NCBI RefSeq assembly: GCF_038396675.1
Contig: NC_088921.1
Location: 65,872,501-65,936,500 of the forward strand
Direction of reading: 5' to 3'
DNA length: 64,000 nt
From: Hydra vulgaris
Taxonomy: Eukaryota; Cnidaria; Hydrozoa; Anthoathecata; Hydridae
Shown here: piece after piece, positions 1-64,000 of the stretch
Layout of the letters: every line of letters starts with the position of its first letter
Numbering within the stretch: position 1 is the stretch's first letter
Position numbers and translations under genes: made by a program
The notes under the pieces: generated by a model
Seen by the model: the letters and a program-made list of their open reading frames with translations, nothing else
Told to the model about the DNA's origin: nothing
The model's database searches: none

Positions 1-289
1 AAATGAGTTTGAAAAAATCTTGTTGATAAACAATTCAATATTATTGAGCATTATTATTATTATAATTTTAATATTAATAATTAAAATAAATAAAATAGTT
101 AAATGGTTTTGATGAATTAATAAAATGAGCTGATGAAATAGTTAAATGAATAATTTTAAGTTAATTATCAGAACTGAGACAACTGCATAGCTCATTGCTT
201 AGGAGTCAAGTTCTCTTTAAACTTAAATTATACCAAAAGAACTCAAAATATTAAACTTAAAAACTATCCCACTACCTAACTGTTTTAAT
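1..289. other. AT-rich spacer
   Basis: No gene or recognisable repeat family is seen. The stretch is AT-rich with scattered stops in all frames and leads into the 5' side of LINE copy A. Confidence 0.5.
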
Positions 290-1035
290 ATATCTTTTAC
301 AAATATTGTGATCTGCGAAACAACCTTCCATAAGTTGAATCTTACCACTTGCAAAACTTTCCAGACTTACTTGCTCTTTGTGAAACTAATTTATATTCTG
401 TTATTCCTTCTTCAGATCTCAGTGTTGATGGGTGCTATCCTCCTTTGATTCACAAAGACTTTAATAGCCACATGATTGGCTGGGGGGTATACATACTCAT
501 CAATTCACTTATTTGTTGTGAAATCAGGTTTAAATCTTTTGACCATTCTTTTATGAGCTTAGCACATCTTCATTCTATCCTTTCTCTTTGTTCTTTATTC
601 TTCTCCTTCTTCCCGAGACTGCACTTTTTTAGATGTTATTTCTGATCAAATTGACCATGCCAATATTGCCATTACCCCTCTGGCAATATTAATAATATTG
701 CTGATTTTAATGCTCATCACACTGAATAGCCTGGCTCTAATGCCACTGACCCTGCTGGCACTAAAGCCTATAACTTCAGCACTTCTCAATCTCTTACTCA
801 GATCCTTCAACTTCAAAAGATTTCCTGACAACCATTTACCTTTACTCCTTAATTTATGTCTTCTCTCTGACCCTAACTTGTTTTCAGTTTCTCCTTTTTC
901 TCCTTTTGGTGGTTCTGACCATGCAATGATTTCTATAAATCTTTCATCTTGTACTTCCTCTTTGGACTCATCCTATCTTCACGCTACTTACCCCTAAACT
1001 TACTGGGATTCTTTTTGTGATTTTCTTCTTGATGG

Positions 1036-2367
1036 TCAAGCAGTTAAAAATAAATGATTTAATAATCTCAAAAACTTTCCATTAGTTTTCCATTTAGTTT
1101 TTCCATTAATTGACACATCAGCAGAATAAGAAAAGACATCAGCCCACTCAATGCAACTAAGGTATAGAACAAACAAACTCGTAGAAAAAAAGCCGATAAT
1201 TTTAAACAAATCCAATTGGTTGTTAGTGGCAAACCGAACAACTTTTTATTTATTGGTGTATTTAATTTATGCAAACAAAGAATTCGTAAATAATGGCACA
1301 ATATTATAAACAACCAAAGCGTCTGTTATAACTGTTTTGCAGGAAATGTATCAAAATATTTAAGTTATAAAGATATCTTGAAGAGTTTGTTTGACATACT
1401 TTATGAACCTAATTACAATTTAATACATTTGTGTTGTTATATTTTAAAAAAATATGCTACTTTTAAAAGCAGTTGGAATGAATTATGTAATATATATTTA
1501 ATTTTGCACTGTGCTAACAACAACAAATATTTATCTCAATACATAACTGAAACCATAATAGCTCTTTATATTGACTTAGTGTTCAAAGATATAATTGTTT
1601 TTATAATAATAATTTAAAAGTAACTTATGTTACTTTTAAATTATTGTTATAAAAATTAAAGAAATCAAATATCAATTAAAGTTTAATACTGATATAAAAA
1701 TGAAACAAATTAGAAAATGAAAGTAATTTGTTTATAAAGTTTACGGCCTCTAATTTTTAATTTTTTACGCATTCTGAATGGAATAAATTATTTTTTCAAG
1801 ATGGCCGAATAAGTCCTGAGTATTTCAAATAATGATACTAAATACCAAAAACAGTTTTTTGAATGGGGCTAAAAGTTATGATTATTTATGCAAAAACGAC
1901 TTTTGTAGAAAAATTAACACTACCATAGTTTATCTGAATCTAACATGAAATTATTGTTAAACATACTCATTTAGGTGTGTTATTGAAAATAATAACTTCA
2001 ATTTTCAAAAAATGGTTTTTCCCAAATAATGTCTGATTATAAATATTTTACATATACATTAATTGAAAACAAACACCAATACATGCTCTTATGAAAAAAT
2101 CAAATCCATAGACTTATCTATAGCCAAGCCCCAAGGTACTTTATGTTGAAAATTACATCTTTTCTAAATAAAACTATGCTTGACGATTTGTTATAGTCGC
2201 AGTATTTGTTATATTACTTTTACCAGATTATAATAGTGGTTAAAATAATCTTTCCATACATACCAAATATGTCATACTTTTTGATGAAATAACTTACATA
2301 TATTGTAATTGAAAAAACTTATATTTTTGTTCGGAAAAATGTGTACCTTGCCTTAATACAATGCATT
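1036..2367. mobile_element. Unidentified insertion splitting LINE copy A
   Basis: Collinearity with the copy at 25632-25716 stops near 1035 and restarts near 2368, so this segment is extra DNA, probably an inserted element or a rearrangement. I found no inverted termini, no clear target duplication and no coding homology. It contains a strong hairpin (1598-1655). Its identity is unknown. Confidence 0.5.
1598..1655. repeat. Short-loop inverted repeat, 27-bp arms
   Basis: Left arm 1598-1624 and right arm 1629-1655 are reverse complements with one mismatch, separated by a 4-nt loop (TTAT). It lies inside the unidentified segment that splits LINE copy A and could fold into a hairpin. Confidence 0.85.
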
Positions 2368-4193
2368 GAGTGAGACTGATTTCTTTTCTCACTCTGCTGA
2401 TAAATGTATCTCCTATGTAATCTCCTAGATTCAGGCAGGGTTAGAAGCTTTTATTGGTTTTTGTCGGTTCCAAGTCAAGCTCATTCTACTCCATAGTTTT
2501 TACTTCTTGTGCAACTACTATATCTAATTGTAACCATTTTTTTCATCTTTTTCAAAATAATAACTTTCTTGAGAACAAATGGCTATTTTTTTAATGCAGG
2601 AAATTGATGTAAAAAGATGCTGCCTGACACTAAGCTCCATTATTCCCAGTTCACTAAATCCTGTATCTTATCTCAGAAGTTAGGCTCCAGAGACTTCTGG
2701 AAAATCTTCAACAACAACATTAACAAAGGTAGATCTCTCATCCAAGGGACTGATTTTGTAACCTCTCCCAAGGATAAGGCAGAACTATTTGCAAATAATT
2801 TTTTTTCTAATTGGACTCTGAATCTTATGGTCATTCTCTTACTTCCATTCCAATTAAACAGGTTAACCCATTGTTAAACATTCAAATCACTCCAGCTTCT
2901 GTTGCTAAAGTCATATCTCAATTAAACTCTTCTACGGCTTGTGGTCCAGAAAACATTCCTGTCTTAAAAATGTGGTCCTAACTTGCTAACTGCTGTGACT
3001 GAAAGATCTTACTGTGCATTAAATGGAGGCGGAGAGACTAGGGCTATTGCTCTTGACATATCTAAAGCTTCTTATGGTGTATCTGGGAAAGGTTTCGTTC
3101 TTATGTTGTATCTAGGAAAGTTTTTGAGATTATCAAATTGTTTCTTTTTAACCGCTTTATTAAAGTCATCCTCGAAGGCCAACATTCTTCTTCATTTCCA
3201 GTAACTTCTGGAGTATCTCTTTCTTATCTACATTAATGATCTTCCTGACAACCTTACATCTAAAGTAGCTTTCTTTACTGATGACTCAACTTTAGACTCT
3301 TGTCTTTATGAAAAGTCATCTTTTTTTGATCACTTAGAACAGACAGCCAATCTTAAATCTGATCTCACTTCTGTAACAGATTGGAACTTGCGGTGGCTTG
3401 TAAATTTTATCTCTAACCAAACTCAGTTATTTATTGTAAGAGTCTGTCTCAATACTATCGACATTACTATATTAATGAATGACGACCCTTTCACTGAGTC
3501 CTCTTTTTTACGCCTTCTTGGATTATTATTCACTACTGACCTTTCATGGAAACCAAATATACAATTGGTTGCTAAATTAACATCTGCAAAGGTTGCTTCT
3601 CTTTATTGTGTTTGCCATTTTCTTACTCCTGATTCTATTCTCTACCTCTCAAAGTCTCTTATTCGTCCATGTATGGAATACTTTTATCATATTTAGGGTG
3701 GTTCTTCTAATGATGCTCTTTCTCTTCTAGATAAAGTCCGAAAACGCATTGTAAACTTATTTAGGCCCGCTCTATCTGCCAAGCTTGAGCCTTTCTCACA
3801 TTGTTGTAAAGTTGCATCTCTTTTTCTTTTCTACAAATATTATCATTTTTGGTGCTCAAAGGAGCTATCATCTCTAGTTCCATCAACTAAAACTCATTCT
3901 TGCTTGGCTCGTTACTCAGCAAAGTCTCATTTTTATACTGTAACTTTTATTTTTCTAGTTTTTTCTCCTGCACTTTAACTCTTTGGAACCCTTTGGAACT
4001 CTCTTTAACTCTTTAGAACTCATCTTCATCTTTTCCTGACTCATACAACCTTCAACTTTTCAAGTCTTCTGTTAACTGTTTCCTTGTTTTATAACTCTAT
4101 TTTTTTTTTTTTATTCCTAGCAACTTCCAACTTAATAATGGTTGCTTGCAGCCTTGTTGCGAGTGAATCAGAGTTTAAAAAAAAAAAAAGTCC

Positions 4194-5137
4194 TATAATG
4201 AAGGGTTTTTTTTTTCGTTATTATTTGTGTTTTTATTTTTATTGTTATTATGATTGTTTTTTTGTTTTTTTCAATAAAAGAACTCTTGTTACTCTTTAGT
4301 GTGGTAATTATATTGTGTTCTCGAAAAGTACTTCTATTTTCCCTATTGTAAAAGTGATTGAAGAAATTTTTAAGTAAGTGTTTTAAAATTTTGCAGATAT
4401 CTCTATGTTTTTTTAGCTATTTTAATATTTTTAAATAAATATTTATTTTTTACCACTGTTACATTTATTATTAGATTTTGAGTTATAACATTGACATATT
4501 TACAATATTGGTGACTATTAACAATTTGATAAAACCTGAAATACTTCTTTCACACTTCTTTCTGAAAAATAATTTAATTTAAAATTTGAAAAACAATTCG
4601 ATTTGTTAAAATTATTTAAAAAAAGATTGAATTACATTTGTTTAAAACACGATTGATATTTTTTTGAAGAATGATTGGCATATGCGATTTTATGTTTAGT
4701 TACTAACCAAATATTGAACAAAATACTGTACAAATAATCCTAAATGTTTGTATTACTTCAATTAGTTTTACAGTGTGTGTGTGCATTATAATCAATACAT
4801 ATTCGATGCGTGTACATTATTTATTAACTATTAATTATTTAGAATTTTGTTAGTCATTGATAATTTGTTTGAGTTTATTACTTTACATAGATATAGATAC
4901 ACATCTATAGGATACACATCTATATCTTTCTGTTGTGTGCTTATTATTGTTTTTTTTTATTTTTACAAAAATTTGATTTTAATTTTGTTTTGTTTTGAAA
5001 GATAATATTTTTTTCAGAGTAACCATTTAGTTGAACATTTTTTTAAGACAAAACAATAATATTTCATTTGTACATGATGTATTTTTATTGCTGAGCGGTT
5101 TTAAGTTTAAAAATATACTACGTTTTACCTTGGAAGG
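4194..5137. other. AT-rich region upstream of the first host gene
   Basis: No coding sequence is recognised. It contains poly-T runs just after the LINE tail and a short repeated ACACATCTATA motif near 4900. The 5' UTR and promoter of the gene that starts at 5138 should lie here. An AG at about 5105 (GGTTTTAAG) could be a cis or spliced-leader acceptor, but this cannot be settled from sequence. Confidence 0.4.
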
Positions 5138-8100
5138 ATGGAGTTTTTGCAAGCTTTATTTGGTACAAGTAAAGATCTGTAAATCTTTTATTCCTTAAAT
5201 ATTTGATTGATGGTGTTGTTATTATTTTTTTCTTGACGTTTTTTTACAACTTCTTGACGCATCAAACGATGTCATTAACAATTGACTAGTTAACTCTTAA
5301 TCAATTTATCTAAGAAAATCAACTTTATAAGAAACCCAAAAGCCTATATTTTTACCAAATTATATTCGGCATCACTTTTAATTCGAATCACTATTATTGT
5401 AAAAATCTTTATATGAAGTATATAATTGATATGTATATTTTTATAAGTGAAACAATTTAATTAAAATTGTAATTAACGATCAACCAAACTACTGACCGTT
5501 AAAGATAGTTAAAAGAACGCTTAGCGTTTTGTTTTTAATAATTGTTACATATATAGGAAAAAGAAGCGTGCTCAAATTGCATATTCTGGCTCAGTTCAAG
5601 GCTATCTACGAAAACCTGTTTCAGTGAGACGCGCTTGTTCGAACCTTGAATCATTTATTGTTGAGGATGTTGTAGAAAGTCACGTCTATTCGGAAGATGT
5701 TGATTCGGCAATTGGGAGCGATGAAGAGGTTTTTAAATATTTTGTTTTATTTTCGTAACCAATTATGTTTTTATTTATTTGACAACCAAATCAAGTGATT
5801 GACATTAAACATTGTTTAATAATAATATCGGTAATAATAATATTAATAATAATAACAATAATAATAGCAATAATAATAATAATAATAACATTAATGATAA
5901 ATCACAATCGTAAATAAGTTTACAAAACATTTAACAAATTTTTGAGAAATAATTTACAGCTGATATGTTTTGTCTGCCGTTAAATTAGGCAAATTAAATT
6001 CTGAAAAAATAGTTTTTAATTTAGTAATAACAATATATGTCGGCTTTTTAAAACATGTAGTTGTTTAAGAACCAGATAAATTGACTCTTGCTGACATCTC
6101 GGAGAAGATATTTTAAGAATCAGTTTTTGATTATTTTTTACTATTAATGATTATTTTAATAAAAAACGATTTTCTTAAATTTAATTAGAAGCGTTTTTTT
6201 GCAACTGTTGTTTTCTTTTAAAATTTGCTACTATCTTTAAAAGGAGATCAAATCTGCTATTGCCCCTAAAAACATTAAAAACTATAGCAATTAAATGAAG
6301 GTTATATTGAAATATATAATCGACAAAAGAAAAAGAGCTTAAACTGTCTAATACTTGGTTTTCTAGTACTAATAGTTTTAAAATATAAAGACAAACAGTC
6401 ATAAAGACAACTTTCTCGTTAACTTACAAACGATGAGAAAGGTACTTGTTGCTTGTGAGCACAAAGTAGGATTTACGATTTACATCGCTAACTTTGTTTT
6501 AAGCTAAAAATCTAAAGTAATTAAGGTATTAGCATGAAATGCTTCATTAGTAATTATTGTAAATAGTCAAATATTTTTAAATGAAATGTAGCTAGTTTTT
6601 ACTGCTTGTGTTTAAGAATAAAAATTTCTTCCTCTAGGTTTCTGCACTTCAAATACTTATCCAAAAGTTACGCGCCAAGAATGACAATCGTATTATAACT
6701 TGTTAAATACGAAGAAATGTAAATGATTAATAATAAAAATAACGATAGTAATAACAAATAACATTGATAAAATAACGAAAATAGTAACAAATAAAATTGT
6801 TAACGTAAATTTAAGAAATATAGTATAATTTTATAAATACAATTCTGTTAATAATAAATATATATTAATAGTAAAATAGATAAATCAAATTATGAATTTT
6901 AATCATAGTTCTATACATTTATTTTAAATTTTCTGAATATTTTTTTTAGCTTGGGAAACCGCGGTTGAAGCGTTTACAATCTGCTCCTCACATATTGGGT
7001 GAGGAAGAGTACATAGTTGTGGATTTTATTGGGGAAGAGACTTCAAGTAAATTGATGCATTTGTCAGAGGATATCAATGATACAAAAGTTGAAGAAAGTA
7101 GTTTACATGAATTAATCATGAAAAATTCTAATGACTCGCATGATACAAAGACGACTTTGTTTCACGAAAAAAAAGAATATTTAGTTTCTGAAAATACCTC
7201 TTCTTTAAATAAAATGGCAGAGGACGAAACGCCATCAACTGTTTTTACTGACACTGAACAAAATGCAACCTATACTATACCAGTAATTGTTCCACGAAGA
7301 AGTTTTAAGAATGCTCCGCGAAAAAAGGTGTTTAGTGCGGGTAAAGGGTTAAAAAAAAAATTGAACAAAGAATTACTCAACCCTAATTTGCATAACAGTT
7401 ATAACCTGCAACTAATTGATAATGGCCATGATATAAAGAGCGATGGATATCAACTAATTAATAATAACCAAGTAATAAACGATGAAAGCCATCAAGAAGG
7501 CGATAACGTGTTATCTACTAGTCCAAAGGCTAATATTAATGACAGTAAACAAAACGTTGGTCAGGATTTAAATAAACTTGAAGATAGAGAAGTTAATAAC
7601 TTTCATTCCTCGAATTCTTTAAAAGAGAAATCTTTCATTGAGAATGAAAAAACAATTCTCACCCCAAACTTCTCAAGAAAAACGCAAAACACTTTAAATT
7701 CTGAAGATCGCTCGAAAAGCATTGTTGCTCAAAACAAGTTTTTATTTGATCTACAAATTGCCAATGAGCTTAAAAATAAAATTACTATTGAAAGACCTGA
7801 ACGGCCTCGATCTACATTAAGTTTAAACAATTATAACATTGATAAATCGCAGTCATCAAACTCTCTTAAAAAGAGTATTAACGAAGAAATACCGGTTGCC
7901 GGTATCGTTTCTGGTACTCGTGCATTATTCGAAGGCGGAAAACAAAAGAACAATGATGATCGATTGTCTTTAAGAAGTTTTCAAGAAGAAGAATTTAAAT
8001 CATTTGGTACACTTAGGCAATCGAAAAAAAGTTTGAACGAAGATCAGTCATCATTCGCGGAAGATCGACATGATACGATAAAACTTCCAGATCAAAAAAT

Positions 8101-9451
8101 ACTCAATCAAAAAACTGAATTTTCAAATACAAACGTTACTCAAAAGAAATCGTCAAAAGACTTTTCAATTTCAAACCAGCATTTTAGTTCTAGAAGCGAT
8201 AAGTTAGAATTCCATTCTCCCGCTGTCAATAAAATTGAGAATGTTTCTGCAAAGAAAAATAAAAATACAAAATTGTTTTTACGTCGCCACAAAAATGAAA
8301 AACTTAACACTCCTGATATAATTCCAGTTAATCATTTTCATGATTATTCCAATGAAAATGATTCCATTGAAGACACCAAAAAACAAGAGACAACAAAACG
8401 CTGCTCGGGAAGTGAAATCAAAAGTTCTGAAGAGTTAACAGATATACGTTCTATTTGTTCTACAGATTCAGATATAAGTATTATACTAGGTGAAATAATT
8501 AATCGAGAATCTTTTTTGGAAAAAAATAAAAATAAAACAGGCTTAGGTTTTAAAAAGAAAATAAAATCAAAAAATATAAAAACTGCGCTAGTTGACGCGC
8601 CTAAAGTAAATGAAACCAAATTAGATGGAAATCCAGTTAATGATGAATCACGGAATTTAGAAAAGCCTGAAAAACCTGCGTTACATAATATGCATACATT
8701 TTCAGATCCAATAGATTTGTCTGTCGGTGTATCTATTGATGATAAGATTCAGAACCAGCATTATAATGGACTGTTGCAGAAAAATGTACGCTCTAATATT
8801 TTAAGTGCAACCCACAGTAACTATTCATTAGACGGTGTTTTGGCAAATAGAGATAACAATGACTCAAGCTCACACGAAGATGAGTTGGTTGAGATGTTTG
8901 AAGAAGCATCTAAACATACTTTGTCGGGTTCAACCAACGTTTTAAATGATCCTCATAGCTTTGAATCATCACATGAAAGGAAGAAGAAAAAACGTTTTCT
9001 TTTTAGTTGGAAAGGAAAAGGAAAATCTGACAAGAAAAAGCATAAGACAGAAAATGCTGGTAAATTACGTCTATCAAAAAGTCTAGAATTATTACCAGGA
9101 ATTAAATCTAGTTCAAAATCTCTCCGTACAGACAAATCAATTGAGGATGAAATAGTTAGTGATGAGGTTCCTAAAAAGAGAAAAGGATTTTTTAAAAAAA
9201 AGTTTAAGAATGATACTCATTCGGATATGATCGATAGCGATCGGAGTGAAATAGATTCCATTGTAAGCTCTATAGAAAGACATGATTCAGAATCTACAAG
9301 AACATTCATAAAAGAAGATCTCACGCGTGTATCTGATAGAACTAACGAAAATAATACAACTTCCAAATCAAAAGATCCAGTAACACATACAGTTTTTATT
9401 CAAAAAAATGTTTTTGTGGATGTCAAAAATTCCGACCAAACGGAGCTCTGA
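5138..9451 (+). CDS. Candidate host gene: disordered basic protein, three exons, about 904 aa
   Basis: Three exons join in phase. Exon 1 is 5138-5178 (ATG GAG TTT, donor GTAAAT), exon 2 is 5557-5728 (acceptor ATATAG, donor GTTTTT) and exon 3 is 6950-9451 (acceptor TTTTTTTAG, stop TGA). Exon 3 is open for 833 codons, and no ATG is needed at its start because the frame continues upstream. The product begins MEFLQALFGTSKDLKKKR and is rich in Ser, Lys, Asn and Asp, with no membrane segment, signal peptide or recognised fold, so it is probably intrinsically disordered. Basic clusters recur (for example KGLKKKLNKE, GFKKKIKSK, KKKKRFLFSWKGKGK, KRKGFFKKKFK), as do Ser-rich stretches beside basic residues that look like kinase targets. 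The C-terminus QTEL fits a class I PDZ ligand. An AATAAA lies near 9668. I recognise no family. Exon 1 is the least certain part. Confidence 0.7.
5818..5890. repeat. (AAT)n-type microsatellite
   Basis: Interrupted AAT/AATAAC repeats in the intron between exons 2 and 3 of the host gene at 5138-9451. Confidence 0.9.
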
Positions 9452-10887
9452 TTTTTAAATTTATACATAGTTTTGTAACGCGCGAGATATGCGCAAGATG
9501 TATTTATGGTTTTAATACTCCCTCATTGTTTTACTTTTTTGTTGATCAATATTTTTGAACGCTCGCTTTAAATTCTGAAAGTTTTTGAACAGCGTTCAAG
9601 TTTGTTTAAATTGTTAAAAAGTTCTATAGGATTTTAGAAAAGAAAAAATATGACAAAAAAATAGACAAATAAAAAAAATATTTTGTAACTCATTTCTTTC
9701 ACTTCAATTGTTTAAGTGTTAATCCTGAAATTTTGTTTTAAAATTTTATAGTCCAAAATTATATATCCTATACAACTTTTTTGGTAGGGTTGTCCTAGAA
9801 ATGATAGTAAAAAAATAATTTGTGTGTAAACGTAACGAGATGGATATTTATGTAAATTTATTTTTGAAACGGTTTTCTACATATTTGTAAAAAAAAAATT
9901 TATATTTCTTTTCATGATTTAAAAATAGTGTTATTTATTTATATGTATTTAAACTTTCAGTTTTAAACTGGATTTTTTTTCTTTCTATTTTCTAAATTAT
10001 TAGATTTTATAAAATACTTTAAAACCCTTTTCAATATTTATTTTAATTTTTGGTAAACAAATTTCAAATTTGCTATAATTTTTGATAAAGTTTACTTTTT
10101 TTCTAATATAAAGTGTATTACGTACTCAAAATTATTTAGTATCTATATAATATTTAGACTATGTAAGTTTTATTTGTTTGTTTATTCCTTTGTAAACCTT
10201 TCTATAAGACTTCAATTTGATAAACTTTTCATATATAATATTCATTTTGAAGATTTGAGAAATTTATCGAACGCAAGGTTATAGTTAAATTGATTCAACC
10301 GGCTTTTATATGGATGAAATAAACCAGCTTGAATTTTTAATTCGTGAAGCATAAACCTGGTTTTAATTGATTTTTATGAATCGTTTATAAAAAAAAGAAA
10401 AAAGTAAAATAACACTTGTTGATTTGTGAACGAGTCACACCTTAGTAGGTGTGTTAAGACATGTAAACTGTTTAATTTTCAAAACAATTTTTTTATATTT
10501 CATGAACTTGGGTTTTTTAGGTTTTTTAAACTTTTTTTTTTTTTTTTTGTCACAGATATAGTGTGGAAGATCCATGGTTTAAATTAATTACTTGTAATCT
10601 TATATGTAAAAAATCAGTTGTTTAATCAACTTTTCATGAGCGATTCATAAACTATTTTTTTAGTTTTACTCTCGCGAGCAATTTTGTAATAATAAGATTT
10701 TTTTATAAGCCATTTTTAATAACAGTTCTTTATAATTAGAATTTTTTTCGCTAAGCATTACCTCTGGTGAAAAAAATTTGGCACAATCATTGAGAAGCTA
10801 AAACTTTTAGTTACCCAGTCTTACTTTTTTGTTTTGTTTATAAAGTGTTCGTCATCTTTTACTGAAAGTTTTGTTTACTTATCCTCA
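9452..10887. other. 3' UTR and AT-rich intergenic sequence
   Basis: The first 200 or so bases are probably the 3' UTR of the upstream gene (AATAAA near 9668). The rest is AT-rich with T-runs (for example 10530-10548) and no recognised gene. The mariner remnant starts at the far end. Confidence 0.5.
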
Positions 10888-11638
10888 AATGAAGCCGACA
10901 ACATTAGTTGAACAAGTTTACCGCTATTGTAATTTGCATCCTAATGCTAAAACGAAGAACATTAAGAGTATTTCTTTGCTTTAGTCACCCCCAAAAGAAC
11001 CATCAAACACTATATGGCAAAGTGGAAGAACAATGAGCCAAAGCCCCGTAAGCCTGTATCAGGCAGAAAATCAAAAATTATAGATTGCTAGGAACATTAA
11101 TCGTCTAAAACGCCTCTTGAACAACAGGTCTAGAACTTCAACAAGAAAAATTGTAAAGAAATTAAAGTGTGATCAATCCTAGACTGTAAAAACATTAAAA
11201 AACAAAACAAATAAACAAAAAAATCTCTGACTGCGCTGATAAACAGTTAAAGCAGTTGCCGTTGAAATGTGGAAGAATTTGTCGCAAATTCAAAAACTGT
11301 GAATTTGTCATTGATGATGAGTCTTTTACTTTTAAACGTACAAATAAAAATTGTAATGCTGGATTTTGTTCAGATAAACCAAAAAATGCACTAAAAAAAA
11401 TGTAACTTATAAGCGCAAAAGCAAATTTGAAAAAAATTCTTGTATGGATTACCATACCCTCTCGTGGAATCTCAAAACCATTTATTGTTCCAGCGAGACT
11501 AGCAATTAACCAAAAAGTGCACAAAAATGATTGCAACATCAAAGTATTAATTCCTTTTATCAATAAACATCACAGTGATGGTAGTTACGTACTCTACCCT
11601 GACTTGGCCTTTTCACACTATGCTAGAAGTGTGACCGA

Positions 11639-11640
<2 letters not shown>
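10888..11640 (+). mobile_element. Mariner-type transposase remnant
   Basis: Translation across several frames shows mariner/IS630-type pieces in the right order. A helix-turn-helix region gives KRTIKHYMAKWKNN and PVSGRKSKI near 10985-11080. The first catalytic Asp region reads FVIDDESFTFKR near 11300. The second reads PSRGISKPF, then DLAFSHYA near 11600. Frameshifts and stops make it non-coding. The third acidic residue and the 3' end are missing, because the homology ends at a (TA)n tract. No inverted repeats were identified. Confidence 0.8.
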
Positions 11641-13168
<1,528 letters not shown>

Positions 13169-13170
13169 TA

Positions 13171-13862
13171 CAGTATCGGACAAAACGAGTGCAACCAAAT
13201 AATGCTAATTTAGTTTCTTTATATAAAAGTGCTGCATTTTTTCAATTTAGAGAAATAACTATGTAACTGTTTAGAGACAAAGTTCTTCAAGTTTTATTCA
13301 TCACAAAATTCATTATTTGTACACGAAAATTAATAAATTTATCAAAAGTATTAAAAAAAGTTGATTTCCTTCTGGACAAAACAAGTGCAACTCAACAAAA
13401 TGTTGACCAAGCTGTATTTCGCTATCAATATTTCGTGGCGAATCCTTTGTTGTCGATCACAGCCTTGCATCTTCGAGGCATAGATTCGATCAGGTGATCA
13501 ATTAAACTTTGTGGAATCGCTGCCCAGGCCTTTTGGATTTGTTCAAACAGTTGATCCTTATTACGAGCACCTTCACGATTAATTCTGCGGTTGACGATCT
13601 CCCACAGGTTCTCGATAGGGTTGAGATCCGGAGATTGAAGCGGCCAATCCATCTCCGATAGGTGGTTGTCTTGAAACCACTGCTTGACTACTTTTGCAGT
13701 GTGTTTCGGATCGTTGTCTTGCTGAAAAACCCGTTTTATTGGCATATTCCATTCAGCATGAGGTAACATAACATCTTTCAGGATATTTTTAAACATGAAC
13801 GAGCCATTTTTCCATCGTTTCGATGCATTGGACCTAGACCGTTAGCAGAAAAACACCCCCAG
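13171..13862 (-). mobile_element. Tc1-type transposon, 3' half
   Basis: On the minus strand the sequence encodes the C-terminal half of a Tc1 transposase: GCFSANGLGPMHR, then QQDNDPKHTAK (second catalytic Asp), then SPDLNPIENLWE (third acidic residue, E). It ends KGFATKY and a stop at 13425. The reading frame is open from 13796 to the stop. Outside it lies a terminal sequence beginning CAGTATCGGACAAAAC at 13171, next to a TA dinucleotide. A second copy of the core (GGACAAAACAAGTGCAAC) lies at 13374-13391, which is the internal direct repeat arrangement of IR/DR-type Tc1 elements. The 5' half is absent; the sequence joins LINE copy D at about 13862. Confidence 0.9.
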
Positions 13863-16080
13863 ACCATTAAGCACTCTAAGCTTTCTAAGCACTGGATTGG
13901 CACTAGTGTATTTAGTAGCATTTAATATAAGATGGCTTGCTTGTTTTTGTTTATTTAAGATACGCTTTAATTTTGATGGATAAGTGCTGACCCACGCAAT
14001 ATTACAATAACTGAAATAGCTATGGATAAATGAAAAGTAGATAAGTTTTAAGCAGTTTTTATTCAACATATGTCTTGTCTTGTACATAATTCCAATACTC
14101 TTTGAAATTTTATTTTCTAATAAATTAATGTGGTCTTTCCAACTTATTTGTTCGTCAAGTTAAACGCCTAAAATTTAATGCAGAATGTCCGTTGTAAATT
14201 AGTTTTTTCTATTGAAATATTTGGGAGTTTTAGGGGCAAAGTCTCAGATTTGAAGGATTTAGAAAAAAGAAGATATTTGATTTTAGTTTTATTTAGAGAT
14301 TGGCTTTTAACCATTCATTGAGGTCGTCAAGCTCACGATTCATAGTGATAAAGATTGACTCTATGTTTTAGTGGGTATAAAAAACCTAAGTGTCGTCAGC
14401 AAAAAGATTGAAATTTAATACACTAGAAGATAAGTAAATATCGTTTATATAGATCAATATAATCAATAATAAAGGCCCTAGAATAGATCCCTGTGGAACT
14501 CCGCTAGAAATGTTTTCTAGTTTAGTACAGGTTTTGTCATAAGATACAAATTGTTTGCGTTTATTAAGATAGGAAAAAAACCATTTATAATTGTTATTTT
14601 TGACTCCATAATTTCTAAGTTTGTAAAGAAGAATATTATGGTCCACAGTATTGAAGGCCTTTGAGAGGTCAATAAAAACCCCAAGAGTATATTGGTTGTT
14701 TTTAAATCCGTTTAAAATTTCTTTAACTAATTTAATTACTGCATGTTCTGTCGAGTGCCCTTTTCTAAATCCGTACTGATTATTATTATGCAATTTATGT
14801 TTTATAAAATAATTGTATAGCCTATTATGCTTTATTCTCCCTAGAATTTTAGAAAAACATGGAAGTATTGAGATAGGTCTATAATTAGATAATTTAGAAA
14901 TACCACCGTCTTTAAAAATTGGAACTACTCTTGCTAGTTTTAAAAGGTCAGGAAAAATTCCATTATTAAATGAAAGATTAAAAATAATTAGTAAGGGGTT
15001 TTCAATAATATCAGAAACTTCTTTAACAACCCTTGGGCTTATGTCATCAAGACCTGAGCTTTTGTTTGGTTTTAACATATTAAAAGCAAACCGAAGTTCA
15101 TCAGAAGATACTTCAAGCTCATCCATCACACAGTCCTCTTCTTTAATATATGATTTACAATTTTTATTTCCGGGAGTTATTTTATTTGCTAGGTTTTGAC
15201 CAACGTTTATAAAAAAATTATTAAAACTCTCTGCAAATAACTTTTCGCTTATTAATTACTGTTCTTTCATCTTCAGTGTATACATCGTTTGGTAAAGTAT
15301 TACCATGATCTTGTTTATTTTTTCCTATCACTTCCTTTATTATATCCCAAGTTTTTTTGTTATTACCAATATTATTTTGTAGTGATTTTGAGAAATGATT
15401 TTTTTTTAAGCTTTTCTTTTCAGGTTTTCAAACAGGTTTTTGTAATTTAAAATTTTTTTTCGTTTTGATAAGTTTTATTTTTTAAGAATTTTTCATATAG
15501 TCTTTGTTTTTTCTTTAAATACTTAATAAGCCCTTTTGTAATCCAGGGACTTTGCAGGCTTTTAAGCCTAATTTTTATTTCCTTCATCGGAAAAACTTTA
15601 TTGTAAGCATTAATGAACTCATTGTAAAAAAAAATCATAAGCTATATTAGCATCTTTGCAATTATTGAGTTGTTTCCAGTTTACTCTGTGTAAATAATTT
15701 CTAAACGCCTCAATATTATTTTAATTAATCTGCCTTTATACTTCCCTTCGTACATTGCATTTTTTTTCCTTTTTTAAAAAAATCCGAAATGAAAAAGATT
15801 GGAAAGTGGTCGCTTATATCACCTTTTATGATTCCGCTTTGAATGTTGCATGTTGTAAAGTTGTTAGTAAAAATATTATCAATGAGTGATTCGGTTTGAA
15901 GAGTTACACGAGTAGGTTTGTTAATAAAGGAAATAATGCTGTACTGAAATAGAGTGTTTGAGAAACGTTTTACATCGCTATCAGTTTTAACATTAGGAAG
16001 ATTTAGGTTATAGTCTACCGTGATGTAAGTTTGTTTGTGTTTATATTATTATTATTATATAATATTTTTCGTCAATATAA
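13863..16080 (-). mobile_element. CR1-type LINE, copy D (3' part)
   Basis: Minus-strand remnant from the end of the endonuclease domain through the reverse transcriptase. Seen are a decayed endonuclease end (NKPTRV, SLIDNIFTNN, ISDHFPIFF), the RT core (NYRPISILPCFSKIL, QYGFRKGHSTEHA, VFIDLSKAFNTVDH, SGVPQGSILGP) and the FADD box near 14390. The RT core has one long frame at 14386-15129, but other parts are frameshifted. At the 3' side it is cut at the Tc1 junction. At the 5' side it stops within the endonuclease at the 3' tail of element E. Copy F continues the missing 5' side beyond E, so D and F may be halves of one element. Confidence 0.88.
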
Positions 16081-19000
16081 TTTTTTTTTTTTACAAAACT
16101 GTTAACGTAACAAATTGACTGGAGCAAGCAGAAGACGATGGTCTTATCATCTTGCCCCGTTAATTTCAATTATGTTTTACAATCAATATCAATTAAATAT
16201 AAGATAAACACAAATTATAAGATATTTAAATATATATAAATATAAGAACTCGTATAAGTAAAATAGCCAAGTAAATGTATCATTATAAATATAAATACAA
16301 TTAAATGCATTTTTATAAATATAACCATAATCATTTTCAGCTATTGTGTAAATGGAAAGAAAAAAAAAAAAATTTCAAGACGTGTGAAAGTTTTTTTAAA
16401 AATAAGAGATTGTTTCAGTAATGGTCAAGTAACTATTGTTTAACAACGCATTTAAAATATTGAAAAGAATTTATCGTTTTAATCTTATTTGTGAGAAATG
16501 AGTTCCACAATTGTGGTCCTCTTCTAGATATTGAGAATTGGGATTGACTCAAACACATTTTTGGAATATAGTAGTTCTGCTTAGAATGTTTTGTTTCGTA
16601 TTTATGATCAATAAGTTGGAAGTAATTATGGAATATTTTTGGGACCAAATTATTTTTTACTTTGAACATAAATTGAAGGATGCTATAGATGTTTTGTTCA
16701 TAAATATTAAGAACTCTCAGTTCTTTCATTATTTGTTTAGCACTAACATATCCATTTGTGAAATTGCGGCATGCTTGCTTTTGTTTTTTATAGACTAAGG
16801 CTAGTTTTGATTGGTAAGTACTTGCCCAGGCAACATTGCAGTAGCTAATGTAGCTATGAACAAATGCAAAGTATAAACTTTTAAGACATACTTTATTTAA
16901 AATATACTTAGTTTTATGCATAATCCCAATGCTTTTAGATATTTTATTTTCTAACAACTTGATATGCTCTTTCCAGCTAATAAGTTCATCTAAGTTCATC
17001 TAGAATAACTCCTAAAAACTTCACAGAAAATGCTCTTTATAATATTGTTTTGTGAGCTAAAATATCCGGAAGTTTTAATGGTAATGTGTCTGAATTTGAT
17101 GGTTTTGTGAAAAGAATGTGTTTACTTTTTTCAATGTTCAAGGAAAGTTTGTTAGCTTTCAACCAATCGCTTAGCCCTTCAAGCTCCTGATTTACTATGC
17201 TGAAAAATAGTTTTAATATTTGAGTGGGTGTAGAAAGCTTGGGTGTCATCTGCAAAAAGAATGAAATTCAGTATACGTGAAGACAAAAATATGTCGTTAA
17301 TATAGACAAGAAAAAGCAAAGGACCTAGAATAGATTTCTGGGGAACGCCACAAGTAATGGTTTGAAGGGAAGTGTAAGTTTTATTGTAATATAAAGCTTG
17401 TTTACGATTGTTTAGATAGCATCTAAACCATTTTAGATTTTCATTTTTTATACCATAATTACTAAGTTTGTATAGAAGGTACTTGTGATTCACTGTATCA
17501 AACGCCTTTGACAGATCGATAAATACTCCAAGTGTATATTGATTATTGTCAAACCCATTCAAAATTTCGTTGACTAACTTTATTACTGCATGTTCAGTTG
17601 AATTGTCTTTTTTAAATCCGTATTGGTTATTAAAAAGGATATTGTGATTTTGGAGGTATGAAAAAAGTCTGTTGTACATAATGCGTTTTAGTCGAGAAGC
17701 ATGAAAGTATCGAAATAGGCCTATAGTTTGATAAAGTAGAGTTATCTTCGCTTTTATATATCGGAACTTCGCGTGCTAATTTTAAGTGTTCAGGAAAAAC
17801 TCCACTTTTTAATGAGAGATTAAAGATATACAATAGGGGATATTCAATAACATCATAAACTTCTTTAACCACATGAGAGCTGATATCATCAAGGCCCGGA
17901 CTCTTTTTTGATTGTACTGTTTTAAATGCGTTTCGAAGCTCATCAGAAGATAAGTCAAACTCGTTCATTACAAAGTCCACTTCTTTTAAATACGATTTAA
18001 ATATTTTTTTTACTTTGAGTTATTTTATTAGCTAGTGTGTTTCCGATGTTTGTAAAATAATTGTTAAAACTTTCAAGAATCTTTTTTTGATCATTAAATT
18101 TTGATCAATGTTTTTGTTATCAATATTTAAATGGTTTGGCAGGATATTACCTGGATCAATCTTTTTCTTTCCTATTACTACTTTTATAACATCCCATGTT
18201 TTTTTATTATTACCAATATTATTTTGTAAAAGATTTGAATAATAATTTTTTTTAGCTTATTTCTTAAGTTTTTCAAAAAGGTTTTTATAAGTTTTATATT
18301 TTTTTTCATTTTTGTAGGTTGTTTTTTTTAAATATTTTTCGTAGAGTTTTTGCTTTTTTTTTGGAAGATTTGATGAAGCCTTGTGAAATCCATGGACTTT
18401 GTAAATTTTTGAGCTTGACTCTTTTTTCTTGTTTTGGAAATGCTTTTTCATAAGCATTATTGAACTCACAGATAAAATGTTCATAGCTTTATTTGCGTCT
18501 TTGTAGTTAATAAGTTGTTGCCAGTTTATTAGCGATAAGTGACCGCGAAAAATTTTTATACTATTTTTATTTATTTCCCTTTTCTTCATATATATTATTT
18601 TGTTTGGTATCCCATCAGATTTTTGTTTGTATATTGAATTAGAAGTAAAAAAGATTGGAAAATGATCACTTACATCGGTTTTTATGATCCCACTTTGTGT
18701 GTTATATTTTGAAAAATTATTAGTAAAGATATTGTCAATGAGTGTTTTAGTTTGATGTGTAACACGAGTTGGCTTGTTAACTAATGGTAATATACCATGT
18801 TGATGAAGAATATTTATAAAGCGTTTAACTTTATTATCAGTTTTTATGTCTGAAAGGTTTATATTGAAGTCCCCCATTAAGTATAGTTGTTTATTTCTTA
18901 CTGTTTCTAAATACTGCTCTAAATATTTTTCAAACAATTTTATATTACCACTAGGTGGTCTATACATTGCAGTTAAAAAAACTTTTTGTACTTTTTTCTT

Positions 19001-20740
19001 ATTATTAATCAGTTCTAAGGTTAATGAATCCCATTCTTCACTACAATGGCTAAGATTTTCTGCTTTTTTAAATTGCAGTGTATTGTGGATAAAAAAACAT
19101 ATTCCGCCACCCATACCTTTACATCTGTTTGATGAATTTAATTGTACCCTGTAAATTGAAGATTCGAATTTGGAATCTTCATCTTGACACCAAGTTTCTA
19201 TAAGGCACATTACCTTAAATTCACAGTTTATGTTATGTAACATAGACTTAGAATTTTCAAATTTTTTTTTTCAGACTTCTAATGTTTAAAGTTAATGACG
19301 TAAATGATGGTTGCGTTGAGCCTATATAACAAGAAACTTCCTCAACATTACAGTAACAAGACTCAATATCAATATTCTCAAAAAGATTTATATCAGGATC
19401 ATTATTTTTATTCAAAAGTAGTGTATTTTTCTTATCAAAAATCTCAAAAGTTTTTGTTTTAGTTATTTTATCAGTCATTTTTGTTATTAAATTTCTGTAT
19501 CTCTTTTATGATAATGAAAATTAATTTTTTTACTTAACTATATATCTTTTATTTTTTTTTTATTTTTTTTTTTATACTGTTAATTAGGTGCCCCAAGAAG
19601 TCCTAACGGTCTTGTCACAGAGCACCGCGGAAGTGCATTTAACCAGGAAGTTCACGCCTCCTTCCTTACCATGACGCGAAAACATGTCCAAGGCTCGTTT
19701 CGAACCTGGATCTCTTGCTTATAACGCAACCGCTCTAACCACTGCGCCACGGCTGCACAACTATATCTTTCTTTGTAGATACGTTTTTTAGTTTAATAAT
19801 TTTATCGTACCTTAATCCGACATTTTCTCCCTTTTCTCTTCTTTGTTTTGCCTCAATAAACAATTTCTTCCTTATAATTGCTGTCTCACGAGAATAATCT
19901 TCATTGATATAGATGTTTAGTCCCTTTAGGCGATGAGCTTCTTTTAGAATTTTAACTTTATCTTTATATCTAAGTAGTTTCATTTTTATAGTTCTCGGTC
20001 GTCCTTCTTTTTTGTAACCTGTGCGGTGAGCTCTATCAATTTCAACTTCGTTGACTCTTAAAGTATTAGAGAATAGTTTTAAAACTTTATCTTCGGTCTC
20101 ATCCCAGGTTTCGTTTATAATTTCAGTAATACCTTCTATTCTAAGGTTATTTCGTCATGATCGATTTTCTAATATCCTATTTTTCTCGCTAATATCTTTT
20201 ATAGGGCTTTCGTTCTCTAAGTTATTACATTCCGTTTTAATTTTTTGGTCGATTAAATGTTCGTGAAAGTTAAGACTATCTTTTAATTCATCAAGTTCTT
20301 TTTCTAATTTGTTTATTTTGTTTATACTTTCCGCCGATTTGTCTTTAATAATCGATCATTTGTTATTTTTAAATTGGAGCTTAAAATCTCAACAAAGTTT
20401 TTTTCTTGTTGCCTCAGCATTATTTTAGTTTCTTGTATTTGTATTCGCTGAACATTTCTGTCAACATTTTCTTTATGTCTGATTTTGTTACTGCCATAAT
20501 AATCTTTTTGATTTGCTATCAGCAAGGTGCGATTTTAATAATACAATATAAATATATTAGACACTTTCTGTTGAAGTACAATTCGATACTTTGCAATTAT
20601 TACTACGATAAGAATGGATTCAAAAATTAAATAATTTCACGTGGTTAATTAAGTTTTACTTTTTTTAAGTAGCATTTTAAGTGTTTTAAAAAAGATTTCT
20701 TATTTCCGCATGGCGGTCGAAACAGTTATTAAAATGTTTT
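16081..20740 (-). mobile_element. CR1-type LINE, copy E (ORF1, ORF2 and 3' tail)
   Basis: Nearly complete but decayed element read from the minus strand. ORF1 starts near 20497 (MAVTKSDIKKML). It has a coiled-coil stretch and then an L1-ORF1-like region (EIDRAHRTG, YINEDYSRET, RYDKII) down to about 19760. ORF2 starts near 19478. Its endonuclease domain (IETWC, YRPPSG, GDFNIN, SDHFPIFF) lies in a long frame at 18257-19243. RT motifs are at 17180-17980 (NYRPISIL, QYGFKKDNSTEH, VFIDLSKAFDTV, FADD), and the thumb and C-terminal region continue to 16433. Frameshifts and stops separate these parts. The 3' UTR ends in an A-run at about 16080-16092. A SINE sits between ORF1 and ORF2. Confidence 0.9.
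19548..19758 (-). mobile_element. tRNA-derived SINE with target-site duplication
   Basis: Read from the minus strand, the segment starts with a tRNA-like head of about 70 bases. It has a Pol III A box (TGGCGCAGTGGTTAGAGC) and B box (GGTTCGAAAC), and the loop between gives a possible TAT anticodon. A short body follows, then an A-rich tail at 19550-19575. Direct repeats AACTATATATCTTTT (19535-19549) and AACTATATCTTTCT (19759-19772) flank it and fit a target-site duplication. It is inserted near the end of ORF1 of LINE E, so it is younger than that element. Family name not known to me. Confidence 0.85.
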
Positions 20741-22480
<1,740 letters not shown>

Positions 22481-22676
22481 TAGTATAAAAATTAACTCTC
22501 ATAACAAATTTGGATGAAACTGTAAATTGTTTTCTGCATATTATATCGCGTTTTTTCTTCAATAAGTTATAGTTTTTAGTATAAAGAAATGCCTTTATAT
22601 TATGCAGCAGTTAGCTGCACAAATACCAGTGGAGTAGCCGATAAAAATGTGTCCTTTTTTCGTTTTCCAAGAGACA

Positions 22677-22730
22677 AAGAAAGATAAATATTTAACTTTA
22701 CTATTAGTAAGTTAAATATTTATCTTTCTT
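22677..22730. repeat. Short-loop inverted repeat, 22-bp perfect arms
   Basis: Left arm 22677-22698 and right arm 22709-22730 are exact reverse complements with a 10-nt loop. It lies at the end of the first THAP exon and puts a stop in the frame. Confidence 0.9.
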
Positions 22731-22860
22731 AGTAATACTAAGCATTATGATTTAAGTACTTAATTTATATAATTTAGTACTTAATATATATATATATATT
22801 TTTTTTAATTTATCACATTATTTTTGTAACACAAAATTAAAGTAGGCTATTGTGCAACTT

Positions 22861-22913
22861 TTCAAACTTATGACATAAGTTTGAACAAATACACATAAGT
22901 TATGTGTATTTGT
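22861..22913. repeat. Two adjacent perfect hairpins
   Basis: First hairpin 22861-22885: 10-bp arms and a 5-nt loop. Second hairpin 22884-22914: 14-bp perfect arms and a 3-nt loop. Both are in the intron-like gap of the THAP transposase. Confidence 0.8.
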
Positions 22914-24005
22914 TTTCTTTTAGAATAAGTTTTTGTTTTCATTTTATCGAGTTATTTTACTGATTAATTTATGTAATGTAATTGTAATTCAATAAGTATG
23001 CAACGAAAAGTATATGTTATTCTTATTTTTAAAGGTGCAAGAAATGGGTTATAAATTGTAGAAGAGGAGATCTAGATAGAAAGTCTGTTGAAGTTTTGAA
23101 CAAAGAATATCGTTTGTGTAGTAACCATTTTGAAAGTTCAATGTACTATTTTACAAACAATGGAGGAAAACGTCTGCTTTATAATGCAATCCCTACATTT
23201 TTTAATGTTCCCAATCGACCACCATCTGTAGGAGAAAAAAGAAAACCACCTACCAAAAGAAATCATTTGCCTTTAAAAGTTAAAAAAATACAAAATGAAA
23301 ATAATGATAGTAAAGTTGAAAACACTCAAGCCAATATAGAAACTGTAAATATAAAAAAGTACAGAAAAGTCTAAAATTTATTGCGTACATCTCGTGTTAC
23401 AATATGCAGGCTACGAAAAAAAATAAAACTATTAGAGAAATAGCAATAACTCAATTAATCTTATTTTAGATTTATCTAAAAACTTTCTTTCAGATGATCA
23501 ACAAAAATTTTTTACAAGTCAAATAAAAATGAGTTACCGCCATAAAAAAGGAAATCGTTGGACAATATCGGATAAATTACTTGGACTACGAGTTATTTTT
23601 CATAGTCCACAAATTTATAAAATGTTAAGTACTATATTTTCTTTACCAAGTCGCAACACATTGAAATTGTTTCTAACAAGAGCTTATGGCGATATGCCAA
23701 CTGGATTCTCACAAAAGTTGTTTACTTTACTAAAACTTCGTGTTAATAACATGAATCAACATTATCGTAATTGCAGTTTAGTATTAGATGAGATGGCACT
23801 TAAACAACACTTAGATTATGATAAAAGTGTAGATGTTGTTTTTGGAATAAAGAACAAGAAACCACTGAATCAAGCTCTAGTTTTTATTATCAGAGGTATT
23901 GCCACTAAATGGAAACAACCAGTTGCATATTTTTTCAGTAACTCAACTGTTTCAACAGTTAATCTTATTAAGTTTATTCAAGAAGCTATATCAAAAGTTT
24001 GTCAG

Positions 24006-24136
24006 ATTGTCAGATCAGGTTATTGTCAGATCATGTTATCCTGTTGTTCATTGTTAATCATTGTTAATCATCCTGTTGTTCATATTAATCATTGTCAGAT
24101 CAGGTTATACTGCTACTGGTAACATGTACAATCTGC
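24006..24136. repeat. Small tandem repeats at the 5' junction of LINE copy B
   Basis: Repeated GTCAGATCAGGTTAT and CCTGTTGTTCATTGTTAATC motifs lie between the interrupted transposase frame and the first bases shared with LINE copy C. They may be element 5' sequence or an insertion-associated repeat. Confidence 0.6.
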
Positions 24137-27100
24137 TTCATGTCCTGCTGCCTTGTAGGATACGCCTTTTTAGGCTAAGGCTAGGAGATGCCAACTCCGA
24201 TTTAAAACACCCCCAGCCTTGGGGCTCTTGGTTGAGTAAAGGCTAGAGATGGTGTCTCGATAAAAATACTCATCTTGGGCAGATGTTAAATGCACCCAGC
24301 TACTGTCTTGTAGAAGGCCTCCGAGGCAAAAACTTAAGGGGTAAACAGATTCTATCTGTTGACCAGCCTCGCACCCCTTCTTCATCTATTAGGCTGGCGC
24401 AGATGTATTTTTAATACATTGTTTCCAGTTAAGGATGTTGAATACTGGATCTTCTTGACTCAATGCATGGGTTTGCTTGTGTCACTGTTTTTATGACTAA
24501 GCAACTCATTCTATTATCTCCTTATGAGGGTACAGCTCTAAAACTCAGTTTTATGGTTCTGAGGCCGGCTGGTAGTCAGGTTTCCCGAACGCTGTGGTAG
24601 CTCTCAGAGAGGCTGATTCCATCAACAGCTGAAAAATATCAAAGTACTAACAGTGCCATGTTGCGCATGGATGGTGTCCCTGTTTGTACTTTTGGTGTGC
24701 ATTGCGGAGGCCACATTTGGAGCCCTTTGTTACGGCTTAGGGTTTATTAGTAGTAATGAGGCAATTGCTTGGGCTATTAAACGGTGTTCTGAGTACTATC
24801 TATGCTTTGAGTCAAGTTCTTCAATCTAATTTAAAAATAAATAAAGTCACAAAAACTATAAAACACAAAAAACCATCATCATCAGCAAGTCCTCTAAACC
24901 TATCATTCACTAATATTCGTGGTCTTCGAAGTAACTTTTCTTCTGTTGAGTCTTATCTCTTGCAAAGTTCACCAGACCTACTTGCTCTTTGTGAGACTAA
25001 TTTAAGTTCAGCTGTCTCCTCTTGTGATCTTAGTGTTGATGGTTATCTTCCTCTGATTCGTAAAGACTCCAATAGTCACATGCTAGGCCTCGGCAATTAC
25101 ATTCGTAAGAATTCACCCATTTGTCGTGAAACTAGGTTTGAATCCACAGACTATTCTTTCATGCGCTTTTGTTTAGCACGACTTCACTCTATTGCCTTTC
25201 TCTTTGTTCTATATCGCTCTCCTTCATCTCAAGACTGCACTTTTTTTGATGTTATTTCTGATCATATTGACCAAGCCCTCTCTCTTTATCCATCAGCTAA
25301 TATAGTTGTTGTCGGTGACTTTAATGCTCACCACTCTGAATGGCTTGGCTCTAGTGTCAGTGACTCTGCAGGCATTAAAGCCCACAACTTTTGCCTTTCT
25401 CAATCCCTAACTCAAATAGTCAACTTTCCAACTCGCTTTCCTGACAACCCTAATCATTTACCTTCTCTACTCGACTTATGTCTTGTTTCTGATCCTAGTC
25501 AGTGCTCAGTTTCTCCGCATTCACCCTTAGGTTCTTCTGATCACAGTTTGATCTCTCTAAAACTAATATCTTATTCTTCTTCATCACCTGAATCCCCCTA
25601 TTACCGAACCTCTTTCAACTACAGTAAAGCTGACTGGGATTCTTTCCGTGACTTTCTTCGTGATGGCCCTTGGGTAGAAATCTTTCAACTTCCTGTCGAC
25701 AAATGTGCTTCTTACATAACTTCGTGGATTCAGACTGGCATGGAATCTTTTATTCCCTCTCGACGATTCCAGGTCAAGCCTCACTCTCCTCCATGGTTTT
25801 CTTCACACTGTGCTGCTGCGATTGCCAATCGAAACCGTTACTTCCATATTTATCAGCAAAACAATTCTCCAGAAAACAGACGTCTGTTTATTACTGCTAG
25901 AAACAATTGTAAAAAGGTTTTGTCTAACGCCAAAACCCGCTATTCTCAGGTCATGAAATCTCGTATCTCATCTCAAAAATTAGGCTCTCGTGACTTCTGG
26001 AGAATCTTTAATAATATCAATAATAAGGGCAAATCTATAATTCCACCTCTCTTGTATGGTTCAGACTTTGTCACCTCACCTAAAGACAAAGCCGAACTGT
26101 TTGCTAAAAACTTTTCATCAATATCATCTCTTGATTCCACTAATTGCGTTCTACCTGATATTGCCAAAAAACAGATTGATCCATTGCTTGACATTCATAT
26201 CACTCCAGCATCTGTATCTAAAGTGATTTCCTGCCTAGACTCTTCTACAGCATGTGGCCCAGACAACATACCTGTTATTGTCTTGCAGAAGTGTTCTCCT
26301 GAGCTGTCGTCTATACTCTCAAAACTATTCAACAAGTGCTTATCAGAGTCTTGTTTTCCAGCCTGCTGGAAAGCCGCATCTGTTATCCCTACCTTCAAAA
26401 ATTCTGGAGAGCGATCTGATTCGTCTAACTACCGTCCCATAAGTCTTCTTCCTATCATAAGCAAGGTTTTTGAATCTTTAATTAACAAACACTTAATTTC
26501 TCATCTTGAATCTAATAACTTACTTTCTGAACATCAATATGGGTTTCGATCTTCTCGTTCTACAGCTGATTTGCTAACAGTAATAACTGACAGGTTTTAT
26601 CGTGCATAAGATGAAGGTGGAGAGGTTAAGGCCATCGCTCTTGACATTTCAAAAGCTTTTGATAAAGTTTGGCATGCAGGTCTTCTTCATAAGCTTTCTT
26701 CTTATAGTGTATCCGGCAACATCTTTAAGATCATTGAATCCTTCCTTTTCAACCGTAGCATAAAAGTTGTCCTCGATGGACAACACTCTTCTTCTTATTC
26801 TGTAACTTCAGGGGTTCCTCAAGGTTCTATCCTTGGCCCTATACTCTTTTTAATTTACATTAACGATCTTCCAAATATTCTCACATCTAAGGTGGCATTG
26901 TTTGCTGATGATACTACCATTTATTCTTGTCGTGATAAGAAACCAACACCCTCTGATTGCTTGGAGGGGGCATTTGAACTTGAAAAGGATCTCACTTCTG
27001 CTACAGCATGGGGCTCACAGTGGCTGGTGAACTTTAATTCAGATAAAACTCAATTTTTTTCAGCCAATCGTTACCGCAATAATTTAGATCTTCCTATATT

Positions 27101-27816
27101 TATGAACGGTGATGTACTCGATGAGTCACCTACTCTTCATCTTCTAGGATTAACTCTTACTTCCAATCTTTCTTGGAAACCATATATCAAATCAGTTGCA
27201 AAATTAGCATCTGCTAAGGTTGCATCTCTTTATCGAGCTCGCCACTTTCTTACTCTGGATTCTATTCTCTATCTCTATAAATCTCAAATCCGGCCTTGTA
27301 TGGAATACTGTTGCCATATCTGGGGCGGATCTTCTAATGATGCCCTTTCTCTTTTAGACAAGGTGCAAAAACGCATTGTAAACATAGTTGGACCTGCTCT
27401 TGCAGCCAACCTTCAACCATTATCACATCGTTGTAATGTTGCTTCTCTTTCTCTTTTCTACAAATACTATAATGGGCAGTGCTCTAAAGAGCTAGCGTCT
27501 CTTGTGCCATCTACTAAAATTCATTCTCGTGTTACTCGTCATTCAATTAAGTGTCATCCTTTTTCTGTGACTGTTTCTAAGTGCTCCAAAAACGCTTATT
27601 CTTCTAGTTTTTTTCCTCGAACATCACTTCTTTGGAATTTGCTTCCTTCATCTTGCTTTCCTGATTGGTATAATTTGCAATCTTTTAAATCGTCCGTCAA
27701 TCGTTATCTTGCTCTACAATCTTCATTTTTTCTCTTACAGTAACTTCCAACTTTAATTAGTTGCTGCTTGCAGCCTTGTTGGAAGCGAAGATGTTTAAAA
27801 AAAAAAAAAAAAAAAA
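24137..27816 (+). mobile_element. Family-1 LINE, copy B (almost intact)
   Basis: Non-LTR retrotransposon inserted into the P-type transposase. A 5' UTR of about 620 bp precedes ORF2 at 24756-27743, a single frame of 995 codons broken only by TAA at 26607. The apurinic-type endonuclease comes first (NIRGLRSNF, LLALCETN, VVVGDFNAHH, GSSDHSLISL). The RT domain follows (YRPISLLPIISKVFE, HQYGFRSSRSTADL, ALDISKAFDKVW, SGVPQGSILGP, ALFADDTTIYS). A short 3' UTR and an A-run at 27798-27816 end it. No separate ORF1 is seen. The host frame resumes at 27817, and the target duplication is at most a few bases. Jockey/CR1-like by motif order. A single stop suggests a recent insertion. Confidence 0.93.
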
Positions 27817-29286
27817 GTTCAGGACTGTGGATTGTTAGTTTGGTGTATTGTGTGTGATCAAGGATCAACTAATATTGCAGCACTTAAAATTCTTGGTTTT
27901 TCAAAAATAAAATCTTATATTCAACACCCGTCTTTAAAAAATAGAATTCATATTATCTTTGATCCCCTCATCTAATTAAAAGTGTTCGCAATAATCTTAT
28001 GCGACATAACATTAATATTGATGGTAATATAGTTTCATGGAATCACATTAGAATGTTGTATGAGCTAGACAAATGCAATCTTATCCGTCTTGCACCAAAA
28101 TTGACTGACAAACATCTCGATCCTGGAGCATTTCTAAAAATGAGAGTTAATCTAGCAACACAAGTATTAATTCATCAGGTTGCCACCGCATTGTCTTTGT
28201 GTGTCACTGCAAATATATTACCGTCAACTGTAAGAGTGACTGCCCAATTTGTTGAAAAAATGGATATTCTTTTTGATCTGTTAAATTCAAGAAAGCTTCA
28301 GGGTGATAAACCTGCTCGTTGTGCTATAGCAACTAATGGAAATAACATTACATTGTTAAAAGAACTCCAAACTTGGATTAAGAAATGGAAGTTTTGTGAT
28401 GTACAATCCCAATCCAAGATAGCTAGTCATTGGGGGTTAAATGTTACAATTAACAGTATACTAGAATTGTGCCAGGAGCTTCTCTTGGAAGGATTTCCTT
28501 TTGTTTGCACATCTCGCTTCAACCAAGATTGATTAGAAAGTTTTTTTGGAACTATACGGAGTAAAGGAGGGTGGAATGACAGACCGACTGTAAGACAATT
28601 TCGAGCAGCTTACCAGAATACCCTTTTGCTGTTGTCAGTAGAAACTAGTAAGTCTAATAGCAACTGTCTGGCAGAAACAGATTTTAGTGTGGCATTGTAT
28701 CTAAATTCCTTATTTGAAAATTCACAAAAAATACTAACTAAAAAAGATTGTCTATTTTTTGATAATAATACAAAAAATAATGTTCTTTTAAACAGATTTC
28801 CTGTTGCTATCCTTATAAAATAATCTATTGAACAATCACATACATATTTCTCTAACTTGTTAATAAAAAGAATCTCTCTGTGTCAACATTGTAAGGTAGT
28901 ACTTTGCAGTGAATCGATTGATTTTACAATAGCTAGTAAGAATGGTATGGAGACCAATAAACAAACAAACATCCAAAATTGTTATCCAAATTCATCGTTA
29001 GTTTCTTTCATTTCTAATATGGAAGTAGTTTTCATAGAATATATTGAAAAGTGGCTTGATATGGAAAACCTGGCTTTTAGATTATCTTCCAAAATAATGG
29101 AAATATGTTCTTTTGAGTTTTTATTCAAATATCACTTCGAACATGCTTTTTACCTACAAAAAAAAATAGTCCATATATTCGTCATATCACGAATATTTTA
29201 TTTTATTAAACTGTATAACCGAGATCTTTCTCCACGAAATAAAAAAAACTATAAAAAGATGGAACGTTTGCTACACAAATAATTTC

Positions 29287-29303
29287 AATTGTATAATAAG
29301 AAC

Positions 29304-29381
<78 letters not shown>

Positions 29382-29730
29382 CTGATTTTTCTAGTTTTCA
29401 GAGTTGTTTTATATTTTTTATGGCAACCAGATTTAAGTGGGTTCATATTTTAAGTCAAAAATGTAATTTAACAAATCGAGTCCAAAATTAGATTAAAAAA
29501 CCAATAAAGTATTTAGAAATATTTCATTACTAATAGCATTTGTTGCTTTATATAACTTTATATATATTCGTTTTTAATTTGTTTTTTAAATGTTATTCTA
29601 TCCGGGCATCCCATAATCCTCTGCAAACAAATTAACATTTTTTTACGCAAGTCGACAGCCCTTGGGTGCCAGTTAGTCGTTAATCGATTGTTGGTTTCTG
29701 TCGATTGCAGATTTTAAAAGAAACTTTCAA
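29287..29730. other. Spacer with (TA)n tract
   Basis: A pure (TA)n repeat at 29309-29379 is followed by AT-rich DNA. GCATCCCATAATCC at 29606-29620 is an inverted match to GCATTATGGGATG near 22463, so these may be outer ends of the P-type element; this is weak. GATTGCAG just before 29711 could be a splice acceptor for the next ORF. Confidence 0.5.
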
Positions 29731-32700
29731 ATGGCTAAATTAAAACATTTTCTTAGCATGTCTTGCATTTCTTTACAGTCTGTAAGAAAATTAATTGAGA
29801 ACGGTTGTATTGAAAATCTACGAACTGTTTATTCCGAATTGTCGTTAAGGATTAATTTCCTTCACAAACCAGATCTTTATGACTTATTGACTGTTCAAAA
29901 GTCAATAAAGAGAAATATTTCTGTCGAGTGTGGCATTCCACAGAATTCAAGGAAAACTATGGCGTTGAAGTAAGCATTTCTCTATTTATTTCAAAAAGTA
30001 AAAGAAAAAATATTTGGAAAAATTCATTCTTTACATCAACTACAACAATAGTAATAATAATATTATTAATAACAATAATAATAATAAAAATAAATTTGAC
30101 TTAAAATTGCTTTAAGAAAATTAGCATAAGCAAACCATTTTTTTAATTTATCTTTTGCTTTAATCTAATTGATTTGCTTTTTTTTTATCAAACATAAATT
30201 CTTGAATAAAATTTTATTTTACATTAAGTTTGGTGCTTGGCGTTGGATCTTTTTTACTGTGTATTAAAAAGCTTTATTCATTTTTTTTACAGATCTGAAT
30301 CTACTGGTAGTTGTCTATTTAGTTCGTTTTCTATTTGCCTGAGTGGTGATAATAGTTTGGTAATGGATTTAAGAATTCTGACAGCAATTGATTTATATTT
30401 AAATCCCTCATTTTATAGTAATCATCCATCGTTTGTCAGCTTGTGCTTAAAGTATCCAAATGAGTTTTCATCGATAGATAATTTGTTAGCAGTGTCTGTG
30501 TCCACACATTCTGTAGACTCAGGAAAACTAAAAGATGATCTTGTTAAGGAAGAAGCATTACATATATGTCAAGAATTTGTATGGTCTGGTTTTCTTTGCG
30601 TTCTTGCTCCTTCAACTGTGTGTTTTAAACGAGTTCAGTGTTACTACAGAACAATTAGTTCGTTCCTAAAATATAAACTTATGTTTAATCTTAAAATTGA
30701 ACCTCGTATTTTATCTCCATCATCAGATGTTCTGAATTTATTGTTTTGTTTTGAAGGATCAAATCCTTCACTTCTATATAAACACAATCATTATGTACCT
30801 CTAGTTTTTGTTCCAGATGAGAAGTGCTTGAAGCGTAAATTTTTATGTAAAAAAGTTAGTAATTGTGCTAAACAATTAACAATTACTATGTTTACAGATA
30901 AATACAACACCAATCAAGAACCACCTATTTCTACCATTGCTGATAAATCTTTTTTATATGAACTTAATAACAACAAATTTATAACACCCTCTCACAGAAA
31001 TAGTGTCTTTGATTCCTTTATAGATTCAAAATCGTGTTCTTCCAATACTTTGCTACCTTTAAATAAAAATGATTGTAAAATTAAAAAAAAAAGTTTTTAT
31101 CTGCCAAAATTTCAAAACTAGAGTCTAATACAAATAAGTTGTCAGGTGAATTTCCTAGTGAATATGATATTGCATGCTTTCGTTCACAGGCATCTACTTT
31201 AAATGATTTGCAATTAAAAAACTTGATTAGAAATGTTTTGCCAGATGAGCGTTATTGTTTTTCAAAAACATGGGCGATCTTTCCAACTTATCTGGTTAAA
31301 GCAATTTTTATGGCTTAGTTATTCACCATCTGAAAATGGATCATATTGTTTGAGTTGTGTTTTGTTTGGGTTTAAGTACTTTTCGAAATCTAGTAGATGT
31401 AAAAACTTGTTTTCTCAGCCTTTAAAGCACTGGCCAGATGCTGTGAGTGCTTTTAAAAGACATTATCATGGGAAAAAAGGAAAGATTAATGAACATCACT
31501 TAGCTGTACAAAGTCTTCATTATAACACCTGGACCATATTTTCAGCAGTTTTAAATACAATGAATGGAAGTATTCAAAATATTGATATTTTAATTAATAA
31601 AGAATATGAAAAGGAGGTTGCTTTAAATCGGGACGAATTGCATTCAATTGTTGAATCATTTTCTTAGGCCGTCTCAATATAGCTTTTAGAGGTCATCGTG
31701 ACAATTCCCAACATCATCCTACTGTTGGAAAATATTCTTTAGTAAATGGAGTCGGAAATTTTGTTGAACTTTTAAACTACAGGATCAGAGGTGAGGATAA
31801 AGTTCTTGAGCATCATCTTAACAGCTGTGCAAAGAATGCATCTTATATTTCTAATTCGTCACAAAATGAATTAATAAATTATTGTGGAAAATATATCCAG
31901 AATATTTTAATTTCCGATATAAAGGAAAATCAATTTTTTTTGATAATTACTGTTGAAGCATCTGATTGCTCCAATCAGGAACAAATGTCTTTAATTATAA
32001 GATTTATAGATAGTTCTTTTGATGTAAGAGAAGAAGTTATGGGTTTTTTGCATTGCAAATATGGTTTATCAGGAGAAGCTCTTTGCAAAACTATTTTATT
32101 ATGTCTTAAAGATTATTCTCTTGACATTTCCAATTGTCGAGGTCAGGGGTATGATGGTGCAGGATCTGTTGTTGGTCATATTAAAGGTCTTGCAAAGAGA
32201 ATTAAAGATTACAATGACAAAGCAGTTTATACTCACTGTTTTAGTCATCGACTTAATCTTAGTGTAGCAAATTCGTGCAAACTGCAAGAAGTCAGAAATA
32301 TGATGGAGCAAGTAAAACAATTGTCTTATTTTTTAATTTTTCTGAGTCAAGACAAAATTTATTAGAAGCAGCTATCACCAAACATTGTCCTTCTGCTACA
32401 AAGAAAAAATTAATTGATGTTTGTCACACAAGATGGGTTGAACGCATAACTGGGTTGAATGATTTTGAAAGTTTGTTTGTACCTATTGTTTTTTGTCTTG
32501 AAGGAATGAGTATGAACTTAGAAAAAAAGTGCAATAAAGAAACTTCCTCACAAGCTTCTTGTTTTTTAAAACTCATTACAACTTTTGATTTTATTGCATC
32601 TTTAGTGATTACTTGAACATTTCTTGACTACACTATTCCTGTTACACAAATGTTGCAAGGAAAAACTTTTGATATTTGTGATGGTTTAAGTTCTGTTTCA

Positions 32701-33389
32701 GCTTTAAAAAGTTGTATGCTTACACTTAGAAGTCTAATAGATGATTATCACATAAAGTGGTATGATACAATTCTTTGTTTTGCTTCTAAAGTTGATGTTG
32801 CAGAAGTTAAATTAAAAATATCAAGGTGTCAAATATATAGAAATATTGTTCCTTCTTGTTCAACTTCAGATTATTTCAAGAAATCGTTAACCATACCACT
32901 TATCGATCACCTCCTATTTGAAGTTAATAACAGATTTAGTGTTGATGCTTTGGTTGCTTATGATGCTTTGGTTATTATTCCAGATAAAATGTCTTATGTT
33001 TCTAAGAAGATTGACTGGAAAATTGAGTTTCAATCTTTTGTAAATTTTTATTCAACAGATTTGCCATGTGCAATTTCTTTAAGCGCAGAACTTGATTTGT
33101 GGAAAGCTTTTGGGTTCAAGAAAAAATTTGCTTACCAGATAATATTTCAAGTACTTTAAAAAGTCTTCCTAAAAATCAATTTGCAAATTTAAGAGTTAGT
33201 CTTTGCATTCTAGGAACATTGCCTGTAAGCTCTTCTGCTTGTGAAAGATCGTCTTCAGCTATGAGACGATTAAAAAACTACACACAAAGTACTATGTCAT
33301 CTGAGAGAATGAACAGTCTTGCTTTATTGCATATTCACCAAGAGATAGAACCTAATATTGAAAAAGTTATAGACTTATTTGCACTTTAA
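29731..33389 (+). pseudogene. OTU-like domain fused to TTF/DUF4371/hAT-type transposase (decayed)
   Basis: The first exon at 29731-29968 (MAKLKHFLSMSCIS) has donor GTAAGC. It joins in phase to an exon at 30293 (acceptor TTTTTTTTACAG), giving ALKSESTGSCLFSSFS. That region up to about 30815 resembles an OTU-type fold: a Cys in GSCLF and a His in NHYVPLV are where the catalytic pair would be, but the usual Asp before GSC is Thr. The frame continues past a shift in an A-run at about 31085 into a hAT leader (YDIACFRSQ). Then come a TTF-like zinc finger (WLSYSPSENGSYCLSCVLFG), a DUF4371 region (FRGHRDNSQHHP, GYDGAGSVVGH, HCFSHRLNL, CHTRWVERI) and a C-terminal hAT dimerisation block (PVSSSACERSSSAMRRLK) ending at 33389. 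Stops and frameshifts at about 31267, 31665, 32315, 32614 and 33157 inactivate it. No terminal repeats were found. Confidence 0.75.
30048..30090. repeat. (AAT)n microsatellite
   Basis: Short AAT-type repeat in the intron between the first two exons of the OTU-hAT gene. Confidence 0.85.
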
Positions 33390-35839
<2,450 letters not shown>

Positions 35840-36092
35840 GCGGCGAAGTGTTGCACACAATTTTTTTTTAGGATTTGAAATTATCAAAGGTATTGAGTCT
35901 AAAAATGCAAAGAAAGTTATGTGATATCTAAGGCCTATTAATATATTAAGGCTTGAAATTGGAAAAAAATGTTTTAGTATACTTACAAAATGAACCATTA
36001 CGGCAGAGGCGCTTAGTTTTGTAAAAATGTAAACATATCCAACTGTCAATACAAAAAGGTCCTAACATAATAATAAAAAAAATTCGTGTGAT
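35840..36092 (+). repeat. Left terminal inverted repeat (253 bp)
   Basis: Matches the reverse complement of 40865-41118 over its full length with about three differences. The inner end is at ATTCGTGTGAT. Confidence 0.95.
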
Positions 36093-36337
36093 TTTGTCAC
36101 ACGCATGATATAACATGAATTAAAAACTGAACAAAAATCTAACATCAAGATAACTATATTGCTAATTAAATAAAACATAAATCAAACATTTAAATGTTTT
36201 TCCATTTAAAAATTAGTTTTTCATTTATTAATAGAGTCATTTACACACATTATCCACCACATCACACATAATTTCTACTCTGCTGCAGTAAGTTTCTCTA
36301 AGAATAATGATATGACTGTATTATAGTCTTCTTCGGA

Positions 36338-39300
36338 TTATGAATAATCGCCACAACCACTGATTAGAAAAGGAGCATTTACTAAACAGATCATTTTATC
36401 AGTTTGGTTATTTATCTCCTCGGTAGTAACTGGCCAGCGAAAAGTATTCTTCTCTTGCCCGTTAATCATACAATTAACTCTGATCCCAGTTATAGATACC
36501 TAAAAGTATTAGCGCAACATTTAAAATAATATAATAAAGAGTTTATGATTTGTTTAATTTTGCTTACATTCAATAAAACTTGTAAAGTCTTATATAATGT
36601 CATTCTGAAATTATTTTTACATTTTATTTATATTCCTTTTATTTTAGAGCACTGTTTTGTAAAACAAAATAAAAACTTGAAACTAATATATACTTTGAAT
36701 AATATTACCTCCACAATATATCCAATATTCCATTGTTTTTCATATGCAACAGCAACCCAATCATTCACTTTCCATACAAGACAAATTTCTTTTGCAAGAT
36801 TGGCGATGTCTTCCTCATATTTATTATCATCTTCATTGTCTCCTGCCAGATTAAAGTCATCATTTTTGCCATAAACTTCTTTGTTATCGTTAACCTGACT
36901 ATTTTCATTATTTTCTGTTGTCGGTTCTACCAGCTTACCTTTTCTTTTCAGGTTACTAAATCTATAACAATATCAATTGTACATATTTTTAAACATATGT
37001 AAACAAACACACAAAATTATAACTTTCACCTAAATTTTAATTTCATATTTGTAAAAGAACTATTTAACAGTCAGAAACATAATCTAATTTGCAAAAGTTT
37101 TGATAGCAACAATGCCTACCTTGAAAATAAAGATCTTATCTGTTGGCTAGTTACATATTGATCAGGCGGAAGTTCTCTCCTCAGCTGCATGTGAACCTGC
37201 TCAGGGCTCATTTTATTACCTGATTCTTCTCCACGAATAAAGTATTTATACAACAGTTCTTTCTGCTGATTTGAAAATCTAAAAGAACTTCGAACTGGTA
37301 ATGCCCAACCTTGCAATAGAAAAATGTTCATGCAATGTGGTTTGTCTTTTACGGAAGCACTGTTAGAGGATGATGAAATTGGCATATTTAGTTGTGAAGT
37401 AATTTTCATCCTATGAACAAACGAGTTGCGAACTTTATCCAATGATGTTAATGATTTCGGAACTGTATGAAGACCGGATAGCATGTGTTCTTCTAACTCA
37501 GCATCGCTTTCAAATGATAAAGTACAATTCATTTCAGTGCAAAATCTTAATGAATATAATTGCCTGTCACTTCTTTTCTGTTTTTCCTTAAGTAACTAGT
37601 TACGCTTAATTGAATTATCTGTTTTGCTATATGGCAACAACAACTTAATCGAGGGTTGAATTTTAAGATTTCCATACTCTTGTTCAATTCCCTCACCGAT
37701 ATTGAAATAACGCCACATCTTCATACTTTTCTCACCAAACTCAAATGAGTGATAGTTGCTAATGTTCTTAATCTTTGGTCCAGTAACTACAGTTTTATCA
37801 TTGCTAATTTGAGCAACTGCTACTTTTGCATCTTTAGCGCCAAAACTATAATGCATAGCCTTGTGTATATCTTCAGCAGTCAAAAGATTATTACCAGAGT
37901 CAACGTAACTCCTTAAAATTGTCTTTACAACTGCACTCTCCCTGTCACATTGATCTTTTCCACAACAGGGTTCATTATAATCATATCTCAGCAACTTTAT
38001 ATCTCTCTCTTTGCATACATTGTAGATTGCTTCAGCTGAAAGATTTCCCTGATAGCAGCCGGCATTATCAGATTTGGTAAACATTTTCTTGATATGCGGT
38101 TGATCAATTCTGAATTGGTCTAAAACTGCAGTGGCTAACGAAACAACATCACCTATTCCCTGATCACACCTATACATTGAAGTAAAGTAAACACGTTTGA
38201 ATAACTTTCCTGCTATTTTTATGAAGAATATATCCACATGTAAACTCATTCCTTTCTTGCCAAAATACTCTCTTTGTATCCTCTCTGTAGCCCTCTCTGT
38301 ATCGAACCGGAAGAATTTTTTGACAAAAATCTTTAAGCCAGAAAGCAGTTTCATCGTTTAATTGCTTAAAAGCTTCGATTTTTGCCTTTTTCTGTTGAGA
38401 ATCTCTCATCAGGTGTTTTATGTAGTTGAATACATCCTTTACAGCAATTTCCAAATCATAAATAGAATCAGCATCGTCAGAATTTTGAATTGTTAGTTCT
38501 TTGATCATCTCGATAGCTTTGCACAAATCATAGCAATCGGCACATACCACTTCTGATATCTCTGTGTTGGATTGAAGATTTTTTTCAGATGGATCTGATA
38601 AGGCATGTTTTGAGCTATGAGAAGAAATGTTTGAGTCATTGACACTACAATTGGTTTGATAACTTGTTTTCAAATACCTTTTTCCTTTTTCAAGGGCAGC
38701 TTCGAGAGGTTTAGAACTAAATCTTTGTGCCAATTTTTGTAATGTTTGAAAACCATTCATGCCTGAAGCAGTAACATCATCTAATCCAGCTAAGCTTTTT
38801 CGACTTGAAGGTTTTATTGCATGCAATACTTTCCACAAACTTGAATCAGATAATGGTATATAACTGTTTTCACTACAACTTTTTCGATAGAACATGATAG
38901 CGTGGCTATATTTTGTCGTCAGTATTGCATGCACTATCTTTTGTTCTTCACCGCTGTCGTATTTTAATTTGGTTATTCCATAAGCAACATCATGCAAAAT
39001 ACCGCTTGTAAATATAAAGTCTAAGAAATGTTCACACTTTGTTTGATCAAGACTAGATCGGACGAATACTTTCTTCTCTGGAAATACCAACCCTTTATGA
39101 GATGCATGCCATTTTCTTGCTGTTTCTATACGATGTTTGGTACACTCAAATGTGTTCATTATAAAATTTTTGGTATACTTGGTATGGTCTAATAATGAGA
39201 GGATAACTAACTTTCCCATGGAATCACTTTGCTTATATACTTTATGAGCACGAATAATTTCAATTGGGAGAGGGCTATTTATTTCATCAACATTTTTACT

Positions 39301-40386
39301 GTTAAGAAAATCTATAAGTATTTCCTCTTGTCCAGGAGCAACAGCTTCCGCAAATTTTTTCTTTAATAAGTTTTCTAGGCGAACATACTTGCGTTTTAAC
39401 TTATCTTTAGTAGTATCTTCCAGATATTCGAACTTCCTTTTTAATCTAAATTTTATTGGACTTGCATTAAGAACCTCAGTTACACTCTCACGGCTTCTTA
39501 GAGATTCGTCCAAAATCTCCTGTGAAACATTAATTTCACCGAGATCAAATTCTTCATCTGGAGTAGCAGGTGTCATATATGTTTGTTCTTGTTGTGTTTG
39601 TGTTTCTGTACATAAATTGGTGTTTTCGTTGACTCTAGATAAAGCAGTTTCTTGCTTTAAATGGGTAAAACACAGCATTGCACCAACTGAAAATACTTCA
39701 TTGTATCGCTTTGACATTGATATGACGACATGTATTGGTGACGCCCTTAAAGCGGGAGATTTTTTTCATTTTATATTTAGATGGTGAGGATGAAAGCATG
39801 TTTTTGGAGGACTCCATGCAATACCAAACGTGTACCGGTGAAAAGCACATATTTGTTCATCCTTTTCAAGATTTCTTTTAAGTCTATTTGCAATAAGTCC
39901 ATTTTCTTCCCAAATATTATTATCGTTTAATCGCATGACCTAAAAACAATTTTTTAAACAATTATTAAGTGTGTCATTTAAAGCATTGTTTATAATCTGA
40001 CTCTTCACGAAAAATGTTTACAAGTTTGAAATACATTGTTGTTATTATTAAAATACAATATTGCAAGAGTGTGATTAATTTAGTGATTATTTATTAAAAG
40101 AGTGAGGAATTAATTAAAAGAGCTATTTTTTTTTGTTTAAAGAACTTTGTCTCAAAATCTTATTGCAGAGAAGTTATAAAGTATGTAATTATAAAAATTA
40201 TATTACAGTCTGCGTAAATTTAAAATACATAATTACCTTTAAGTTGATGAGGTGTTTCTTAACATCAACATCTCCCAGCTGATGAATGTAGAACATTTTG
40301 TTTATAATTTTATGTTTTTTGAATGATCCACAATTTCCTTTTGAAAAGCAACAACAGTTTTCATAAAAATAATTGTTTTGTTTCAT
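36338..40386 (-). pseudogene. Transposase of the 5.28-kb element, four exons, nearly intact
   Basis: Exons on the minus strand: 40386-40237 (ATG, donor GTAATT), 39939-37120 (acceptor TTTTTAG, donor GTAGGC), 36961-36709 (acceptor TTATAG, donor GTAATA) and 36499-36338 (acceptor TTTTAG, stop TAA). All junctions keep frame if one frameshift is allowed in exon 2, giving about 1,120 residues. The N-terminus is Cys/His-rich, ending CFHPHH after CAFHRYTFGIAW. The middle has SLHVDIFF, FTKSDNAGCYQGN and GKDQCDRESAVVK, which supply Asp/Glu residues spaced about 55 and 41 apart and could be a DDE/D triad. A C2H2-like motif (CTEMNC with LEEHMLSGLH) lies near 37500. A DWVAVAYEKQWNIGY segment near 36740 may be SH3/chromo-like. 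Damage: TGA near 39755, a frameshift near 38280 beside a short duplication, and TAG near 37597. The motif roles are inferred. Confidence 0.82.
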
Positions 40387-40864
40387 ACTCAACTAAAAAC
40401 AAGTTCTATTTATGCAGTACCTATTTCTCAATAGCAATGATAAAATATCTACTCTATTTATGCAAATTTTAAAGATCGTTAAAATAAAGTTAAGACATTT
40501 TTATGGTAAAGTAAACAACCGCCCACTAACTTGTTTCTCCACAATCGTGATATCAGCGATTCTTCTTCCATTCGATCACCACAAGTTATTTGGTTATGAC
40601 GTAAATTTAAATAATTCACTTCTGATCATGTATTGTTTTTTATTATTATTTATTTCAATTGTTATGATTTCTATATCATAGTCAGAAACGCTTAAATTTT
40701 TTCTTAACATTACGTGCAATGTTTTGTGTAATGCTAAATGCTAATTTTGGATGATAGAAATTTTATTGTGAGCGAAAACCTCATCTGTGTGTCCAAAAAA
40801 ATATCTCTTCGTACTTAATCATTTTTAACAATTTGTACCTTTATTTTTAACTTAATATCTAAAG

Positions 40865-41118
40865 ATCACACGAATTTTTTTTATTATTATGTTAGGACCT
40901 TTTTGTATTGACAGTTGGATATGTTTACATTTTTACAAAACTAAGCGCCTCTGCCGTAATGGTTCATTTTGTAAGTATACTAAAACATTTTTTTCCAATT
41001 TCAAGCCTTAATATATTAATAGGCCTTAGGTATCACATAACTTTCTTTGCATTTTTAGACTCAATACCTTTGATAATTTCAAATCCTAAAAGAAAAATTG
41101 TGTGCAACACCTCGCCGC
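40865..41118 (-). repeat. Right terminal inverted repeat (254 bp)
   Basis: Inverted partner of 35840-36092. The inner end is ATCACACGAATT and the outer end CTCGCCGC. The flank that follows is TAGAATTA. Confidence 0.95.
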
Positions 41119-41560
41119 TAGAATTAATTCCGATTAAAAGTTGACAAAAGTGATTGATTTTGTACTTTTGAACTATGATAATTAGCCAACCGCACAGTGT
41201 CACGCAACTTTTTTATATTTTTTGGAGAGAGCTTTTGGGTTACGTCTGATATTAACTACAAAAACTATGTGCAACTTTTTGCCTTGCCAAAAAAATGGGT
41301 TCAAAGGTGGCAAAAACTAAATTTCTAAAAATTTTTAAAAAAATCTCAAAAATTTAAGCCCAGATTCCGAGTGAACGAAACATTTTTGAAAATTTTTTTT
41401 TTCCCCAACAGGTTTTTTCTATATTCTGATCAATATATAAAAAATTCAAGCAATTTGGAGGAGGTCACTTCCATTGACTGCCTGATTCTTACAAAAAATG
41501 ACTCTTATAAATTACAAATTACAAGATAACATTGTAAAATTCTAGAAAATATTATTACTA
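41119..41560. other. AT-rich spacer
   Basis: No gene or repeat family recognised between the large transposon and the next repeat cluster. Confidence 0.4.
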
Positions 41561-41564
41561 GTGT

Positions 41565-42300
41565 GGCTATCGACTTCGACAAAATCAACTAGTCGAAAGT
41601 CGAAATTAGTCGACTTTGAAAAATCGAATAATCGACTAAAAGTTGATTTACTTAAATAATAATCTTAAAATCCTTGTCTTTTCATTTGATTTCATTTTTT
41701 GAATTTTTAATTTTTGTTTATTTAGTAACAGTAGCATGTACTATTATAACTATTACATACCATTTTTTGTTTACGCTCGTTAAGTTAAATCTAATTTATA
41801 GCATGTTAACCATATTTAGACCTAATTAAATTTTCAGTTATATATTTTATTAATTTTGTTTGTTTATTTGTTTACTTTATGCCTGTGATTTTTATAAATA
41901 CTTTCAAACTGGGCCGTCCCAAGCTATTTTGGGACCCTGGGCAAAATTTAAACGTCACCTGTACAATATCATAGTAATTATTATTGTATAGACATTTTGA
42001 TATTTAGCAGGTATTTAAAGCGGTCAATCAACGGTCTAAATCATCAGGGTCTGGGAATGAATTGTCCCGTAGTCGGAGCGGCCCTGCTCTCATTTTCTTT
42101 TGCTTCATTTATATTTCAGTGATATGACGTTAGAAAATTGAAAGCGAATATAGCTTGCTTTTTCATTTCGATTACATTTTACTTTAAATGTTTATGCCCA
42201 TATTATGAGTTAATTGACTTCTAGTCGATTTTCAAAAATGTATTAGTCGATTTAAGAAAATACATTTGTCAATTTAGATGACGAATTATTTAAAAGTCAT
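41565..42300. mobile_element. Possible decayed hAT-type element with GTCGA-rich ends
   Basis: Both ends are rich in TCGACT/AGTCGA motifs (41568-41645 and 42218-42290) in inverted arrangement, and the interior is non-coding. A smaller MITE lies inside (41909-42086). The ends are too diverged to define exact termini. Confidence 0.4.
41909..42086. mobile_element. Small hAT-type MITE
   Basis: Inverted ends CTGGGCCGTCCC and GGAGCGGCCCTG bound about 178 bp with a GGGACCCTGGGCAAAA segment. The flanking octamers CTTTCAAA and CTCTCATT match at five of eight positions, as an aged 8-bp duplication could. Confidence 0.55.
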
Positions 42301-43003
42301 ACCAATAGTAATTATAACAACAACAAAATTAATTGTTTTAGTTAATTACAATAAAAAAAGTATATACCTCATCATAATTTCAAAAGTAATCCTTTCAATT
42401 ATACTCATTTGCTAAAAAAATCCTCTACGTAGCTCTACTAATTTTTTGATTAGTGGTTTTTCATCAATAACGCCCAAGATAGTGAGATAGATGCGCTTTA
42501 AGACTCGACTATTTCTAAAGCTTTAATTCTATTTAACAAATGTAATTTGCAGCGCTTCGACTGTTTAATTTAACGCTCCTATCACTTTATCATGCTTGAC
42601 TTTAAATGTATTAAATTCAGTTATCTGGTCCGTGTTAGGTTAACTTGGTTAAAAACATTTTACTTGTAATAAAAAAAAATGTTACTTACATAATTAACAA
42701 AAAATATTTTTTGGCGTGTAAAGATAAATTGTACATAATATTTTTATTTAAACATTTATCTTTAGGTATTTTCACGTTTATGACCTGTGTTTGTTTTGGT
42801 TCGAGTTTTTCACTTAATAATTTATTTAAAAAAGTTCAAATTTAAATTTTCCCCAAAATTTTTTTACACTTAACATATGAAAAATTTAAACATTTAAAAA
42901 TCTAAATAACTTTTAAAAGATATTTTACTATTAATTGATCATTTAAAAGCCCGTGTTCATAAATTTCGAAAAAGTTTATATTCATGAGTTTCAAAAAATG
43001 TTC
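42301..43003. other. AT-rich spacer
   Basis: No gene or named repeat recognised; short open frames here have no recognisable domains. Confidence 0.4.
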
Positions 43004-43220
43004 CAGTTACGGATCCAGGGGCAGGCGGGGTAGGAAGTAGGGGTATGCTTTTCCCTTCCCCTCCCCCCCCCTGCTCCTTCCTCCTCACCAGAATCTGAAA
43101 TTCCTAAAATATTTTAAAAAAAAAGGCTTTTTTTTACTTTGGCGACGCAAATGTGGTACAAAATACAAAAATATTTCAACATCCCCCACCCCCCACCATA
43201 AATTCCTGTATCTGTCACTG
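43004..43220. mobile_element. hAT-type MITE with perfect 8-bp target duplication
   Basis: The ends CAGTTACGGATCCAGG and (reverse complement of the right side) CAGTGACAGATACAGG are related inverted termini. The octamer AAATGTTC occurs directly before the left end (42996-43003) and directly after the right end (43221-43228). The inside is G/C-run rich and non-coding. The size, 8-bp duplication and CAG termini are typical of hAT-derived MITEs. Confidence 0.85.
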
Positions 43221-43740
43221 AAATGTTCAAATAATTTGAATCTTATTCTTAATAGATTTTAAGTAAAATTTATTAATACATATTAATTTTACAAAAAAAT
43301 AAAAAACTTTTTTTGTAAAATTGAAAAAATATTTATTACTAAATTTAGAAAATGTTTCATTGCTTAAACATATGAAAACTTGTATCCCTCCTATTGTGTT
43401 CAAATATTTGAATTTTAAAATGACGAGATGTCTCGCCAATGTAACAGGAGTTATATCCTGCACAAGCAAATTTGAAAACTACAAAAGATTTGAATTTAAT
43501 TCAATGTAAGGGGGAGGGGGATAGGGGTATCTTTGCTCAAAGAAAAAAACTTATTTGAGGTTATTCAAACAAAGAGAAAATAAGTTTCACAAAAAGTGTG
43601 GTCGACAAAAATCTTCTCACATTGAAGTTTAGCTTTTGTTTAGCAATATCTGAAATTTTGCCTATGCAAGTAAGTTTAAAACAACAAATGGTTTCTTTTT
43701 TTCCATCAGAGAATTTTTTAAAAAAAGATTTGATCGTGTA
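43221..43740. other. AT-rich spacer
   Basis: No gene recognised. A G-rich stretch at 43508-43530 may be another MITE fragment without a partner. Confidence 0.4.
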
Positions 43741-45585
43741 TAGAGCATAGTCGGATCCAAGATCCAGAACCGAATACCCGGGTACCCGCACCATTTTTTT
43801 GAGATCTGGATCCGGATCTATTTGGTTTGGATATTCGGTTCCTGGTTTTTTTTTTACATAAAATTACTCATTTATAATGTTAATGATGGGTACCGTTTTA
43901 ACTTACACATAGTTTTAAACTGCTGCATGTTGAAGCATTATAATGCTTTAAAGCAGTTTAGAAAAACAATTTTAAAATTTTAAAAACTCTCCAAAAATTT
44001 GAAAGCAATGGTACTAATTGGGAGCATTTCTTAAAGTGCAAAGTAAACGAAACTGCTCAATGCAAAACCTGTAACGTCGTTGTAACAAGGAGGCTGCACA
44101 TATTTTATGTGAAAGCAAAGATTAAGCGTAAAATAGAATTGCCGTTATTACATCCTACAAAAATAGTTTAAAGTTCATTCGAAAAAGATATCAGAAACTT
44201 TGTATAAGCAAAAGATACTATTGCCAATATACTTACAGATCTCATTGCAGTTGGTGGACTTTTATTTAACACTGTTGCTAAAAGTAAAAGTTTACAAGAG
44301 TTTGCTTTAGCCAAAGGACAAAAAATACCTTCTAGTTCAATTTCCATTCAAAATGCTTTACTTAATTATGCTAAAGACATTAAAGCCTGGTATTAACAGT
44401 TGAATTAAAAAAAAAAGCTAACAATTTCAGATTTAGCTTAACTGTTAAATATACATTAATTAAAACGCGCTGTTATATAAATATTAATGTCCACACAAAT
44501 GAAAGCTTTTATAATCTTGGACTTGTTCGTTTCGTCAGAAGTATGCTATCTGAAAAAGCTGTTGTGATAGTAATTGAAAAGTTGAGAGAATTCAAACTGG
44601 AATTTAATATTGTTAGTACATTTACAGATGGTGCATCTGTTATAATTAAATTTAAAAAAATCCTCATACAGTCCTTTAAGCAGTAGAAGACGCAATTTAT
44701 GTGAGTTCAACTGAAGTTGTAGACCAAAGGGATACTTTTGAAATTAATGATAGTGAGGATGTCAGTGAAGAGCTAAATCAAGATGAAGAGCTGGGCTACA
44801 TTGAATTTGAAAATAGTTCAGTAGAGGCTGTTATTTTTCAATTTTAAAAAAAGTTCGCACAATAATAAAATTATTTTAAAAATCAGCTGTTAAAAATAAA
44901 TTTTTTAAAAAAGAAGCACGTAAAACCAGAATTTGGTCATGAACTTAAACCTATTTCAGACTGCAAAGACACGTTGGAACTCATTATTTGATATTGTTGA
45001 AGGCTTTTTCAAGTTAAGCAAATATATTAAAATGGCACTTATCCAAGTGTTGTCTTCGATAAAAATATCACATTCAGAGCTGGTAATTCTTAAAGGTTTA
45101 GTTAAGGCTTAAAAGCCTGTAAAATAAGGAGCACTTGCCATCAAGTCTTAAACTTGCTAAAGATAAACAAGTTTTTTGTTTTTTTCAACTCAACTACAAT
45201 CACATGAGTCTGGCATAAGTAAAATATTTTTGGCAAAGGAAATCCTAATTTAATTCACCTCAGAAAATACTAACGTTGATTTTGAAATCCGAGTAGAATA
45301 AAATTTTGATATGAAAACACAGCTAAAAAAGCTATACAAAATGCTAAAAATAAGAATTAAATAATGAAGATTTTTGAGTAAACAAAAAAACTTACTACTA
45401 ATTTGGAGACTTTATTTTAGTGGTTCAAAACTATTCAAACAACATCTGTTGAGAGGAAACGAATTTTTAGTGCATGCAGATTATTTGTAACTAAACTTAT
45501 AAGTAGCTTAAATTATAACACTACTGATATCTTGTGCTTTTTAAAAGTTACTAAAAAAATAATAAAATTGAAAATGAAATTAGGG

Positions 45586-45760
45586 TTGTTGATCTGAAAT
45601 GCTACAAAGAATTTATTTCACAAAGTTAACTGTGGATATTAGGGATATACGGAATACCGGCCGGAATTTTTGTTGATCTACAAATCTATTAAATGCTACA
45701 AAGAATTTATTTCACAAAGTTAACTGTGGATATATATTAGGGATATACGGAATTTTTGTC
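45586..45760. repeat. Direct duplication of about 85 bp
   Basis: The block containing ATGCTACAAAGAATTTATTT and GTTAACTGTGGATAT occurs twice, starting near 45599 and 45693. Each copy runs into AGGGATATACGGAAT. The first copy holds only the first 30 bases of the MITE and the second the rest of it. Confidence 0.85.
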
Positions 45761-46149
45761 TTTTATTTCAATTCGCTTCTGGCCGGAATTGAAATTTTTT
45801 TTTCTTTTATTTTTTTTTGATTTGTGACACAGACTTTGTAAATAAATCAAAAAAATCATTATCCTACAGAGCAATGAAGAACTATATAAAACCGAGGTAA
45901 AAAATACAAATGTAATTTTTGCAAATGTATTTGCAGTACTACTATTTTTGCAAAAAAAATTACATTTGTATTTTTTACCTATGTTTACCTATAGTTCTTC
46001 ATTGCTCTGTAGGATAATGTTTTTCTGATTTATTTACACAGCCTGTGTCACATGTCATTAAAAAAAGCAAAAATTTTTTTTTTAATTCCAGTCAGAAGCG
46101 AATCGACCTAAAAGAAAAAAAATCTGGCCGGAATCCCGGTACATCCCTA
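45640..46149. mobile_element. Foldback MITE inside the BED-hAT
   Basis: The ends TAGGGATATACGGAATACC and (inverted) TAGGGATGTACCGGGATTCC are related. The interior folds back on itself with arms of roughly 190 bases around a centre near 45945 (for example CATTATCCTACAGAGCAATG and its complement). The flanking octamers GTGGATAT and TTGCATAT match at six of eight positions. No coding sequence. Confidence 0.75.
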
Positions 46150-46302
46150 TTGCATATATTTTTAAAATTAACAAAAATTTATGGTGTATAATAGTTTATT
46201 TATTTGTTTTTAAGTTAAAATTAGATCCGGATCCAAATCTTGAAAATCCGGGTAGGATCCGGATTGTATTTATTTTACCAGATCCGTTATCCCCAAATCA
46301 TA

Positions 46303-46359
46303 TAACATGCATATATTTTATCAAGAAACCAAGTTTCTTGATAAAATATATGCATGTTA
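46303..46359. repeat. Perfect 27-bp inverted repeat with 3-nt loop
   Basis: Left arm 46303-46329 and right arm 46333-46359 are exact reverse complements with the loop CAA. It sits just beyond the end of the BED-hAT. No T-run follows that would suggest a terminator. Confidence 0.95.
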
Positions 46360-46499
46360 CATATTATTTTTTGATATTTTAGAAAGTTTAAAAATATCAG
46401 AACAAAAACCAGATTTTGTGTTGTAAATTAATGACCAACCTTGTATACAGAAGAAATAAAACTATAAACTAAATTAGTATAAATTCCAGACAAGTTGAG

Positions 46500-46800
46500 T
46501 TTTTTTAATGAAAAATTGTTGTTAAAATAGAATTATTAGTTTTGGATATAGTTACATCTAAAAAAGATAATTTGGATGATACTTCTTTTTTCCATTGTGA
46601 AAGCAATCGATTTGTGCCTGCTATCGGTTTAAACAAGAAAACAGGAAGCATGATTTTCAGTAGGAAATGCCGCAAATATGTCATCAACATATCTTTTATA
46701 AAAGATTGGTTTGACTCTATCATACAATTTTAACCACTTTTATTCAAAATTACCCATAAAAAGATTTGCTTGAACCGGTGCAAGTGGTGAACCATGTCAG
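46500..46800 (-). mobile_element. Penelope-like element remnant (RT core)
   Basis: Minus-strand translation over two frames gives a reverse transcriptase palm in the Penelope style: GSPLAPVQANLFMGNFE, then FYKRYVDDIFAAF at about 46671-46715, then LSFLDVTISK. The YVDD box and the LSFLDV motif are characteristic of Penelope-like elements. Only about 300 bp remain; no GIY-YIG endonuclease is seen. Confidence 0.8.
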
Positions 46801-47478
46801 AGTGACGGCTCTATATTGTTATTAATCTTTTTTCTTTCTTTTCTTTATAGTTGCTTTTACTATTGTTTAACTGAAAGTTTATTAAATTTCAAATTTTTTA
46901 ATTTCAATGGCTTTTTTTAATGGCAATGAAATTCGACTTGAAGTCTACAATGACTTTTAAAGAGTATTTGCTGTACTGGAGAGCATTCGCACTGAGTACT
47001 GTATGAAAGCTCTAAATCTTATTATAGATTATTTTAAAGAACATTTTATTATTGGAAATAAATTAAACAAAAATAATTTGCTGCGCTGCTTGTTAGGTTA
47101 TACTACGTTATGCGTTAATTAAAATAGTCTGCACATATAGCCAATAAAAAATTAAAATATATTATTTATAGATTTCCATTTACTTGTTTTGCATTCGCAA
47201 TAATATTTTTTATGTTATTATATTTTTTTTTAGATGTTAATTTAACTTTATTATATTTTATATTACTGTAATATGATGCTGTTGTCAAATTTTTGCGTCA
47301 TCGGAAAAAGTAAAACAAACACGAAAACCCTCTGGCACCCTTGGTGTCATCTGGCCTGACAATAAATATTAGTTTTATTGATATGTATTCTTTGAGTTAG
47401 TACAATCGTATTCATTTTGATATTAAGAAATGTTTGTAAGAAAATATTAAATGCTTTATTTGTATTCTCATATTTAAA
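46801..47478. other. AT-rich spacer
   Basis: No gene or identifiable repeat found. Confidence 0.4.
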
Positions 47479-47479
47479 A

Positions 47480-47612
47480 ACTCCCACAACACTAATTCGA
47501 TATTCGTTAGATAAAAAAAAACTCCCACAACACTAATTCGATGTTCGTCAGATAAAAAAAACAAACTCCCACAACACTAATTCGATGTTTGTCAGATGAA
47601 AAAAAAAAAGCT
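47480..47612. repeat. Tandem repeat, three copies of about 41-44 bp
   Basis: The unit ACTCCCACAACACTAATTCG plus GATNTTCGTNAGAT and an A-run starts at 47480, 47521 and 47565. The A-run length explains the spacing differences. Confidence 0.93.
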
Positions 47613-48606
47613 AGAAGTAATTAAGTTACATCAACTAGTAAGACTGCAAGACGGTTACATCTCTGAAACAGAAAATGAATTATCAATATGTAATTGGTTT
47701 CACAGTTGAGACACAGTTAGCTTCTGTGTTTGTAAAAACTAAACCCCAAATTTCTCTTTTAAGTCATCTTATCCAGAAAATGGAGATAATAATATTTTAC
47801 CGTATTCAAGTGAAAATTTTAAAAAGAGCTTTAATAATTGGGTGATATTAAAGTAAAAAGATATTTAGTCAGTTATCTGTATCTCAAAGATCTCGAATAT
47901 TTTGCATGAGGACAATTATTTTATCAATGCTCGAAAAATAGTAAAGAATTTGAAAACAATTAACGACACAGCAACGAGATGTTGCAATTGTGCAAGAACT
48001 TGATGAATTAATTTCTCACGATGAAGAACAAATTAGTGCTGACAACAAGTTGTTTGTTCGTGAGGCACCCTTAAATACTGTCTAGTTTCGCTAATATTTT
48101 ACAGCAAATGTTCATAAGTAATATGGAATAGATATAGAGGTTGACATTTACAGATTTCCTAATTTCGAAAATAACGGCCACCCGTTATATATACTACTAC
48201 CACTACTACGTTGATAAACAAAACAATAAAGAAAAAAATATATATTTTTCTGAGAAAAATTTCAAAATTTAACAATACAGAAAAATAATACAATATTTTA
48301 TAATAGAATCAACTGATGATTTTTTCAATTACAAAACCTTTTAGCTTTTTTAAATGATTGAAAAATTAAATTAATATCCAAGATCAACATGAATTTTGAT
48401 ATCTAAAAAAATTTCTTACTTATTAACACCATGTAAAATTTACACGATTTTATAAAAATTAATTTAATGTTCTTTTTCGTGTGTGTATAGTACATAACAT
48501 TGGGATATACAAAATTTAAAATAGTTATAGAAATACATAAAAGTCCTGTCTATGGCGTTGTAATTATATACAAATATAGATTTGAAAATTTAATAAAAAG
48601 TAATAC

Positions 48607-48649
<43 letters not shown>

Positions 48650-49014
48650 GAAATAATAAAAATTATTATTTTTTTTTGTTATAATTCGTTTCTAAAAATT
48701 AAATCAACTTTACTAAAGGTTAAGTAAATTTCAAAAACATGAAAAAAAAGAGAGAAAAAAAATCAATTTACAAAAATAAAAATAAAACAATATTAGGAAA
48801 CCTTTGTTATTGATTATTACAAAAATAAAAAGTAAAAAATACCAAAAATAAAGCATAAAAAACCTTGTTGTTAATTCTGCCTTGCACATACTTTAAAATA
48901 TTGAATACAAAGTATCGAATGCAAATTTCTTGATAACTTTTATGTTTAACTATGGCAGCAATTATTAGAAAACTAAATCTACATTTATCTTTAAAAGATT
49001 TAAGTGATTCAATT
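47613..49014. other. AT-rich spacer with (ATA)n tract
   Basis: An (ATA)n repeat is at 48608-48649. The side nearest 49014 is probably the 3' UTR of the minus-strand gene. Nothing else recognised. Confidence 0.45.
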
Positions 49015-49314
49015 TTAAAATAACATTACTCCTCCATCTTCCTGAATTGAATGAATTTGGTAATGATCTCCTTCTGTACTGAGCGTTGGTGGTACTTTTT
49101 CTTGAAACTGATTTTCATAATAAGTTTTGATAAGACGTTCACGCTCTTGCTGAATAGCGCTTTCAATACCAAATATAGAAGTATTAGCCTCATTCTCTTT
49201 TGCTAGCAATATGTCAACGTCAGAGTCTGTGTAAAAATCTTCTATCGGATAAGAATCTTCTGAAGGATAAGAATATATGGTTTCTAGATTCTTAACAGCA
49301 AAAACCACCTTTTT
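49015..49314 (-). CDS. Probable last exon of the minus-strand host gene (99 aa)
   Basis: Open frame from a TTGTTTTAG acceptor (exon starts at 49314) to a TAA stop at 49015, acidic and moderately conserved-looking (NLETIYSYPSEDSYP, ESAIQQERERLIKTYYENQF). There is no ATG at its start, so it needs an upstream exon. Phase matches the donor at 53811 exactly (KSSVQK joined to KKVVFAV). The intron would be about 4.5 kb and contains LINE and transposase debris. It could instead belong to another gene. Confidence 0.5.
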   Translation of the reverse strand, partial: KKVVFAVKNLETIYSYPSEDSYPIEDFYTDSDVDILLAKENEANTSIFGIESAIQQERERLIKTYYENQFQEKVPPTLSTEGDHYQIHSIQEDGGVMLF

Positions 49315-49319
49315 CTAAA

Positions 49320-49849
49320 ACAATAAGTTTTAATTACTTAAAATGATAAACTTTTTTTTAATAGTTATGTTTATATTTAACAAATTATATTAAATTTTAA
49401 GAGTTATGTTTATATTAAGTAAATTATATTAAATTTTAACAGTTATGTATTTCTATTTGCTAGTTATGATACCCAAATTTGCAATTTTAAAAATTAAAAA
49501 AAAATCTAAAATCCTGTTTGCTGTGTATTTTTTATGTCAGTATGAACGCTATACTAATAATATTAAATACTGTAATATTTTTAAACAATTGCAATTTTTT
49601 TTAGTCTTGTTTCAAAGGAAGGGAGGTTAGGAAGAGGGGTTTTAATTTTTGATGCAGTAGTAACAACTTAATGATTGAAAAATTTGTCAATAATAATCCT
49701 TTAGACTATCTGTTTTAGAAATTAAGTACTTTGATTATGAATTTTAGTTATTCAAAGTTTCAATCTTAGCAACAACTTATTTTTAGCGAGTGAACAAGTA
49801 AACACAGATCCTTTGTTTAGGTGATTTTCTATATCTGATTTGGAAACTT
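49320..49849. other. Intron-like AT-rich sequence
   Basis: No exon or repeat recognised beyond the splice acceptor at its left edge. Confidence 0.4.
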
Positions 49850-51230
49850 CCAAATATATAATTACCTGTTTCAAAATATGGTAAACTGCAAAGTTACATT
49901 AATGTTGCATTATTACCAGCAGTTAATGTCTTCTGCATTATGACCAGATAACAAAGAGATTAAAATAACAAGTTTGCATACCAGACTCCTAATGAGATGT
50001 AGGGAGTCACAATTTCCTTTAACCTATTTTTTTGATTTCTAGGAAGCATCCTCAAGTTTTTCTTTTAATTTTATTTAAAAAAAAAGTTTAAAGTAAAACT
50101 GTAAACAGATCCAGACAAGTAATTCAAGATTTTCCAAATTTCATAAGACTATTTTTGAGCCAGTAGTGAGCCTTCTGACATGATCTGAGATCACACTAAA
50201 TTTCTCTAAGATTAGGTAGCAGCTCACCAATCTTAACTGCTTTAAAAAGTTTGTAAGACTGTTTTTGGTCTGTTGGCATACTATTCATTGCTGTTTCTGG
50301 AATAACAACTTAATCCACTGAGCATTAAACTGAGGATTATACTCCATTTTAATGACATCAGAGAGAAGTTTTATTACATGATAGTCCATTAATTCCTTTT
50401 TTAGGTGGTGCAAGAAAAACTCATTTAAATGAAGCATGATTATATAGCCTAATGACACTTGGGAACTAACAGCTTTTTAAGATAGGCTGTAACACAACCT
50501 ATTCAGCGGATGTTAATTGCTTTATTTTCTGCTGAAGTGCTTAACATGACTCTGTAAAACTATATTGTTGCAGCAACAAATAAACACCTTCAGCAAACTG
50601 TTTAGAAGGATGAATAGGTGCACCTAGGGTGAAGATATAGACCACCAGGTTTTATATTTACGGTAATATATTATTTGATAATAATAGGATGTAACTGTCC
50701 ATTTAAATCATTTATCATTGTTCTTATTGGATCTTTTTTACTACCGAGGTATGCCAATATTATTTGTATTTGAAACATCTAAGTTATCATTTTTCCTTGC
50801 AACTGCCATGACCTTTCCCCTTGCTCTCATTAACTAAGAAAGATCACAAACAACGTAAGAGGATTCAGTGTTTTGAAATCCTGCTTCAATTAAGTCTTGC
50901 AGATAACTTGCAGCAATTGCTGCACTTGTGGCAGGTGAAATCCCAAACACATAAAATAAAACTAATTTATTTTTATTAATCACCTTATACTAGCTTTAGC
51001 TTTGTTATTATTGACATTGTGTTTCTTCTTGTTTTCTTTTCTAGATATTGTGCAACAAGGAAGGCCTAGACACCTAAATTTTCATATACAAACCTTTCTA
51101 CCAACAGACTAATTTCATTATCTTGTTTTAAAGTATATTTAACACTAACTGGAGTTTTCATTGAGAGGAGAACTTATAGAACTATTCTTCTGATTTTCTT
51201 TGTTTAATTCTATTTTATCTTTTCCTGTAA
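49850..51230 (-). pseudogene. Remnant of an unclassified transposon-like ORF
   Basis: Minus-strand frames show scattered motifs that I associate with repetitive cnidarian ORFs: GISPATSAAIAASYLQDL near 50930, then LMRARGKVMAVARK near 50810, and MPTDQKQSYKLFKAVK near 50270. Stops and frameshifts are frequent. I cannot name the family or its termini. It lies in the proposed long intron of the minus-strand host gene. Confidence 0.4.
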
Positions 51231-51847
51231 CCTAAAGCCAATTATTATTGTAAATAATAATTTAATAGTTTATTTCTCACCATAGTATAACACTTATATA
51301 ATAATATCAAGTCCTATTAAAAATTAAAATGAAGCAGCAGTTAAAAAATGTGCATTTGACCACAAGCCACACTAGAATTTAAATTGTTTTATTGATGTAC
51401 TGTAAAAAATTTCCACCCTCCCTTTTATTAAGACCCCCTCCCCCTCCTTTATTAGATCTGAACTAAAATTCCCAACTTTGCATTAAGCATTAGAGAGTAA
51501 TTTTTTGAAACCCCTTTCGGGTAAGCTTTTTTGTTACTGACTTTTCTCTTGATTTTTTCATTTTTTGTTACTGACTTTTTTCTTGATTTTTTTTTGTTGT
51601 TTAAAATTTCTCTTCGTTAAAATAAAATGGGAAGATACCAAATCAAAATATAAAGTCTTTTTTATAATTATGTTGAAAATCAAAGAAAAAAAAGACCAAG
51701 GTCTCCTAAAAGAAAATCAGATTTTGTGGAAGTTATGCTATCTAGGAAAATAATATGGCCATTGCTGTTACAGCAAAATAATGACGTATTCAGAGTTTAG
51801 CACATTCAGCTGTATCAGCTAATGTCATTATTCATTTTTTCTCTTCC
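51231..51847. other. Spacer, part of the proposed intron
   Basis: AT-rich with a C-rich patch at 51415-51442; no gene recognised. Confidence 0.4.
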
Positions 51848-51914
51848 AGGAACTTCCAACTCTAATAGTGGTAGCTTGCAGTCTTGTTGGAACCGTAGAT
51901 TTAAAAAAAAAAAT
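51848..51914 (+). mobile_element. 5'-truncated family-1 LINE, 3' end only
   Basis: About 65 bp match the 3' UTR of LINE copies A and B (AACTTCCAACTCTAATAG, CTTGCAGTCTTGTTGG), followed by an A-run at 51902-51911. It is a separate, heavily 5'-truncated insertion placed just before LINE copy C. Confidence 0.8.
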
Positions 51915-51955
51915 CAGCTTGTGAAAAAGGACTTTGATATTTCTTAAAGTCAAAG

Positions 51956-52835
51956 TCATGTTTTGCTGCCTTGTGGGATAAGCTTTTATAGGCAAAGGCT
52001 AGGAAATGCCAACTCTGACTTAACACATTCCCTGTCTTGGAGCTTTTGGTTGAGTAAAGGTTGTGGTTTGGACAACATACCTGTTATAGTCTTGCAGAAG
52101 TGTTCTCTGTTATCCCTATTTTCAAAAATTCTGGAGAGCAATCTGACTTGTCTAACTACTGTCCCATTGGTTTTCTTCTTATCATAAGCTTGGTGTTTAA
52201 GTCTTTGATTAACAAACACTTAATCAAACACTTAATCACTTAAACACTTAATTAAGCTTTCAGTGGCTGGTGAATGTACTCAATGAGTCATCTACCCTTC
52301 ATCTTCTAAGATTAACTCTTTATTCCGATCTTTCTAGGAAAATATATATCAAATCTATTGCAAAATTAGCATCTACTAAAGTTGCATCTTTTTATTGTGC
52401 TCGCCACTTTCTTACTCCAGTTTTTATTCTTTATCTCTATAAATCTTAAATCTGCCCTTGTATGAAATACTGGAGCGGACCTTCGAATAACACCCTTTCT
52501 CTTTTAGATAAGGTACAAAAACGTATTGTAAACATAGTTGAACCTACTCAGGCAGCCAACCTTCAACCATTGTCACATTGTCATATTGTTGCTTTTCTTT
52601 CTCTTTTCTAAAAATACCATAATGGGCGCTGCTCTAAAAAGCTAGCGTCTCTTGTGCCATTTACTAAAATTTGTTCTCGTGTTACTGGTCATTCAATTAA
52701 GTCTCATCTATTTATTGTGAATGTTCATAAGTGCTCCAAAAATTCTTACTTATCTAGTTTTTTTCCATGAACATTAATTCTTTGGAATTTGCTCCCTTTA
52801 TCTTGTTTTCCTGATTCATATAATTTGCTTAAATA
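51956..52835 (+). mobile_element. Family-1 LINE, copy C (large internal deletion)
   Basis: It starts with the 5' UTR sequence shared with copy B (TGCTGCCTTGTGGGATAAGC). After about 110 bp it jumps to the middle of ORF2 (matching 26252 in copy B), and later jumps again past the FADD region to the thumb and C-terminal part (matching 27100-27680). It is full of stops. It helps to define the 5' end of this LINE family at about 24137. Confidence 0.85.
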
Positions 52836-53811
52836 AAATTAAAAAAAATTTCATTGTCTCAGTCTTTTTAGCAAGCGCCATCTGCATGTCAGACTTTTTA
52901 CCTGTCTTTGACTGTATAACCATCTGAGTTCTGTATGAGACTGTATGATATTCTGTATGAGACTGCATAACTGTATGATATTCTGTATGAGACTGTATGA
53001 TATTCTGTATGAGACTGCATAATCTTCTTTGATTGTATAACCATATGAGCTCCAGAGTTAGAATTTTTTATAAAAAAAGTGGAATTAGATTACTGGCAAG
53101 ATCTCAGTTCGAATATTTAGAGATTGCATGTTATGTTTTTTTTTCTTTTTGCATAACTACTCTGTTTGTAGACAGTTCATTAGAAATAAAATCCTTTCTA
53201 GGTCTAAAAATTCAGAAGGTGATTGATATCTAGTTTAAGCTTTATACTAAGTTATGAATTTCTTAAGATTAAAAAAAAATATAAAATTAAATAGGAAAGG
53301 GCTTATTTACATTCTTGTATTTATGTTTTTGTTTTTTTGCAGTGAAAAAATTTAGAAAAAATTTTTTTTAAATTTGGCTTCAGCGCTGCATTCTTAATAA
53401 GAGACTAATACATAAAGACTGATATATGTACTTTATCCATTTAATTATACTTTGTTTTAATAAAATATTTTCTAATCAAGAAAAGGTCCTTAGCAAACCT
53501 ACTTCGAAATTGTAAAAAGGAATAGATCTTTTCATAAGCTTAAATTTTATTTTTTCATAAAAAACCTATTATTGTTGATGTACCCTAGTCATCAAAAATA
53601 TTAAATATGTTTACTTAAGTCATGGCTTAAATAAATAACCTTGATATGTGTGTGTGAGCGTGTGCCTGCGAATATGTGTACAAGTGTAAAAAAAATTATG
53701 TCATGTAATTAATTATAATAACATACATAATAAAAATAAAAAAATTAATAACTTGTCTATTAAATTGAAAAATTGTTTTTATAAATATTTAAGAAACAAA
53801 GTTCAACTCAC
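52836..53811. other. Spacer with short tandem repeats
   Basis: Repeats of CTGTATGATATTCTGTATGA and AGACTGCATAA fill 52925-53030. The rest is AT-rich and probably intronic for the minus-strand gene. Confidence 0.5.
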
Positions 53812-55770
53812 TTTTTGAACAGATGATTTATTAGTTAACAAAATAGACTTGATTTGCTCCACTACTCCATTGTAAACAACCTTAGGAACAAACAACTCTT
53901 CCTCACTAAACTCCTCATCGAGATTATTTGAAGTAAATATTAAAACTTTAAAGTTCTGTAAGTTGTTGCTACCATTCAGATTTTTAACACCAATTTGGTA
54001 TTTACCATATTCTAATTGTGCATCTCTATCAACCCCTGGTATAATGGTTAGTCGACTGATGCGCTGATTATTTGGATTTAAGTCAAAAGCCAAATAAGGT
54101 TTTTGAGTAAAATTTTCTTTTTTAGATATATCATTGATACGCTCTATAACAGCATTACTGGGACTCTCTTTAAGTACATTTGTTTCTATAGATTTTGAGA
54201 GTTTTGAATCTATTATCTTGAGAGAAGAATATGAGTTGAAATTAGTACTTGCAATATTATTATTTTCATAAAAAATACCGCTTGACATAGGTATTTTTTC
54301 TTCTGAATGTTTATCTATTTTGTGATTATCTTCTTGGTAAACTTTGATCCCAGATGACTGATCATTAGGTACATAACTACTGTTATCAACTTTTGTATTA
54401 ACAGTGGTTGACTGCTTGTTGTTAGCAGTTTCTTTTAAGTTTCTAACAGAAAACTGAGTTGAATCTAAGCTTTCTTTTTGTAAAACATCTTTTATATCAA
54501 AATTTGAAACTGGTTCTTTAACATCATAATCGTTTACTATAACTTGACCAAGCTTATTGAAGACAATATTTTTTTTCAATTCTGGAGCTGTTCTTGCGTC
54601 AGTTTTATTAAAAACATCATTTTTTATAGATTCTGGAATTGTATTTGCACCAGTTTCATTAAAAATAGTGTTGCTTTTTTTTAACTCTGAAGCTGTGCTT
54701 TCATCAGTTTTATTAAACACAATGTTTTTTTTTAAATCAGGAGTTGCATCAATTTTTACAACACTGATGGGACTATAATTTATGGAAGGTTGCAAACTCA
54801 TTTTTTTTAAAATTTTAACATCTAGCTGTTGGTTTTTAATACTTTTGCTATCTTTTGATGAAACTAATTCAGTTGAAGTTGCAAATTGGCTTGTGCTGAT
54901 TGGGTAGTGTATTACTTCCGGATTTTTTTTCTCTTTAAAATTTAACAGAATTTTATCCTTACTTTTTGTATCAAAATTTGATATTTTATTTAACTGAACA
55001 TTTTCAGAAATAGTTTTTTCCTTTGAAATAGGAAATTTAACTTCTTGTTTGCTAATGTTTAATAAATTCATTTTATCCTCAGGTATATTGTTTGATGTTT
55101 GTTCATTATAAACAGTACCTCTTAGCTTTTTCTCATCTTTCATTAAAAGTTCTTCAAGATTTAGAACAGGCTTTTCTTCAGTATCAACTGGTTGATAAAA
55201 TATCTGGTTACTTAGAGTTTGCATAAATAGACTTTTAGTTCTTCTAATTTTAGTAGGTTTTTTTTCTGGTTTTATAACATCAGATAATATTTCATAACTT
55301 TTTTGGTTGTTTAAACTAATATTATTTTTATTTACATAACTTGAGTCCTTGGCTAAATAATCTAATGAAATGCTGCGATCTAATTTCTTAATTTTTTTAA
55401 CAAAACCTTCTGAATTACTTTCTGATGGACTTTTTGAATAACCAAAATCAAAAAATGAATCAACTTCATTAGAATTTGAAGGTGTAGATTGATTATCTTT
55501 CACTACAACATGTCTTAATTTAATACCCCATAATGATTTAATATCATCTAAATTTGTTGACTCACTGTCACTTTCAACTTTAACTGTTGATGTACTAACT
55601 AACATGTCTTCTTTAGCTAAATCTCGTGATATAATGGCACTACCATACTCTTTAGATAATGACATTTGTTTCTGTAGTTTATTTTGTTGAATTGAACGAG
55701 CATTCTCATTTGTAAAATTAAAAGGCTCCTTCCATTTTGGGTATGATCTTTGAGACACAAATGATGCCAT
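53812..55770 (-). CDS. Candidate host gene: disordered Ser/Lys/Asn-rich protein, main exon
   Basis: A long open frame starts with ATG at 55770 (MASFVSQRSYPKWKEPF) and gives 653 codons to a strong donor, CAAAAA then GTGAGT at 53811. Without splicing it would stop two codons later, at 53803. With the exon at 49015-49314 the protein would be 752 aa. It is low-complexity and rich in Ser, Lys, Asn and Thr, with no signal peptide, membrane segment or known domain. The last 130 residues look more ordered (RLTIIPGVDRDAQLEYGKY, FKVLIFTSNN, FVPKVVYNGVVEQIKSI). Four imperfect repeats of about 18-20 residues with VFNKTD/IFNETG lie near 54540-54770. A TTTAG acceptor about 20 bases before the ATG could serve cis or spliced-leader trans-splicing. 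Function unknown. Confidence 0.65.
54540..54775 (-). repeat. In-frame imperfect repeats (about 54-57 bp, four copies)
   Basis: Successive segments PDLKKNIVFNKTD, ELKKSNTIFNETG, ESIKNDVFNKTD and ELKKNIVFNKLG within the long exon show internal duplication that kept the reading frame. Confidence 0.8.
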
Positions 55771-56019
55771 AGTATAATTAAATGAAACTAAATGTATTTA
55801 AAATGCTTACCTACTGCTTCTTCTCTATAAAACATTGTTATATATTTTTCCTAAAAAATAAATAAAGTATAAATTTAAAAAGAAACAAAATTTTTTTAAA
55901 GATTAAAAAATATAGAACAAAATATGATTAAAAGATAAAATTTTGCAGCATATGATGATATAGTTAGGCACATACTAAAGACAGTATTATCAATGATAGC
56001 AAGTCTATCAACCTTGATA
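55771..56019. other. 5' flank of the minus-strand gene
   Basis: A GTAAGC donor-like site lies near 55811 on the minus strand. It could end an upstream non-coding exon, but the gap to the ATG is too short for an ordinary intron. Confidence 0.4.
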
Positions 56020-56345
56020 TCATTGATAATACTAAAAGCCCTTCTTCTATTAGTTATAAACCTGTTAAATTTACAGGGCGACCATTGATGTCAGATATTG
56101 TTAAGAAAAACTAAAAAAGTTGTCAATTCAAAAAAACACATTTTAGGTACATCTGACTCCAACAAAAAAAATCAAACCAATCTCTTTAGATAAACTGTCT
56201 GAGCAAAATATTTATATATTTGTCTCAAGATTAGATCCTTCTACATCAGAAAATGAGGTAATTGATTGCAATTATGATATTTTAAAAATTGAAAATGATG
56301 ACTCTGTAAAGAGTGAAAAAAAATTAAAAGTTTAGTGGTTATTAC

Positions 56346-56584
56346 TTGTATTATATATCTGCATCTACATTGTATTATATATCTGCGTCTACATTGTATT
56401 ATATATCTGCATCTACATTGTATTATATATCTGCATCTACATTGTATTATATATCTGCATCTACATTGTATTATATATCTGCATCTACATTGTATTATAT
56501 ATTTGCATCTACATTGTATTATATATCTGCATCTACATTGTATTATATATCTGCATCTACATTATATTATATATCTGCATCTGT
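56346..56584. repeat. 24-bp minisatellite, about ten copies
   Basis: The unit CTGCATCTACATTGTATTAT plus ATAT repeats head to tail with very few changes. It lies between the ORF1-like and endonuclease parts of LINE G. Confidence 0.97.
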
Positions 56585-56717
56585 GGATTACACCCAGTTA
56601 AAAAAGTTACTCCTAGTTAAAAACAAAGTTGCTTGTTTAATGTCTACTGAAGCTTGTTTAATTTCTACTGAAGCAGTAAACATATCATATGATATATTAA
56701 TTGGTTGAGAATAGTTA

Positions 56718-56766
56718 TTGATAAAGAATAGCAGTCCCCTTTAGAGGGACTGCTATTCTTTATCAA
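56718..56766. repeat. Perfect 21-bp inverted repeat, 7-nt loop
   Basis: Arms 56718-56738 and 56746-56766 are exact reverse complements. It sits just before the endonuclease part of LINE G. Confidence 0.93.
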
Positions 56767-57554
56767 AAAAATCTAGCAAATGATATTACAATCATTAAAT
56801 CTTTAGAATCTAGAATCACTTGTTTAAAAGTATTAGCCAATTTAGGGTCAATTTTGCTAATAAATGTGTACAAACCAACAAATTATAATGACGAACATTG
56901 TCTTCATAATTATATGGATATATGCACAAAAATAAAATCACTTATAGTGAAAACTGATGCTATGAACACAGTAATTGCTGGCAATTTTAATTGCTATGAA
57001 GTGTCAAGATTCTATGAAGAATTTTCTAATCTTGCTTTAGAAAATAAACTGATTAAATCTGATATCCATCGCCTTGATAATGTCTACACATATTTCAGCA
57101 ATGATAATTCTATTTCTTCGTGCTTGGACCACATTCTATGCAGTCCAATGATTGATAATTTAATTATATCTATATCAGTTTTAAATAATGTTATTGCATC
57201 AGACTAAAAACCATTAGCATTTCTGATTTCTTGCTCATTATCAAACTCATCTAAAACTCTCAACTGGCAAATTTGTGACAAAGCCACCTTATCACATGAA
57301 GAAAAAGTAAACTTTTTATTAAAATCTGTATATGTACTACTCTATCTACTTACTGAAAATATACCAAATGGCTACAACACAACTTACGATATTGACTTAC
57401 TCTATAACAACATCATAAATATTATACAATCTATACAATCCATACCTAATTGTAATTTTAAATATAAAAATCATGAATATATTACTACAGGTTGGAATGA
57501 CTATGTTAAAGATAAACACTGTTGTTTCAGAAATTGCTAGATATTGGGTTACCC

Positions 57555-57621
57555 AAACTTGTTTATTTGCTTGCATTTTGGTAAAGTATTTTGCTTTACC
57601 AAAATGCAAGCAAACAAGTTT
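57555..57621. repeat. Inverted repeat, 28-bp arms with a 4-nt bulge
   Basis: Arms 57555-57586 and 57594-57621 pair around the loop TATTTTG, with one 4-base bulge in the left arm. It replaces part of the RT region of LINE G. Confidence 0.9.
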
Positions 57622-58698
57622 TTTTCTAACATCAAGCAAAATGTTAGAAAAAAAAAATCAGACAGTTTTGGAGTTGGAAATAGTGCTCATCAAGGAAGCA
57701 CATTGTTGCTGTTTCTATTTAACTTTTACATACACAATTTGATTTTATCAATCTCAAACCTACATATTGGATGTAATATAGGTGGCATCTTCATGAATGC
57801 ATTGGCTTACACTGATGATATGGTTCTAATTGCACCTTCTTGGTTTTCTCTTCAAAAACTAATTAGCTTTACAAATAAGGAGTCTTCTTTAATTTACATG
57901 TCTTTTAATACCAAGAAAACTGTATGTATGGTGTTTAATCCAACTCAAAAATCAAAAATTATATCAAACTCCTTCTCAGAATTATGTATAACAGGCTTTT
58001 GTTTAATCTTTTAAATAACTTGGTCATATAATTAAAAAATGACCTAACTGATGATCTTGATATAACCAAGGAGGTTAATGATTTTTACACACATATGAAT
58101 ATTCTAATTAGACACTTTCATTTATGCTCTACCAGAGTAAAGGTTAAATTGTTTAAACCATATTGCATTTGTTTATATGGTGCTCCTCTGTGGCAAAATT
58201 GTAATGATAAAACAATGGCACTCCTTCAGTATTGCTACAACAAATGTGCTAAAATGTTTTTTGATTACAACAAGTATGATAGTATATCTCTCATGCTTTT
58301 AGAGCGCAGATTACCATCTTTTTATACAATTATCTTAAACTACAGACATGCTTTTCGTAATCAGTTGATGGGTTGTACCTTAGTGAATAATTCCATGCAT
58401 TCACTTATCTAATTTTAAGATAATATTTTTTATTTAAAAACTATTATATTTTACTATGTTTTAATAACTAACTAAATTGTTCATGTTTGTTAGTAAAGAA
58501 AATATTTTATAAACTCGTTGCTCCCAAGTTAAGGGCTGGGTGGGCCCAAAATTAGAGTTTTTTGTTCCCAAACTCCAATTACCCCAATTCTTTGCAAAAC
58601 ATTCTTTTTTGATATAAGCATAAAAATACAAAAGTTTGGAGTTTGCACAATGCCTGTAAGTGTCAAAACTCAAATATCTGAAAATCCAGTGTACACCA

Positions 58699-58801
<103 letters not shown>

Positions 58802-58816
58802 GCAGCGTGGAAAATA

Positions 58817-58847
58817 ACGGGCGGTCTTTGGTCACTGACCGCCCGAA
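58817..58847. promoter_or_regulatory. Subterminal palindrome, probable transposase binding site
   Basis: CGGGCGGTC and GACCGCCCG face each other about 11 bases apart directly inside the left terminal repeat. Related GACCG motifs occur at 58898-58910 and beside the right end. Subterminal repeats of this type bind transposase in several hAT elements; here the role is inferred. Confidence 0.55.
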
Positions 58848-60048
58848 ACGAATGAATATGCTATTTTGACCTCTCAAAACGAATTCTTCCCGGTGAAGGT
58901 TGACCGGTTGAAAAAAAAGAAGAGTTATATAAGATTTGACAAATTATCAAGATGTCTTTAAAAATGCATTTACTGAAATTTCATAAAATGTAAATCTTTG
59001 GAAAAAGCTTCTAAAATAATTTTATCGTTTGTACGCTACTTTAAATCGCTTTGTTAGTGAGTATTATAAATAACGTAAACTATTGATTTTTTTTGCTTCA
59101 CTTATTAAGACTAATTTCATTTTACTGGTGGTGAAATCCATAACTACTTTTTTTATAAATGAATGAAGTTCTTATTTTATTACTGTTTTAATAATAGTAT
59201 AATATTAATTGAGAACATTTTTTTATTCCTACATTTTATTTAAATTTTCTTTACATCATTTTACTTATTTTTCTTTTTTTCTACCTTTTGCTTTTAAATT
59301 TTACCTTTTGCTGCCAATTGCAATGAAAAAATACCTTTATTTTTTATTTTTAGTTTAATTTATCCGTAGTCAACAAAACTTACAAATTATCGACTAAAAG
59401 CCGCACACCAAGCCCTTCTGTGATGAAAATAAATTTCTTAGATTTCAATTAGTTAACACTCCGGAAAATAGAAAGTTCGTATTTGAAATTGTCGAGGCTC
59501 TTATGTTCTCTATTTTAAAGACTCTTGGTTCGGTTGACGCTGAGTGACTGAGAAGTTAACTTTAATATTTAGATAAATTTAAAATTACCAAATGCGCGTT
59601 TGCTTTTTTTTTTCTACTATTAAAATTTAAAAGATATATATACTGTAGTATAAAGTTTCGTTTTAAGTAACTTAAATAATTTTGATAGTAATTCATAAAA
59701 CGATTTTATAAAATCAAAAAATTTTATAGTTTATAAAATGATTTTAAATAAAAATGAATGAAAGATATAAAATGATACAAATGAGATATAAAATGTGCAA
59801 TCATTTTTCTTTTTCAACGTCGGTAACGACTGAAGTTCTTATTTAACCATTATTTAAAATCAAAGTATGTAGCTACGAACATTTTCTCCTTTTTTTTCAT
59901 TCATTTTTCTCGTAACCTTTTCCCTCAATTTCTGAAGTCATAGCAATGAATGAGTTTTTTTAAATAAGTTTCAAATTAACAATTGCGAATTTGAACATTT
60001 TTTATATTACTAAATTGTAAGAGAATCGTCAAACATCAGCACTTCAAA

Positions 60049-62580
60049 ATGGAGGCGACTAAAAAGAGACAAACAACACTTTCATTTTTAACACAAGCAG
60101 GATCGGAATTAAAACCACCTGTTGAAAAGAAGAAAAAACTCAATAGTAGAAAATTACAGCTAACAACAGCTCAAAAATGGGTAAACACTACTCTTGCAAA
60201 ATATAATGCAAATGAATGGCTAGAGATATTATATAATGGAAACTATGTTACAGCATTACAATGCACTGTATGTCGTCAGTATACTAAACAAATTGATATT
60301 TATAAAGGATATACGCCAGAATGGGGAAGCGATGAAGGTAGTTGTAGGATACAGCACAGTGCCGCAGTTGATCATGCAAATGGTTTGCCACATCAAAGAG
60401 CCTACGAATTAGCAATGAAAAGTAAAGGAATGGATGTAAGCGAACGAAATGATAAATTAAGCAACCTGCAGAAAGAAATGCGGCAAACTGATATTTTATC
60501 GGGCCTGAAAACCATGACCACGAAAGATCTAAATTTAACAAAAAAAAAATTTGAGGTAGCATACTTTATTGCCAAAGAAGAGCTTCCGCTTAGCGTATAC
60601 CCTAAAATACTACGTTTGGAAGAAAATCATGGTGTAGAGTTTGGCCAAGCATATAGAAATAAAATAACTTGTGGAACTTTTATTGATTACATTGGATTGA
60701 GTTTGTCAAATATTCTCAGAAATAAGTTGAAAACACGAAATTACTTCAGTATTTTAATTGATGCATCAACAGATGTATCTGCAATTGAAAAAGAAGCTAT
60801 ATTTATTATCAGTTTCGATCCTACTCCAATAGGAAAGACCGAGATATGCGTTGAGTGTTCTTTTCTTTCTATTTCTGATCTTGAACATGGAACATCTGAA
60901 GGAGTTTTCAATAAAATTAGTCAATCCCTTGAATCAGAAGGTATCGAAAATTTTAAAACTAAATTAGTTGGTTTTGGTGCTGATGGCGCAGCTGTAAATA
61001 GAGGAAGTAGAACAAGTGTAAATGTATTACTTCAGAAAGAAATTCCATGGGTAACTTTTGGTTGGTGTGTTGCACATCGCCTTGAGTTAGCGTTAAAAAA
61101 TAAATTTGCACAAATGAAAGCGTTTAATGATGTCAATAACATCATTTTGAAAATGTATAACATTTATAAAAAATCCCCAAAAAAGTTACGACAGTTAGGA
61201 AACCTTGTTGCTATCCTTGAAGAGGGTAATTCATTTGACATTGCAGGTATTCGCCCCAAAAAAGCATCAGGTATATTGGATTTTTTTTTCAATTTTAACT
61301 ATAAAAAATACTTTATAAAATAATATACTTTATTAGATGCTGGTTTTTTATACAAAAGTTCTTTATAAAACAGTATTTTGAGCAATAAAAACTTTTTATA
61401 AAATAAAATACTTGTGCAATAATAAATAGGAACACGATGGATTGCACATAAAATTCAAGCACTTGAGATGATCTTAGACAAATATGGAGTATATATGAAA
61501 CATCTCGAAAACATGACTGCAGATTTCAGTTTTACTCAAGCAGAAAGAGCAAAGTTTAAAGGGTATCATCAGCAATGGAATCATGGACGAATACCGCTTT
61601 ATATAGCATTATTCATAGAAGTTTTATCGCCAGCAAAGTTGTTATCTTTATCTTTTCAAAGCAACGAAATTGATTCCGTAGCATCATCTGGATTTATTGA
61701 ACAAACTAAAAAACAGTTAAGTCGCTTGAAGAAAAAAGAATTTAATGATTTACCAACTGTCAAACGTTTCCTTGCAAAAGTAAAAAACAACACTGGTAAG
61801 TATTCATTCCAGGATGTTGAGCTTCATGACTTTACAAACGCACTAACTTTAGTTAAGAATTCGAAATCAATGATTGTATCGTTAATTGCCGAATCCATAG
61901 AAGAGCGTTTGGAAACACAAAATACAGTTCCTGATATGTATGGAATGTTAATCCTAAACACTGGTAGCTGGTTTCAAAATAACACCAATAATTCATTTGC
62001 CGATGATAACATCGAAAAATTGTATGACTTTTATAATATGCCGTTACGTAATGCTGGCTTCACTGGGAGTGTAAATAATATGTTAGATGCTTGGCATAAC
62101 TTAGTTGATTACACTGTCAAATATTTGGCACCAGATAAAACTGAGTACCGTAAAGTATGGTATCAAATTTTTTCGAGTTCTATGAAAAAAGATTGGAGTC
62201 CAGTTCTACTTCTTGTTGAATTGTTGTTCGTATTGCCTGTTTCGAATGGAAAGGTTGAGCGTCTTTTTTCTCTTATGAATAGAATTAAAACTGACACAAG
62301 AAATCGCTTAACTGAAAAACGGCTCAATAATTTAATTCGGGTGTGTACTGATGAAACAAATAGTGGAGAATTTGATGTGAATCCTGCCATTGAATTATGG
62401 GCCGAAGATACGTTGCGAAGGCCTACACAAGAAAGTCGAAAAACTTATTCAAAAAAAGAAAAGAAAAAAACAACTATAAAAACATTAATTGATTTAGAAT
62501 CGTCATCAGACGAGTCTTTAGATTTAAAATTGTCTTTCGATGAAACTTTGGATAATGAATCAGATGAAACGTATATCTAA
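60049..62580 (+). CDS. hAT-family transposase, two exons, 790 aa
   Basis: Exon 1 is 60049-61270 and exon 2 is 61430-62580. The junction CATCAG then GTATAT, and AATAG then GAACACG, restores the conserved hAT segment GTRWIAHKIQALE, so the 159-bp intron is well supported. Seen in order: a Lys-rich start (MEATKKRQTTLSFL), a TTF/BED-like Cys/His finger (LQCTVC with later His), a catalytic-domain Asp region (LIDASTDVSAIEKEA), a second Asp region (VGFGADGAAVNRG), the CxxH motif (WCVAHRLELAL), the insertion domain, and the C-terminal dimerisation block (LPVSNGKVERLFSLMNRIKT). An acidic tail closes it. It resembles the hAT relatives of ZNF862/KIAA1586-type proteins. No inactivating change is visible, so it may encode working transposase. 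It acts in the nucleus on its own element ends. Confidence 0.92.
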
Positions 62581-62981
62581 AAACATCTTTAAAAAAACAT
62601 TTTTAAGTTATATAAAACTTTGTTTTTTGTAACTTAGGCAATTATTATAGTTGTATTACATAAAACGATACTTGATTAAGTATTCAGTTTAAATTTTTTT
62701 GATATAACATAAAAATGTGTATTTTTTATTTTTTTAAAAAATAGAATACAAATAAAAAAGGAATACGAGTTCGTTCATTTTAAAGTATCAAGTTATTGTT
62801 TTATTTACAAAGTTTCGTCATGCAAACGTAATTCGTCATGCAAATGTAATTGCTACGTTAAAAATTTAAACCAAAATAAAAATTAAAATTTTGACCGCCC
62901 AATAAAAACAACTGACCGTCAATTTTATGTATTAGCCGGTCAGTTTGACCGCTCGCCTTTGATTTCTTATTTTCCACGCTG

Positions 62982-62988
62982 TATATAC

Positions 62989-63020
<32 letters not shown>
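62982..63020. repeat. Short (TA)n tract after the hAT element
   Basis: TATATACATATATATAT sequence directly after the right hAT terminus; the continuation of the TA-rich target. Confidence 0.85.
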
Positions 63021-63021
<1 letters not shown>

Positions 63022-63360
63022 GTTCTATAGATTGTTGCATTTAGAAGTACGGAAGGAAAAAAATGATTCTTATGCCAACAAATACATCACTTTTAATTAT
63101 TTTTGACTTTCTTCCAACATTTGCGTGTTGTCAGAAAGTTAAAACCATTAATTTAATTACAAACTAATCGTTTTTTAGAAAAACCACAAAAACGCAAATT
63201 TAATTGACCAGAATGTTATTAAAAACATTCTGAATGTTTTTAAAACATTCTGAATGTTTTTAAAACATTCTGAATGTTTTTAATAATATAAACAATGTTT
63301 TTGTTTTTATTTTTTTTAATAAAATGTTTTTATTTTTATTTTTTTTACTGTAAATCATAC
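63021..63360. other. AT-rich spacer with small tandem repeats
   Basis: AAAACATTCTGAATGTTTTT recurs three times at about 63222-63282; each unit is itself palindromic. No gene seen. Confidence 0.6.
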
Positions 63361-63365
63361 ACGGA

Positions 63366-63530
63366 GCGTTGCTACATCGACTATCTTATAGCCTGACTTG
63401 CAACAAAGTGCTGCTACATCGACTGACAAATAGCCTGACTCGCAAAGAAATGTTACTACATCGACTATCTTATAGCCTGACTCGCAAGGGAGTGCTGCTA
63501 CATCGACTGAGGGTTTGGTTGGGGCAGGCA
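63366..63530. repeat. 42-bp tandem repeat, nearly four copies
   Basis: The unit GCTACATCGACT plus ATCTTATAGCCTGACTCGCA with a variable remainder repeats with a 42-bp period. It is open in one plus-strand frame ([12 protein letters not shown]), but nothing supports translation. Confidence 0.9.
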
Positions 63531-63634
63531 GTCTATCAAGTAATAAAAAAAAAAAAATTCCGGTCTTGCATTTTAATTTTTACTTTTTGTCAACAAAATA
63601 TAGAAAAACTTTCTGACAACCAGTTAGGGGTTAT

Positions 63635-63639
63635 ATATG

Positions 63640-63716
<77 letters not shown>
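63635..63716. repeat. (TA)n microsatellite, about 80 bp
   Basis: Pure TA repeat ending at the left end of the terminal MITE. Confidence 0.95.
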
Positions 63717-63717
<1 letters not shown>

Positions 63718-63987
63718 AGCCCTCAGAATTAGGAAATAAAGGCCAGCAATAATTTGCTGACCTTAATCTGCATGAGGTCGGCACCAACCTCATACAGATT
63801 TAAGTCGGCAAAATATTTGTTGGCAGAAAAAATGTAAAACAAAGGTTTGACCATAAAACATAGAAACAAGGTCAGCAATTTTTTTGCCAACCTCAATTGC
63901 TTCTAGGTTGGCAGTTAGGTCGGCATTGCTAAATGCCAACCCTAATTGGGTTGGCATTTAGCAATGCCGACCTAACTGCGAGGGTTA
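63717..63987. mobile_element. MITE with a 32-bp perfect terminal hairpin
   Basis: The left end CAGCCCTCAGAATTAGG resembles the inverse of the right end (AACCCTCGCAGTTAGG). AGGTCGGCA and TTGGCA motifs recur in both orientations throughout. At the right, arms 63911-63942 and 63948-63979 are exact reverse complements around a 5-nt loop. The left end abuts (TA)n. Non-coding; hAT-type assignment is a guess from the CAG start. Confidence 0.65.
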
Positions 63988-64000
63988 ATATACAGAGTCT

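Follow-up and report, generated by a model that had tools for sequence, protein, structure and literature searches.

Sola transposons encode a DDD transposase and duplicate 4 bp of target DNA, which in Sola3 is TTAA, and they occur in both bacteria and plants. Repeats of Hydra have long been curated in Repbase and Dfam. Sola-2 figures among the 14 TE families listed as putatively active in H. vulgaris (PMC12220107). Kolobok elements are described as having a TTAA duplication and 5′-RR and YY-3′ termini (PMC9587614, PMC6004289), usually together with a THAP domain (PMC6004289). A C/DxxH signature, located between the second D and the last catalytic residue, is assigned to Kolobok, hAT, P, MuDR and Dada (PMC9587614, PMC10045372, PMC3706591). 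According to one of these sources, piggyBac termini read 5′-CC..GG-3′, Tc1/mariner elements duplicate TA, and IS3EU/GingerRoot elements mostly have TA..TA termini (occasionally TG..CA for GingerRoot) and a 6-bp duplication (PMC10045372).

Against this background we examined an element within 64,000 nucleotides of Hydra vulgaris DNA (the window). The window very probably contains a broken copy, truncated at its left end, of a young family of autonomous Hydra DNA transposons, characterized by terminal inverted repeats of about 645 bp, GAG..CTC termini, a TTAA target duplication and a four-exon gene for a DDD transposase with a predicted RNase H fold.

Borders, genomic copies and target site

The earlier note had described a 5.28-kb element bounded by 253-bp terminal inverted repeats that differ at about three positions. 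The inverted repeats are indeed real: positions 35840-36095 and 40861-41118 align over 258 columns at 98.45% identity, with 2 mismatches and 2 gaps. To place them in the genome, a repeat query was run against the 911.5-Mb, 15-contig assembly, which returned 528 first-look candidates. Forty of these were scored, including the window's own copy, and all 40 matched the whole query at 99-100%. From a sample of 20 loci fetched from the genome, 39 ends and 19 two-ended copies were available for analysis. Both repeats were present in inverted orientation at 19 of the 20 loci, separated by 3.9-6.2 kb and mostly by about 5.26 kb. Repeats that occur without the reading frame would, according to the earlier note, have spoken against its definition of the element; the gene sits between both repeats in these 19 loci, and the twentieth (L028) has the gene and one repeat.

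Comparison with the fetched copies revealed that the 258-bp repeats of the window are only the inner part of longer ones. Sequence common to the copies extends 385-395 bp beyond the inner repeats in 35 of 39 ends, by about 386 bp at the end upstream of the gene and 395 bp at the opposite end. The exceptions are an end of L022 (324 bp, owing to a deletion), an end of L019 (421 bp, owing to an insertion), and two ends that our script could not place (the second end of L019 and one end of L011). Across copies the termini read GAGTCATTTT and GAGCCGTTTT, and GAG stands at the start of 34 of the 39 ends, the remainder being GAA, GAC, one end read one base off and the two unplaced ends. This comparison defines the element termini as GAG..CTC and rules out 35840 and 41118 as element ends. 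Since the termini sit 385-395 bp further out, the complete repeats measure about 645 bp and the full element about 6.05 kb, so that neither the 253-bp repeat length nor the 5.28-kb element size holds.

The window copy can be followed to its right end at 41504, after which TTAT is found. On the left, a search of the window for the outer repeat found none, and an (AT)n tract occupies its place. As far as can be read from the assembled letters, the copy is cut off at 35840 by this AT microsatellite, and the loss of the left outer repeat may reflect a deletion, growth of the microsatellite or an assembly fault. The parts of the element are as follows.

35840..41504, minus strand (that of the gene): remaining element, about 5.67 of about 6.05 kb, left end truncated (comparison with the 19 two-ended copies)
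35840..36095, no strand: left terminal inverted repeat, inner part, with the outer ~395 bp absent (repeat alignment and copies)
40861..41504, no strand: right terminal inverted repeat, complete at about 644 bp, its terminus reading GAGTCATTTT inward (alignment and copies)
41505..41508, no strand: TTAT, the 4-bp target duplication as it stands on the right side, which is TTAA in most copies examined (copies)
35405..35839, no strand: AT-rich simple repeat adjoining the truncated left end, start approximate (none of the outer repeat on this side)

Aligning genomic copies had been suggested as a way of finding the target duplication, and it did so: identical 4-bp duplications flank 15 of the 19 copies, comprising 13 TTAA, 1 TTAT and 1 ATAA. 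The other four gave no identical pair of tetramers. In L015 the flanks are TTAA and GTAA, one base apart; in L025 the script's reading was shifted by one base, and taken at GAG its flanks also differ by one base; and L011 and L019, with one end each unplaced, yielded no tetramer pair to score. The earlier note had found it odd that so young a copy should lack a target duplication. None is visible in the window because the left end is truncated and the borders had been misplaced. A GAAT duplication near 35840 and 41118 was discarded, as it appears only when both borders are shifted and random flanks match over at least 4 positions in 24% of trials.

The four-exon gene and the age of the family

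As had been proposed, the gene has four exons; they are on the minus strand and are separated by GT-AG introns of 297, 158 and 209 bp.

40237..40386, minus strand: exon 1, coding for the Cys-rich N-terminus; phase 0, donor GTAATT
37120..39939, minus strand: exon 2, with the N-terminal Cys/His cluster, a helical region, the catalytic core, the C2H2 motif and a C-terminal helical domain
36709..36961, minus strand: exon 3, coding for an acidic linker and the first part of the small beta domain
36275..36499, minus strand: exon 4, coding for the rest of the small beta domain and the C-terminus, with the normal stop at 36277-36275

Exon 2, with its 2820 bp, is out of phase and carries a frameshift at about 38277-38280. 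The gene had been thought to be intact apart from this single frameshift, which is present; in addition there are three in-frame stops, two in exon 2 (39768-39766 and 37598-37596) and one in exon 4 (36340-36338). The window gene is thus broken by four lesions. Several Hydra vulgaris proteins match its open reading frames at 90-97% identity, and others do so at 85 and 47%. In five of the 20 loci fetched, the longest frame that is open on the strand of the gene has 936 amino acids, the size of exon 2. In three of those five, reading also continues through the tail of exon 2 and through exons 3-4, in three stop-free matches. At the other 15 loci the longest frame spans 387-914 amino acids, and a full-length open exon 2 is absent.

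The description of the element as young is borne out by the copies, in which the two repeats of one copy differ by 0 to 2.6% (median 0.5%) and by no mismatch at all in 3 of 19. We also compared private bases, counting those common to both repeats of one copy against those common to two copies, and obtained 13 versus 4 when L019 was dropped. With L019 included the count is 48 versus 4, 36 of the 48 belonging to one insertion found in both L019 repeats. Most of the private bases (136) are seen a single time. The closest repeat, ties included, is the partner within the same copy in 20 of 38 cases. The two repeats of a copy seem to be partly homogenised, and repeat-based dating therefore gives a minimum.

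At the level of sequence, then, the copies show repeats of about 645 bp, GAG..CTC termini, a TTAA duplication, a four-exon gene, and many near-identical members of which few are open. Judging from these copies, the family is one that has been active recently in Hydra. Since its copies are near-identical, a few of its genes are open, its target is defined as TTAA, its repeats are long and its host is a model animal, it is a practical candidate for an active transposon.

Catalytic core and predicted fold

The transposase has relatives in cnidarians, molluscs, bdelloid rotifers and nematodes, in keeping with the suggestion that its core is widespread in invertebrates. One further relative, P0166, bears the source name ‘Transposon Tf2-6 poly’ and has kinase domains; it is a composite gene model and was left out. 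Alignment of the family identified a D-D-D catalytic triad, with D at strand 1 in 145 of 147 sequences, at strand 4 in 151 of 153 and at the last helix in 148 of 148. Between the first and second D lie 82-84 residues in 125 of 132 listed sequences; between the second and third lie 40 in 143 of 146. The first Asp lies in WLKDFCQK, while the SDNAGCY and CDRESA motifs, both singled out earlier, hold the second and third. The HVD motif was ruled out as the site of the first Asp, since D occurs there in only 105 of 150 sequences and falls on strand 2.

AlphaFold2 models were made for two relatives, P0052 and P0089, rather than for the Hydra protein. In the P0052 model, D574 lies in strand 568-575, D657 in strand 651-657 and D698 in helix 696-713. 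The family is predicted to adopt an RNase H fold resembling that of integrases and mariner transposases, with its acidic residues on strand 1, strand 4 and a downstream helix. The conserved triad and the fold predicted for the two relatives agree with the earlier assignment to the DDE/D-type transposases. Foldseek comparison of the large model with the PDB gave no match below E 1e-3. The core model gave one, the cytomegalovirus terminase nuclease (5.4e-4), which is not a transposase. These Foldseek results were headed by SPARDA, cytomegalovirus terminase and RNase HI, all of them RNase H-like folds of a general kind, and SETMAR appeared at rank 49 in one search. In a separate PDB comparison (VIA), the only DNA transposases among the matches listed were Mos1 and SETMAR, a result that excludes no family. 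Two BFVD matches below 1e-3, to a seco-like virus polyprotein and an ostreid herpesvirus protein, cover ~950-1140 columns at 10% identity and a TM of 0.08-0.10, and were set aside.

Other parts of the protein that had been picked out are also present. The N-terminal Cys/His cluster follows the pattern C..H, C.HP.H, C..H; the C2H2-like motif is supported by profile comparison with the PDB, which matched C2H2 chains weakly (best E 0.0026); and the WV.V.YE segment falls within a small C-terminal beta domain predicted in the model of a relative. None of the searches made assigned a function to this beta domain or to the N-terminal cluster. In the mechanism that we envisage by analogy with DDE/D transposases, the Cys/His cluster and the helical and C2H2 regions would bind the long repeats, the transposase would pair the two of them, and the DDD core would cut the element at its GAG termini. 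The 3′ ends would then be joined across 4 bp at TTAA, and repair of the joined ends would leave the target duplication. Excision, that is, cut-and-paste rather than copy-and-paste movement, is assumed on the same analogy, and the small beta domain may read chromatin or DNA. A number of animal proteins annotated only as uncharacterised or ‘C2H2-type’ are indicated as transposases by these data.

Superfamily name and known systems

While the mechanism is well supported, the superfamily had been left unplaced, and against Pfam it stays so. A TTAA duplication, GA..TC termini and a DDD triad together favour an existing named group over a new one. Sola is the likeliest existing name, taken on the general definition of that group, and we lean modestly towards the view that the family is a member of Sola (Sola2 or Sola3) already catalogued for Hydra, in which case only this copy is new; such an assignment would compete with the others over the name and not over the mechanism. 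The DDD triad and the 4-bp TTAA duplication agree with the definition of Sola, and Sola-2 is already counted among the putatively active families of H. vulgaris cited above. The agreement is at the level of that definition. Sola occurs in bacteria and plants, yet prokaryotic and viral collections gave no relative of the Hydra family: pattern scans of IMG/VR and GTDB contigs, which catch close motifs only, returned 13 and 41 matches, none of which was confirmed.

A less likely possibility, to which we would give perhaps half the weight or slightly less, is that this TTAA-inserting DDD transposon belongs to a superfamily that has as yet no name. Such an animal superfamily would combine an integrase-like DDD core (spacings of 82-84 and 40 residues), TTAA insertion, GAG termini and repeats of about 645 bp with a C-terminal part that seemingly varies between lineages; it would have been active recently in Hydra and would span cnidarians, molluscs, rotifers and nematodes. 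No Pfam transposase family was matched by 8 relatives scanned at E≤1 or by a set of 18 scanned at E≤0.1, while the same library does name P-type and hAT-like open reading frames of the window. On Academ, Novosib, Zisupton, Zator, Transib and Merlin these scans bear only indirectly. Matches of the 18 relatives to SAP (2/18), RFX (1/18) and Rad33 (2/18) were below the cut-off where shown and were set aside. A literature search likewise found no description of the transposon family, Repbase reports and subscription journals lying outside its reach. However, Pfam covers superfamilies incompletely, and Repbase and Dfam are where the repeats of Hydra are long established. Should the name prove to be Sola, that group would gain its triad, a predicted fold and its true ends in Hydra; otherwise the family is a new superfamily.

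That the element is a divergent Kolobok is improbable. Its TTAA duplication and GA..TC termini conform to the features given for Kolobok, TTAA and 5′-RR..YY-3′, in PMC9587614 and PMC6004289, but only 7 of 146 sequences have C/DxxH between the second D and the last catalytic residue, the Pfam scans just described showed no THAP domain, the last catalytic residue is D and not E, and the core model has no insertion between the fifth strand and the last helix. The low frequency of C/DxxH likewise argues against hAT, P, MuDR and Dada. Measured against the published descriptions, piggyBac shares TTAA but has CC..GG rather than GA..TC termini, and no Pfam piggyBac match arose in the scans made; Tc1/mariner duplicates TA instead of the 4-bp TTAA; and the termini and 6-bp duplication of IS3EU/GingerRoot are unlike GAG ends and TTAA. 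Finally, although copies are annotated by NCBI as Hydra genes of uncharacterised kind, it is hardly credible that a multicopy family of host genes lies by chance between inverted repeats, given that ends, target duplications and gene occur together at different genomic places with different flanks.

Besides piggyBac, three systems come closest to the Hydra transposon family. With Kolobok it shares TTAA, RR..YY termini and motifs of zinc-binding type, and it differs in lacking C/DxxH in 139 of 146 sequences, in giving no THAP match and in having D in place of E. With Sola, by description only, it shares the DDD triad and the 4-bp duplication. With retroviral integrases and the Mos1 mariner transposase it shares, in the models, the arrangement of the RNase H core, in which the acidic residues stand on the first and fourth strands and on the last helix; its N- and C-terminal parts are different from theirs, no sequence match to them was found, and whereas mariner duplicates TA, the Hydra element duplicates TTAA.

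Private variants in the terminal repeats

Among the 19 fetched Hydra genomic copies of the TTAA-inserting element that keep both terminal inverted repeats (L009-L027), and with L019 left out, 13 private variants were found in both repeats of one copy, as compared to 4 that were common to two copies. L019 itself carries an identical 36-base insertion in each of its two terminal repeats. Because private variants often occur in both repeats of one copy, the sequences suggest that repeat-to-repeat conversion or a replicative step may have acted on this element.

Other elements and reading frames in the window

The following additional features were located, the first four by Pfam:
23436-28529, P-type transposase, whole region
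23436-24119, its TNP-like RNase H part
27963-28529, its GTP-binding insertion part
24741-27740, non-LTR retrotransposon encoding an endonuclease and a reverse transcriptase
6950-9451, long Ser/Lys/Asn-rich ORF
53803-55797, long Ser/Lys/Asn-rich ORF

The retrotransposon appears to split the P-type transposase. What we take to be a hAT-like element (30228-33390) has broken reading frames and contains a DUF4371 match at 31655-32362 in the Pfam scan. Two ORFs at 59995-62577 presumably resemble a further hAT-like or domesticated transposase; in the same scan the first matched the C17orf113 zinc finger just below the cut-off, and the second gave no match. The Ser/Lys/Asn-rich ORFs, which had no Pfam match at E<=0.001, are possibly host genes.

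Accessory domains in transposase relatives

In one relative of the element's transposase, P0144, the Pfam scan returned a weak, below-cut-off RFX winged-helix match (residues 287-318, E 4.4e-5) upstream of the catalytic core, providing a lead to a candidate DNA-binding domain. Weak SAP-like matches, also below the cut-off, were located at the C-termini of two further relatives, P0156 (E 0.003) and P0162 (E 0.084), hinting that the C-terminal module varies among lineages: this position is occupied by a predicted small beta domain in the Hydra-type proteins, whereas in P0156 and P0162 it holds the SAP-like match.
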